From Cymbomonas tetramitiformis (Eukaryota; Chlorophyta; Pyramimonadophyceae; Pyramimonadales; Pyramimonadaceae), in NCBI GenBank assembly GCA_001247695.2, contig LGRX02035268.1:31243-95242 (forward strand): a stretch of DNA of 64,000 nucleotides. The letters are read 5' to 3'. Shown here one piece after another: positions 1 to 64,000 of this stretch. Position 1 is the stretch's first letter. Each line of letters opens with the position of its first letter. The translations under genes and the position numbers were made by a program. The notes below the pieces were generated by a model, which saw only the letters and a program-made list of their open reading frames with translations, was not told the DNA's origin and did no database searches.

Positions 1-186
1 TTGATCGGTTGAAATAATATTCTGTCGTAATATAGTTATAGCCATAATTATACACTGTACAACGACAGTGTATAAATATTCGGGAGAACCGGGGGATAAT
101 GGGAGGCGTCAAGAGCGATTTGGGTCGTGACGCCTGTTCGACGAACCGGTTAGTAGAACTGGGCGATACCTTGACGCGTACCATGG

Positions 187-1081
187 NNNNNNNNNNNNNN
201 NNNNNNNNNNNNNNNNNNNNNNNNNNNNNNNNNNNNNNNNNNNNNNNNNNNNNNNNNNNNNNNNNNNNNNNNNNNNNNNNNNNNNNNNNNNNNNNNNNNN
301 NNNNNNNNNNNNNNNNNNNNNNNNNNNNNNNNNNNNNNNNNNNNNNNNNNNNNNNNNNNNNNNNNNNNNNNNNNNNNNNNNNNNNNNNNNNNNNNNNNNN
401 NNNNNNNNNNNNNNNNNNNNNNNNNNNNNNNNNNNNNNNNNNNNNNNNNNNNNNNNNNNNNNNNNNNNNNNNNNNNNNNNNNNNNNNNNNNNNNNNNNNN
501 NNNNNNNNNNNNNNNNNNNNNNNNNNNNNNNNNNNNNNNNNNNNNNNNNNNNNNNNNNNNNNNNNNNNNNNNNNNNNNNNNNNNNNNNNNNNNNNNNNNN
601 NNNNNNNNNNNNNNNNNNNNNNNNNNNNNNNNNNNNNNNNNNNNNNNNNNNNNNNNNNNNNNNNNNNNNNNNNNNNNNNNNNNNNNNNNNNNNNNNNNNN
701 NNNNNNNNNNNNNNNNNNNNNNNNNNNNNNNNNNNNNNNNNNNNNNNNNNNNNNNNNNNNNNNNNNNNNNNNNNNNNNNNNNNNNNNNNNNNNNNNNNNN
801 NNNNNNNNNNNNNNNNNNNNNNNNNNNNNNNNNNNNNNNNNNNNNNNNNNNNNNNNNNNNNNNNNNNNNNNNNNNNNNNNNNNNNNNNNNNNNNNNNNNN
901 NNNNNNNNNNNNNNNNNNNNNNNNNNNNNNNNNNNNNNNNNNNNNNNNNNNNNNNNNNNNNNNNNNNNNNNNNNNNNNNNNNNNNNNNNNNNNNNNNNNN
1001 NNNNNNNNNNNNNNNNNNNNNNNNNNNNNNNNNNNNNNNNNNNNNNNNNNNNNNNNNNNNNNNNNNNNNNNNNNNNNNNNN
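187..1081. other. Assembly gap (N run)
   Basis: An unresolved run of N. The 186 bases before it and about 180 after it show no gene I recognise. The 3' LTR of the neighbouring minus-strand Ty3 element would be expected near here, so the gap may hide it. Confidence 0.95.
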
Positions 1082-1460
1082 TCTTTTACCCTGTCCTCTT
1101 TCTTGAATAGAGGACAATAAAATGCATACCATCAGTGTGTTCAACAATACAACGATACCCGCCGTTGTCGCAAGAAAGGCACACCCTGCCGTACTTTTTC
1201 GGAGGCGCTTCCTCATGTTTGCAATAACCAAGTGAACCGAGGTGGGGTGGGGGCAAAAAAATTCAAACGGTGATATTAGACGCATATGCATGTGTCACAA
1301 ACCTATTCCCCAAAAACAGATCGAAATTTCTATTCCCCATTTTGGACTTTTCTATTCCTCGATAACCTTTTTTCCCGCGCTTTCCGTCCAGCTGTTTGCC
1401 CCTGTTTTCGTAGGCGGCGAGGTACTGGGGGGAGAGGTCGTCGTCCGGCAATAGGCCTAG

Positions 1461-1598
1461 GCAGCGGGGGCAGTACCAGAATTCTTCGACGGGGACTCGC
1501 GTTAGCTTGGGCTGCAGGCATCCCAGGTGATAGCCCTGATTGCAGTCATCGCAGAGGAGAATGCTGGCGGGGCGATCGGCCTTTTTGCACACCTGGCA
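1461..1598 (-). CDS. PHD finger at the C-terminus of the integrase
   Basis: A complete C4HC3 PHD finger. The pattern is C-x2-C, then LLC-x2-C, then GYH-x2-C, then WYC-x2-C, with the usual Trp just before the last cysteine pair. It follows directly on the SH3-like C-terminal part of the integrase in the same open frame, so it is part of the pol protein. PHD fingers commonly read the methylation state of the histone H3 tail. Chromoviruses carry a chromodomain at this spot, so the PHD finger may steer integration to a given chromatin state; that role is inferred. A short Lys/Arg-rich tail follows before the stop at 1263. Confidence 0.88.
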
Positions 1599-1654
1599 AC
1601 GTGCATCTTCGTTGTCGTCCAGGTTGTAGGTGATGGTGGGGTCGACGTCGGGCA

Positions 1655-2746
1655 AATGGCAGATGGTTATCTGTGAGCAGTGTGCGTTGCAGGTGCTGCC
1701 GCATCGGCCTTGTAGCACGGCGGTGCCGTTGTCGGGCAGCTCTTTAATCTGAAGTATGGGGTCGCGCGTGTGGAGCTGCAGGCCGTGATTCACACTGCGC
1801 TTCAGGAACACGAAGTCGCCTACGCGGAAGTTGAACTGTTTGGGGAGGTACTTCCCTGAGCGCACTTGCGCGTATCGTTCGGTCTGGCGGTGTTGGGCTA
1901 TGGCGATGTTGCTGCCAGCCATGATGGTGGCCCTTTTGACGTACTCGGCGCGTTCGAGGTAGCTGGCTGCCATAGCGGCTGCATCCATGCAGGAATCCAG
2001 CGGTTGGCTGAGGCGCTCCTTGATGGCCGGGGGCAGCGTCGGGCGCTGGGCGTACACGAGCTCATATGGTGCCAGGCGCGTGGACTCCTGCGGCCGCGTG
2101 GCGTTATATCCCAGCATGATCCATGGAAGGAATGAATCCCATCGGTCGATGGACCCAGCCTGCTTGCATGCCTTGGTGAGGGCGGCTTTGGTCATCTGGA
2201 CGATGCGCTCGCTGAGGCCGTTGCTCTGAGGGTGGGATTGCGACGTGGTGCGGTGGTCAATCAGGTTGTCCTTGAGTAGCTGTGCAAACTCCTTTTCCCA
2301 CTCGCGCCACCGTTGTCGGTCACCACCTCAGCTGGGCACCCGAACCTAGCTATGACGTGGAGGGCGAAAGCCTGGGCGGTCTCCGCTGGTTCTTTGGTGT
2401 GCAGAGGGATGAGGCAGACGTATTTGGTGAAGTGCTCCACGACTACCATGACGTATTGGTAGTTGTTCTTGGCCTTGCGGGGCATCTTGGCCAAATCGGT
2501 GGAAAACCGGTAGTACATGCCCTTGACTTCCAGAGGGTTCAGGTGAGGAGCGTGCTTGTCGAAGGTGGTGCGGTAGCGGGCGCAGGCGTCGCACTTGCTG
2601 ACGACGTCGGAGCATGTGTCGTACAGCTTGGGCCAGTAAAACGCGTCTCTTACCATGGCTGCGGTGCGTCGGCAGCCAAAGTGCCCACACCTTTCATGCA
2701 TTTGCTGAACGATGCGGCGTCGCTGGTCCACTGGTGGCACTGGGCG
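1655..2746 (-). pseudogene. Integrase (zinc-binding, DDE core, C-terminal domain)
   Basis: Retroviral-type integrase that would insert the element cDNA into the genome. The N-terminal HHCC zinc domain is visible (H-x4-H, then C-x2-C in a KCDAC context). The core has its first Asp in an STD context, the second in VTDNG, and the Glu in a SNGLSER context (codon 2208-2210), so all three catalytic residues survive. The C-terminal part has the SH3-like pattern of Ty3 integrases, ending in a CHLP motif. A frame change at about 2303-2310, just after the second Asp, breaks the protein. It could be decay or an assembly indel; reading continues cleanly in the next frame. Confidence 0.85.
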
Positions 2747-3402
2747 CCTTGCCCCGTTGGGCAGGATGCGGATCAGGGTTTCTCCTTCGAGTGCGTAGTG
2801 TTGGGCTCGTTTGCTCACGGACGCAAGGAGGGTGGGGTTGCAGGGGCGTTCGCCTCTTAGCCATTGCAGCATCGCCTGGTCGTCGTATGGTTCTGTCGCC
2901 TCGCGCACCTCGGCCGCAGCGCTGAGGGTCCGGGTGACCTTTTCGCTGGGGACGCTGGGTCGAGGGCTGTGGGCCTGTCGTTGAGAGCTTGTGTGGAGTG
3001 CGGGTGTGGGGCCACTGGCGGGTACAAACTGCATGGGGGTGCTGAGGGAGGTGGTTGGGTCGCGTGTTGTGGCGGCGCTCTCACTTGGCGCTGCGCCTAG
3101 CCCGCTCTTGTCGTGGGGTCGTTGACCGCAGCACTCGGGCGGTGGCTGGTGTGCTGCACGTATGAGCGAGGCTGTGGCGCCCGGCCCGTACAGCTGCCGT
3201 AGCTCGGATGTCTCCAACCGGGCTGACCGCTTGATGGTGCTGAGGGCTGCTGCCCACTGGGTTACGATAGCTTCCGGGGGTTCCACGGGTGACTCCTCCC
3301 CCTCCTCGCAGTGGTGGGAGGAGGCCCTGGGCGCGGCATGCTCGGAGATTGAGTGTCTCGACTCAATTTGCAACCGTGGGGCTTCTGCTCGGTTGAGCAA
3401 GT

Positions 3403-4379
3403 AGCATACGGTCAGGATGCGGGAAACGCAGCGGACGTCGAAGGCCCTGCCCAGCATCTCACCTCGCTCGCGCGCTGAGACGCCGGGTGCTTGTGTGGCT
3501 CCGGTCTGGAATCCCATGGCGCGCTCTTTCTCCTCGGGTGTGGGCGGCCCCCACTGCTGTGTGGCGTGATCCCAGACGGTGTCCTTCCTGCCATCCCTGA
3601 ATTGGTAGGAGTCTGGAAAGGACATCATGGTGGGCCACGCCCTCATGGGCTCTCCGTGCACGTTGCAGGGGTAGTGGCCGGAGGCGGTGTCGTCGCCGGC
3701 GTCCTGCTCGGTGCGGCCGGGGTCCAGGATGTCCCTCACGAGGCGACAAGGGTCTCGCTCCACGGCGTCCAGCACGGATTGGGCGTCTACGTACCCGGCC
3801 ATGTTTGTCCAGTAGTTCCGCAGGCGGTGTGCGCGCGCCCCCATGCGTGCTGCGTCGACGGTGATGGGCATACCAATCATGGAGCACATGAGGGGGTGCA
3901 TAACGTCGCGGACCTCACGGCTGTTGAAGTTATGCTGCGCTGCCACGCACTCGATCATGTACGCGAACCTGCCACGCCCCGCCCGAGGAGTTGCAGCTGT
4001 CCCAGCACGCGCACCACGTCGTATAGGACTGACGAGTGCCGACCTTTCAACCCTCGCAGGGACCCAGCCGCTGAGAGGTCCTGGCATTCTGTGCCCACCA
4101 TGGCGAAGATGTACGGACTCTCGTTGCGTCGTTGGTGAGGGATAGAAGGTCACTGCGAGTTATACGTCTGAGATCTTGGAGCACTGAGGTGAAGGCGTCG
4201 TGGAGGGCTTCCAGAGGGAGTTGTTGCGGGAACCGGTTGTGCAGTTGCACTAGCCTGTGTTTGGCAACTTGCCGACTTTTCGCGTTGCTATCGCAGTAGA
4301 CGTATTTGGTGACGTTGCCGCCTGCGATGAGCCATGCCTCCAGACCCGAACACAGGCCTGCGCAGAGCTCTATGACCAC
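3403..4379 (-). pseudogene. C5-cytosine DNA methyltransferase domain within pol
   Basis: Transfers a methyl group from S-adenosylmethionine to cytosine in DNA. Motif I reads VIELCAGLCSGLEAW. Motif IV reads GTECQDLSAAG, keeping the catalytic Cys-Gln though the usual Pro before the Cys is Glu. Motif VI reads ECV where ENV is usual. Then come a VDAARMGARAHRLRNYW stretch, a KERAMGF stretch (motif IX region) and motif X (LGRAFDV). The spacing and the AHR-x2-YW context resemble the DNMT3/DRM branch. The domain lies between RNase H and integrase and reads through three frames, changing near 4.1 and 3.98 kb, so this copy is probably inactive as read. Cytosine methyltransferases captured by retrotransposons have been reported in some algae and dinoflagellates; this looks like such a case. 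Confidence 0.82.
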
Positions 4380-4799
4380 GGCTTCTTTGGCATGGAGGTG
4401 GGACACGGTTCGCTGAGGAAGCGGGCGCGTGTCCAGGCTGGTTGCTTGCCCGTCCACACACTCGCCGCACAGCACCCGGGTGACGGGAACGTGCCTCCTG
4501 CTGCTTAGGTATGCATCCACCCAACCGCATGCCTCTTCCCAGAGCGTCAGCGCATCGTCGTCGCGGGCGTCGTGGTCGCTGGTCTCTACGTGCATGGACC
4601 AGTGCTCCCCCAGGTGGTGGCTGACCAGGTCGTGACTCGTGCAGGGGTCGCCTGGTAGCCTTCCCACATGGCTCTCGTATTGCCATGAGGCTATGGGGGC
4701 GACGTCCTGCGTGCTCTCCTCGGGGAGGCGAGAGTATCGGGCGCAGAGGCAGGCGAAGGCCCCTGCTGTGGGTAGAGCGGCCTCCTCCTCAGTGGGGTC

Positions 4800-5231
4800 C
4801 AGGCTAGCTCCGGTGGGGTCCAGGGACGACTCTCTCGGATATCGAGATAGCACATCAGCGTTGGTGTGGCTGCTTCCAGCCCTGTGCACGATGTTGTACT
4901 CGAACTCCTGCAGGGAGACCTGCCACCGTAGGTGCATGCCGGTCAGGGATTGTGAGGAGCGCAGCCACGTTAGCGGCTTGTGGTCGGTGATCAACGTGAA
5001 TTTGCCGCCATGAAGGTAGTGTCGAAAAGATCTCACGCCGTACACGGCCGCGAGGGCTTCCCCGTAGAAGCTGCTGTAGCGCACTTCGGATCGGGAGAGC
5101 GAGCGGCTGGTGGCTGCGATGATGACGTCACGATCCTCGTCGTCCTTCTGCCCCATTATAGCAGAGATGCCGACCCCTGACCAGTCGGTCATAAGGTACA
5201 GTGGCCGGTTCGGGTCGTAGGCGTGTATGAC
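4800..5231 (-). CDS. RNase H domain of pol
   Basis: Degrades the RNA strand of the RNA-DNA hybrid during reverse transcription. The Ty3-type pattern is clear: a LYLMTDWS start with the first catalytic Asp, a YSSFYGEALA stretch with the Glu, TDHKPL, and a final NADVLSRYP with the last Asp. It follows the RT thumb/connection region once the 280-bp MITE at 5240-5519 is set aside. A linker of about 150 residues, rich in acidic residues, separates it from the methyltransferase. Confidence 0.88.
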
Positions 5232-5239
5232 CACGCCGG

Positions 5240-5519
5240 CAGGGAAGATATCTTACCCCGATTGGCCGGCCCCGGGCCGAACTGAGTCGCCAAAATGAGG
5301 CCCGGGCCGAAGAGGGACCGAAAGAGAAATTGCTTTGGGGCCGAACCAATTTGGCGCAAATTTCTAAAAATTTGATGAAAATTGTGCGATTTTTGCATTT
5401 TCCCATACTTAAGATTAAAATTTTCGGGCATTTTGTAGTTCGGACCGGGCGGGCCGAAGACGGGCCGAAAGAGTTTTTTATTTGGGGCCGTACCAGCTCA
5501 ACGGAAGATATCTTCCCTG
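5240..5519. mobile_element. hAT-like MITE inserted in pol
   Basis: A 280-bp insertion with inverted ends beginning CAGGGAAGATATCTT and a direct 8-bp duplication, CACGCCGG, at 5232-5239 and 5520-5527. CAGGG-type ends with an 8-bp duplication are the mark of hAT elements. It has no coding capacity, so it would be non-autonomous. Removing the element with one duplication deletes 288 bp (96 codons) and puts the end of RT in frame with RNase H. Confidence 0.9.
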
Positions 5520-5527
5520 CACGCCGG

Positions 5528-7648
5528 GCTCAGTGAGCCGCTTTTTGAGCTGGGCCAATGCGTCGTCGTGCTCCTTGCCCCATAAGTCCTTGACGTTCTC
5601 GTTGCCTTTTCTCAGCAGGCAGTACAGCGGCCATGCCATCGACGAGTAGTCTTCCTTGCCGATGCGCGCGGCCATGATCCGGTAGAAGTTCATGAAACCC
5701 AGTATGGCCCGAACGCCCCTCACATCTGTGGGCGTGGGTAGTTCGAGCAGGGCGGCCACTTTGGCCTGGTGAGGTGACAGCTTACCGGGTCGCAGCAGGA
5801 AACCCAGAAACTCGCACCCGCCGGCGGCGAAGACTGACTTGCCGGGGTGACCGCGCAGTCCCACTTTGCTCAGGCGTTGCATGACTGCCTCCAGGTCGGC
5901 CAGGTGTTGGTGGCTACTGCCCGGTGGTATGGTACTGTCACAAGTACCAAAATATATGCTTTATTTTGGGCACTAGATGGGGTGTACGAGTCCCATGAAG
6001 GTTTTGAAAAATCATTTAGGACCCTTTTGAATTGTTATTGATGCTGAAATGTACTCTCGTGAACTTTAGGTATGTGTATGTGCGGTGTGCTTTTGGGGGG
6101 TGTAACGCCATAAAATTAATTAAATTTGCTGGTACTGTCACAAGTACCAACCGCGCGGTGATTTAAAAGGGCACGCTATGTGGCCACGAGGTGGCATGCA
6201 TGATGTCACATTTCATTATTGGGATGTATCCTAAGGGCTCGTCATGCGTTGTGCCATTTGAACGTCTTTAACGCCAGTATTGGGATTCGATAACACCCAA
6301 GGGTGTGATAAAATGGCCTCTCAGCATTTTTTGTAGTAATATCGGGAGCGGTTTCGTACTTAAGTTCCATGTGTAGAGTCCAAGTACGGCAACTTCTCAT
6401 GCATGTAAAGGTCTTGAAAAATCGATATATGGGTTTACTTTTGATGTCATAAACGCTGGTGAGGCGATCCGACGTTATAATATACTTATTTCGTAGCTTT
6501 AGTGCCACGACTAAGCTCCAAAATCGACGATAGCCCTCATACTTAAGGAATCTTGAGTTGGACCATTTGGTGGAGATGGGATGTTTAGCATGTCGCAGTT
6601 TCAGCGACGGGCAGTATGCCAACTGCCCCATGCCCACATTCATCATTGGCCATGTTATACAGCTTCAATTTGAGCCATCGCTGGGTTGAATAGAATCCCA
6701 AGTCTGTTCAAAAAGAAATCCGAAAGTAGCGCCACGATTTCGAAGACAAGTGAGACACCATTGTGTAACACAAAACTCCACCTTGTTGGCAATATGCATC
6801 CACTGGGAGGGCTACACGTAACCTATGGACCAATGGGGCATAATACAACTCAGTTTGGGTCGTTAAGGTAATGGTATATCATGGATATCACCATCGGGAT
6901 GGAGGAGGACATCAAAAAAAATTCTAGCGTTTTGGTACTTGTGATAGTACCAGATTCGATTCTGGTACTATGACTAGTACCACTGGGCAGTAGCCATTGG
7001 CGGGCGGTGGGCGAGGTCACCAGGATGTCGTCGCAGTACACCTTGGCGCAGCTGAGTCCGCGCAGCTCGTGCTCGATTACCCGCCCAAACATTGCGGTGC
7101 TGTTCGCGCTGCCGAAGGGCATGCGCTTGTAGACGTACTGCTCGGGGGCGGCACCGTCTCGCGCCCACCAGAAGCATGTCTTCAGCGACGCGTCGTCGGT
7201 CAGAACGATCTGGTGGAAACCGCTGCGCAGGTCCAGCTTGGTCATGTACTGGTCGCGGCCGATGTCGTGAAAAAGGTCTTCGGGCAGCCGTGGAGGCGTA
7301 CGGTCTCGGAGCGACAGCTCGTTGACGCCTCGTAGGTCCAGCGCCACACGCTTGTCCCTCCAGGAGCCATCCATGCAAGGCCTTTTTCATGGCGACGACG
7401 ACATTGCAGGTGTTTTCGCAGTATTTCGGGGCCTTCTCGATGATGCCGTCCGCCAGCAGCTTGTTGAAGTGTTCGTCGATCAGAGCCCGTTCGGCTGGTG
7501 AGAATCGCCGGGGCTTCTGGTAGTGCGAGGCGGACTCGTCCTTGAAGGGAATGTCAAATTTGCCGATCTCTCCCGTGTATCCCGGCAGGTCGGTGGCGGA
7601 GGTGGCCATGAAGCTCTTCTCGCGGAGTAGGAGGTCGCGCAGGGCCTG
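5528..7648 (-). pseudogene. Reverse transcriptase, split by a DNA transposon
   Basis: Ty3-type RT. The N-terminal half (about 7648-6997) has the entry region GIIEKAP, a K-x2-MDGSWR stretch, ALDLRGVN, a TKLDLRSGFHQI palm motif with the first catalytic Asp, and the active-site box YCDDILV (Cys replaces the more common Leu/Ile/Val before DD). The C-terminal half (about 5906-5528) has the thumb region with a CEFLGF motif and an ILGFMNFYR stretch. A 1086-bp transposon lies between them; the codons on either side are in the same frame once it is removed with one 4-bp duplication. One more frame change near 7.39 kb separates KK from MDGSWR. Confidence 0.87.
5911..6996. mobile_element. 1.09-kb DNA transposon of unknown class, copy 1
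   Basis: The ends are inverted copies beginning TGGCTACTGCCC, flanked by a 4-bp direct duplication TTGG at 5907-5910 and 6997-7000. Near each end and again inside are short palindromes of the GGTACT...AGTACC type. A second copy lies in opposite orientation at 31584-32672. The longest reading frame inside (6242-6646, minus) matches no family I know, and no transposase motif is visible. A 4-bp duplication is seen in several superfamilies (Sola and Ginger among others), but the end sequence does not let me choose. Confidence 0.88.
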
Positions 7649-7651
7649 TCA

Positions 7652-8374
7652 TTCTTCATCGGTCCATGCGCCCTCGCCGTTGAAGCCTGCTTGAGGCCCC
7701 ATGATGACGTCCAGTTCCTCGTCACGGGCGTGCAGCGCTTCGACGTCGTCTTCCCTGCCGAGAGGCACGGCGCTGTCCACCTCGCCCGCCTGTGTGGCGA
7801 ATGCTTGCGCCAGGTGGTGCTGCCGCGGCTTCTTGCGCCGCTTGCGACCCCTGCGGGCATGGCGTCGTCCTTTTGCCTTCCTGAAGCTGGCTCGGCGCCA
7901 CAGATCGTGGGATGATGGTGCCCCGCGGCCCTGACGTTTATTCCGCTTACTGGCGCGTTTGAAGCGGCTGGGGGGGTCCTCGCACTTTGGGTTGAGGACG
8001 ACGAATCGCATGATGGCGTTGGTGTTGACCAGGCGGAATCGTGTCCACGAGTATACTGTCCCCGCTGCCGCCGCCGCCGCCGCACACCAGCTGGGTGTGC
8101 TCCTCCATGCTTCTGTTGCCACGAGCCTGGCCGTCTCCACAAGCACGTGTGGCCCCACGCTGTTGGCCTGGACCGTTGTGAAGATGGTCCAGGCTGCTAA
8201 TGCGCAGCCAAGCTGCACGCACGCTCGCTGTACCCATGTGCGGGCAAGGAGCTGCAGTGCTGCTTTGGCCTGTTGCTGAGCCCGCCGGTTGCGCCTTCCA
8301 GCGGACTTGGGCACTGGGCCCCAGGCCTGGGTGAGTGCCCACCTCATCCGGGCGCTAAGGGACCGCTCCACGAG
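7652..8374 (-). CDS. Basic linker upstream of RT
   Basis: Between the last membrane-rich module and RT, in the same frame as both, with an in-frame TGA at each side (8375-8377 and 7649-7651). The N-terminal half has one moderately hydrophobic segment and a poly-Ala run. The second half is very Arg/Lys-rich (RRGRKRRKK type), a possible nuclear localisation or nucleic-acid-binding stretch. Past the TGA at 7649 the frame continues into the RT region. I recognise no domain. Confidence 0.5.
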
Positions 8375-10102
8375 TCATAACAGCGGGGGGAGGTTCAGGG
8401 AGAACCTCCGTACTGCCCGCCACGTCGCCTCTAGGAGCAAGACGCTGACCGCCGTGTGGTGCACTGTAGCTGACCTGACCCACTGGACCACCAGCACCCC
8501 AATGGCCCAGGATGCCATTCCCTGCGTTGCGCTTGCGGCTGCCCCCGTGGCTGCTGCGATTATGATGGCCGTGGTGTATTCCAGATGCCATGAGCCGGGT
8601 GTCCATAGGCAGGGCGTGACGGAGACCAGTGCGTATGCGCTGGCCCACACAATGCTTTCTGCGCTGAACCCTTTCGCCCACATGGTGGAGGCTGTGACCA
8701 GCCCCACAGTGACGACGATGTTGGTGGGGGCGTGTGGCGTTGGCGACGCGGTTGTGGCGTTGGCTGCGGTGGTGAGTGTCGGTGTGTGGGCTTGTTCGCG
8801 GCGTGGCAGGGAGGTTGCGTTAGGCTTGAGTTGTACCGCGGGGAGCTCCGACTTGTTACACGCGGGGTCGGTTGGGGTGGTTGTGGCGCTGTGGCAGCTG
8901 GGTTGAGTGGTTGTTGTCGGGCTTGGCGTGTTGGGGGTTTTGCCGCTGAATTGGGATTGCCCGTGGTGGTGTGTGGGTTTTTGAAAAAAGATAGGTCTGG
9001 TGGTACCGCTTGCCCAATCTGCTTCTGTCGTGCTTGGTGATGTATTATTTCCCCCCCCCAGCAACGGGAGGAGAGGCTGCGGCTCGACAGATGTTGGTGG
9101 CAGGATAAGGAAGTGGTTTGCAGGTGCAGGGGAGTTGCGTATGATTGTGGAATGGGACAGGGGTGTGGTGGGGCCTGCGAGGGACAAAATGCACAGGATG
9201 GTGGTCATCAACCCGATGTGCCGGTGAATGGGGGATGATCGGGGCCTGCGTGATGGCGCTCTTACAGCTTGAGGTGCGGGGCGGCCACGCGCATCGGCAG
9301 GTGCGGGTGGTGCGACAGGTACGGGCTGATCGCTGTGGTTTGGTGGCGTATCCTGTGTGGCCGGGGCTGCACGACTGCATACGCGGGTGGATACGCTGCG
9401 TGCGTAGTTGTGATTGGTTGTGTGAGTGGGGGTGAAGGTGGAGGGAAGCTGCGTGTGTGCTGTTGCTGCCCATCTTGAGCCGTTTGCTCTGAATCGTCGT
9501 AGCGTCAATGGCTGGAATCCATTTGTGACTTTGACGGTGTTGATGTACATGAGCTCAGTGGCGTCGCGAATGAGGGTCTGATTTTCCGGTCGTGTATCTC
9601 CCTCGAGGATTTTGCATGGTGAGTAACCACGCAGAACGAGGTCGCTTCGCGTCCCTGACACCGCGCAGCGGTTGGGGAGAAATCGGTGGTAGGGGCGATT
9701 GATGGTGATCCCGCAGAATGGACAATCGCTGTTTCGCGCGGTGTTGCGTAGCGGGCGCTGACGTGTGGTGGTGGGTGGGGTGCGTGGATGGTTGTTGATG
9801 GGTGGGGATGTGGCCACTGGATTGGGATGGGTGTTTTCGCGGCCGCTGGGGCGCGTGTGCAGCACGCGCGGGATGTGGTCGGGGAGTTGGTGCGAGTGGT
9901 CAGGGCTTTGGGGTGTCGGGGTATTGTCCGCGACAATGTGGGATGATGAGGTGGAGGTTGTGTCGGGGGTGGTGGCAGTGGAAATGTGGGGGCGGACGCC
10001 TGCTGTGTGGTATGAGTGGGGTGTGGGAGAACGAGTGTCGAGTGATGCTGCCGCTGCTGTGGGGTTGGTGGTGGTGGCGAAATGCTCGGGGTGGTGGTTG
10101 GG
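8375..10102 (-). CDS. Module D: zinc-domain copy plus several membrane segments
   Basis: Open in one frame from the TAA at 10103 to a TGA at 8375. Near 9488-9724 it has a diverged copy of the zinc domain shared with gag (C-x2-C, a later Cys, then a TxGFQPLTLRRF tail matching the others). A long Thr/Pro-rich stretch follows, then about four hydrophobic segments in the last 150 residues, likely membrane-spanning. The function is unknown. An envelope-like or membrane-anchoring role is a guess from topology alone. Confidence 0.55.
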   Translation of the reverse strand, partial: PNHHPEHFATTTNPTAAAASLDTRSPTPHSYHTAGVRPHISTATTPDTTSTSSSHIVADNTPTPQSPDHSHQLPDHIPRVLHTRPSGRENTHPNPVATSPPINNHPRTPPTTTRQRPLRNTARNSDCPFCGITINRPYHRFLPNRCAVSGTRSDLVLRGYSPCKILEGDTRPENQTLIRDATELMYINTVKVTNGFQPLTLRRFRANGSRWAATAHTQLPSTFTPTHTTNHNYARSVSTRVCSRAAPATQDTPPNHSDQPVPVAPPAPADARGRPAPQAVRAPSRRPRSSPIHRHIGLMTTILCILSLAGPTTPLSHSTIIRNSPAPANHFLILPPTSVEPQPLLPLLGGGNNTSPSTTEADWASGTTRPIFFQKPTHHHGQSQFSGKTPNTPSPTTTTQPSCHSATTTPTDPACNKSELPAVQLKPNATSLPRREQAHTPTLTTAANATTASPTPHAPTNIVVTVGLVTASTMWAKGFSAESIVWASAYALVSVTPCLWTPGSWHLEYTTAIIIAAATGAAASATQGMASWAIGVLVVQWVRSATVHHTAVSVLLLEATWRAVRRFSLNLPPLL

Positions 10103-11248
10103 TTAATGGTCGTGGTAGTGATGATGGTGGTGAGTAGTTGCGTCGTGGTGATGGTGGTGGGTGGCGGTGGTGTCGCGGGTGGCTGAGCGTTGAGCCTCCT
10201 GCGTGTTGGAGTTTTGGTGTCGTGCCTTGGGGATGGTCCACAAGGTTGCTGCGACGCATGCTGCGAGCAAGAGGATGGTGGCCAGCGTAGTGGGGGTGAC
10301 GGTGGTGACCGATGTTTGGGCGGCGGACGGCGCTGTGTGGTCGTTGGTGGGGTCCAGCGTTGTGGCGGCCGTGGCGGCGGGGAGGGCGGCCATGAGGAAG
10401 ATTGCGAGAGTGATTGCGGTGACCCATTTTGGGGTTGCGGATGGTCGTGCTGCGGCTTGTGGGGGCTTTGGCTCCCTGCTGGGGGTGGGTGCGCCCGTTA
10501 CCGCATGCGTTTGCTGTGGCGCTGTGGGGTCGTTGTTGGCCGGATGTTCAGGACAGACGTAGCCGGGGAAACCGATCTCCATGAGGCGGCAGGAGCATCC
10601 TGGGGTGACCATCGGGGTAGGTGGTGGTGTGGTTGCCGCTGTGCCCAACTTGTCGCTGTGGAAGGGTTTGGCCCACTCCGGCATCGGGGTGCTGGGGTTG
10701 GGGCTGAAGGCCGCGTACGCGGGGACGGTCGTGGGCGGTGCGGCGGGAGCGCTTGGCACGGCTCCTTGGTTGCGGATGGGGGCAACGTCATTTGGCGGTG
10801 CGTGGTGGCCAGAGGGTACATTGCGTGGGTTAGGGTATGGCTTCGGGAGGGGAGGTGGAGCATGGTCCGTGAATCGCAGCAGGTACTCAGCGCGAGTGAG
10901 AGGGGCGAGGTTGCGTTTGCGGCGGTTGTGGTTGACGGTCAATTGGTGCTTGAACTTCCTCAGCGCGACTGGCATTGTACTTATGCTCTCTGCTTGGCTT
11001 GGGACCCATTTGTCGAACAGGTGCGTGTCGCCGCTGATGTGGCAGGGTCGTGTGGGGTGGTGGTGTGGTTCCATGGGTTCTTCGCAGAACTCGCAAACCT
11101 TGCGGGTGAGGGGTTCGCTGATGATGTCAACGGGTGGTGGGGCACTCGCGCTTGTGGGGTTTATTTGGGACGGTCTCTGGGTTGGGTGAGTTTGTGCTGG
11201 AAGGGTTGGGTGTTTCAGGGGTCTCGCTGCTGGGGTGAGATGGCCCAT
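10103..11248 (-). CDS. Module C: zinc-domain copy followed by two membrane segments
   Basis: 381 codons. Residues about 52-126 hold a close copy of the gag zinc domain: C-x2-C, a Pro-Thr-x-Pro-Cys-His-Ile-Ser-Gly core, then a DKWV stretch and a PLTRAEY tail. A Cys-rich patch (CSC ... CPEH) follows. Two hydrophobic segments come last: one signal-like and ending in Ala-x-Ala, one an ordinary transmembrane helix. The C-terminus is His-rich. It overlaps the end of module B by 122 bases in the next frame, and ends at a TAA beyond which the same frame stays open. Confidence 0.6.
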   Translation of the reverse strand: MGHLTPAARPLKHPTLPAQTHPTQRPSQINPTSASAPPPVDIISEPLTRKVCEFCEEPMEPHHHPTRPCHISGDTHLFDKWVPSQAESISTMPVALRKFKHQLTVNHNRRKRNLAPLTRAEYLLRFTDHAPPPLPKPYPNPRNVPSGHHAPPNDVAPIRNQGAVPSAPAAPPTTVPAYAAFSPNPSTPMPEWAKPFHSDKLGTAATTPPPTPMVTPGCSCRLMEIGFPGYVCPEHPANNDPTAPQQTHAVTGAPTPSREPKPPQAAARPSATPKWVTAITLAIFLMAALPAATAATTLDPTNDHTAPSAAQTSVTTVTPTTLATILLLAACVAATLWTIPKARHQNSNTQEAQRSATRDTTATHHHHHDATTHHHHHYHDH

Positions 11249-11848
11249 ACTGCTGTCGGAAGGCCACGTGCGTCAGAGGTGCCTGACCGGCGGTGACCCT
11301 CCCGGTGTTGACGACGAGCATGAGGAGCGGCATCAGGTGGGAGGGGACCTTGCCGTCGCGGACCCATCGGGTGTAAAGTCCGGTGCCACCGCTAAGGTGG
11401 CATGCGTGGGGTCTGTTGGCGCCTCGGCACGTTCCGCTGTTGCAGAACTGACACGCTGATGCCTGGGGGTTCCTGTGCCAGGGTGCGAGGGAGAACAGCG
11501 TCGAGGGTTGGCATGGTGGGCTGGCTCTGAAGTGGGCGAACGGCCAGGCATGGGGGTCGCCTTGCTGGTGTCCGCGCCACTTTATGACAGCCGCCATGCC
11601 GGCGGCGATCGCGCAGCCAAGGCTGATGATGGTCAGCAGGGTGGTGGTGACGCTGGAGTAGGGGCTGCCATAGCGGTCCGGCTCCTCGTTGTGGGCCTGA
11701 GCGGGGTTGATACAGGCGGCCAGAAGGAGGAATACAAGGAGCTTTGCGAGGGCCGGCTGGAAACAGCCGGTGCGGCGGGGCGTTGTTGACGACCGGCGTG
11801 GGTTGGTGTGGGCAGCTGCCAAGTCGTTCAGGTGGGCCGTCCATTCTG
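11127..11848 (-). CDS. Module B: two membrane segments followed by a zinc-domain copy
   Basis: In frame order this follows the protease, but the frame changes inside a run of 11 C (11849-11859), a likely slip or assembly-error site. After it come a signal-like hydrophobic segment ending in PAQA, a loop with several acidic residues, a second membrane helix, and then the zinc domain (11244-11453): C-x2-C, Cys-His-Leu-Ser-Gly, RWV-x2-GK, and the GQAPLT tail. The order (membrane, membrane, zinc) complements module C, so the run reads as a chain of alternating units. Confidence 0.58.
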
Positions 11849-13401
11849 CCCCCCCCCCCGAATTGTGCTGACGGCCTCGGTGCGGTGTTGTGGTCCTTGA
11901 ACACCTTGAGGGGCAGGTAGGCCTTGTGCACGAAGTCGCCTCGTTGGTTATGGGGGTGGTAGGCCAGAGCTGCACCGCGCTCGGGTGTGGCGGGCAGCAC
12001 CCCTGCGGACATGGCGTGCAGAATGTCTACGGACAGCAAGACGTCGAAGCTCACGTGAGCTGAGGGGCTGATGCCGGTTACGTCGGCCAGCACCATTTCG
12101 TTGGAGGTGCCGGGGGCGATGACGAGCATTAGCTCTCCAGTGCCCCACTGGCGGTGCTGCTGTGTCCCCCCGCTGCCCATGCTGGTGTCCACGGTGGCCG
12201 TGCTGGAGTGCACCTTGAGGCCCAGGGTCTCCTGGTGCACCTTGTTCATAACGAACAGCATCGAGCCGGTGTCCACGATCATGACGGACAGGGTCAGGTA
12301 TTGCCCCGTGCGCTGGCTCATGACGAGGATGGACTTCTTCGGGTCGTCGTTGCACAGGGTGTAACATACGGCTGTGCGCGTGAACCAGTTGTTCATGTCG
12401 GGGCTCATTTCCTCGAACGCTTTGCTGGTAAGGCGCTGTAGCTCTGCTGGGGGTACTTGTTGGTGGTTGGCCGTGGTGGTGGACATGGCCGCGGAGAGGC
12501 TCTGAGGGGGGTTGTCGTGGTCCTCCTCGAGCCAGTCGTTGGTTTTCATGAGCACCATCGCAGGGGCAGCGGAGGGTGGATTGGCGATTTCTTCCTCCCT
12601 GCCCCGTACGGCGACGGGAGCGGCCGGAGTGGGTGGCGGCGTGCTGCCCGTGCGACGGAACGACGCAGGGATGTGGCGGTGATTAACCATGCTGCGGGCC
12701 ATGTAAGAGTGGTGGTGGAGAGGATGCATCTCGATGGGTGGTGTGGGGGGCCAAGGTGCGTCGCTGCCGGTTGTGCTCTCAGGATTCTCGTGACATTCAT
12801 CGTACCCTTCGGTGTCGCTGCCGATGTCATCATCGCTGGTCACGAGGTCGATGACGCTGCGGGGTGGCTGCCAATTTTCGGGGTTCTTACGGTGCACCAT
12901 GCAGCACGTTGGGAGGCCGTATTGGTCATGGGCATGATTATAACAGCACACCCGGGCATTGCCTATTCTCATGGGCTTGCCGTCGGGTCCCGTAGGGTAT
13001 TCCGCCCACTCGAAGTGGATGACGGCGTATGCTATGTCGAATGTGTTGACGGGCGCGTTGCCGTCGGGCACGTGGCGGCGCAGGGCGTTGGACATGGCAG
13101 ATTCCTCACGCGCCACTCGCTGCTCCCGCGTCAAGGCGGGTGGCGACATCGCGTCGGAAACGGCGTCATCGCGGCGAGGTGAGGGTGGTGGGCTGTCTGG
13201 GGCTCGGGTGACCAGGTGCCGTGTGATGACGGGGCTGTCGGGTGATGGAGACGGGCTTTTGGGACCAGCGGGGTAATCCTCGGGGTAGCGGTCAGGGTAG
13301 TGCTCAGGGATTTCGTCGGGCGCAGGGCTGGCAGGCAGGGGAATACCAATATTGGGTTGGAGTGGGGCTGGTGGGGGAATATGGAGGGCTGTCTGGGCCA
13401 T
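11849..13401 (-). CDS. Aspartic protease region of the Ty3 element
   Basis: Processes the polyprotein. The active-site motif is IVDTGS (residue about 377 of the open frame), followed downstream by a hydrophobic-Gly-x-D-like stretch (FDVLLSVDIL) typical of retropepsins. The first 370 residues are Pro/Ser-rich with a small Cys/His cluster (CCYNH ... CCMVH) that may bind zinc. The frame overlaps the end of gag by 98 bases and lies one base forward, so a +1 frameshift like that of Ty3 would join them; this is inferred. The frame formally runs on to 11392, but sense is lost at the C run at 11849. Confidence 0.78.
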
Positions 13402-15094
13402 GCCTTTTGGGTGAGCGAAGGGGACTGCTGGGGGCTTCGTGATGATCGGGTGACTGCGCCCCTTCCTCGTCGTGGGGAGCGGGGTGTGCGTCGGTGGTGG
13501 GGTTGCTCGTGCCCCTCAGGAAGGGGTTGCCGTGCTCCATGATGGCAGCGTATGATTGGAAGTGAACGATGGTGTCCGCTGGCGCTGCATCGTTGGGCGT
13601 GGCTTCGGCGAGGCGGGTGCTTTGCTGCCCAACGTGGTGAGAGCGTCGCGTGAGGGGCGGCACGCTGTGGTAGTCGTAGGACTGTGCTTGCCACGTGGGT
13701 TCGTTGCCAGCGGGGACAGCGTGGTTGGAGGAGCTGGGGTTGCCCTTGCTGCTGCCGAACTGCTGGTCAAATTCTACCTTGGTCCACGGTCTCTGGCCCT
13801 TGGCGACGCGGTCGTAATTCACGATCAGCATGTTCATCAGGGGTCGTAGTGCGACAGGCATCTTTCCCTTATTGACCCATTGGTCGTATAAGGTGGTCTT
13901 GCCGCTTATGTGGCAGGGCAGCGTGGGGCTATGGAAGAGGTGCAGTGGCCTATGGCAGAAGGTGCAGTCGCCGTTGGGCCCGCCGAGGTTGTCGCTGCAC
14001 ACGGTGTTCGGCGTGCGGGGAGTGGCTGCCGCGGGCTCCGTGTTGAAGGAGGAGGTTGATGCCTGGCGCGTGATCTGACCCAGAAGCTTCCGTCCAGCGG
14101 GGTTGAGTCCGGACGGGTCAAAGTCGCTATCCGCGGTTCGCGGAGCCGGCAAGCGGAGGCGCGGGCTGACGCTCCTGGTGGTGGAGGTGCGTGGGGGAAT
14201 CAACGGCGGGGAAGGCAGACCGAGGTTGTGCTTGTTCTGGCCGGTGATCAGCATGTCGGCCAATGTGGACTTGGTGGGCCCCTCTGCGTACGCCCCCACG
14301 TACTGGACCAGATTTTGCTGTTCCAGGTTTGCCTTCATGATTTTTGTCTCCATGGCTTTCAGTCTGGTGTGCACGTCCTGCGCGACCTCGGTCACCTCGG
14401 CGAGCGTGTACTCCTCGGTGACGTTCATAGCCTTGCTGAACCGCTCTCGGACGATACCCGCGAGGTGCTTGGGCAACGCTTGCAGCATGAACAGACCGGC
14501 CGTCTGGGGGTTGATCACTTTCTGCGTCGAGTCGTGGGGCAGGTTGACGCGATCCATGAGCCTTACCAACCGGTCCTTGAGGGCGTTCGGGTCCTCGCTG
14601 GCCAACATCTGCAGGTTCTTGATCTCTTCCTGGGCGGCCTCGGCGGACAAGTCTGCGCACTTCAGCCTCAGGAGGAAGAACAGTACGCGCCATGCGGCGT
14701 CCCAGTCGATGACCTGGCCGGTCAACACCTGGAAGGGGTCTTCACGTGGGAATGTGAGGGGCTCGCACATGTACCCGGTCTGCGGAGGGTACAACTCGGT
14801 CTCCTCCAAGATCAGCTGAGGCAACGTCTTGCTTGCGCTGTTGGGAGCCAGTACGAATCGGCTGACGGCGCGGGTGGCGTCCTCCGTGCTGTTGAAGATG
14901 GCGGGCAGGGAGCCGAATAATGTGCCTTTGGGCGTGTTGACCTCGTCGCGCGTGAGTTCCACGTTGCGGTTCGTGTTCTTTTCGAATACGAGGTTGCTGA
15001 GGAACGCGCTGAGCTCATTGGCCGGATCGGTGAAATCGCCGTTGGACATGTTGCTCTTGGTGATGACGGGCAGTGACTTTGGTTTGGAGGTCAT
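13304..15094 (-). CDS. Gag-like capsid protein with a C-terminal zinc domain
   Basis: 596 codons, starting at the first ATG after the tandem array. Residues about 110-260 have the helical capsid pattern of Ty3 gag proteins, including a LPKHLAGIVRERF stretch followed by a TLAEV helix. In place of a CCHC knuckle there is a different zinc-type domain at residues 377-447 (13754-13966): C-x2-C, then a Pro-Cys-His-Ile-Ser-Gly core, DQWV-x-KGKMP, and a GQRPWT tail. This domain recurs in modules B, C and D downstream. The C-terminal 130 residues are Pro/Ser/His-rich. It is the first gene of the element. Confidence 0.78.
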   Translation of the reverse strand: MTSKPKSLPVITKSNMSNGDFTDPANELSAFLSNLVFEKNTNRNVELTRDEVNTPKGTLFGSLPAIFNSTEDATRAVSRFVLAPNSASKTLPQLILEETELYPPQTGYMCEPLTFPREDPFQVLTGQVIDWDAAWRVLFFLLRLKCADLSAEAAQEEIKNLQMLASEDPNALKDRLVRLMDRVNLPHDSTQKVINPQTAGLFMLQALPKHLAGIVRERFSKAMNVTEEYTLAEVTEVAQDVHTRLKAMETKIMKANLEQQNLVQYVGAYAEGPTKSTLADMLITGQNKHNLGLPSPPLIPPRTSTTRSVSPRLRLPAPRTADSDFDPSGLNPAGRKLLGQITRQASTSSFNTEPAAATPRTPNTVCSDNLGGPNGDCTFCHRPLHLFHSPTLPCHISGKTTLYDQWVNKGKMPVALRPLMNMLIVNYDRVAKGQRPWTKVEFDQQFGSSKGNPSSSNHAVPAGNEPTWQAQSYDYHSVPPLTRRSHHVGQQSTRLAEATPNDAAPADTIVHFQSYAAIMEHGNPFLRGTSNPTTDAHPAPHDEEGAQSPDHHEAPSSPLRSPKRHGPDSPPYSPTSPTPTQYWYSPACQPCARRNP

Positions 15095-15136
15095 GTTGGC
15101 GGTTCAACCCCTGCACACGCCGCCCTCACCCCTTTA

Positions 15137-15770
15137 AGTTCCAGAATTTTTTATGAGCGGTTTAGCGCTGCCTGCGCTGCTGATAACCACGCCCGTGGTC
15201 AAATCCTGAAATTTTCAGGAGCGGTTTAGCGCTGCCCGCGCTGCTGATAACCACGCTCGTGGTCAAATCCTGAAATTTTCAGGAGCGGTTTAGCGCTGCC
15301 CGCGCTGCTGATAACCACGCTCGTGGTCAAATCCTGAAATTTTCAGGAGCGGTTTAGCGCTGCCCGCGCTGCCACCAATCCTGAAATTTTCAGGAGCGTT
15401 TTAGCGCTGCCCGCGCTGCTGGATAACCACGCTCGTGGTCAAATCCTGAAATTTTCAGGAGCGTTTAGCGCTGCCCGCGCTGCTGGTAACCACGCTCGTG
15501 GTCAAATCCTGAAATTTTCAGGAGCGTTTTAGCGCTGCCTGCGCTGCTGAAACCACGCTCGTGGTCAAATCCTGAAATTTTCAGGAGCGTTTTAGCGTGC
15601 CGCGCTGCTGGTAACCACGCTCGTCGTGGTCAAATCCTGAAATTTTCAGGAGCGTTTTAGCGCTGCCCGCGCTGCTGGTAACCACGCTCGTGGTCAAATC
15701 CTGAAATTTTCAGGAGCGTTTTAGCGCTGCCCGCGCTGCTGGTAACTACGCTCGTGGTCAAATGGAAGTG
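15137..15770. repeat. About ten tandem copies of a 62-63 bp unit
   Basis: Each unit contains two short dyads: TCCTGAAATTTTCAGGA (one central mismatch) and ACCACGCTCGTGGT. One unit lacks the second dyad. The array sits just upstream of gag, where the element's leader or LTR should be. The bases just after it (GAAGGTCGA...CAGGGTGTCA, about 15770-15800) recur at about 16540-16565. Confidence 0.9.
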
Positions 15771-15834
15771 AGAAGGTCGAATTCAGGGTGTCACACGTCC
15801 TAAAAATCAAGCTTCTGAGTTGAAACGCGCGTTT

Positions 15835-16480
15835 CCGGCGATGCGCGCATTTCAGGCGATGCGCACATTTCAGGCGATGCGCACATTTTAGGCGATGTGC
15901 ACATTTCAGGCGATGCGCACATTTCAGGCGATGCGACATTTCAGGCGATGCGCGAGTCTCAGGCGATGCGCACATTTCAGGCGATGCGCGCGTTTCAGGC
16001 GATGCGCACATTTCAGGCGCTGCGCACATTTCAGGCGATGCGCACATTTCAGGCGATGCGCACATTTCAGGTGATGCGCCTATTTCCGGCGATGTGCACC
16101 TTTCAGGCGATGCGCGCGTTTCAGGCGATGCGCACATTTCAGGCGATGCGCACGTTTAGGCGAGTCGAGCGTTCCGGGTGATTATACGTGTTTCAGGCGC
16201 CAGGCGCATTGCAGCGAATCGAACATTTCATGCGACGCGCCAATTTCGTGCGAAGTGCGCCCTTCGGGTGAATCCTGCCTTTCAGGCGACGCGTGCCACC
16301 TTGGTGAAACGTGCCATCCGAGCGAAACGCGCCTTTCAGACGGTGTGTGCCTTTCAGGAGATGCGCGCCGTTCAGGCAAATCGGGCGTTTCAGGAAAGGC
16401 GCGAACTTGGCAGCGAAACGAGCACTTCAGGTGATACACGCGTTTCATTGACGTGAGCATTTCGGGCAAGTGCGCATTTC
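15835..16480. repeat. 18-bp tandem array, degenerate at one end
   Basis: About 18 clear copies of AGGCGATGCGCACATTTC from 15835 to about 16170, fading into diverged copies up to about 16480. It lies between the two copies of the short flanking sequence named for the previous array, so it may have expanded inside the older repeat. Reading frames across it encode only a repeated hexapeptide and are not genes. Confidence 0.85.
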
Positions 16481-16552
16481 AGGAGCGATGTGGCGCTGTC
16501 TGCGCTGCGGCGGGCCACACTCGTGGTCAAAAAGGGAGCGAGAAGGTCGAAA

Positions 16553-16921
16553 TCAGGGTGTCAAAAGTCCTGTATAGACCAGGTTACGGGGCGAAGGGTG
16601 AAGTGTTCTTCGATGCGGGTCTGGCGGAATCGTGAGGGACGTCGGCAGAGTGGGCACGATCGCGGTGTGCATCAACCAAGTGGCAAGGCAGCGCGAGTGA
16701 CAACTGCGTCGTTCCTTCAGACAGCGACACCGCAAGGCGAGTGACGCGCAGTGTTGCCACACGGGGACAGGAGCCAAGCAAATGACGCACTCATTCAAGC
16801 AGGGTGCAGGGATTTGCCAGCAACAGAGGCGACGAAACGACTCGTCGATGCGGCGCTGGTTGGTCATGCTACGCTGAGGCGGCGCGCGGCGTGGACACTC
16901 CGTGGGGAACGGCTGGGCCAA
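16553..16921 (-). pseudogene. RING-CH (RINGv) domain protein, one frame break
   Basis: RING-CH proteins are E3 ubiquitin ligases, usually membrane-bound. The visible pattern is C-x2-C (CVIC), then C-x-C-x7-H-x2-C-x3-W (RCRCLKERRSCHSRCLATW), exactly the RINGv spacing. The last C-x2-C pair (CPLC) is present six residues later but one base out of frame, at about 16656. The joined reading ends at a TGA near 16560. There is no membrane segment, so this is a fragment, an exon, or a decayed gene. It could be captured cargo of the neighbouring element; it lies on the same strand, 1.5 kb upstream of gag. Confidence 0.65.
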
Positions 16922-17251
16922 CGCGGGCTTAAAACGGGGCGGGGTCAGCGGAAAACTCAGAGAGGTATTTCAAAATCAATGGAATGTGGAAGGTTCAGAA
17001 AACTCGGCAGAATCCTTGCAAAGGCTCAACTTTGGGAATTTCAAAAGTGCACGTGGCTGTCTGTGCATCCCCAAAGGCCTTGACGGGCAACCTGACGAAA
17101 AAGGTGCCTGGTCAGCGAGGAAATCCCCAAAGGGGAAAGCCAGAAGGAGAGCTTCGCAGCGAAAGTTGAGTGGGCTGGTGGGCAGGACTCTGAAAGGGAA
17201 GCCCAGGTCCAGCGGCCAGCAGAGACCAAATTCACAGCTCGCTCGAGCGGG

Positions 17252-20185
17252 TTGAAAGAGTTGAACTCAGCCCCCGAGCCGGACCGACCAGCCCGAGTGG
17301 GAATGCACAAAGCAGGCAACGGCAGTCGGCACAGAGGTCACAGAGGTCGACTCAGTCCACGTCAGCAAAAGTACCCAGTCGGACGATGTTTGAGAATTCA
17401 TGTTGTTCGTGCAGAGGTTGAGTGTGGTAAATCCACTCGGCAGTCATACAGCCGGAAAGCGCGTGAATGCGCACTCGAAAGCAGCAAAAAGGAACCCGGA
17501 AAGAAAAGCGGCTGTTTCTTTGACGTCCGAAAGGTCGTCAAAGGTGTTGAGCTGGGACGTCGGGTAAAGCAGCCGAGCTTAGCCGAGTTGGGCGAATACG
17601 AGGAAGTAGTAAACGTGTATGTTTACTTTGGTGACCTGGCTTTGCGGAATCGAGTCCTTCTGTCAGCTACAATTTTCAAGGTACAAGCTTGTAATCTCTT
17701 CACCCAAACCCTCAAGAGCTTTGTTACGAATAAATCCGCGCACAATCACGCAACTCTAAAGAGTCTTGTTAAACTCTTTCTTTTCATCTTGCATTTTGAC
17801 TCTAGAAAGCTGGGAAAACCAGACATAACTGAAATTAACTCAGTGGGGAATTCGCTAACTGTAATTAACGCGCATCTCGCACAGAATTGTAGCGACCTGT
17901 TCTACGTGGCGACAAGGGAAGGAGAGCAAGTAGTGCTAGTTGCTGGCGCGAGCGACGTGGCCAAGAAGATTCTTTCCGCCACGAATTCTGAACTGACCGT
18001 CGAGCACCTGAAGAATTGTGGAGAACAGCTGGTCGACTATGACCAGTATTCGCGTGTGCTGGAGGCTGCTGCCAACATTTTCAAAGACATCTCTTCAGGC
18101 GAGCACGACACGAGGAGTGAGCATTCGCTCTTAGTGGAGTCATTCGCAGAGGCAGAAGCTCAAGGACACTGCCTCGAAAGCGTCACCTGATACTGGAGTG
18201 GAGCCACCACCTGAACCAGCGTCAGCACCTCTCTCACCGGCAGAGGATCGCACTCCACCTGAGGTAAGCTTAAATTATATGCACACACACTTGCATTCCC
18301 ACGCGTGCAAGCTCAGAATAGCGTCCCATTCTTTTGGCGCATCACAGGAGCCAACGGGTATGCAAGACTACGAAGGGGGTGACGAATTTGACCTCTCTGC
18401 TTTCGACGAAGCAGAAGAATTCGAAAAACTCGACAAGGAGCTACAAGAGACCGACGATTGCGACACCGACGACGAAGACGGTGGTCTCAGCAACGACGAC
18501 TTTCTAGCATCTGTTATAGTCAAAAGGCTGGGCGCATTGACCGCAGGACCGTTCACAGAGCGCGAGATTTCCGAAGTAAACAGACTCCTGAAAGCGGTGT
18601 TACTTCAAGCTCAAAAAACAGTTGCAATTTTGAGTGTGGAAGGAAAGAAGTACCCCAACAGCGCTACCCCTTTCCTGCACGTGAAAGTTGCCTCAATCGA
18701 GGAAGCCAGAGTGCTAGTTGAATACGCTGTCGTGGTAGTTGGCAATCAAGACTTTCTCATCACACCAAAGAGCAGCAAATTAAACAGCATCACGATAGGA
18801 TTCAAGTCACTCAGGGCGGGGAAACAACCGAAGCTGACCCACATCCTTGCTCACATCAGAGCCTCACCTTTCTCGAAGTTCATCAAAGAAGTCACATCCC
18901 AACAAGCTTTCACAGTTCACAGCAGAGTGCGTGGAGCAAAGCGGCGTTCGAGATTGGTCAGACAGATCTTTGTGCTTCTGAAACCGGGACTGGGCCGTCA
19001 CCCGGAGCCTGCTAAGATTGACAAAAAGAAAATCGAGCACGCCCTGTATGCTCTTCCATTGGAATACCACTGGTCAGGCCTAGGAACGGCCTTCATCTCA
19101 AAGTGCTCAGCTCTAATTTGCCGTGAGTGTGAGGGTAAACTGCCAACGGTCACAGCACCAAGAGCTGCCCGGCCAGGATTTACGGTGCGAGATCTCCCAA
19201 CGTGTCAGTCCCTCGAACCGCAGCGGCAGCAGCAGCAGCAGTGCCAGACGAGACTTCAATCCCACCAGGATTTGGGGAGGGCTCCGGCCAGGACACAACA
19301 GCTCAAACCGCAGCAACCCTGGCATCTCTGAGGCACGGAGGGCATCCTCCAAACTGCAAGTGCACGGCCTGCCAGAAAGGTGAAAGAATCTCCACCCTCT
19401 TCCATTGCAAAAACATCATTAACTTTTCCATTGAGCTCTGCGATGTTGAAATTCAACTCTGTGATCGAAAACTCTTCACATTCTCTCAGGGAAAAAGAGA
19501 GCCCTCGCTCAGATCAAGCCATCGCCAAGCCCCGGGGACCGTAAGAAGAGCTCCGGACAAGGCAGATCAGAACAACTCAGCGAGATTGCACAGGCTGAAG
19601 GGGCAGAACTGCAAAACAGGTGCACTGCTCTGCAAGATATGGACTTTAAAATCTAAATCCCCTGACTTCCTTTGTCTCAGGCTTTCAATTCTTACCTGCA
19701 CTTCAAGACCCGAACAACATCTCACGGTGTCTGATACAATAGTTCACAGTATGCAACTCAGAAAGGGTTTACTTTCCTCACACTTTCTTCTCTCCCAATC
19801 CTCTTCTCTAAGTAAGAGCAGAGCATATGATAATCATGCTAAGTGTACATGCCCGTGCTGTCTGTCCTGTGCTTACTACTCATTTCTTCAGCATCGCTTT
19901 CCTAGCTCCCTGTTTGGATTAGAAAACCTCACACATGTGCTCTTTCAAATTCCCTCCCTCACCTGTTATGACAAAACCGGGAATGATATTGACCCTAAAC
20001 TGGGGCCCAATACCACAATTCAACTAACAGATAGCCCTAGCACTTCATATGCCAACTTTACCTGGCAACATGCCAACTTAAGACAGCGGTCTGATAACTC
20101 AACGCGGTGCTCAGACAACTTCAAACAGTCCGCAAATAACTATACTCGGCCCAAAGTTACCCTACGTACCTCGTTTTGTAGATAA
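17252..20185 (+). CDS. Spliced gene of unknown function
   Basis: No family recognised. The first open stretch runs to a TGA at 18188-18190. A second begins at 18198, or is reached by a frame change near 18150-18190. Downstream are four introns with good GT-AG ends and consistent phase: 18264-18347, 19135-19208, 19380-19489 and 19620-19680. The joined protein has an acidic segment (about 18360-18490), a mixed alpha/beta-looking middle, two Cys patches (CREC and, after the second intron, HPPNCKCTACQK), a poly-Ala run, and a Lys-rich segment after the third intron. The Cys/His patches could bind zinc. The last exon is less convincing. It could be a host gene or the first gene of a retroelement. 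Confidence 0.5.
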
Positions 20186-20927
20186 CTTAAGACGGCTTGC
20201 ATATATATAAGGGCTGTTCCATTTATTGTCGCAGGGGGATTTGGGATTGGCTCTAGGACCCCCACCTACCCAGCGGACATTTTCATGGATGTCCCCCTCC
20301 CCCCCTTCGGACACATTTGACGGAGCACCCCACCCACCCTCCGGACACATTCAAAATTTGGACCCCTCGGACACGCCACAAAAAAATCGTTGCGGCTTTG
20401 ATGATACATCCCTTTAAAAAATATATCGCGCGCGGTTAAAGCATCGATCGACTACAAATCCATCTCACTCACATATAGGCAGACTCTTATGCCCGAGATA
20501 ATTTTGCCCCCCGCCTCCGCTATTTAAAAATGTACACACGCGGGTATCGAAATCAAGACCTCGGGGTCAGTTGATTGTCGCTATACCATTTGGACTACCA
20601 TTCCATGTATAGGTGCCATGCCATTGCAGAGTACTGAATTACCGAACGATACTCGTTTTTGTAGTCGGTCGCCTAGTAATACGGATGCGATGAATCATTT
20701 ATGGTATAGCATGAGTATTGTACTACTGTTTTCATTATTTGTTAAAGTAATATATTCATTTACTGTATTGTGTTTTATAGTACGCGTTTACTATTCCTGT
20801 ACCGTTAATTATGCTATCAATATTGGCTCTAGATTCGGTATCGATTAATCGAAATTGAAATTCCGAGAAAGAAAGAATTGTGGTTCCATATCATTGCCTA
20901 TGCTCAAATGTCTATTCTGCGAAAGGC
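20186..20927. other. Intergenic stretch with a tRNA-like segment
   Basis: No protein gene seen. 20280-20370 has several GGACAC-type repeats. The tRNA-like segment is listed separately. Confidence 0.6.
20537..20603 (-). repeat. tRNA-like segment (possible SINE head)
   Basis: On the minus strand there is an A-box-like region (GGTAGTCCAAATGGTATAGCG) followed about 30 bases later by a B-box-like region (GATTTCGATACCC). Between them is a sequence that resembles an anticodon arm and variable region (CTGACCCCGAGGTC). The acceptor stem is not convincing, so this is more likely a tRNA-derived repeat or pseudogene than a working tRNA gene. Confidence 0.42.
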
Positions 20928-21089
20928 GGGTTAACCCGGGCATGTAGCACGGCTAGGTGGGCCCGGATTGCATAATCGATGAAAATGACATTTAGAAGTC
21001 GCAAGAAGTTTCAAGAAGTACTTAGTGGTTAAAAGAAATCATCTAGAGGCAATATTTTATATTTTTTGATAATTGTAGTGGCCACAGGG

Positions 21090-21880
21090 CTGCTTACAGG
21101 TCGCGGACGGGCTGCCGTACATACATTGCATATCTTGCGGGCGCGTGAGATATGCAAATGATACGGGGAAGTTATTAGACGTTGTGAGAAGTATTTAGAG
21201 GTCATCCGTAGGCAATGAGAAGCGAAATTTCACATCGGGTCACATTCGTTCGCGGGGCGTTGGGGAGCTAATTTCGTCTGTAAACTGACTGCAAAACAGA
21301 AAATGCATGTCTCGTGGGCGCGTGAGATATGCAAATGATACGGTGAAGTTATTAGAATTTATGAGAAGTATCTAGAAGTTATTACTAGGCATCGAGAAGT
21401 GATATTTCACATCGGGTCACATTCGCGGGGCGTTGGGGAGCTAATTTCGTCTGTAAACTGACTGCAAAACAGAAAATGCATGTCTCGTGGGCGCGTGAGA
21501 TATGCAAATGATACGGTGAAGTTATTAGAAGTTGTGAGAAGTATCTAGAAGTTATTACTAGGCATCGAGAAGTGATATTTCACATCGGGTCACATTCACG
21601 GGGCGTTGGGGGGCTAATTTCGTCTGTAAACTGACTGCAAAACAGAAAATGCATGTCTCGTGGGCGCGTGAGATGTTGCACGTGATACGGAGAAGTTATT
21701 AGAAGTTGTGAGAAGTATTTAGAGGTCATACCTAGGCTATGAGAAGCGAAATTTCACATCGGGTCATATTCACGGGGTGCTGGGGAGCTAATTTCGTCTG
21801 TAAAAAGGGCTGCAAAGCAGAAATTGCATATATGGCGGGTGCGTGAGATGTAGCACGTGATACGGAGTCTAAGTTATTCG
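21090..21880. repeat. About four copies of a 175-bp repeat in the left arm
   Basis: Successive units are marked by TTTCACATCGGGTCA at about 21225, 21404, 21577 and 21750, with a conserved GCGTGAGAT stretch between. The inverted copy is at 23930-24700. Confidence 0.85.
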
Positions 21881-21999
21881 AAGTATGTACAAGTCATAAC
21901 AATATACACCGCAACATGGCCGTATCTACAATATATACAATATATACATCTACATAACACTAGAATCTCACAGAAGTGCCAACAACCGCTGATGCTCCC

Positions 22000-22731
22000 T
22001 CAGGGGTAGCATGTGCACATCCCCCCGCCATTGTCAAGCATCGGGTAGACAATCTCCGTTCCGCAAGCATCACGCCCTCCCAAAGGCCACGACGCCCTCT
22101 CTCCGCAGTTCCCATGTGTGCCCCCCTCCCTCAAGTTTGAATTTCCGACCACCCCAAGCGTTCCAACGCGTTGATGCACACCAAGCATCGTGCAAGCCGT
22201 ACGCACCAAGTTATCCTCGACCAAGTTGCTCCCAAATGCCGCAGCCGCTATCCCCCTCGTTAGACTAACGTTCGCACGTGTGTTTCGTCGTGCTAAGCGT
22301 GATAACGCGTCCCTCAAATTCGCCACAACACAATTCTTCACAGTCTCCTCGCGCCGGTCACCTAACGACACCAATGCCGCATTGCACTCCTTGTGCACCT
22401 TCGAACTCAAGCCCGCCGGAAGGGACTCGATATACGCCCTCACCGCACCCGCAATGCGGTGAGGGCTTCTCCCAAATGCCGTTCACATCTTCTCGACCCA
22501 CCAACCCTTATTCCCGCGCGTCAACTCCTCAAAACCGTCACTTATTTGCGGCAATTGACCTCTAGGACGTTCGTAAGTTTCCTCATGCCCACCTTCCAAC
22601 TCGTCTGACATTTCCACATCGTCACAATGAAACCTCCTCTGAGTGAGCGTGGCAGCACGAAGCGGCGCCCCAACCCCACAAGCTTTAACGGTATGAATAT
22701 CTACACCCCGAAACGTGTGTACAAAAGACAT
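22000..22731 (-). pseudogene. Left-arm copy of the foldback ORF, broken by a TGA
   Basis: Matches the C-terminal two-thirds of the right-arm ORF. It is broken at 22483-22485, where a CGA codon in the right arm (EKMR) is TGA here. That is the change expected from loss of a methylated CpG cytosine. Its N-terminus differs from the right-arm protein because it lies in the unrepeated centre. Confidence 0.7.
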
Positions 22732-22745
22732 GTGATTGTGCTGCT

Positions 22746-23801
22746 GTGAGACTTCGCGTCAAGGAAGGGTTTACGTGTGTCTTACTAGATTGTTTGGTGA
22801 CAGTGACGCATATCGGGGAAGGGTTATTGAACGTCACGCTCGTGCGGGATCAACGATCGTGGCTATTTGGGGTGTTATGTACGACTCTCCACATTACGCT
22901 GCTTGCAGTGAGCGTTTTTTTGGCGTTGTGTGGCCCCGACGCTGCCTACAATCCGGGACCGAATTGGGATATTCCTCCCGTTCTTATAGACTTGTTACCC
23001 CTTCTCGTAGAGGTTGGAGATTCCGCTCGCATTATACCTCTTGGAGTGTGGCCCCTGAAAGATGATGATATGGATACGCTTGAGACGTTGGTGGGGAAGA
23101 TAGATTTGTTGTGCGAGGCCTGGACATCAGCAAAAGGACAAGGTGATGTTAATCACGCTCACTCAGAGGAGGTTTGTGACGATGTGGAAATGTCAGACGA
23201 GTTGGAAGGTGGGCATGAGGAAACTTACGAACGTCCTAGAGGTCAATTGCCGCAAGTAAGTGACGGTTTTGAGGAGTTGACGCGCGGGAATAAGGGTTGG
23301 TGGTTCGAGAAGATGCGAACGGCATTTGGGAGAAGCCCTCACCGCATTGCGGGTGCGGTGAGGGCGTATATCGAGTCCCTTCCGGCGGGCTTGAGTTCGA
23401 AGGTGCACAAGGAGTGCAATGCGGCATTGGTGTCGTTAGGTGACCGGCGCGAGGAGACAGTGAAGAATTGTGTTGTGGCGAATTTGAGGGACGCGTTATC
23501 ACGCTTAGCACGACGAAACACACGTGCGAACGTTAGTCTAACGAGGGGGATAGCGGCTGCGGCATTTGGGAGCAACTTGGCCGAGGATAACTTGGTGCGT
23601 ACGGCTTGCACGATGCTTGGTGTGCATCAACGCGTTGGAACGCTTGGGGTGGTCGGAAATTCAAACTTGAGGGAGGGAGGCACACATGGGAACTGCGGAG
23701 AGAGGGCGTCGTGGCCTTTGGGAGGGCGTGATGCTTGCGGAACGGAGATTGTCTACCCGATGCTTGACAATGGCGGGGGGATGTGCACATGCTACCCCTG
23801 A
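22746..23801 (+). CDS. Right-arm ORF of the foldback element, unknown protein
   Basis: 351 codons, intact. The first part lies in the unrepeated centre and has a hydrophobic stretch (about residues 38-63) that could span a membrane. An acidic segment and then a helical, Arg-rich C-terminal half follow; that half lies inside the inverted arm, so the other arm repeats it. I recognise no family. It could be a DNA-binding or replication protein of the element, but nothing in the sequence shows this. Confidence 0.5.
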   Translation: MRLRVKEGFTCVLLDCLVTVTHIGEGLLNVTLVRDQRSWLFGVLCTTLHITLLAVSVFLALCGPDAAYNPGPNWDIPPVLIDLLPLLVEVGDSARIIPLGVWPLKDDDMDTLETLVGKIDLLCEAWTSAKGQGDVNHAHSEEVCDDVEMSDELEGGHEETYERPRGQLPQVSDGFEELTRGNKGWWFEKMRTAFGRSPHRIAGAVRAYIESLPAGLSSKVHKECNAALVSLGDRREETVKNCVVANLRDALSRLARRNTRANVSLTRGIAAAAFGSNLAEDNLVRTACTMLGVHQRVGTLGVVGNSNLREGGTHGNCGERASWPLGGRDACGTEIVYPMLDNGGGMCTCYP

Positions 23802-23929
23802 GGGAGCATCAGCGGTTGTTGGCACTTCTGTGAGATTCTAGTGTTATGTAGATGTATATATTGTATATATTGTAGATACGGCCATGTTGCGGTGTATATT
23901 GTTATGACTTGTACATACTTCGAATAACT

Positions 23930-24700
23930 TCTCCGTATCACGTGCTACATCTCACGCACCCGCAATATATGCAATTTCTGCTTTGCAGCCCTTTTTACAG
24001 ACGAAATTAGCTCCCCAGCACCCCGTGAATATGACCCGATGTGAAATTTCGCTTCTCATAGCCTAGGTATGACCTCTAAATACTTCTCACAACTTCTAAT
24101 AACTTCTCCGTATCACGTGCAACATCTCACGCGCCCACGAGACATGCATTTTCTGTTTTGCAGTCAGTTTACAGACGAAATTAGCCCCCCAACGCCCCGT
24201 GAATGTGACCCGATGTGAAATATCACTTCTCGATGCCTAGTAATAACTTCTAGATACTTCTCACAACTTCTAATAACTTCACCGTATCATTTGCATATCT
24301 CACGCGCCCACGAGACATGCATTTTCTGTTTTGCAGTCAGTTTACAGACGAAATTAGCTCCCCAACGCCCCGCGAATGTGACCCGATGTGAAATATCACT
24401 TCTCGATGCCTAGTAATAACTTCTAGATACTTCTCATAAACTTCTAATAACTTCACCGTATCATTTGCATATCTCACGCGCCCACGAGACATGCATTTTC
24501 TGTTTTGCAGTCAGTTTACAGACGAAATTAGCTCCCCAACGCCCCGCGAATGTGACCCGATGTGAAATATCACTTCTCGATGCCTAGTAATAACTTCTAG
24601 ATACTTCTCACAACTTCTAATAACTTCACCGTATCATTTGCATATCTCACGCGCCCACGAGACATGCATATCCTGCTCCGCGGCCCATCTGCGACTTGTA
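23930..24700. repeat. 175-bp repeats in the right arm
   Basis: Inverted counterpart of the left-arm array. TGACCCGATGTGAAAT recurs at about 24031, 24205, 24379 and 24555. Confidence 0.85.
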
Positions 24701-24934
24701 TAGCAGCCCTGTGGCCACAATAATTATCGAAAATGCAAAATATTGCATTCGGGTGATTTCTTATAACTTCTAACATGTTCTTGAAACTTCTTGCGACTTC
24801 TTAATGCCATTTTCATTGATTATGCAATTTATAGTGCAAGCCCGTCCACCTAGCCGTGCTACATGCCCCCGCCGTAACACGTTGTTACGGCGGGTTACCA
24901 ATACCTAGGCATTTCTACGATATCGCGCGCGTAA

Positions 24935-25135
24935 TTGACTCCGGGCAAAAACTAGGAACAACAGGCGTTTATCAACCCTCAAAATTACCCCAAAAATGTT
25001 GGCAGAACTCCAGACACTTTGGTCTGAGGATTGGTAATCGACTTCGGGCAAAAAGTAGGAACAACAGGCGTTTATCAACCTTCAAAATTACCCCCAAAAA
25101 GTTGGCAGAACGCCACACATTTTGGGCGGAGGATT
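24935..25135. repeat. Two tandem copies of about 95-100 bp
   Basis: The block starting CGGGCAAAAA(C/G)TAGGAACAA and ending GCGGAGGATTGG-like is present twice in a row, with a few differences. No gene seen in it. Confidence 0.75.
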
Positions 25136-25352
25136 GGTCTATACCGATAGGGAAGTGCTCTAGATCGAAACTTAAGGTCACAGCACATAAAACTTCCTTC
25201 AAATATTGTCATTTAGTGCCTTGGGACCACCACGTAGCCTACGCGGAGCAACAAGAGCTGAATTCTGGATGAGCAATTTAGCACTCAGAAAGTTAGGACT
25301 CCCATCACAAATAAGTAACACCATCTGAGACATCACCAATGATGCCTCTAGA

Positions 25353-26906
25353 ATGGTTCTTACTGAAGAAGGCCTCATAGATGAATGGTCCCTCGAATGT
25401 GGAGTTCTTCAGGGAGAAGTTTTGAGCCCACTAAGGTTTGTAGCCATTACGGATATTCTGGCAATTTGGTTAGCAAAAAGAGCAAACGGTGCAAACCCGT
25501 CAGGAACCACATACGGATACGAACTGAACTCGGAACGCCACAGACCAGACAAACCAGGAAAAAATGTTATTCCTCCCTCCCAAAACCTATTAGAAAAGGG
25601 CACCCCTTTAAATATCTTTGCACGGTTCTTCTGTGATGACACCATGCTCGTGGGGAAAGCTAAAGACGAAGTTCAAGACATGCTAGGTATAGTTAATGAA
25701 TTTATGAGCTTCATCGGTATTCCCATCAATGTTAAGAAATCTAAATACTCTTACAGAAAGCGCATCAAATCCCAGGGCAAAATGGTAACACGATATGACC
25801 TGTCTGATGATTTACTCATCTCTGGGGGTCACCTGGAGCCCAATACCAATGACTCAAGTCCTTCCATTGATGCGAAATGGATACCGCCTGAGTCACCAGA
25901 CTTTCTCGATTTCTCTGACAGCAAAGAGGTAAACAGATACCTCGGAGTATGGTTTGCACTAAATGGGGAATGGAACATACAGGCGGAAATCCTTACCGAC
26001 ATACTTAAATTTACTCTCACATCCATCCAACTGCAACACATGACTCTACACCAGCTAAGATATATTATAAATGCGGTTGTAGTTCCGAGGATGGCGTACC
26101 ACCTTAAAGTTACCTCAGCAATTGCCAACTCCTCAAAGAATGTTGCGATTGAATTATACAAAATGATAGCTTCGTTTATAATCAAATACCTGGGCTGCCC
26201 AGTTGACACTAATCACCAAATAATCTGGACTGCAGTCTGCCAGGGGGGGTACGGTATTGGCAGTGTTTTCGATATTGCAACCGCATCGTGTATCACCGAA
26301 ACCATGAACACCCTGTGTTCTGCAGATGAACACGAATATTGGCAACACAACCACACGGACCGTATCACTGACCCCCACCTTATCTCACTATACCGTAGAA
26401 ACAGCAATCTATGGCTTAAAATAATAATTCAAAACATGAACAACGAAATGAGTAATAATGCCATCTCGGGCTTCCCCTTATCACACTATGCAACCTACAG
26501 TCACACAAAAGACAAACGCTTTAACTGGTTCAGGCGTACAGGTCACATTATGGCAAAACTTGGATACGCTATCGACTCAAAAAATTACCCTGAAAATGAA
26601 GCTGGTGAAACCACATTAGTCACCACCCTTCCCAGACAACTCTACATGTCAAGGAATGTTACCTCCGCAATTCAAAAATATAACCTTAAGCACACAGGTT
26701 CCTTTCTGACTCCCTGCGGTGGAATGTTAAAAAACTGGCAAGAAAACAAAGGCTTTTTCAGGCTAAACGGTGATAAACCCCCTGGATGGCTAACTGCAAT
26801 CGAAAAGGAAATGCTTCAAAACCCCGTAGATTTGGATTCTCAGACCAGATATTTCAAGAAACAATATAGAGACAACATAGTAACTTGGATTACGATGCTG
26901 GAATGA
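25353..26906 (+). pseudogene. Non-LTR (LINE-type) reverse transcriptase, 3' part
   Basis: Has the LINE RT pair of motifs: GVLQGEVLSP (fingers/palm) and the active site FCDDTMLVG about 100 residues later, then a thumb-like region and a long C-terminal extension (about 300 residues) with no endonuclease motif I can name. The region before the QG motif, normally more than 150 residues of RT plus an endonuclease, is missing; an in-frame TGA lies at about 25327. So it is a 5'-truncated or decayed copy. A further frame (26885-27187) follows in another phase and may be its tail. Confidence 0.72.
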
Positions 26907-27169
26907 TTTGGGTGGACTACGCGGACTTCCTGGAATCTTTTGTACGAATTGAGTACAGGTTCCGCCGCCCTTACCTCGTGAACTACAGCTGGTGCTTTGA
27001 GACTGCAGTTTCTGTCTCACACCAGGTGTGCAAGTTGTTATGGCCGGACGATTACAAGAAAGGTCAGCGCACGTTCCGGGATGACTTGCGTGCTTTGTGC
27101 AGGGATATCGTGCTCCGCACAGCCCTGCGGATTATTGGTCCATTCATCCGTGTGGATTTGCATGTGGAC

Positions 27170-28020
27170 AGCGTATGGACATCGTAAGGACCCATATGGA
27201 CAACCGTATGGACGGTCTGAACAGATTTCCGGCGAAACCTTGGTGCATATATATGTAAGAACCATACGGACGACGCGTAATTGTGGTGTCCATATGAAAA
27301 TGACCCAAAATGTCCCATGGACACCGTAAGGATTTCGTAAGGATTTCGTATGGACACCGTATGGACAGAAAACATGTCCACATGGTGTCCATACGCATGG
27401 ACCGAGGCACTCGTCACCCGCACGGTCACCGTATGGAAGACCGCATGGACACCGTATGGACACCCGGATGGACACCGGATGGACACCGTATGGACAGTCG
27501 TATATACGATCAGAATTCTCTATTCCGCACGTATGGACGAAGGCATCCATACGTATGGAGGGGCCTATTACCCGTATGGATTGGCATGTTCACACGTCAA
27601 GGTATGGTTTGCCGGAGGTCAACATTAGCATAAAAATTCGAAAATCTTTTTATTTGATAAATAGGTTGGCTGAACCTATCTAAACATATTATGCGCTTCG
27701 GGGAGTCAAGTGGTTAAGGCATGAAGAAGTTATGGTCGATACCGTTCCGCGATCTCCCATACTTAACCATACTTAAGCACCAACTAAAAACACATATATC
27801 TCGAGATCTAGATCTGCAAATTTTTATGCTAATGTTGACCTCCGGCAAACCATACCTTGGCGTATGGACGTAGCCGTCCGTACGTATGGACATAAACATG
27901 TACATATGAACATGCGGATACGAACAATCAACATATCCAAGCGTATGGACACCTACGTCCGTACGTGTGGACGGTCTTTCATCCGTATGGACGTAGGTGT
28001 CCGCACGTCTGGACAGAGAC
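27170..28020. repeat. Cluster of GTATGGAC / GTCCATAC repeats in inverted blocks
   Basis: Dozens of copies of an octamer, GTATGGAC or its complement, often paired as CCGTATGGACA or facing each other around a short loop (for example 27355-27400). A 40-bp sequence at about 27600-27640 (GTATGGTTTGCCGGAGG...) recurs inverted at 27815-27853, with AT-rich DNA between them, so the whole may be one palindromic element. No gene. Confidence 0.8.
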
Positions 28021-28123
28021 ATTGCTAAAAGAGCTTAAGGATACGAATAGTAAATATATATATCCACACGCGTGATTATGTAAATAAATGTGTGACTGCG
28101 CACCAACCTAAGCACGCATGCAT

Positions 28124-28373
28124 CAAGGGTCGGAATCGATTTGTAATTTTGCAATGTAATTGTCCGATTAATCGATTATTGGTATCGAATCGATTTGGAT
28201 TTGAGCCGTACAATTATGATTGATCGTGATAACTACATACTTTCAAACTCGCAAAAATCGCCAGTGTTAAGGGCGAAACAATTAGACGATCAAATCGATT
28301 TCAACAAATGTATGATGTAACAATTATGATTGTTGATAATCGATTACAAAAATGAAACCGAATCCGACCCTTG
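28124..28373. mobile_element. hAT-like MITE, 250 bp
   Basis: Inverted ends CAAGGGTCGG at both edges and an exact 8-bp duplication, GCATGCAT, at 28116-28123 and 28374-28381. No coding capacity; the interior is rich in ATCGATT. The 8-bp duplication with CA-GGG-type ends assigns it to hAT. Its ends differ from those of the MITE at 5240-5519, so at least two hAT families are present. The duplication is itself part of a GCATGC-rich stretch, so its exact edges could slide by two bases. Confidence 0.85.
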
Positions 28374-28639
28374 GCATGCATGCACAGCGAAAAATGTAGA
28401 GCTCGCACGCAAAAGCGCAAACAAATATATGTTGACACCGACAATCAACTGTCTTTTATACCTGTATACTGCTGCTGCTGAGATCTTATCACTTCCCTCC
28501 TCATCTTCGTCCTCTGAGAGTTCCTCGTCGTTGTCAGCAGAAACCGCAGGGGGCTTAATAAACCGGGCCTCGGCGTCTCGATCATCCTTGAACGTGTTGC
28601 GGCGATATATGTTCCAAGTTGCTAGTTTCTGCTAGATAT

Positions 28640-29100
28640 ATCACAACGGTATATCTATGTGTTGTACCCTAGGTTATTAGGGTTTCGATATCAGAACGGT
28701 CGGAATAATAAGTTAAAACGAGATAAACGATACCTGACTTTTATGTCCAGGTTTTAGGTTTCGGTCTACGGGTGACGGTCACCCAGACTACACTATTACA
28801 AGTATTTTCTTAAGCTTTCTTAACTTTTTCTTAACTTTTCTTAACTTTTTGCGTATAAACCCCCACAAGCCGCCATACGTATAAATTTAAGCGTTGCAAT
28901 TAGCTATTGGCCGATGGAGTTATACGTTGGTGATATAAGTAAAACTTAAGAAAACTTAAGAAAAATGACAGCCAATGACACTTAAGAAAAATAACCGATG
29001 ATACCCACCCCACCCTATGACACTTAAGAAAAATGAGCGATGACACCCACCCCACCCTATGACACTTAAGAAAATGACCGATGACATACACCCCACCCTA
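28640..29100. repeat. CTTAAGAAAA-rich repeats, no gene
   Basis: 28800-28850 has several TTTCTTAACTTT runs. 28975-29100 has three to four tandem copies of a unit of about 49 bp holding GACACTTAAGAAAA, GATGACA and CCCACCCCACCCTA. Confidence 0.75.
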
Positions 29101-29430
29101 CAAGAATCACTCACCTTTAAGAAAACCCGGCGATAAGAAACCAGCCAGCCTTTTGGGGGGTACCGAAGTTGTCGAGAAAAGTGGTTTTTTTGAGCTATGG
29201 AATCCTCGAAAATAAGAAATATGGGTGCTGGCGCCGCAGGCGGAAAATTTTGAAAATGTCGCCTTTTTAAGTGTTTATCATTGGACTTTTAAGAGAATTG
29301 CCCGATTGAAAGAAAATACTTGCTAATTCTTACCGATTCCATAGGACGGGTGCTGGCGGGGGTACGCAAGTTGGTGGAATTAGCTGGCCGACCCCAAATC
29401 TCCGGTTTTCTTAAAGGTGAGTGATTACTG
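29101..29430. mobile_element. TA-flanked MITE, 330 bp
   Basis: The ends are inverted copies: AATCACTCACCTTTAAGAAA, preceded by CA and two variable bases. TA lies on each side (29099-29100 and 29431-29432). TA duplications with CAGT-like ends fit the Tc1/mariner/pogo group. No coding capacity. Confidence 0.78.
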
Positions 29431-29529
29431 TATGACACTTACTCCGTAACCGGAGTCTCTGAGCCGCGGCCAAAGCGATCGAGATTCGATTATTCGAGGT
29501 TGGTTACATTTTAGAAGCTAAAAATTCGG

Positions 29530-30220
29530 GTGTGTGGGCGATGTGAAGTAAGCATTAACATGAGCCAACCAAATGAGCGATGTACGGGAGTGTGGGAATG
29601 CGGTGTGTGCAGAGTGAAGTGCATAATCGTACACTATGGCCGGCAAGTATCCGCAGCTGCCAATCGCAAACCAACGGATCTTTGGGAATACTTTCGTAAT
29701 CAGCAATTGGCTATTTGTGAGAGCATGCTTGATGGTAATGATGCTTTTGTCATTATGCCGACTGGGGGTGGCAAGAGTTTAGGTTTCCAGCTACCTAGTG
29801 TTTTGCAGCGTGGCATGACCATAGTGATCGGGCCTCTATTATCTCTTATGCACGATCAAGTAGTAAGATGTCGTGAAAAAAATGTTACTGCGATTATTTT
29901 TCATGGCGATCTGTTAAGTGATGAGAAGACACTTGTGTGCCACGCCATTAGTCAAAATATGGCGAATTTGTTGTACGTTACTCCGGAGGCACTCGGGAGC
30001 GATGGCATGTTGCCACCGATAATCCAAAAAATGTACCAAGCAGGGCATATAGCTCGCTTTGTGGTTGATGAAGCACACTGTGCTAGTCAAATGGGCCACG
30101 ACTTTCGACCGGCGTACATCACACTTGGTAATTTGAAGATAGAATTTCCAGATGTTCCGATCGCAGCTTTCACGGGGATCGCAACGCATGAGACAGAAGC
30201 TGATGTCAATACGACGTTTT
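29530..30220 (+). pseudogene. RecQ-family DNA helicase, first motor domain only
   Basis: RecQ helicases unwind DNA in 3'-5' direction. Motif 0 (YFRNQQLA), Walker A (MPTGGGKSLGFQLP), the LLYVTPEAL stretch and Walker B (VVDEAHCASQMGHDFRPAY) are all there in order; motif III reads AFTGIAT where ALTATAT is usual. The match stops soon after. The frame stays open to 30789 but its residues are Pro/Ser-rich and unlike the second RecA domain, RecQ zinc or HRDC domains. As read this is a half helicase, either a pseudogene, a captured fragment, or a gene whose other exons I cannot see. Confidence 0.72.
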
Positions 30221-30789
30221 TGACTTCACCACCGTCTTCCACGCGGAAATCCACCCCAAATTTCCTTTTACATCGTTCGATTCCGTTAAAAATAGCGAAA
30301 GTTGCGTTTTTCGCTTACAACCCTATCCTTCGGCTACAGATTTCTGCAGCTTGCAGCGAAATGGCTTCACCACGTCAGCAAGCGCGCATGGCCGCAGTTC
30401 AGTGTGCGCTGCAATTACTCCGACATCAACAATTCATCACTGGTTTCTGTCTGGTGGTGTCTGGTGGTGCGTGTGCACCAGACACCAAGATCGACGTTGA
30501 CAGATACACCAACTTCGCCAGTGAGTATTTTGACTCCCACGCCTTCGTCTCGCCCCATCCCTCGCCCTTGCCTTATGCGCCCCCTAGTCACCATCTGGTG
30601 GTGTCTAGGGGTGCGGTTGCAATCGTCGCATCCCTCACTGTTATCCCTTTTGGGTCCCATCCCGAAGGCTCGATCACGTCCCCTCGCCGCATTTTTCACT
30701 TTCCGCCACTCTGCCCTCTCTTCGTCGCCGCATTCGCTCTAGTGGTGCTTGGCCGCTTTTGGCTTTGGCACCGCACAGGCACTGGCTGA

Positions 30790-31254
30790 TTCGTCTTCTC
30801 CGTGGCGCTTGAGGTCTTCTACGATCGAGGACTTCGCCGCCGCCAATCCGGGATCGCGTCGCAGCTTGTAGAAACTTGCCCTTTAGAATTTTAGGCAACG
30901 CCCCATGCACGGATGTGCTTCTAGTTGGGTTGAGAAAGGCCCCTTTGGCCTCAACATTCTAGTAACATTGGGTTAGGATTAAGGGTGTGCCTGCTTCGGG
31001 ATGACCTCTCACACCTTCGGGGTGAGGAGGTGTCACGGGGAAGCCGATTTCCCCCCCACTGTATGGGGGCCTGCTTCTCCTTGTTTCACCCCTCGCCTTG
31101 AGTGCCTGTCATCTTGTCATCTGTCACCGCTCCGACCGTTCCACACCGCTCTCGATAAAACACCTGAGTATTTTATCTTATGCAGTTTTTAGACCGACCG
31201 GATCACCACCTGCGTTTCCTGTGTTTCAGCGATATATATCCCTTATATATATAT
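30790..31254. other. Intergenic, nothing recognised
   Basis: No gene, RNA or repeat family seen. There is a short AT-rich tract (TATATATA) near 31220-31250. Confidence 0.6.
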
Positions 31255-32939
31255 CACTCATTTCATCAAGTTTGATACTCAACCAGCCTTTGACTGGAGG
31301 CCTACACAGAAAAAGATTGCCAAATGGTTCCTCAATGTCCTTCCTAAGTCCAGAGTCACGGAGAAGAGGCTAGAATACACAGGAGTCCGCCCTGATATTT
31401 GGAATGAAGTTCTGAACGAAAGCGACAAAGTACTTCCTTCTTCGCTGTGCCCATGGCCCACTCAAGACCCTCCCTATCATCAGAATGATGCTGAGCATTA
31501 TTATGGTGGTCACCATGACACGACAATCACCAATGCAAATTCCAAGCCCTTCATAAGCACCGTGAAATGGCCCAAAGTACTTATGGCTACTGCCCAGTGG
31601 TACTAGTCATAGTACCAGAATCGAATCTGGTACTATCACAAGTACCAAAACGCTAGAATTTTTTTGATGTCCTCCTCCATCCTGATGGTGATATCCATGA
31701 TATACCATTACCTTAACGACCCAAACTGAGTTGTATTATGCCCCATTGGTCCATAGGTTACGTGTAGCCCTCCCAGTGGATGCATATTGCCAACAAGGTG
31801 GGGTTTTGTGTTACACAATGGTGTCTCACTTGTCTTCGAAATCATGGCGCTGCTTTCGGATTTCTTTTTGAACAGACTTGGGATTCTATTCAACCCAGCG
31901 ATGGCTCAAATTGAAGCTGTATAACATGGCCAATGATGGATGTGAGCATGGGGCAGTTGGCATACTGCCCGTCGCAGAAACTGCGACATGCTAAACATCC
32001 CATCTCCACCAAATGGTCCAACTCAAGATTCCTTAAGTATGAGGGCTATCGTCGATTTTGAAGCCTAGTCGTGGCACTAAAGCTACGAAATAAGTATATT
32101 ATAACGTCGGATCGCCTCACCCGCGTTTATGACATCAAAAGTAAACCCATATATCGATTTTTCAAGACCTTTACATGCATGGGAAGTTGCCGCACTTGGA
32201 CTCTACACATGGAACTTAAGTACGAAACCGCTCCCGATCGATATTACTACAAAAAGTGCTGAGAAGCCAATTTATCACACCCTTGGGTGTTATCGAATCC
32301 CAATACTGGCGTTAAAGACGTTCAAATGGCACAACGCATGACGACCACTTAGAATACATCCCAATAATGAAATGTGACATCATGCATGCCACCTCGTGGC
32401 CACATAGCGTGCCCTTTTAAGTCACCGCGCGCTTGGTACTTGTGACAGTACCAGCAAATTTAATTAATTTTATGGCGTTACACCCCCCAAAAGCACACCG
32501 CACATACACATACCTAAAGTTCACGAGAGTACATTTCAGCATCAATAACAATTCAAAAGGGTCCTAAATGATTTTTCAAAACCTTCATGGGACTCATACA
32601 CCCCTTCTAGTGCCCATAATAAAGCATACATTTTGGTACTTGTGACAGTACCATACCACCGGGCAGTAGCCACTTACACTCATGGGGTACCTCCCTCCTC
32701 TTTTTGGTATTGTCCTCAACACGATAGGTGTTCCCCGTGGCAAGATTAAACCTCTCCTTAAAAAACTTTCAAGAATCTGTAGGCAACACACCAAAAATAG
32801 GCGAGACGTGTTTCTGTTAAACACCACCACCACCTTAAACACTGACCCGCATACAGTTGACATCTCGAGCAGTGAGACCATGACAGAAACAGAAGCTGTG
32901 CAGCAATCAAACGACTTTCTTCAAACCCTTCTGCAGTAA
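31255..32939 (+). pseudogene. Unknown ORF split by transposon copy 2
   Basis: An open frame at about 31255-31583 (starting within ... FDTQPAFDWRP) stops making sense at the transposon edge. It resumes at 32677 in the same frame once the element and one CTTA duplication are removed, and ends with TAA at 32937-32939. The joined reading is about 195 residues, with a basic segment (PLLKKLSR) and a Thr-rich tail. I do not recognise it. It may be the end of a retroelement gene, since an untranslated region ending in a TTATTA-type tail follows. Confidence 0.6.
31584..32672. mobile_element. 1.09-kb DNA transposon of unknown class, copy 2
   Basis: Same element as 5911-6996, in opposite orientation, 1089 bp. 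Ends begin TGGCTACTGCCC; the 4-bp duplication is CTTA (31580-31583 and 32673-32676). Internal order and most bases agree with copy 1, so both are recent. As with copy 1 it sits inside a coding frame. Confidence 0.88.
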
Positions 32940-33345
32940 TTTTCAAAAGTCTTGCAATATAAGATGGTTCCCCGTCCCTCAGGGAGCCCCCCCTCCTCCC
33001 CCACCACCCCCCCTCCCCGCCCACTCCTCGGCCCCCTTCCTCAACGTCTCCAAATACCCCTAATTCTTCGGGATCTCCTCCCCACCGCTCAGATTCAGCC
33101 ACCCCTCCATCCACTCACCCGGCCATGGCTGCTTCTCCATCTTCTCGAGTTTTTTGCTTAGCACCTAGCTTTTTCTCTTGATGCCACCCTGCTGAAAAGT
33201 GGGCTGAGCCCCTTTGTGGGCGCGCTTTTGCAGAGGGAGTAGCCCCTGGTGTTTTCACTCGCCTGCTTTGCAGGGATACCGCACTCTCAGGACTTTGTCC
33301 CCTTTGCTAGCGTAAATGTTTTATTATCATTATTATTATCAAAAG
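32940..33345 (+). other. Possible 3' end of a non-LTR element
   Basis: After the stop of the split ORF come a C-rich stretch and then a simple tail, TTATTATCATTATTATTATC (about 33320-33340). Simple TTA-type tails are common at the 3' end of non-LTR elements. This is suggestive only. Confidence 0.35.
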
Positions 33346-34009
33346 TAAAGCACGAATCCAAAAAGTAACACTTGTGTATACCTTAGAATACATGTCTAAA
33401 GGGTGAAACTTTTAGGCCATTTGAACAACCTTTTTTCGGGGCGTACCATAAAAGTCCACAGCCTTCGGACTCCATGACAGTTACAAACCCTAAGTCATAA
33501 CATCTAAATTTAACCGATCCGAAGGCTCTGGCCCCAGAGTATTCTCTAACCTCTGCTCTTTATGTTCTAGAACCAAAGCAAATTACTCACCTTACCTTAC
33601 CTTACTTTAAACAAACAAAAATCGAATCTCAACGGGTGACACGAAGAAATGTCTGATCTGACGATCGCCAAACGATAACGATGACACCGCCAGGTCCGCC
33701 AAGTCCGGTCCGCCTCTGTTTGTATTTTCACTGCACCGATTGTGTTCTTTGTATAAATACAAAATATCGTAAACGAATGATGTGCGATTGACGTGTTGGA
33801 TTGCAATGCAACGGCCGCAGATTCCCAGTGAGACGATCGAACGATCAGATTTCAGATGGCATACAGGCTACGCGGAGATCTCAAATTTGAGATCGACCAA
33901 GCCTACAGTAGTAGTCTATGACTGTATTATCTGTCAGACGCCGCGGCCAAGTCCTGGTCGCGCGTCCCGGTCAGCAAATACAATGGAGGTCACAGATTAG
34001 AGATGTGAG
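33346..34009. other. Diverged satellite-like DNA
   Basis: 33600-34000 holds a strongly diverged relative of the satellite unit (TCGAATCTCAACGGGTGAC, then a perfect 18-bp hairpin GATCTCAAATTTGAGATC at 33877-33894). No gene seen. Confidence 0.6.
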
Positions 34010-34282
34010 ATTACTCGTAATCGTATAAAGATTGAAAAAGATAGGACCTCTGCTCCTTATGATTTGGAACCTGGCCAAATTACCTACCTTTGACCTTTAT
34101 AATCTTCACCCAAACCAAATTACCTTACCTTACCTTACCTTACCTACCTCTGACCTTTATCGTCTTGGCATCAAGTAAATTACCTACCTCTGACCTTTAT
34201 CGTCTTGGCATCAAGTGAATACCTACCTCTGACCTTTATAATCTTCACCCAAACCAAATTACCTTACCTTACCTTAGTCAAT

Positions 34283-34318
<36 letters not shown>

Positions 34319-35073
34319 AGCTCGAATCCCAACGGGCGACGCAGTCGAATTTTCGATCTCACGATCGCCAGACGCTAACGATGACAGTGCCACAACAGTC
34401 GCGTGTATGTACCGCGACGCCACCCGCGCGTTATGGCATGGCATGCTGGGAAGCAAAAAGCGAAGCACTGTCGCGCACATGATCCTGCGGTCATATGATG
34501 TAATGGCGATATCCATGTTAACATCGCATGGTAATTAACCGCGCTGTCCAAAAAGATCGACGCCTAGTGGAGATCGCATATTTGTGATCGACAGCGCCTA
34601 GTACTTAGTCAATCAGCAGCAGCAGCGCAGCAGCAGCAGCAAAGCTCGAATCCCAACGGGCGACGCAGTCGAATTTTCGATCTCTCGATCGCCAGACGCT
34701 AACGATGACAGTGCCACAACAGTCGCGTGTATGTACCACGACGCCACCCACGCGTTATGGCATGGCATGCTGGGAAGCAAAAAGCAAAGCACTGTCGCGC
34801 ACATGATCCTACGGTCATATGATGTAATGGCGAAAATGATTTAAACATCGCATGGCCGACGCGATGTTCGGAAATTAGATAGATTCGCTTTTACATGGCA
34901 TAGCAGACGCGAGGATCGAGAAATGTTAAATCATTAATGGAATGGCAGACTCGATGTTCATGTTCGGATCTCTCGAGTGCGCCACGTCGGCAAGATAATT
35001 AATCCCATCGACCGTCAGATGCGCCTAGTGGAGATCTTAATTTAAGATCGACCGGGCCTAGTACTTAGTCAAT

Positions 35074-35112
<39 letters not shown>

Positions 35113-35726
35113 AGCTCGAATCCCAACGGGCGACGCAGTCGAATTTTCGATCTCACGATCGCCAGAACCCAACGATGACAGTGCCACAACAGTCGCGTAC
35201 ATTTATCGCGACGCCACCCACGCGTTATGGCATGGCATGCTGGGAAGCAAAAAAGCCAAGCACTGTCGCGCACATGATCCTGCGGTCATATGATGTAATG
35301 GCGATATCCATGTTTACATCGCATGGTAATCAATCGCGCTGTCCAAAAAGATCGACGCCTGGTGGAGATCGCATATTTGTGATCGACAACGCCTAGTACC
35401 TTACCTTAATCAGCAGCAGCAGCATCAGCAAAGCTCGAACTCCAACGGGCGACGCAGTCGAATTTTCGATCTCACGATCGCCAGACGCTAACGATGACAG
35501 TGCCACAACTGTCGCGTGTATGTACCGCGACGCCACCCGCGCGTTATGGCATGGCATGCTGGGAAGCAAAAAGCGAAGCACTGTCGCGCATATGATCCTG
35601 CGGTCATATGATGTAATGGCGATATCCATGTTAACATCGCATGGTAATTAATCGTGCTGTCCAAAAGGATCGACGCCTAGTGGAGATCGCATATTTGTGA
35701 TCGACAGCGCCTAGTACTTAGTCAAT

Positions 35727-35768
<42 letters not shown>

Positions 35769-37742
35769 AGCTCGAATCCCAACGGGCGATACAGTCGAAT
35801 GTTCCATCTCACGATCGCCAGACGCTAACGATGACAGTGCCACAACAGTCGCGTGTATGTACCACGACGCCACCCACGCGTTATGGCATGGCATGCCGGG
35901 AAGCAAAAAGCAAAGCACTGTCGCGCACATGATCCTGCGGTCAGATGATGTAATGGCGATATCCATGTTAACATCGCATGGTAAATAATCGTGCTGTCCA
36001 AAAAGATCGACGCCTAGTGGAGATCGCATATTTGTGATCGACAACGCCTAGTACTTAGTCAATCAGCAGCAGCAGCAGCAGCAGCAGCAAAGCTCGAATC
36101 CCAACGGGCGATACAGTCGAATGTTCCATCTCACGATCGCCGGACGCTAACGATGACAGTGCCACAACAGTCGCGTGTATGTACCACGACGCCACCCACG
36201 CGTTATGGCATGGCATGCTGGGAAGCAAAAAGCAAAGCACTGTCGCGCACATGATCCTACGGTCATATGATGTAATGGCGAAAATGATTTAAACATCGCA
36301 TGGCCGACGCGATATTCGGAAATTAGATAGATTCGCTTTTACATGGCATAGCAGACGCGAGGATCGAGAAATGTTAAATCATTAATGGAATGGCAGACTC
36401 GATGTTCATGTTCGGATCTCTCGAGTGCGCCACGTCGGCAAGATAATTAATCCCATCGACCGTCAGATGCGCCTAGTGGAGATCTTAATTTAAGATCGAC
36501 CGGGCCTAGTACTTAGTCAATCAGCAGCAGCAGCAACAGCAGCAGCAGCAGTAGCAGCAGCAGCAGCAAAGCTCGAATCCCAACGGGCGACGCAGTCGAA
36601 TTTTCGATCTCACGATCGCCAGAACCCAACGATGGCAGTGCCACTGCAGTCGCGTACATTTATCGCGACGCCACCCACGCGTTATGGGATGGCATGCTGG
36701 GAAGCAAAAAAGCGAAGCACTGTCGCGCACATGATCCTGCGGTCATATGATGTAATGGCGATATCCATGTTAACATCGCATGGTAATCAATCGCGCTGTC
36801 CAAAAAGATCGACGCCTAGTGGAGATCGCATATTTGTGATCGACAACGCCTAGTACCTTACCTTAATCACCAGCAGCAGCAGCAAAGCTCGAACTCCAAC
36901 AGGCGACGCAGTCGAATGTTCCATCTCACGATCGCCAGACGCTAACGATGACAGCGCCACTGCAGTCGCGTGTATGTACCGCGACGCCACCCGCGCGTTA
37001 TGACATGGCATGCTGGGAAGCAAAAAGCAAAGCACTGTCGCGCACATGATCCTACGGTCATATGATGTAATGGCGAAAAAGATTTAAACATCGTATGGCC
37101 GACGCGATGTCCGGAAATTAGATAGATTCGCTTTTACATGGCATAGCAGACGCGAGGATCGAGAAATGTTAAATCATTAATGGAATGGCAGACTCGATGT
37201 TCATGTTCGGATCTCTCGAGTGCGCCACGTCGGCAAGATAATTAATCCCATCGACCGTCAAATGCGCCTATTGGAGATCTTAATTTCAGATCGACCGGGC
37301 CTAGTACTTAGTCAATCAGCAGCAGCAGCAGCAGCAGCAGCAGCAAAGCTCGAATCCCAACGGGCGACGCAGTCGAATTTTCGATCTCACGATCGCCAGA
37401 CGCTAACGATGACAGTGCCACAATAGTCGCGTGCATGTACCGCGACGCCACCCGCGCGTTATGGCATGGCATGCTGGGAAACAAAAAGCGAAGCACTGTC
37501 GCGCACATGATCCTACGGTCATATGATGTAATGGCGATATTCATGTCAACATCGCATGGTAATTAACTGCGCTGTCCAAAAGGATCGACGCCTAGTGGAG
37601 ATCGCATATTTGTGATCGACAGCGCCTAGTACTTAGTCAATCAGCAGCAGCAGCAGCAGCAGCAGCAGCAAAGCTCGAATCCCAACGGGCGACGCAGTCG
37701 AATTTTCGATCTCTCGATCGCCAGACGCTAACGATGACAGTG

Positions 37743-38000
37743 TGCTGAAATCTGTATAGGCAGCCCTGACTGGGAGTCCCGGTGCAGGCCCCTATGACAG
37801 ATCCCTAGGACCAACACTGGACTGCTGACTGATCTGTAGGTTCGTACTGTGACACACGCTGTGTCACAGGTAGGCTAGACACCGAGACCGTCCGAGACCG
37901 TTCCGGGTATATCTAGCTTAGGGTTTATTTATCTTGAGAGAGAGTTTATCCACAAGAGTACGGGACTATCTGATATCTGGTGTACTAGGATATTCCGGTA
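37743..38000 (+). repeat. 5' LTR
   Basis: 258 bp, TG...TA ends. It contains a GTGACACACGCTGTGTCAC dyad at about 37850-37868. Confidence 0.9.
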
Positions 38001-38137
38001 GGTCGTGGCCCCATCCACGTTTTCATTCCACTTGCTATCTTGGCCATGATTGGCTAAGCAGCCGCTTGAAGAGGTGGTGCGCACTTGCGCGTTTGGGTGC
38101 GACTAGGATTTGGACATGATTTTACGGTAGACGTCTT

Positions 38138-39830
38138 TTGCGGCTGCGAGTCATGGGCACCGCGCGTTGCTATTGCTTGGTTTTGGCAATGTTCGTTTGC
38201 GTTACTTTACCTGCCCTGATCCCGCTGGTTTACGTATTTTGGGCTGGTGCTCCGGACACCTTCGACCACACCGACATTTGCAAGTGCCCTTCGCTCTTTT
38301 CGCCGCTCCGCACGTTCTGCCGTTACGTCATCCCTCCATTTCCGCCACAACACCCAAACGTGCTGCCGCGCATCATCTTTTCTCTGGCTTTCAGAAGAAT
38401 GGCGACGTCTACACGAGCTCGTAAACGCCTATTGAAGGACTCCGACTTGGACGCCTCTATACGGCTTATAGATGCGGTTCGGGACACCCCAACCGCTAGC
38501 ACCCCGCCTGTGGTGCCCCCTAATCCTTCCAGCAACTCCGACGCCGCTGTCGCGTTGCGGAAGCATCTCGTTGACCAGCACGCCGCGGTCGACGTGGTCT
38601 ACAAGGGGAGGTTACATCGGGCTTGGGCCAAGGGTATCCGCGAGGATATCCTTGGTTCCAAGAAACATGATTATCGTGGTGCCGACGACACCGACCGCCT
38701 CTCCGAGTTGGTGGTGCAGCTTCGGACCGAGTTCAAGTCCGCTGGGCTGGACTTGGCCCCCTTTGACCTCGACGACCCCACCTCTTTGGTTATCGAGAAG
38801 GTTAATGGACTACTCTATGACGTCTTAGCCCTCGTCGTGGAGCGGAACTCTGTGGCCGACACCTGGCTTCGTGGTACGGACTCTTCGGCTGACCGAGATG
38901 GACGTCGTGCCCTCGTCGACATCATCAAGGGGAGCGTGCCGACAGTTCTACGCGAGAGCCACCAGCAGGAGCATGCGGCGCTTCGTTATCCCGCAGGCGT
39001 TGACCCGCAGCCGATCTTGGCTCGTGAGCAACGTCTGGTGCGGGATAACCGCGCTCCTGACTGGCAGCCCACCGACGAGACCCGTAAGCTGTCCCTCTAC
39101 AACCGCCTCGACCCGATCTTCTACGCGGCGGTGAAGGTGCGGTATCCGCTTGCGGGTGACCTCGGCGGGGTCACTCTCCGCTCGCTGCAGGCTCTCGTCG
39201 TGGCCATCTTCCAGGCATGGGCACAGTCGGACGAGGGGGCGTCGGCACGTGAGAAGCAGGTGCTGGGGATGGACGGTAAGCCCTCCGCTCTGGTCACGTC
39301 GTCGGAGTACGCGGTGCTCCTCGAGGAGATCGCGGCCTTAAAGGCCTTGGTGCGAGGTGGCCGTGCGGGCGGGGGACAGCAGCCGCAGCCGCAGCATCGG
39401 GGGAAGCAGCATCCGAGGGGGTTTCGCGTGGGTGCAGGCAACCCCCCCGCGGTCGGCTTCGACCGCGACAGCATGAAGGCCAAGCCGCTGTGCCACCGCT
39501 GCCGCAAGGCCGGTAAAGGTGAGGTGTATCACCCGTACCGCGACTGCCCGCTTGGCGGTCGCCAACACTCGCCAGCCACGGCCGCGGCTTTCTGCATTCC
39601 CATTGAGCAGGAGGACGCGGAGGGCCTGCACGCATTGGCGCTCGTGCAGGTCTTCCAGGACGCGGCGGACAGTGGACCGGAGGCCTTCTCGCATGCGGCA
39701 TTGGCGTATGGTCCGCCCGCGGTGCTCTCCGCGGACGGCGTCGGTGGGATCGACGTGGCGGCCTACGGTTCAGCGTACCGCCTCCGCCTTCTGGCGGGAC
39801 CGACGACGAGGACATCTTGCGGCGGCTTGA
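38138..39830 (+). CDS. Gag-like protein with a long-loop zinc knuckle
   Basis: The open frame runs from 38138 to 40084, but sense is lost near 39790, where the second ORF begins in another frame. A hydrophobic N-terminal stretch may not be translated; the Met at about 38399 (MATSTRARKR) is a likelier start, since a basic, Ala-rich gag N-terminus follows. The middle is helical and capsid-like. Near 39490-39545 is C-x2-C-x9-H-x4-C (CHRC ... YHPYRDC), a retroviral-type zinc knuckle with a longer loop than CCHC. It packages element RNA by analogy with gag proteins. Confidence 0.68.
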
Positions 39831-40740
39831 TGCCCTCACCTCTGAGGTTCAGGCCGCCCAAGAGCAGGTACATTACACTCACGCATCCTTTGTTCCTGGG
39901 AGTGCGGTTGAGGAGCATGCATCGGCTCTGGTGTGTGGCCCTGCCGCTGCGGCGGGGATCACACCGGAGGGGCAGGTTCCGGCAGGTGGTGCGGCGGCAT
40001 CGGCGTCCGCCGTGCCGGCCCCTGCTATGCCTGTTTCGCAGGCGAAGGATGTACGGCCCGCGCCAGTTCAATCGGCGCGGGTGACCACCACAGAGGCGAC
40101 ATGCGGTGAGTTCGGAGGCTTCGTGCAGACGGTGAATCACGCCGCCGTCCACCCGTCTGACCTGACAGGCTATGACACGGACGACTACGAGGATTACGCC
40201 GACGGTACTTTCGCGGTGAAGCCGCGGGCTCCGTCCGGTGCTATCGGATGCGGTGTGCCACCTTTCGGCTTTGGCATGCCGGCGATCGGCGCTCTCGCGG
40301 TGCTCTCTCTCTTCTGCATTTCTTTTGCAGGTGTTGCTGTTTCGGCATCCACGGCTTCTGCCGTGTCGTCGTGTGCACCGGCTACGGAGGTGCCTTCGCC
40401 TGGTGGTGATCTCGATTGGGAAACTCCGTCATTTTACTCTACGAATGATTTTGTTGACTCGGTGATGCCAGCTCGAGATCTCTTGTTGGCTGACGATGTG
40501 CCACAGCTTCAGCCGCCCGAGCCTCCTGACACTTTGAGCTTTTTAGCATTTCAGGATTTAGCTCAAGCGGATTTGGGCTTCGGCATGGCATTCTACTACG
40601 GCATGGCCTTACATGAGAGCGGTCCTCTTGATGCGGGGCACTATTATGGAGCTGGCTACTTCACTTCCTATTATGGGATGGACTTCCGTGAGGCCACCGC
40701 TGACTACTTTGGTCCGTTCGGGAATCCTCCCTTCGATTGA
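39785..40740 (+). CDS. Second ORF of the LTR element: coiled coil, acidic stretch, membrane segment
   Basis: Reading begins in a frame offset from gag, at a GTDDEDILRRLDALTSEVQ stretch that looks like a coiled coil; the first ATG is at 39817. Then come an Ala/Pro-rich region, an acidic run (YDTDDYEDYADG), one clear hydrophobic segment (about 40280-40350), and a Tyr/Phe/Gly-rich C-terminus. The second family member has the same layout (62443-63456). Whether it is made by frameshifting from gag is open. An envelope-like or membrane-targeting role is possible but not shown. Confidence 0.55.
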
Positions 40741-41067
40741 CTTCTTGCTCACTCTGGGGGCACACCAACATGGTGGTGTGCAGAACTCCTGTGACTTCAA
40801 AGACTTCTTCAATCTGGTTTATGTTTTCCTTTGACACCTTTATAATCTTCAAACTGACTTGCTGGCACGGTTCTTTTTACTTGTTTGGCGGTGCCTTAAT
40901 TGCCCGTATGCTTTTGCTCACGTGCTGCCTAGAGGTTTCCAATTTGTGTATCAGAATGGCACAGTTGGATTAGCAGTTAGGCTTGTCACCTAGCTTCTGC
41001 CCTGACATTAACACCTTACATTTTCTGACTCTCCTAGCCAGTCACCACCCACAGTGCTGGGGTGGTG

Positions 41068-41325
41068 TGCTGAAATCTGTATAGGCAGCCCTGACTGGGA
41101 GTCCCGGTGCAGGCCCCTATGACAGATCCCTAGGACCAACACTGGACTGCTGACTGATCCGTAGGTTCGTACTGTGACACACGCTGTGTCACAGGTAGGC
41201 TAAACACCGAGACCGTCCGAGACCGTTCCGGGTATATCTAGCTTAGGGTTTATTTATCTTGAGAGAGAGTTTATCCACAAGAGTACAAGACTATCTGATA
41301 TCTGGTGTACTAGGATATTCCGGTA
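41068..41325 (+). repeat. 3' LTR
   Basis: 258 bp, nearly identical to the 5' LTR, preceded by a G-rich GTGCTGGGGTGGTG tract that could be the polypurine primer. Confidence 0.9.
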
Positions 41326-42060
41326 CAGTGCCACAACACTCGCGTGTATGTACCACGACGCCACCCACGCGTTATGGCATGGCATGCTGGGAAGCAAAAA
41401 GCGAAGCACTGTCGCGCACATGATCCTGCGGTCATATGATGTAATGGCGATATCCATGTTAACATCGCATGGTGATTAATCGTGCTGTCCAAAAAGATCG
41501 ACGCCTAGTGGAGATCGCATATTTGTGATCGACAGCGCCTAGTACTTAGTCAATCAGCAGCAGCAGCAGCAGCAGCAACAACAAAGCTCGAATCCCAACG
41601 GGCGACGCAGTCGAATGTTCCATCTCACGATCGCCAGACGCTAACGATGACCGTGCCACTGCAGTCGCGTGTAAGTACCACGACGCCACCCACGCGTTAT
41701 GGCATGGCATGCTGGGAAGCAAAAAGCAAAGCACTGTCGCGCACATGATCCTACGATCATATGATGTAATGGCGAAAAAGATTTAAACATCGCATGGCCG
41801 ACGCGATGTTCGGAAATTAGATAGATTCGCTTTTACATGGCATAGCGGACGCGAGGATCGAGAAATGTTAAATCATTAATGGAATGGCAGACTCGATGTT
41901 CATGTTCGGATCTCTCGAGTGCGCCACGTCGGCAAGATAATTAATCCCATCGACCGTCAGATGCGCCTAGTTGAGATCTTAATTTAAGATCGACCGGGCC
42001 TAGACCTTTGACCTTTATAATCTTCACCCAAACCAAATTACCTTACCTTACTTAGTCAAT

Positions 42061-42138
<78 letters not shown>

Positions 42139-43128
42139 AGCTCGAATCCCAACGGGCGACGCAATCGAATTTTCGATCTCACGATCGCCAGACGCCAACG
42201 ATGACAATGCCACTGCAGTCGCGTACATTTATCGCGACGCCACCCACGCGTTATGGCATGGCATGCTGGGAAACAAAAAGCAAAGCACTGTCGCGCACAT
42301 GATCCTACGGCCAGATAGTGTAATGGCGAAATTTATTTAAACATCGCATGGCCGACGCGATGTTCGGAAATCAGATAGATTCGCTTTTACATCGCATAGC
42401 AGACGCGAGGATCGAGAAATGTCAAATCATTAATGGACTGGCAGACTCGATGTTCATGTTCGGATCTCTCGAGTGCGCCACGTCGGCAAGATAATTAATC
42501 CAATCGACCGTCAAATGCGCCTAGTGGAGATCTTAATTTAAGATCGACCGGGCCTAGACCTCTTACCTTTATAATCTTGGCACCAAGTAAATTACCTTAC
42601 TTACATAGTCAATCAGCAGCAGCAGCAGCGGCAGCAACAGCAGCAAAGCGCGAATCCCAACGGGCGACGCAGTCGAATTTTCGATCTCACGATCGCCAGG
42701 CGCCAACGATGACAGTGCCACAACAGTCGCGTACATTTATCGCGACGCCACCCACGCGTTATGGCATGGCATGCTGGGAAGCAAAAAGCAAAGCACTGTC
42801 GCGCACATGATCCTACGGTCAGATAGTGTAATGGCGAAAATGATTTAAACATCGCATGGCCGACGCGATGTTCGGAAATCGGATAGATTCGCTTTTACAT
42901 TGCATAGCAGACGCGAGGATCGAGAAATGTCAAATCATTAATGGAATGGCAGACTCGATGTTCATGTTCGGATCTCTCGAGTGCGCCACGTCGGCAAGAT
43001 AATTAATCCCATCGACCGTCAGATGCGCCTAGTGGAGATCTTAATTTAAGATCGACCGGGCCTAGTACCTACCTCTGACCTTTATAATCTTCACCCAAAC
43101 CAAATTACCTTACCTTACCTTAGTCAAT

Positions 43129-43164
<36 letters not shown>

Positions 43165-43457
43165 AGCTCGAATCCCAACGGGCGACGCAGTCGAATTTTC
43201 CATCTCACGATCGCCAGACGCCAACGATGACAGTGCCACTGCAGTCGCGTACATTTATCGCGACGCCACCCACGCGTTATGGCATGGCATGCTGGGAAGC
43301 AAAAAGCAAAGCACTGTCGCGCACATGATCCTGCGGTCATATGATGTAATGGCGAAAATGATTTAAACATCACATGGCCGACGCGATGTTCGGAAATCAG
43401 ATAGATTCGCTTTTACATTGCATAGCAGACGCGAGGATCGAGAAATGTCAAATCATT

Positions 43458-43584
43458 NNNNNNNNNNNNNNNNNNNNNNNNNNNNNNNNNNNNNNNNNNN
43501 NNNNNNNNNNNNNNNNNNNNNNNNNNNNNNNNNNNNNNNNNNNNNNNNNNNNNNNNNNNNNNNNNNNNNNNNNNNNNNNNNNNN
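43458..43584. other. Assembly gap (N run) inside the satellite
   Basis: 127 unresolved bases within a long satellite unit. Array length and unit count are therefore uncertain here. Confidence 0.95.
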
Positions 43585-45360
43585 TACCTACCTTTGACCT
43601 TTATAATCTTCACCCAAACCAAATTACCTTACTTACCTACCTTTGACCTTTATAATCTTCACCCAAACCAAATTACCTTACCTTACTTACCTTACCTTAA
43701 TCAGCAGCAGCAGCAGCAAAGCTCGAATCCCAACGAACGACGCAGTCGAATTATCGATCTGACGATCGACAGACGCTAACGATGACACTGCCACTGCAGT
43801 CGCGTACATTTATCGCGACGCCACCCACGCGTTATGGCATGGCATGCTGTGAAGCAAAAAGCAAAGCACTGTCGCGCACATGATCCTACGGTCATATGAT
43901 TTAATAACGATATCCATGTTAACATCGCATGGTGATTAATCGTGCTGTCAAAAAAGATCGACGCCTAGTGGAGATCGCATATTTGTGATCGACAGCGCCT
44001 AGTACCTTACCTTAATCAGCAGCAGCAGCAGCAGCAAAGCTCGAATCCCAACGGGCGATACAGTTGAAGTTTCGATCTCACGATCGCCAAACGCTAACGA
44101 TGACAGTGCCACAACAGTCGCGTGTATGTACCACGACGCCACCCACGCGTTATGGCATGGCATGCTAGGAAGCAAAAAGCAAAGCACTGTCGCGCACATG
44201 ATCCTACGGTCAGATAGTGTAATGGCGAAAATGATTTAAACATCGCATGGCCGACGCGATGTTCGGAAATCAGATAGATTCGCTTTTACATTGCATAGCA
44301 GACGCGAGGATCGAGAAATGTCAAATCATTAATGGAATGGCAGACTCGATGTTCATGTTCGGATCTCTCGAGTGCGCCACGTCGGCAAGATAAATAATCC
44401 CATCGACCGTCAGATGCGCCTAGTGGAGATCTTAATTTAAGATCGACCGGGCCTAGTACCTTAATCAGCAGCAGCAGCAGCAGCAGCAAAGCTCGAATCC
44501 CAACGGGCGACGCAGTCGAATTTTCGATCTCACGATCGCCAGACGCTATCGATGACACTGCCACTGCAGTCGCGTGTATGTACCGCGACGCCACCCACGC
44601 GTTATGGCATGGCATGCTGGGAAGCAAAAAGCGAAGCACTGTCGCGCACATGATCCTGCGGTCATATGATGTAATGGCGATATCCATGTTAACATCGCAT
44701 GGTAATTAATGGTGCTGTCCAAAAAGATCGACGCCTAGTGGAGATCGCATACTTGTGATCGACAGCGCCTAGTACTGACCTTACCTTACTTAATCAGCAG
44801 CAAAGCGCAAATCCCAACGGGCGACACAGACGAACTTCCGATCTCACGATCGCCAGACGCTAACGATGACAGTGCCACTACAGTCGCGTACATTTACCGC
44901 GACGCCACCCACGCGTTATGGCATGGCATGTTGGGATGCAAAAAGCGAAACACTGTCGCGCACATGATCCTACGGTCAGATGGCCTAGTGGAGATCTCTT
45001 TTTGAGATCGATCCGCCTAGACCTCTGCTCCTTATGATTTGGAACCGGACCAAATTACCTTACCTTACTTATACCTTACCTTTCCTTACCTTACTTAATC
45101 AGCAGCAGCAGCAAAGCGCGAATCCCAACGGGCGACACAAACGAACTTCCGATCTCACGATCGCCAGACGCTAACGATGACAGTGCCACCGCAGTCGCGT
45201 ACATTTATCGCGACGCCACCCTCGCGTTGTGGCATGGCATGTTGGGATGCAAAAAGCGAAGTATTGCCGCGCACATCGACATGATCCTACGGTCAGATGG
45301 CCTAGTGGAGATCTCCTTTTGAGATCGATCCGCCTAGTATATAAAACAGAGGCGCCAAGC

Positions 45361-45440
45361 GGCAGCGGCAGCGGCAGCGGCAGCGGCAGCGGCAGCGGCA
45401 GCGGCAGCGGCAGCGGCAGCGGCAGCGGCAGCGGCAGCGG
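45361..45440. repeat. (GGCAGC)n hexanucleotide repeat
   Basis: About 13 perfect copies at the right edge of the satellite. It follows the last hairpin unit and is probably an expansion related to the CAG tracts. Confidence 0.92.
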
Positions 45441-45572
45441 CATCGGCACGCGGCGAGGCGCGGCGCGGGCACGGATCCGTCACGAATTGAATTGCCCTAC
45501 AGCAATTTGTCTCCAATTTTAATCCTGTAATTTACGTATAATCTATGACGGACATGACAGTGACAGAATTGA

Positions 45573-46618
45573 CCAAGAACCTGAATGCGGCGATCGCGAG
45601 CCTTGCTTTTCCTTTAGAACCTGGTTCTTGCCGTCCAGATTTCTTGAATTCAAAACTTCAACAGCGGACCTGTCGCGAGCTATGAAGTAGTTTTTTCGCG
45701 CACTTCGCGAGGTCGAGAGTCTTCGGCCCGTTGACCATAGCCTAAAAAGGCGTCAACGGGTCGCTGTACGGTGTCCGTTTTTTGCCACGTGGCCTAGAGA
45801 CGTGGAACGGGAGCCACACCGGCTGAGCGGATGATGCCGCGGCCTCTGAAAATCAGTGAAAAACAACATCATGGGAAATTCGGACACCGTAGGTAGTTTT
45901 AAAAAGGCATATATAGAGGACTTATGTATGCCTTTGACCCTCCTGCGGTGTCCGGACATGCGCTTTCCAGCATCCGGTAGGGTAGGATGCCGCCATCGGG
46001 TTTGGGTTTGCGGAGAGCGCTGAAATCTGCAGCCATTCGCGTTTCACCCGGTTGAACTTATCTGGAACTTATCGTATGCCTTGCACTATGCTTGCTTAAC
46101 GGGTGTTAAGCAAGCACGGTACTATGGTTGCGTCAAGGAATGTATACCATTCCTTGAGCACCGGCATTCCGGGGAGTCGCCTAGGTCACGTAGATTGTTC
46201 ATCCACTCAAGTGAAATGAACAAACCTGGCAACCTATAAACTTTTTTATTGTGCGTGACACAAGCTACTTGAATACAGGTTTGTGGCTACGTTTGTTCGT
46301 GCGGGCGCGTTGTAGTGCGGATGGCTAACCTCACGTGATCATCTTCGCGCAAGGGAGGCGAAGCTGATCACGTGCAGTTGGACATGAGTTCGCACTTGAG
46401 GAGTGTATGCATATATGCACTGTGATATGCTGTATGGTATGTCGTGCAATAATATATGATAAAAAATACACCGCTGCTGCTGACCCGGGTCAACAGCAGC
46501 GGTGTATTTTGAAGTGAACGAAAGTCGAAAGTGATTAAGAAACAGTTTCAAACTGTCTCGAGCTTCCCAACACCGATTTATCTGCGTCCGATGACTGTGT
46601 ACATGTAATTGTACCGTC
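45573..46618. other. Cluster of at least ten hairpins, no gene
   Basis: Stems (left arm/right arm): 45574-45581/45623-45630; 45727-45735/45752-45760; 45881-45889/45946-45954 with inner 45903-45911/45927-45935; 45970-45975/45985-45990; 46089-46100/46105-46116; 46133-46142/46148-46157; 46195-46202/46216-46223; 46332-46341/46365-46374 with inner 46343-46348/46358-46363; 46408-46419 (palindrome); 46463-46510 (48-bp near-perfect palindrome); 46542-46548/46550-46556. Stems are 6-17 bp with short loops and have different sequences. No ORF or known RNA family fits. Confidence 0.8.
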
Positions 46619-47119
46619 AGATCGAAAATAATTTTATACACAGTGTCTGGCGTAATTTTCGAGTCATCGTCGTCATCGAAAATGCACTTTTGATTAGGTC
46701 ATGAAATTGCTGTATGCCCGTGCCCATGCCCGCTCGCCTCTTTCGTTTGATACAGTTCAACAGTCGAACACACGAACAGTACTGACTCTTGAGTCTTGAC
46801 TGTCGCTGTCGTGTGGGAATTCGTCTGATATAGACTTAAAAGACAGACCATCACCATATTTCCAAGAGTATTCAGCTCTCAGATTGTAAAGAACATTGAA
46901 GTCACGCAGGTAAAACTCGCGGATATTAAAACGGATCTTCTAATGCGTACAGAATGATATACATGCCAAACTCTCCTCACCGTGAGGCTTGATATTGAAA
47001 TCAAACTTAAGAGGACGATACGCCTTCGTGCCTGCCTCCTCACTCACGACTTTCCAGAGAGCCTGGCATACGCCCGCAGACGCGGACACCAAGCCTAGAA
47101 TTTCCCCAAGTGCTCACTT

Positions 47120-48628
47120 ATGGATCCCGGTTCGGTCGATGCTTTAAGCGCAACCGCTACCTCGCCTATCGAGTCGCCTGGTCCGAACGCAACGCCTCAT
47201 CAGTCTCCTGTGCAACAACCAGTGTTCATTTCGCCCTTGGATCCGCGCGACTCCGCCTGCGAACTCCGAAGCGATTTTGTATCCAACAAAAGCCCACCAC
47301 GACGACTGCCAAGTTCTCTAAGACCAACGAACTCTGAACGACGAAGTTCTGGAAACAAGCTTTCAGCCCCGACCAACATTCCTGAGCTTCCGCCCCTGAA
47401 GCAACCCATACCCAATAGAGACAATTCGCCAAATACGCGGCGAAGGACGCATGCACGATACAGGCTTCCCTTGTCAAAGTCTTGCTCGGAGCTGAGTGGA
47501 CTATCGCACCCGCGCCATACTGACGACACCCCCCACCGTCCACGCCGGCTATCGTCCGCGCCTCTCAGAGATGGAAATGCATCAGGCGCCTGCGATGCAG
47601 TGGCACACGGGAACCTACTAGATCTCGCCCCAAGCTGCATAATTATGCCGATGGATGAAGCTAACGACTTTTTGCCGGACATCCACTGCGCTCGCGAACC
47701 GAAGCACCACCCCCCTTGCAGGGCACCCCCCAAACGGCGCTACTCCCTTCCCACCGATATCGCTCGGATGCTTCCAAAATCCCTCTCCTCATCGCAGTCC
47801 AGTGTCACTGAGAAGGCTGAAATACCCCAGCGGAAGCGAATGGAGACTGATACCGAGACCCTTTGCAGAGGGTCACTCCCAGAACTCGTGCCACAACCCG
47901 CCGAGCACTCTGGGGGCTTACTCGATTGGTGTGGTGCATCTGTAATGGCCGACCGAAGCAAGTTCTTCTTTCTAGACAAGCGAAATCGAGTGGTATGCTA
48001 TCCTGTGGCTGGACTCATGGAGTTGCGCGGGCTGTTCGACCGGATTGACGTGGACCGCTCGGGAACGCTTGACTTCGAGACTTTCGAAAGCTTCGCCCGC
48101 AAAATGAAGTGCACGGCGCTTGGAAACTCCCTCGCGATCGTCGCGCTCTTCCCGGAGATTCACCCGTGGCACCAGGGCGTCTTCCTGCACCGGCTGAAAA
48201 CCATGCTAAGGCAAAGGGGCCCCCTCACCTTCGCAGACTTCCTTCGGCTTGGACACCCTGAGGCATCGGGCCGCGTGCTGCAGCAGCTTCAGGAGGTGGT
48301 ACATGAGCTCGTGGATCGTCGGGATAACGCGAGTCTCAGGGCGGCGAAGCAGCATGCTCGGAAATTCCTGAAGGAAGAAGAGCGCCGTCAGGCCGCCTGG
48401 GTCGACAAGATGTGGGAGAGATGGGATGTCGACGGCACTGGTGTGGTACACCAGCAAGATTTCAAACTGGCGTTGCAGAACATCGGCGCCAGCGTCGAGG
48501 AAGCGGACGTGTTTATCGCCGAGATGGATCATAACGAGGGCAATGTTATCTCAAAGGAAAATTTTTCCGCTTGGTGGTCGAATACGTACCTTTTGGAGAA
48601 CCCATCGATCCTTCATAGCTGCGCTTAA
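47120..48628 (+). CDS. EF-hand calcium-binding protein
   Basis: 502 codons, one exon, intact. The first 280 residues are disordered (Ser/Pro/Arg-rich). Residues about 300-325 hold a first EF-hand, with loop DVDRSGTLDFET; the last loop position is Thr where Glu or Asp is usual, so binding may be weak. Residues about 437-450 hold a second, with loop DVDGTGVVHQQD (all ligand positions acceptable). A third, degenerate loop (DHNEGNVISKEN) follows near residue 473. The stretch between is helical and basic (KFLKEEERRQ). It is probably a calcium sensor or a regulator of unknown partner. There is no signal peptide or membrane helix. Flanking DNA shows no other gene on either side for more than 1 kb. 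Confidence 0.78.
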   Translation: MDPGSVDALSATATSPIESPGPNATPHQSPVQQPVFISPLDPRDSACELRSDFVSNKSPPRRLPSSLRPTNSERRSSGNKLSAPTNIPELPPLKQPIPNRDNSPNTRRRTHARYRLPLSKSCSELSGLSHPRHTDDTPHRPRRLSSAPLRDGNASGACDAVAHGNLLDLAPSCIIMPMDEANDFLPDIHCAREPKHHPPCRAPPKRRYSLPTDIARMLPKSLSSSQSSVTEKAEIPQRKRMETDTETLCRGSLPELVPQPAEHSGGLLDWCGASVMADRSKFFFLDKRNRVVCYPVAGLMELRGLFDRIDVDRSGTLDFETFESFARKMKCTALGNSLAIVALFPEIHPWHQGVFLHRLKTMLRQRGPLTFADFLRLGHPEASGRVLQQLQEVVHELVDRRDNASLRAAKQHARKFLKEEERRQAAWVDKMWERWDVDGTGVVHQQDFKLALQNIGASVEEADVFIAEMDHNEGNVISKENFSAWWSNTYLLENPSILHSCA

Positions 48629-51198
48629 CTTTTGCCATATGAGGTGAGCATGCAATGCGACGGCTTGAATACTTGCACAGAGCGTGCATGGCCTGAAACA
48701 ACGAAACTAGTTACTTAGATATATAGCCTTGTAGCACACTAGATGAAGTATCATTATGCAAATACAGCGAACGCGAAAATATCTTGCATGGACGCAAGTG
48801 TAGCAACAAACTCCGTATTGAACTTTTTATGACTATCAGAGAGCATCACTCTTATGCCATTCTGGTGCAAAATTTTTCTATATCCTATCTGTTGTGGAAC
48901 TCCAATATGTATTGAGTGGCCCAGCAAATTGCAAGGTTGCTCAGTTCTGTCAATATATAGATTTGGGCATTCTTACCACAAGTCATCTATTACAATGATA
49001 TGTGAGTGCTGCTTGTTTGTTCTAGTATTTTCTGAAGTCAGCGGCCCTCCGACGACTCTGCACCGCCATCTAGTAATGCAGAACTGTCACTCGTCCCTAC
49101 CCAGGCAAGCCCTCTCCAAGTGCTCACAGACCTGGCATGTTGAGCGGGGACTCGCTTGGATTCACCACTCAACCGTGGCTGTGCTTGCAAGGCCTATTCC
49201 CAAGCGTGATGTAACTTCATGCTCACACGTCGTCTGCGTTATTCGAGCTGGTAAGGTCTGCGGATGCAGGAACCCACTCTGGAGGGGTTGGAACCATTTT
49301 TGTGAACGTTTTGAATTCTACCGCGTGTCTACAACACATGCTAGCTTTTGGAGTACTTTTACGGACTTTCTTAGTTTTTTATTACACAAGTTTGTTCCAT
49401 GATTTAAGATTTTTTGGCATTGTTCTGGATTGTTTATCATGCAACACTGCTGATGATGTAATATGGAAGACATCGTGTAGTTTAAGATCTCAGAAGCTGA
49501 CGATGCACACCGCACACTTGCACAATAACGATGCGTGCTACGTTCTCGATCGATTTCTGCATACGGTATATATGAAGTTTGTGCCGGTTGTGGCGGATTC
49601 CCGCTGTAGGCATTGTTCTGGTCTGCTAAGGTAAAACGGATGATTACGGCAATCCTCTATAGCAAGTCTGCACCCACTTAAGTAATTTGCCAAAAGCCGT
49701 TAGTAGTCCCCACGCTAGCTGCCTAGACTGCATCATCTTCGGTTACACGCTTACTGTTTAACACTGGTAGCCAGCCGTCTTGTCACATCAGCCGGACACG
49801 TCGGCGCCATTCCGTATGTCCCTCGTCCACTGCTTGACGCTATACGCACTCAGCCACCTCTGCTTGGATATCCAGAACTCCGACTACACTGTATTGTCAT
49901 AGAGTCAGTGAAACACTAGGCTGTCATACTGACAGACACTGATGACCCATGATTTTGTGCTGGCGGCAAGTACCTCCTTAAGTACCGCGAGCTATATTCC
50001 TTGCTAAGCCATTATATATCAGCAAAGAAGATTTTGTGCCTGGACCGCGCCATAGTTCAAATAGGCCAGAATCAGCCACAATTATCAAGGGCTATTAGAG
50101 CGCATCTCTTGAGTCAAGCGATACCGTATATCCTACGGACGGCCAAACCTTCCTTCCGAGCTCAATTAATAGGTATGACGCCTTGCAAGGTGGTGTGGTC
50201 GTTCGCTGTGGGTATCGCCCGGCTCTGAAACGGTGTTAACACTGGCTTAACAGTGGTCACACGCACGCTTCAAAATAGCAGTGTTTGTTGGCGCGAAGTA
50301 GCAATTTGTATTTTTGGGAGTTTTTCTAGGGGGTTTAGTGGTAGTTTTGTATAGCCATTTGCCGGCAGAAATAACCGCCGCATTGATGAAAATTGAACCA
50401 TAAAATTTTCTACAATCCATGATAATACCCAGCCTATTAGAGGCGCGGAAGTGGTCTTGTAATACAACGATGCTAATAATTCAATCTATGATAAATATGC
50501 ACGAGATGACTAATGCCGGGAGAGATAGATGGCTGCTAAGTTAAGCGGATGAGCCATGACGAACTTGAAGGTACTTCTAACATTACACTTTATCTCTGAC
50601 ATTCAGCCCAACATCGTCATCTTCACGTTTACATCGGTTTAGAGAATCTGTTGGGTATGTGACCAGAGCAGGAATTATCATGCCCAACTAGGGCAGCGCT
50701 TCAACCTGCCCCTATCTACTTTTACAACGCTTCAAAGTCATGACATGTAACGCACATCGTCGTTGCCAATCAGAGAAATATTGTCGTTGTTCACTTCTGC
50801 CATTTTTTGGCAGACTTGAGGACACCGTCCACAATGTAGTGAGAGATTTGGGTTCCCTTGCCATTGAGACAGCCGCATAGGGAAAATGCCAAGAAGGTAA
50901 CCGATTTGGCACGATCGATGGGCGTGTTCAAATATTGCATTGCACTATAAATACGCGTTGACGGCAGAGACTTAGCATTCATTTATTGAATTGCAGAATA
51001 TCGGTCAAGCTGGGTTTACTTTATTTGAAGGCAGTGTGAGCGAAAGTGGCGCGGAGGTGATGGGTTGCTCTGTTGCAACATCCCCCTCTTTCATGGGCAT
51101 TAAGCCACTTGCAGCTGCGTCAGCTGCGCCTGCAGCACACCATCCTTGCCTGAATGGACTCATCGAGTGATAGTCAACAGCTCGGGACCACCCCTCTA
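48629..51198. other. Intergenic, nothing recognised
   Basis: Only short frames with no family match. No clear repeats or RNA genes. The part near 51.2 kb is probably the 3' untranslated region of the minus-strand membrane-protein gene. Confidence 0.6.
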
Positions 51199-54100
51199 TC
51201 ACATTTGCCAACCATATGATTTCGAGGGCGCTTGGCCCAAAATGAAAAGGATCATGGCAAAGCGAATACAAGACGCACCTTTCTCCTCTAGCAAGAGGGC
51301 ATTGGCCGCCAGCCGATTTGCAAGGTCCTTGTTGTGATAGTGGCGCAGCAAGTAGTACACAGGGGGAGCAAACAGAAACCCCCCTCCCACAAATATGAAT
51401 GAGCCTGCAACAAAAACAACGTCGTCCATATCAGATCCCGCGCTTCTCCGTATGGTCAATGGGATGGCACCCAAGGGCTTTACTCCTCCCATAAACAATC
51501 TGCCGTTTGTGATGGACTTTTTCGAATCGCATCCCCCGTTGCCGTCCGGATGGCTCGGTATTGCGGTTTTCATTTCAGGGAGGGAGTCAGAGCTCACCCA
51601 GTATATAGCTTCGGGAATCGATTGTGTCTGACGAACTGCTCGAGTCTGAAGATGGCTCCCCGGTCCCTGATCCAATGATGTCATCTGGGGACAAAGGTGC
51701 GCCGGGAAGGAGTGGAGGTCGCGGCGGAGGTGGGCATGGGCACGGAAGTGGAGGCGAAGGCGGTGGTGGAGAGGGTGGTGGAGGGGACAATGGCTGGTAC
51801 GGAGGGGGGGGCTTAGCCGGTGATGCGGGCAAGCTTGGCTCAGGAGGCATGGGCGGAGGATCACCTGGAAAGGGAGGAGAAGGGGGCGGGATCAAGGGGA
51901 ACTGGGGGAGGGCTGGGCAGAGGTGGGATGATAGGTGGCGATGGTGCAGGAGGGGGTGACGGTGGGAAGGGAGGCGGTGTGGGAGGAACAGGTGGCGGGG
52001 AAGGTGCAGTAAGATGTATGGGGTACCAGCCAACACCTTCCGGTAGAGAAGAGTCTTCGATCCAGGTTGCGTTGCCCACGAGTGTGCCTGGCATGGGTGT
52101 CAAGCTTCTTTAGTCGTGCATATTCCCAAAGCATTTGCATGTGGCATTGTATACGCCACCCAGCAGCCCATCTGAGCTGGCATTAGGGGACACCCACAGC
52201 CAGTCCATTTGAGCCACCTATGGCAGTGCCACGCTCTGCGTCTATATTTCTTTTGTGGCGGCTACCTGATGCTCACGTCCAGTGAACACCAGAGCGTGAC
52301 CCAGCAGGCCATTCGCATTCAAGGTGGCAGAGTACCTTGTGGTGGATTCTAGAGTCTAAAACTCCCCTGGCCGTGGTCTCTTGACAGAGTACCTTGCGGT
52401 GGATTCTAGGGTCTAAAACTCCCCTGGCCGTGGTCTCTTGACAGAGTACCTCGCGGTGGATTCTAGGGTCTAAAACTCCCCTGGCCATGGTCTCTTGACA
52501 GAGTACCTCGCAGTGGATTCTAGTGTCTAAAACTCCCCTGGCCGTGGTTTCTTGTGCTACGTCTCCCATTACCATGCTCATCCACTTCCGTTCCATGCAC
52601 CGCGTCTCCTCAGGGCCCTACTGCTCGTTGGATGGAGGTCTTCCTGATAAATACCTGAGCCGTAGATCCCAAGCAGCTCACGCGTGGTGTTCCCGAACCC
52701 GTCTTCAAGCGGGTAGTACGCCACCAAGGCGGAGTCCACGGGGCTCTGATCGAATCCGATGGCAGCGAGTGTCTTAATTTCCGGCAGGGAGAGCTCCCGT
52801 TGCCACATGTATATTTCCGCCAGTCTTCCAGAAAGGCAATTTGTTCCATGCCTGTCACAAGTCGCATGCTCTCGTCATCCGCCATCACCTCCACAGGCAT
52901 GCCACGTGTCACCCTTCAGATGCTCCCATCGTCCACCCTTGCCTCCCAGGTAATGACACAACCCATGAAGTCACATGTCACATGCTCCTGCCATCCGCCC
53001 TTGCCTCCCAGGTAATGACACAACCCATGAAGTCACATGTCACATGCTCCTGCCATCCGCCCTTGCCCCCAGGCAATGACGCAACCCATGAAGTCACATG
53101 TCACATGCTCCTGCCATCCGCCCTTGCCCCCCAGGCAATGACGCAACCCATGAAGTCACATGTCACATGCTCCTGCCATCCGCCCTTGCCTCCCAGGTAA
53201 TGACGCAAGTCACCCACACGTCACAAGTCGCACATCGCATGCCCCTGCCACCCTCGCCGCCTTCCCAGTGATGATATGATTCACGCTTCACGTGCCCCAA
53301 ATCAAATGAGTCATATGTTCAACGCAAAAGCTCCTGTCATCCTGCTCCCCGCCCACATCCTGCGCTGGGATCGGCCATGACCGTGCTTCAACTCACTGCA
53401 CGTCATCGAGCATGACGCGTGTTCAGACACCAGCTGGAGCTCTCAAGCAGAGGCCCTGGACCTCAGCCGTGTAAGCTGAGTGGGCACATGAGGGAGGTGT
53501 AAGGAAGCGTCCAAGGCACGCGCTGCGCCGATCGACCGAACATAGTCCCTCCTTAGGCCGCCCCTTTTTATAGTGTACAAGTACGTCCATCTGCCTGCCC
53601 CGGATGTCCGCGGCAACCGGGGTGTCGCACATGATTTCGGCTCCACGTGTTAAGGCGAAAGTGACAGTGTTAAGGACCCAGAAGATCCCCTCTGCTGTCT
53701 GATATGGGATGCCTAAGCAAGAATTCCCCATGGCTAAAGTGTCGGGGCTAAATGCGACGGTCCGGAGGTAACAAATTGATTTTATCCCACCCGCCCGCGT
53801 GCGTTGTTTCACGCTGTGAAAGGGTGCGGCCTTCCCCAAGCAAAGGGCAGCTGCGGGAGACGGGGAGCAGCAAACACAGCGTCTGTGCTGCTCGTCTGAC
53901 AGAGCAATGCCGTACTCGCGTGGCGCCATGGCTGCCACATGGCTCGAGGGCGTACCGCTTGCACATGAACGTGATGTCATCCCGGAACGGGCTAGTGCTC
54001 TCGAGGTGCACATGCTGCCAGGACCCTGCTTGGGCCACCAGGGACTCCCATTTTGGTGGCACCTCCGTCGCGTTCACAAACAGACGTCCCCACAGATCTT

Positions 54101-57100
54101 GGTCCGTATTCCTGCAGCGCCCAACAGCGCCTCCAGCCCCCCACTGAGCGCACCACCTGCGAGCTGTAGCAGCGCCCCACAGCGCCTCCAGCCCCCCACT
54201 GAGCGCACCACCTGCGAGCTGTATTCCTGCAGCGCCCCACAGCGCCTCCAGCCCCCCACTGAGGCGCACCACCTGCGAGCTGTATTCCTGCAGCGCCCCA
54301 CAGCGCCTCCAGCCCCCACTGAGCGCACCACCTGCAGCTGTATTCCTGCAGCGCCCACAGCGCCTCCAGCCCCCACTGGCGCACCACCTGCAGCTGTATT
54401 CCTGCAGCACCCAACAGCGCCTCCAGCCCCCCACTGAGCGCACCACCTGCGAGCTGTATTCCTGCAGCGCCCCACAGCGCCTCCAGCCCCCCACTGAGCG
54501 CACCACCTGCGAGCTGTATTCCTGCAGCGCCCCACAGCGCCTCCAGCCCCCCACTGAGCGCACCACCTGCGAGCTGTATTCCTGCAGCGCCCCACAGCGC
54601 CTCCAGCCCTAGTCCTAGAGATCCACCCCTGCATGAGCTTGCCCGCTTTGCTCCACGCTCTTCCAGTGGTAAGCTTCACATGGCAGAGCATCCTGCTTCT
54701 CCACAGAGCTCAGATGCCACGTGGTGCGAACTCCGTCAGTCATGATAACAAACCTTGGACAAGCATGGCACACAAAGCTACGATTCCATCGTCGCGCACG
54801 GGGCTGTCCACTTTGAGAACACAGCAGTATCCGGTGCCCTGGGATGACTGCAGCTCGGCCTCTTGAGCACTCCGGAGTCAGCGCTCGGTGGCATGTCACG
54901 CGTGATGGAGCGCGCGACTCTGGCAGAGCAGTGTGACGGTAGGGCGCGTACGCAGTGTGAAAGGAGCCATGCCAGCCGCCGACGTTGGCGTCAATAAGGT
55001 AGTGGTCTTCATGATGGTCGCTGTAGTAGCTGGTCTGGTTGATGTTCATGAAGACCCACATCGATACAGTGCGCACGTTAGCGATGTATGGTAACTGGAG
55101 GTACGCGCTTAGGCCGTCGAAGTGCACGCTGTACCTCTCCACGGGGCGGCGATGGCGGTGGCGGTGGCGGGGGGGGCGGTGAAGCGGTGGCGGAGATGGT
55201 GGGGGAGGGTGGCGGGGGTGGGGGGCGGTGGTGGAGGGGAGGGGGGGAGGGGTGGGGGCGGAGATGGAGGAGGAGGAGATGGGGGAGGTGGAGGCGGTGG
55301 AGGCGGAGATGGAGGTGGCGGGAGATGGAGGGGTGGGGGAGGAGGTGGGGGTGGGGCGGCGGGGACGGTGGCGAAGGGCCAACCTCATTGATTATCCATC
55401 CTTCCTTACCTACTCCCCACATCTGTGCATTGGAGGCTTCCTGTGTTCACGCCGCACCCGCAGGACATCAGATGTCTGACCACTGGTCCTCCCACGCCAC
55501 CGGGCCTCTACATTGTTGCGTGCTGATGCAGATCCCCCAAGCTCTTGTTCCGGGAGCTGGAAGCACCAAGTGAGTTGATAAAGTAGCACTGCTGGAGTGG
55601 AGGACCACGATCATTTTATTCGGGAATGAGATGTCCTCTCAGGCACAAGATCAGAGATGCCACCTTGGTACCAAAGCTGTGGGGCAATGTCTCGCGAATA
55701 AATAGGTCTGGTTGGTCGTGCACAGCGTGTCACCCGCAGCGCGAGTGGGGAATAAGGTGAGCGCACCCAGTGCAGGGCATTAAGGTGATGCGCCGGAGTT
55801 AGGATTGCCTCAAAGTCGGTAACCCAAGCCCGCCCACCACTCGAGGTGTAACATATCCGACCGTAACTCCCAACCGCATACCCCTCCTGCATCCGCCGGT
55901 CCACCTCTAACATTTACCCCAGTGTCCCTCGACGTGTCGCACCATCACGTCCCAATATGTTCACGTTGGACCCCACGTCAGATGCCGCAGCTAGGAGAGG
56001 ACAGCGTTGGTGCGCCTCGTTGCAAGTGCAAATTACCCCCCCCTAAGTTTCTTATCCAGGTCTCGACTCCGCTGGAGACTTTATTCGAGGCTCTTTCGAC
56101 TTGCCGCGTGGCAGAAGGAACTGTCACAAGGTTAGTTATGGGTTTGCACCTGGGCGCCGCCCATCCTAATGGCATGGAGATTCTCCCCCGTGCAACTGGT
56201 TTGAGCCACCCAAGTCGTCCCGCCATCGTCTGTGTGGTAGATAGCACCATTATAACCCACCACCCTGCAAGCACGACCTCCAGTGCTGCGCCCCTCAATA
56301 CAATAAAAGGTGCCAGGTCGGCGAGGAGGCAAGGAGGATGATCAGCAGATTAACTGATGCTGTGTGCTGCTGGGCCAATGGGTCAATGCCCCACGCAAGT
56401 GACGTGGCTTTTACTGGTACGACAGTGGCGGCTATTCCAATGAACGGAGATGGACTCTCGTCCTGTTTGAGAAGGCACGTCACGGACAGTAGCTACCAGC
56501 GCTGCCTGAAAGCCAGCAACGGGAGGGCCAGAAATACTCTTAGGGACACACCATCCGCGTGGAGAATTCAACCGCTACGCGTTGGGGTTAGGGCAGGGGT
56601 TTGCGGTTGCTGCCAAGCAGAGAGGAGGGGTAGAAAAGTTATGACATCCTTCAGGTACAGCAAGGGGGAGCAAGGGGGGGTGGAGACATCCACTAAGGAA
56701 AGTCGGGAAGGGAGGCAACAGTGGAGGCGCACGCACCAGCCGTCGATTGTTCCGCGTTGACCATTCGTCACGAAGTGCACTCCCTTGAGCCGGTCGGTGC
56801 CCGGAGACGCTGTAACCATCGCAAACCGCCCCTAACGGCTGAGTGCACACCCCGAGCGCACGTGCAGGCCGACACTCCCCTCAAGCCCCTCATGCCCCCC
56901 GTTGTTGGGATAATGCATGAGATAACAAAAGCAACAAGCATGTCCGGTCACAGATGCTCGAGACACATCTTCAAAGTGGGTGCTGTGGCATTGCATGGCC
57001 CGATGGCCCTCGTCGGATCGGTGAGGGATGGATCGTACCTTGTGCAGTCCATGTTTTACCCGAGTTGTCCGTATGCAGGATAAGCCCCAGATCGCCCACG

Positions 57101-59189
57101 ATCCAACCCCTGTTTATCGACGTCAGTGTACGGGTCAGAACGGTGAAGGGCGTTTTGTATGGCTGAAATATCTCACATCTCACATCGTGCCTCACCTCAC
57201 TGCTCTTATCGCGCAGCTGATGTTATCACATGTGAAGTCGTGCGGCTGAGATGTATTATATATCATATTTCACATCTTGCCGGAGAGTTCGGCACTTCTC
57301 ATATTGCACAGCTGACGCGTCTCAAAGCTTAAATTGTGCGAAATCACTCTCACATCTCACATCTAATCACGTTTGGCTAACATATCTCATTAAACATTTA
57401 GTGCAGCTGACATACCTCCCCTCCGACGTTTTGCGGCTGACGGAGGAAGGGCTGTTCCAAAATCTAAGCACGTTGCACGCATAGAGCAATGCCCATATTC
57501 TGTTGTTGGTTGTTTTTAGGTCATCTCAAACACATCGAGAATTCCGTATTCAAAGAGCTTCGAATAGTTGATCTTATTTTCATGTTTAATGAGTGGTTGA
57601 TTTTACGAGCCGTGGTCATTTTTTGGAACACCCCTTCCTTTCCCATCCTCACATCATGCAGCTGACACTTGTCATATCTCACGTCGTATGACTGACGTAT
57701 CTCGCCTCTCACATCATGTGGCTGGCATGTCTCGCATTGCTTTGATGGTCCACACGGGGCCCCCGCCCTCGGTAGCAGCGCCGACACTGCCTGCTACAGC
57801 CCTAGGTTGTCACTCACCGACTCGCTGAGACGAAGTACACGTCGTAAAGTGGTGTTACCCATCCGCTATCTTGGATGGTCCAGCTGCCCCCCGCATTCGA
57901 GGTGTACAGGATAGCCCCAGAGTCCCCGACCACATACGCCGTGCGCTCGTCGATAGCCTGCACACGGGCATCAGCACTAAGCACAGCGCCCTCGACCACG
58001 CTTGCATCAGGCGGCTAAGAAGTAAGCAGAACACCAGGTGGTTGTGCGACACAGCGAGGCTCAGTGCCGCATCCATTGAAGACACCTCCGGACGTTTTCA
58101 ACTATCGCGTAGCGCTTGTCATGATGCGTGCGACTCCAGCAGTGGGCTTTCCCTCCTGCACGCTAGTCGTTCTGTATGCGAGGCATGTTGCAGTTACTCG
58201 TCCTGTTTGCGAGGCGCTAGTCCTGCTGCAAGCAGGATCCGGCGCGTATCCGCTTACCTGCGGCGACCGGAGCGTGGAAGTGGGGTGGGGACGTGGGAGG
58301 CACCTGCACAGCATAGAATATCTTGCCGTCGCCGACGTTGAAGTTGTGCGACTGGGGCGCGTATGACACACCGCCATCCGCGGTAAACAGAATGGAGCGG
58401 GTGTGGCCCACAACCCAGCCCACGGCCTCGCTCGCGAAGCTGTTTTCATTCCGCGTCCCAGCACTCCCCGGTCAGGGCAGCAGACCACCTGCCAAGGCCG
58501 GCTGCAGTGCGCCGTTGGTGGTACAGTCGAGATGGTACAGAGGGGTGGGACGGTCGCATTTGCGGCACCAGGTGTGCGCGCTCTGAACTTACCTGACTCC
58601 GTACCACGTATTCGAGTTCGCGTAAGTGGAGGGAGTCCAGGTTATACCGAAATCTGTTGTTTTCAGTATGGTGCCTCTCCTCCCAACTACCCACCCAGTA
58701 TTGCTGCGTGGCTCACATAAGACACCCGGCACAGAACAGGTCACCCGCTATGGCGTGAGGCAACTGCAGGCAGAGGCACAGAACAGGTCGCCCGCTATGG
58801 TGTGAGGCAACTGCAGGCAGAGGCACAGAACAGGTCGCCCACTATGGTGTGAGGCAACTGCAGGCAAAGGCGAAATATAATTCAGGCCTGGAGCCTTATT
58901 ATTCCTCCGGCTACAATTATATACAGAGAGTGTGATAACGAACACCAGCACTTTTATGCATCCTTGCCGAGCACCCCTTGTGAAGCCGGGCAGCTGACCT
59001 TGAAGCGAAGTTTATCCCGTTCAGTATCTCCGCGGTTGTCCCGCTGCCTCGTTGAATCCAACGACAAGGGACTTCAGTCTCGTTCAGCGCGCACCCAGCA
59101 CTATTGCAACGTCTGATGTAAAAAGTGAAGAACAGCAAATAGACGAACGTTCCCGCTGCGCCAAGACGACCGCCAGGAGGCTGCTGCAT
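51199..59189 (-). CDS. Multi-exon type I membrane protein: Ycf48-like repeats, LamG, Pro-rich stalk
   Basis: Exons with matching phase and GT-AG ends (minus strand): 59189-58999 (signal peptide, then CRWIQRGSGTT), 58703-58593, 58439-58304, 58014-57818, 57109-57039, 56809-56737, 56264-56150, 55886-55767, about 55136-54952, 54111-53956, 52851-52655, 52348-52266, then less certain exons from about 52.2 kb to the stop at 51199. Exons 2-8 encode six or more BNR/Ycf48-type repeats (GWVVG-x5-IL-x-T-x-D-x-G form). Exons 9-11 form a LamG/concanavalin-like fold (HFDGLSAYLQLP ... WQHVHLES ... LAEIYMWQRELS). Pro-rich PPSPPPP exons, a membrane helix (about 51.39 kb) and a short basic tail follow. It is probably a cell-surface binding protein; the ligand is unknown. 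Confidence 0.82.
52337..52556. repeat. 57-bp minisatellite at the 3' end of an intron
   Basis: Four copies. On the minus strand each unit contains CTAG followed by a sequence like the start of the exon at 52348, so each repeats a possible splice acceptor. The array lies at the 3' end of the intron 52654-52349. Confidence 0.85.
52920..53210. repeat. About 62-bp minisatellite in an intron
   Basis: Four to five copies holding CCATGAAGTCACATGTCACA. A diverged relative of the unit continues to the splice acceptor at 52852 (minus-strand GGCGGATG ... GAGCATG ... TGTGAC is shared). Confidence 0.85.
54111..54605. repeat. 60-bp minisatellite at the 3' end of an intron
   Basis: Eight copies, some slightly shortened. 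On the minus strand each carries GCTGCAG followed by GAATAC, the same bases as the true acceptor and exon start at 54112/54111. Confidence 0.88.
58735..58870. repeat. 47-bp minisatellite in the first intron
   Basis: Three copies with GGTGTGAGGCAACTGCAGG, about 30 bases upstream (on the minus strand) of the acceptor of exon 2 at 58704. A partial diverged copy reaches still closer. Confidence 0.82.
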
Positions 59190-60747
59190 GGTGACCGCCC
59201 CGTTGGAGAGTCGCGTGCGCTGCAGGAGTCCTATACCAATATCCTGGCCTTCATTTCAAATCACCTGCATCCTGAGACGCTACACAAAAAAACAATAGGT
59301 GATGCCAGGCGAGACTGCTGAGGAAGGCAATTGCTGTATCAATTCGTTGACATAACGTGATAATAACACGTACACAAGCTATCGAGAAATCATACTCCTG
59401 CCCGGAGCTGTAATTTCTTTTTGTTCCACGCCTCTTAGATTGGCCCTGCTCCGTATGAGCTCCCTACCGACGCCAGCTGAAACCTTATCTGTTGGATTCG
59501 GGAGTCCACAACATGACTAAAAGTGCGAAATGAGACTGTAGTCTCTCGATTGACTGCTCCCGAGTTTTCAACGTGTGCCTTTCAATGGCAGTACTGTCAC
59601 ACCGACAATCCACGGTCAAGCTTATCCTGCACAATATCGGCGTTAGCGCAAAGAGTACGAAAAAAGAGCCCCAACCAATGGATCTGACTTGGAGTAGTGT
59701 TGATGCATGCGGTATCAATACGGCGCATTGAAAGCACTTTGTGGACAGAAGAGGACAGCGGGAACGGCAAGGTGACTCTTCTAATGTGACGTCCGAAAGT
59801 GCTCACGCGGTGCAGAGACCACAAAATTCTAATCAGAAATCTCTGTGCATGTCCTGCAGGCGATGGCCAACTTGTCAGCTGCTGATGTCGCACCTGTTTA
59901 AAACCTCAAAATTTGGGGTGCATATCTCGGGCGGGCCTTTCAACTGGTAGTCCTTAATCACGTAAGAGTTATTTGCTACCAGTGATTCGGAGCGGGGAAT
60001 CAGTCATATAAAATGAAAAAATATGTCTAAGGCAACTACAACACAACTTTTATGTGCTTGACTCTCTTTGAAATTCGAGGACCTCGTTTTCAAAGCCAAG
60101 AATGGCAGGGCTCAACGTTAGCTTGAGACGCAAAGTGGGAACGTGTTATGAGTGCACAGCATATTGATATTCCTCGAAGCATTCATATCTTTCAGTTGAG
60201 ACGCATGCGTGTCAAACATCGTATTCTCTCGAGGTTGCAGTCTACAGGTGGAACAGGTGCTCAAGTCGAACATGCTAGAGTGGTCTCTCTATACACATTT
60301 GACAGTACAGTACTGTACTGTACTGCTACTGTAACGATTAAGTTAATGATTAACCCCGCATCGCGCATGGTGTCACCGTAGTCCGTCACAGTGTAAAGCT
60401 CATAAGCTGAGCTTATGACTTTGCTTTCTCTTTCTGTCGATCTGTTTCTCGTCGTCCGTTGTTTCATGTTTGTTTGAGATCGAATGCATTCAATGCGCGT
60501 TATTACGGTCGCGGTCGACGGTCGACGTGTTGAGTGACATGACAATGTCAAGCACAAGGGGAGTAACTATAGTACTAGCGTAGCTACGCTAGTGCTACGC
60601 TAGTACTATTCTTAATATACGACTGTTATGCGCTGGAATTCACAATTGGTTTCCGTCTCAGTCCCGAAAAAAGTCTGAACCAGTGTCACGGTCATATCGT
60701 CTCGCATCGCCTCGCGTGTCATCGTGATTTAATTTACAGGATTATTA
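59190..60747. other. Intergenic with a few small palindromes
   Basis: No gene recognised. Dyads include a TACAGTACAGTACTGTACTG-type run near 60303-60325, TCATAAGCT/AGCTTATGA near 60400-60418, and a CTAGCGTAGCTACGCTAG stretch near 60575. The promoter of the membrane-protein gene should lie just above 59189, but no element is recognisable. Confidence 0.6.
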
Positions 60748-61111
60748 GTGAGTTTCCCGCAAATTTCGGCAGCCAATTCTTTCGCTAGTCCGACGTCCGA
60801 AGATGCCGCATTTTCGGGGGACACGTCGGTCCACGTCGGATCGGCTGCTGTTTTGCTCAATTCGCTCGTTCGAACGCTTAAATTCGTTCAAGAATGGCCA
60901 AATTCGAACGGAAATGAAAACTCAATTCGGCAGCGACTCAATTCGCTCAGCTGACTGTACCTATTGAATATTCCGTTTACTCCCAACCAAAATTACATTA
61001 GTGTAAGTGTTCACGAACTCAGTGAAATCGGACTATCGCGACACACACAGATTTTATGGGCCACGTCGGACTAGCGAAAGAATTGGCTGCCGAATTCTGC
61101 GGGAAACTCTC
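60748..61111. mobile_element. TA-flanked MITE with 50-bp inverted ends
   Basis: The first and last about 50-55 bp are inverted copies with few differences (shared GAGTTTCCCGC, TTCGGCAGCCAATTC, TTTCGCTAGTCCGACGT). TA lies on each side (60746-60747, 61112-61113). No coding capacity. The TA duplication suggests Tc1/mariner ancestry, but the ends match no family I can name. Confidence 0.78.
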
Positions 61112-61472
61112 TATTAACACAGATAATTTGCTGAGATTCAGCAGTTCAGTACCCCGTATGACGTATGATAGTGACAGTGACAGTACATTGACTTCCTACC
61201 TATACTCAGTAGTTCGACTTCAGTAGCTTAGACTGTGACACACGATATGATTGCCTAGTGACGGCCTCATAGCCGAGATAGCCGGAGAGTCGTGTATTTA
61301 TTCTATCTTTTATCATACCCGATTGCCTCGCTCAAACCCTACGGCGTTCAGCGTTTTCACTGTGTCACTAGGACATTCTAGTAGGCTATAGGCCCACCAC
61401 TTGCCTAAAGTGGTTTTGATTCAAAGCCACTAAATGGCTGGCCAAAGCTGTAGAGCAACGAGGTATATAATC
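61112..61472. other. Intergenic, nothing recognised
   Basis: No gene or repeat family seen. Confidence 0.6.
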
Positions 61473-61738
61473 TACTGGAATATCCCGGTTCAAGATATCG
61501 GACAGTCGGTGAACCAATATAGATAAACTCCTATAAGAAATAAACCCTAAGCTAGATATACCCGGAACGGTCACGGAGTCGGAACGGTCTCGGTCCTAGC
61601 TACCGCCTGTGACACCTTGATGTGTCACAGCGCGGGCTTACGGATCAGTCGCAGGTCCAGTGTTGGCTACCTAGGAATCTGTCATAGGGGCCTGCACCGG
61701 GACTCCCGGTTAGGGCTGCCTATACAGATTTCAGCACA
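61473..61738 (-). repeat. 3' LTR of the second element
   Basis: 266 bp, diverged from the 258-bp LTRs of the first element but alignable throughout, including the CGGGTATATCTAGCTTAGGG stretch. Confidence 0.82.
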
Positions 61739-62442
61739 CCACCCCAGCATTGTGGGTGGTGACTGACAGGTAAGTCAGAGAAGTTAAGATAAGTTAGGGT
61801 AGGAGCTAGGGTGACAAACCTAATTGCTAATCCAACTGTGCTATTCTGATACACAAATTGAAACCCTCTAGCCGGCACAAGTGCAGAAATATACAGGTAC
61901 TCGGGTCCTGCTAAACTACTGAAAAGCACTGTGGTTGTGAGATATAATATACTGTATTATATCGGGCGGTCACTGAATAGTTTCTCATACAAGTGTAAAC
62001 TGATTATAAAGATAAACGAATATAAGGCGTTTGTGACCTAGGTACCTGTCACCTAGTACTGTACGAGCACTGGTACGGCTAACGGGAGTCAGAGTAAGTT
62101 ATGACCTACGGGTCACTGAATCCAGCACACCACCCTGTGACTGTACATAGTGCTGTTACAGGTGGCAGAGAGCGGAGCACAGACAAAGCAAATTGTTCCG
62201 AAACAACAAACAGCCAGGAGCTGGAAACTGCTAGAGGGAGGCCTGTGCTTTAGCCAGGGCGGTCCCTTCCTAAAACTGCTGCTATGATACTGCCTTCAAG
62301 CTAAGTTCCTACAGCTCAATCTTGCGGATACTCGGCCACTTTCAAAGTGGTCTACAAAGTTACAGAGTTCACCAGAGTTGAAGAAGTTGTCGGTGTCAAA
62401 GATGTTCAACCAGAACCAGAGTCCAGAAGTCATAATCCAGAA

Positions 62443-63456
62443 CTAGAGTCTAGAGACCAGTGTCCAGAACCAGAAGCCAGAGTCATAATCCAGAACCCAA
62501 GACCAGAAGCCAGAGGCAGGAAAAGATTCGTAGAGCAAATTCAGGAATTCCGAAAATTGAAAATCAGAATTCAAACCTGCCGAAACCAAAGAAGGAAAAG
62601 AAATGCCGAAAGTAAAACAGTACGGCAAGGCAGATAGACTGATGGCGGCCACCCCAGTGGGATGTACCGCTGCGGTGAATTCAGGGTCTCGATCGAGCAC
62701 AACCGAACCCTGAACCGCCGACACACATGCAAGGCACATGAGTGCGGGCAGGGCTAGAGATGCAAAAGAGAAGACTCTCGGCAATGTTGCCACACCGACA
62801 TGTGACCGTGTAGCCGGTGGGGCCGAGGGAATCTCGTCTCCGGAAAAGGAATAACCGTCGGAGTCGTCGTCATCGTCGATCACGGAAAGCTCTCCCGTGT
62901 GAATCGGCTCGTGAACCGAGTCAATCGAGCATAATTTAAGGGAAGGGTTAGGGCATGTCGGCATCACCCGGTCCATAAAAGACACTCTCAGTGGCTCCTC
63001 GAAAGGAGACCCGAAAGAAGCAGGATCCGATGCCGAAACCGGGTGGAGCCCAACGTCGATCTCGTGATTGGCAGGCGGTGGCACATCGCACACCACCTGC
63101 GGCACAGACAAAGTTCCGATGTGCAGCGGTGGCTGCCTACCAGCTGCGGTAGCACCACCGACCTGTGCAGCCGTAGCCGCAGACCGCAGGGACTCAAGGA
63201 CGCCCCGTGCGTCGGAGAGAACATCCTCCATGCCGGCGTCCGATGCACCACGACCTAAGCCCGCATAGTGAGCACGCAAGCCCACATCGTGCTCCACCGG
63301 GTACGTGAAAGGTTCCGGGTCGTCACGTATCAAAGGCCGGTCGTGCCTAAACAGTTTTTTGTCAATAGCCACCTTGAAAATATGCTTACACATCCGACCT
63401 TGCCTGGCAATGTAGCATGTTTCCAAACCCAGGTGCAACGGCTGGGCCACCTGCAC
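62443..63456 (-). CDS. Membrane-segment ORF of the second LTR element
   Basis: 337 codons. The layout matches the ORF at 39785-40740: an N-terminal part with a helical, coiled-coil-like stretch (MEDVLSDARGVLESLRS), an acidic run (DDDDDSDGYSFSGDE), then one hydrophobic segment (about 62700-62770) and a Phe/Trp/Ser-rich end. The last residues are encoded by a short CCAGAA-type repeat. The function is unknown. Confidence 0.55.
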   Translation of the reverse strand: MQVAQPLHLGLETCYIARQGRMCKHIFKVAIDKKLFRHDRPLIRDDPEPFTYPVEHDVGLRAHYAGLGRGASDAGMEDVLSDARGVLESLRSAATAAQVGGATAAGRQPPLHIGTLSVPQVVCDVPPPANHEIDVGLHPVSASDPASFGSPFEEPLRVSFMDRVMPTCPNPSLKLCSIDSVHEPIHTGELSVIDDDDDSDGYSFSGDEIPSAPPATRSHVGVATLPRVFSFASLALPALMCLACVSAVQGSVVLDRDPEFTAAVHPTGVAAISLSALPYCFTFGISFPSLVSAGLNSDFQFSEFLNLLYESFPASGFWSWVLDYDSGFWFWTLVSRL

Positions 63457-63473
63457 AAGAAAATGGTTCCAAT

Positions 63474-63975
63474 TTAGTATGCGCCCGAGATAACATTACC
63501 GAAGTAACGAAGAATCAAAGTAACAACCTGTTTCAAGAACAAGGACACCTCGCATGCCGGAGCTGGGGTCGGTGGGTTCTTCTTTGGGCGGCACCCCTTG
63601 CCCGATGACGGAATGGTGTCCAAGACCTCCGAGACAAGCGGCCCATCCTCGCCTGGACAAGCATGGGGCATACGGTCACTGGGGGCATGGGGCATGCGGT
63701 CACTGGGTGCATGGGGCATACTGTCACTGATTGCATGGGACATACAGGGCAACCTAGGGGGCATGGGGCATACGGTCACTGTGGGCATGGGGAGCGACGG
63801 CTTGCGTTGGTGACACGTTCGTCTCCGTAGTCGCCCGATTAATAGACACCTCGCATACCGGAGCTGGGACCGGTGTCTGCTTCTTCTTGCGCCCCCCCTT
63901 GCCGGATGACGGAATGGTGCCCAAGACCTCCGAGACAGGCGGCCCATCCTCCTCGACGGCCGGCGTTGTGGACAC
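63474..63975 (-). CDS. Duplicated Lys/Pro-rich peptide region of the second LTR element
   Basis: The minus strand encodes two successive copies of a segment of about 40 residues (EDGP-x-VSEVL-x-TIPSSGKG, then KK, PAP-x-CEVS), about 300 bp apart and in two frames, so indels have occurred. Between them lies a short repeat region (63640-63790, unit about 26 bp, with GGGGCATACGGTCACTG) coding HAxSDRMP-like peptides. No family recognised. Confidence 0.45.
63640..63790. repeat. About 26-bp tandem repeats
   Basis: Four to five copies of GCATGGGGCATACGGTCACT with variable ends, inside the second LTR element. Confidence 0.8.
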
Positions 63976-64000
63976 GTCCGTCTCCTTAGTCGCCTGCTTT

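What the first reader, a model, noticed from the sequence alone, without database searches (positions are those of the whole stretch)
3403..4379. Cytosine methyltransferase embedded between RNase H and integrase of a Ty3-type element
Motifs I, IV, VI, IX and X of a DNMT3/DRM-like C5 methyltransferase lie in the right order inside pol, and the catalytic Cys-Gln is kept. The element could methylate DNA, perhaps its own copies. Retrotransposon-borne methyltransferases have been reported before, so novelty would lie in this host, this position in pol and the pairing with a PHD finger.
Basis: partly seen in the sequence, partly recalled or inferred. Interest (0 to 1): 0.88.

Follow-up and report, generated by a model that had tools for sequence, protein, structure and literature searches.

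The report
DNA-methylating domain inside algal retrotransposon
An abundant jumping gene of a marine green alga carries, between its copying and inserting enzymes, a cytosine DNA methyltransferase related to animal DNMT3; the copy in this window is broken, but other copies keep an unbroken frame and selection appears to preserve the enzyme.

Summary
On the minus strand, window 4379-3398 encodes a DNMT3-like C5 methyltransferase (MTase) between RNase H and the DDE integrase of a Ty3-type element of the prasinophyte alga Cymbomonas tetramitiformis; a PHD finger follows. This copy is dead: two frame changes inside the MTase, nested insertions in pol. Of 103 scored genomic matches, 21 lie in uninterrupted frames of at least 2,200 aa. 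In 15 copies with an open MTase frame it is under purifying selection (median dN/dS 0.10; RT+RNase H 0.18, linkers 0.19 and 0.29). Metagenome proteins 35-45% identical show the same order (RT-RNase H-MTase-IN-PHD in one 1,766-aa protein), so this is an old lineage, not a chance fusion. Unexpected: Pro-Cys of motif IV is Glu-Cys in 13 of 17 members compared; the ends are split repeats (A-coding-B-A-B), as published for the nearest precedent, KnitGypsy-Dnmt3; intact Cymbomonas pol ends with a Tudor-like and a possible second MTase domain. DNMT-bearing retrotransposons are known since 2018, and a high-copy cytosine MTase was mentioned for Cymbomonas in 2015: a new variant of a known kind. Catalytic activity and purpose are untested.

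The parts
16981..17587 (-). 5' terminal repeat A1 (607 bp part of it)
   Evidence: 81% to the A2 repeat near the 3' end of another copy (L022 7599-8219)
15130..16293 (-). untranslated leader with two tandem arrays (about 64-bp and 18-bp units)
13304..15103 (-). gag-like ORF (599 aa, no Pfam hit)
   Evidence: DNA 80% to the gag-pro ORF of another copy (L024)
11392..13515 (-). ORF with weak aspartyl protease match
   Evidence: PF13650 E 0.0047
6991..8347 (-). pol start and first part of reverse transcriptase (two frames)
   Evidence: tblastn with P0032/P0034
5910..6997 (.). nested insertion interrupting reverse transcriptase; second copy at 31583-32673
   Evidence: 97.3% identity over 1092
5520..5942 (-). 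second part of reverse transcriptase
   Evidence: 82% to P0032
5253..5513 (.). short nested insertion between RT and RNase H, gaagatatctt on both sides
   Evidence: sequence
4782..5252 (-). RNase H
   Evidence: PF17917 E 1.3e-28
4128..4379 (-). C5 methyltransferase, motif I piece
3991..4125 (-). C5 methyltransferase, motif IV piece (GTECQDLS), other frame
3398..3982 (-). C5 methyltransferase, motifs VI-X piece, third frame
1716..2818 (-). integrase: H2C2 zinc domain, DDE core and C-terminal part (two frames)
   Evidence: PF17921 E 9e-15, PF00665 E 1e-7; DDE spacing D-x59-D-x34-E read in another, open copy
1461..1598 (-). PHD finger
   Evidence: PF00628 E 2.1e-11; nearest solved structures UHRF2/UHRF1, DPF2, KMT2C/D, CHD4
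1081..1355 (.). edge of what looks like another nested insertion (187-1081 is N); the 3' end of this copy continues outside the window at G000:C25084:27720-28778

Best explanation
Shown: this is a decayed copy of a multi-copy Ty3-type retrotransposon lineage whose pol polyprotein has the order RT - RNase H - DNMT3-like C5 methyltransferase - DDE integrase - PHD finger, with, in the Cymbomonas copies read to the end, a Tudor-like and a C-terminal MTase-like stretch after it. The MTase diverges in step with the rest of pol and is under purifying selection no weaker than RT plus RNase H. Inferred: after reverse transcription the MTase, held in the same complex as the cDNA and integrase, methylates cytosines of the new DNA copy, so that it enters the genome already carrying the host's silent or 'self' mark, while the PHD (of a type mostly reading the unmodified histone H3 tail) and Tudor-like domains steer integration to suitable chromatin. 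The element gains tolerance or protection. The window copy itself makes none of this.
For: Order in open Cymbomonas pol frames and in metagenome proteins P0034, P0025, P0031, P0033, P0039. DNMT3A best among solved structures; 17 retro-MTases form one clade, 100/99, next to DNMT3A, 92/88. MTase identity between pairs mostly tracks that of IN and RT. MTase dN/dS 0.09 over 90 pairs of 14 copies, 0.10 over 105 pairs of 15 copies; PHD 0.04, Tudor-like 0 N against 91 S differences pooled, C-terminal domain 0.09-0.11. Precedent: SymbioDIRS-Dnmt3 domains methylate CG in yeast (PMC5890265).
Against: No activity data for this family; KnitGypsy-Dnmt3 gave no methylation in yeast, called inconclusive by its authors. 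Motif IV lacks the usual Pro. CpG o/e is not clearly lowered. Genome searches rank close copies first, and the query held part of the MTase, so copies lacking it could have been missed. dN/dS used copies chosen for open frames, and pairs are not independent. One pair does not track (P0032-P0020: RT+RNase H 59%, MTase 86%; both are gene models with gaps).
Confidence: 0.55

Rival explanations
1. The MTase is no longer a methyltransferase: it kept the fold for SAM or nucleic-acid binding, a scaffold in the pol complex or an RNA chaperone, which would explain the Glu-Cys motif IV.
For: ECQ replaces PCQ in 13 of the 17 retroelement MTases of the tree (letters) and in 15 of 15 open Cymbomonas copies.
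Against: Catalytic Cys, Gln, the motif VI Glu and the AHRLRxxW motif are kept in the alignments made; motif X varies a little (2 of the 14 comparable copies differ by one residue). P0033, P0038 and P0039 keep PCQ.
Confidence: 0.2
2. The domain methylates RNA (element RNA or a tRNA primer) rather than DNA.
For: No clear CpG depletion; same suggestion made for SymbioLINE-Dnmt (PMC5890265).
Against: Best matches are DNMT3A/B, not DNMT2 (E 0.11); DNMT2 falls in the other half of the tree.
Confidence: 0.12
3. Chance or assembly artefact: a host MTase gene fragment lying next to retroelement debris.
For: The window copy is broken and nested.
Against: The same order in 20 of 20 loci inspected, these being the window, its identical twin contig and 18 others, in long open frames, and in metagenome contigs.
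Confidence: 0.01
4. The MTase silences the element or rivals (self-limitation or superinfection exclusion), lowering harm to the host.
For: Self-limitation is offered as a possibility for DNMT retrotransposons in PMC5890265.
Against: Many similar copies with open frames (21 of 103 scored matches at 2,200 aa or more; 9,440 first-look candidates) suggest little restraint.
Confidence: 0.12

Closest known systems
KnitGypsy-Dnmt3 of Klebsormidium nitens (de Mendoza et al. 2018, PMC5890265)
   Same: Dnmt3-type MTase, unpermuted, inside Pol of an element with Gypsy domains; intronless; Ka/Ks below 0.2; terminal repeats arranged as in DIRS (legend of Fig. 4c; the DIRS plan A-coding-B-A-B is in the legend of Fig. 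1e), the arrangement found here.
   Different: Charophyte host; 'PHD' occurs 0 times in the main text, and no Tudor or second MTase domain is mentioned in the parts seen; exact position in Pol and motif IV letters could not be read (figure and supplements not held).
SymbioDIRS-Dnmt3 and SymbioLINE-Dnmt of Symbiodinium (same paper)
   Same: Retrotransposon-borne C5 MTases under purifying selection; DIRS type active in yeast.
   Different: Tyrosine-recombinase DIRS or LINE elements, not Ty3 with DDE integrase.
Repeat-associated cytosine DNA methyltransferase of C. tetramitiformis (Burns et al. 2015, PMC5741210 section 20)
   Same: Same species; among scaffolds with over 10,000x coverage one encoded a cytosine DNA methyltransferase, attributed to repeats; very likely this family (inference).
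   Different: One sentence in the section seen: no element, architecture, family or selection analysis.
Chromoviruses (Ty3 elements with integrase chromodomain)
   Same: Ty3 pol with a chromatin-reading domain after integrase.
   Different: Reader here is PHD plus Tudor-like; an internal C5 MTase.
Animal DNMT3A/B
   Same: Motif order and best sequence match of the catalytic domain.
   Different: Glu-Cys in motif IV; embedded in pol; no ADD or PWWP match among the Pfam hits of the pol frame.

Membership tests
C5 cytosine methyltransferase | Motif I, IV (Cys), VI (Glu), VIII, X in order | tested here: met
   Pfam cut-off passed by 7 of 20 relatives scanned
C5 cytosine methyltransferase | Pro-Cys dipeptide of motif IV | tested here: not met
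   GTECQDLS in the window and in 15 of 15 open copies; of 17 tree members 13 ECQ, 3 PCQ (P0033, P0038, P0039), 1 SCQ (P0025)
C5 cytosine methyltransferase | Methyl transfer to cytosine | not testable with these tools
   needs an assay
DNMT3 | Nearest to DNMT3 among C5 MTases, unpermuted | tested here: met
   DNMT3A E 2.2e-15, HhaI 1e-6, 4onj (labelled DNA methyltransferase, recalled as a DRM) 3e-6, DRM2 4e-4, DNMT2 0.11; tree 92/88 with a long-branch warning
DRM | Permuted motif order (VI-X before I-V) | tested here: not met
   motif I precedes IV, VI, VIII, X
Ty3/Gypsy | RT-RNase H-integrase order, DDE integrase with H2C2 | tested here: met
Ty3/Gypsy | Plain identical LTRs at both ends | tested here: not met
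   A1-coding-B1-A2-B2 in C11344 and C12376; B1/B2 pairs also in C18784 and C9611, whose 5' ends are off the contig
DIRS | Split terminal repeats | tested here: met
   as above; 2 copies with both ends, 2 with the 3' end only
DIRS | Tyrosine recombinase in place of DDE integrase | tested here: not met
   rve integrase with D-x59-D-x34-E
KnitGypsy-Dnmt3 | Sequence kinship with the Klebsormidium element | not tested
   no Klebsormidium protein was named among the hits; searches capped and word-limited

The most novel reading that the evidence does not exclude
Cymbomonas elements encode, in one 2,208-aa pol, two methyltransferases of different classes (a DNMT3-like C5 enzyme with a derived Glu-Cys catalytic motif, and a C-terminal class-I, N6-adenine-like domain) together with PHD and Tudor-like chromatin readers: a self-contained epigenetic writer-reader module travelling with an integrase, in an element with DDE integrase but DIRS-like split repeats.
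Probability: 0.35. Interest if true: 0.82.

Novelty: new variant of a known kind. Interest (0 to 1): 0.64.

Why it matters
It widens retrotransposon-borne DNMT3 from charophytes and dinoflagellates to a chlorophyte and to several unplaced metagenome sequences, with an element that has many copies and open frames in an alga for which nanopore data exist. That makes a standing question testable: why would a transposon carry the enzyme hosts use to silence it? The conserved Glu-Cys motif also tests what the motif IV proline is for.

Tried and rejected
DRM kinship: rejected, motif order is not permuted. Chance fusion or artefact: rejected. Bacterial, phage or viral origin: scans of viral contigs, one scan of prokaryote genomes and a phage tblastn with the C-terminal domain gave no relative; this covers only those collections and those patterns. 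CpG depletion as a trace of self-methylation: not seen. Plain LTRs in the window: none found in 1-20000; the answer came from other copies. The C-terminal MTase-like call rests on weak matches: PHROG DNA methyltransferase E 0.006-0.008, PADLOC MTase_II 0.075 and mad2 0.024, PDB N6-adenine methylase E 1.5 (below an unrelated hit at 0.72), and no Pfam or NCBIfam hit. Genome searches with P0034, P0036 and the motif VI-X piece did not complete; a search with RNase H alone was planned and never sent. Selection sets: one search used 14 copies; it left out L001, L002, L005, L008-L011 and L016 (frame not open over the domain), L012 (open over part) and L020 (open, but my motif X pattern missed it), and picked 4 of its 14 by a motif IV pattern. 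One search repeated it with L012 and L020 in, the tandem twin L027 out and no motif IV criterion (three copies were picked by AHRLRN): MTase 0.10 instead of 0.09, RT+RNase H 0.18 instead of 0.16.

Full report
Setting. The window (G000:C25084:31243-95242) comes from Cymbomonas tetramitiformis, a prasinophyte green alga (Chlorophyta, Pyramimonadophyceae): the nearest named proteins are CYMTET_*, and the 852-Mb assembly size is near the published 914 Mb (PMC10675990, passages seen).

What is in the window. A retroelement runs on the minus strand from about 17587 to 1355. tblastn with relatives lays out pol start and RT (8347-6991 and 5942-5520), RNase H (to about 4782), MTase (4379-3398), integrase (2818-1716) and PHD (1598-1461) in this order. 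The copy is dead: the MTase lies in three frames; insertions at 5910-6997 (a 97% copy sits at 31583-32673) and 5253-5513 break pol; a further insertion left of 1355 separates the 3' end, which lies outside the window at C25084:27720-28778. A second contig (C1152) is identical over 4,203 bases, so it gives no independent check on whether the frame changes are real.

Is it a C5 methyltransferase? The broken window ORFs reach no Pfam MTase match. Of 20 relatives scanned, seven pass the DNA_methylase cut-off (P0025, P0026, P0027, P0031, P0033, P0035, P0038), five match below it (P0020, P0024, P0029, P0034, P0039) and eight show none at the limits used; an open Cymbomonas frame matches at E 0.25 only. 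PHROG DNA methyltransferases match P0026 at 3.9e-16 and the Cymbomonas domain at 2.6e-6. A profile of six relatives finds DNMT3A at 2.2e-15, DNMT3B at 3e-14 to 1e-9, HhaI at 1e-6, 4onj (labelled DNA methyltransferase; recalled as a DRM) at 3e-6, DRM2 at 4e-4 and DNMT2 at 0.11, and lists nothing called DNMT1. In a tree of 27 rows, 17 retroelement MTases form one clade (100/99) next to DNMT3A (92/88); the program warns of long branches there, and one environmental MTase (P0041) joins just outside. Motif order is that of DNMT3.

A family, not an accident. The third protein search (only the 8,000 candidates sharing most words were scored) found P0034, one 1,766-aa metagenome protein with RT, RNase H, MTase, H2C2, rve and PHD; P0031 and P0033, like P0025, with MTase-integrase-PHD; and P0039, with RT-RNase H-MTase, ending inside the MTase. 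P0038 has a related MTase upstream of RT, so the domain has also moved. Pairwise identities of MTase (35-56%, 15 pairs) and integrase (36-63%, 15 pairs) are alike; of 6 pairs with RT+RNase H, five are alike too and one is not (P0032-P0020, 59% against 86%). An integrase tree did not resolve the metagenome members.

Copies in the genome. The answered search with the RNase H-MTase ORF scored 103 of 9,440 candidate places (a lower bound): 21 rows lie in open frames of at least 2,200 aa, 15 of them exactly 2,208. All 20 loci fetched (the window, its twin and 18 others) carry MTase sequence after RNase H, in 3 of them only part of it within the stretch; the query itself held the first part of the MTase, so this does not test for copies without it.

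Selection. In 15 copies with an open MTase frame (one of them over part), median dN/dS was 0.10 for motifs I-X (105 of 105 pairs), 0.18 for RT+RNase H (43 pairs, 10 copies), 0.19 for the RNase H-MTase linker (105 pairs) and 0.29 for the MTase-integrase linker (66 pairs, 12 copies). An earlier set of 14 gave 0.09, 0.16, 0.19 and 0.29. Pairs are not independent, and open frames were chosen; the contrast within the same copies is what counts. The 10-90% ranges overlap for MTase (0.06-0.17) and RT+RNase H (0.08-0.32), not for MTase and the downstream linker (0.23-0.48).

Motif IV. The window and 15 of 15 open copies read GTECQDLS. Of the 17 tree members 13 read ECQ; PCQ stands in P0033, P0038 and P0039, and SCQ in P0025. 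That Pro-Cys is nearly invariant in C5 MTases is recalled knowledge. A conserved Glu beside the catalytic Cys under purifying selection suggests altered chemistry or loop geometry (inference).

Ends. In C11344 a repeat region A1 (64072-62508) precedes the coding region; B1 (46722-46596) follows pol; then A2 (46292-45036) abuts B2 (45035-44909, 99.2% to B1 over 127 bases). There A1 and A2 cover different, overlapping parts of the full repeat and share 544 bases at 98.7%. In C12376 A1 (1-2715, at the contig edge) and A2 (19911-22620) are 98.1% identical and B1/B2 87%. C18784 and C9611 show B1/B2 at 96% and 95%, with 5' ends off the contig. True 5' ends are uncertain, and no target-site duplication was recognised at the C11344 ends. 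This A-coding-B-A-B plan is what de Mendoza et al. describe for KnitGypsy-Dnmt3, as 'the same as that of a DIRS retrotransposon' (legends).

Beyond the PHD. Pol of the four copies read to the end (L022, L023, L029, L032) continues for about 370 residues: a Tudor-like stretch (PF21743, E 0.048, below cut-off), a loose spacer, then a domain with WDPYAGTG, SSDINP and TSPAF that weakly matches DNA methyltransferases. pN/pS: integrase 0.04 and PHD 0.04 (6 pairs each), Tudor-like 0 against 91 pooled synonymous differences, spacer 0.35, C-terminal domain 0.11 (10 pairs each, the window copy's remnant included), and 0.09 among 13 open copies, picked partly by a motif. A genome search with it scored 150 of 2,789 candidates, a good part of them at the end of frames of about 2,208 aa. 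It was found in none of the 65 proteins in hand; P0028 reaches past the Tudor-like part only. The predicted metagenome proteins end before it.

PHD. Nearest solved structures are UHRF2, UHRF1, DPF2, KMT2C/D, CHD4, BAZ2B, ATXR5 and PHF21A; that most of these read the unmodified H3 tail is recalled.

What is in print. PMC5890265 (abstract, first two of seven parts, sections 9-11 and 15, passages): DNMT3 in DIRS elements and another DNMT in LINEs of Symbiodinium, DNMT3 in Gypsy of Klebsormidium. PMC5741210 (section 20 and passages): one sentence on a cytosine MTase among over-10,000x scaffolds of Cymbomonas. PMC12344493 (passages) recalls the 2018 cases. PMC9998398, PMC9861306 and PMC12220804 (passages) added nothing on this element. 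Searches brought up, in the titles and abstracts listed, no description of this element or of an MTase-PHD Ty3 pol; the held library lacks most subscription papers.

Noticed in passing
5910-6997 and 31583-32673: Two 97% identical copies, in opposite orientation, of a roughly 1.1-kb repeat with inverted ends (ctggtactgtcacaagtacca-like), probably a non-autonomous DNA transposon.
   Followed up: partly
5253-5513: Short insertion flanked by gaagatatctt on both sides.
   Followed up: no
15130-16293: Two adjacent tandem arrays (64-bp and 18-bp units) in the element's leader, between terminal repeat and gag.
   Followed up: partly
29515-30789: ORF with a DEAD/DEAH helicase domain (Pfam E 1e-17), RecQ-like by eye, not near the element.
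   Followed up: no
25329-26906: Reverse transcriptase ORF of another retroelement (RVT_1 E 1e-6, just under its cut-off).
   Followed up: no
22000-22482 and 22689-23801: The same peptide (TAFGRSPHRIAGAVRAY...) is encoded on both strands a few hundred bases apart: an inverted duplication.
   Followed up: no
47099-48628: ORF with EF-hand domains, likely a host gene.
   Followed up: no
P0031 residues 404-438: A metagenome relative carries a G-patch domain between MTase and integrase (Pfam E 3e-7), as some retroviral proteases do (recalled).
   Followed up: no
P0038: A relative of this MTase, with canonical PCQ, lies upstream of RT in a Ty3-like pol: domain position has shifted at least once.
   Followed up: partly
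G000:C12376 (L021, L022, L027, L028): A roughly 12-kb stretch with pol and terminal repeats is duplicated in tandem at 99% identity.
   Followed up: no
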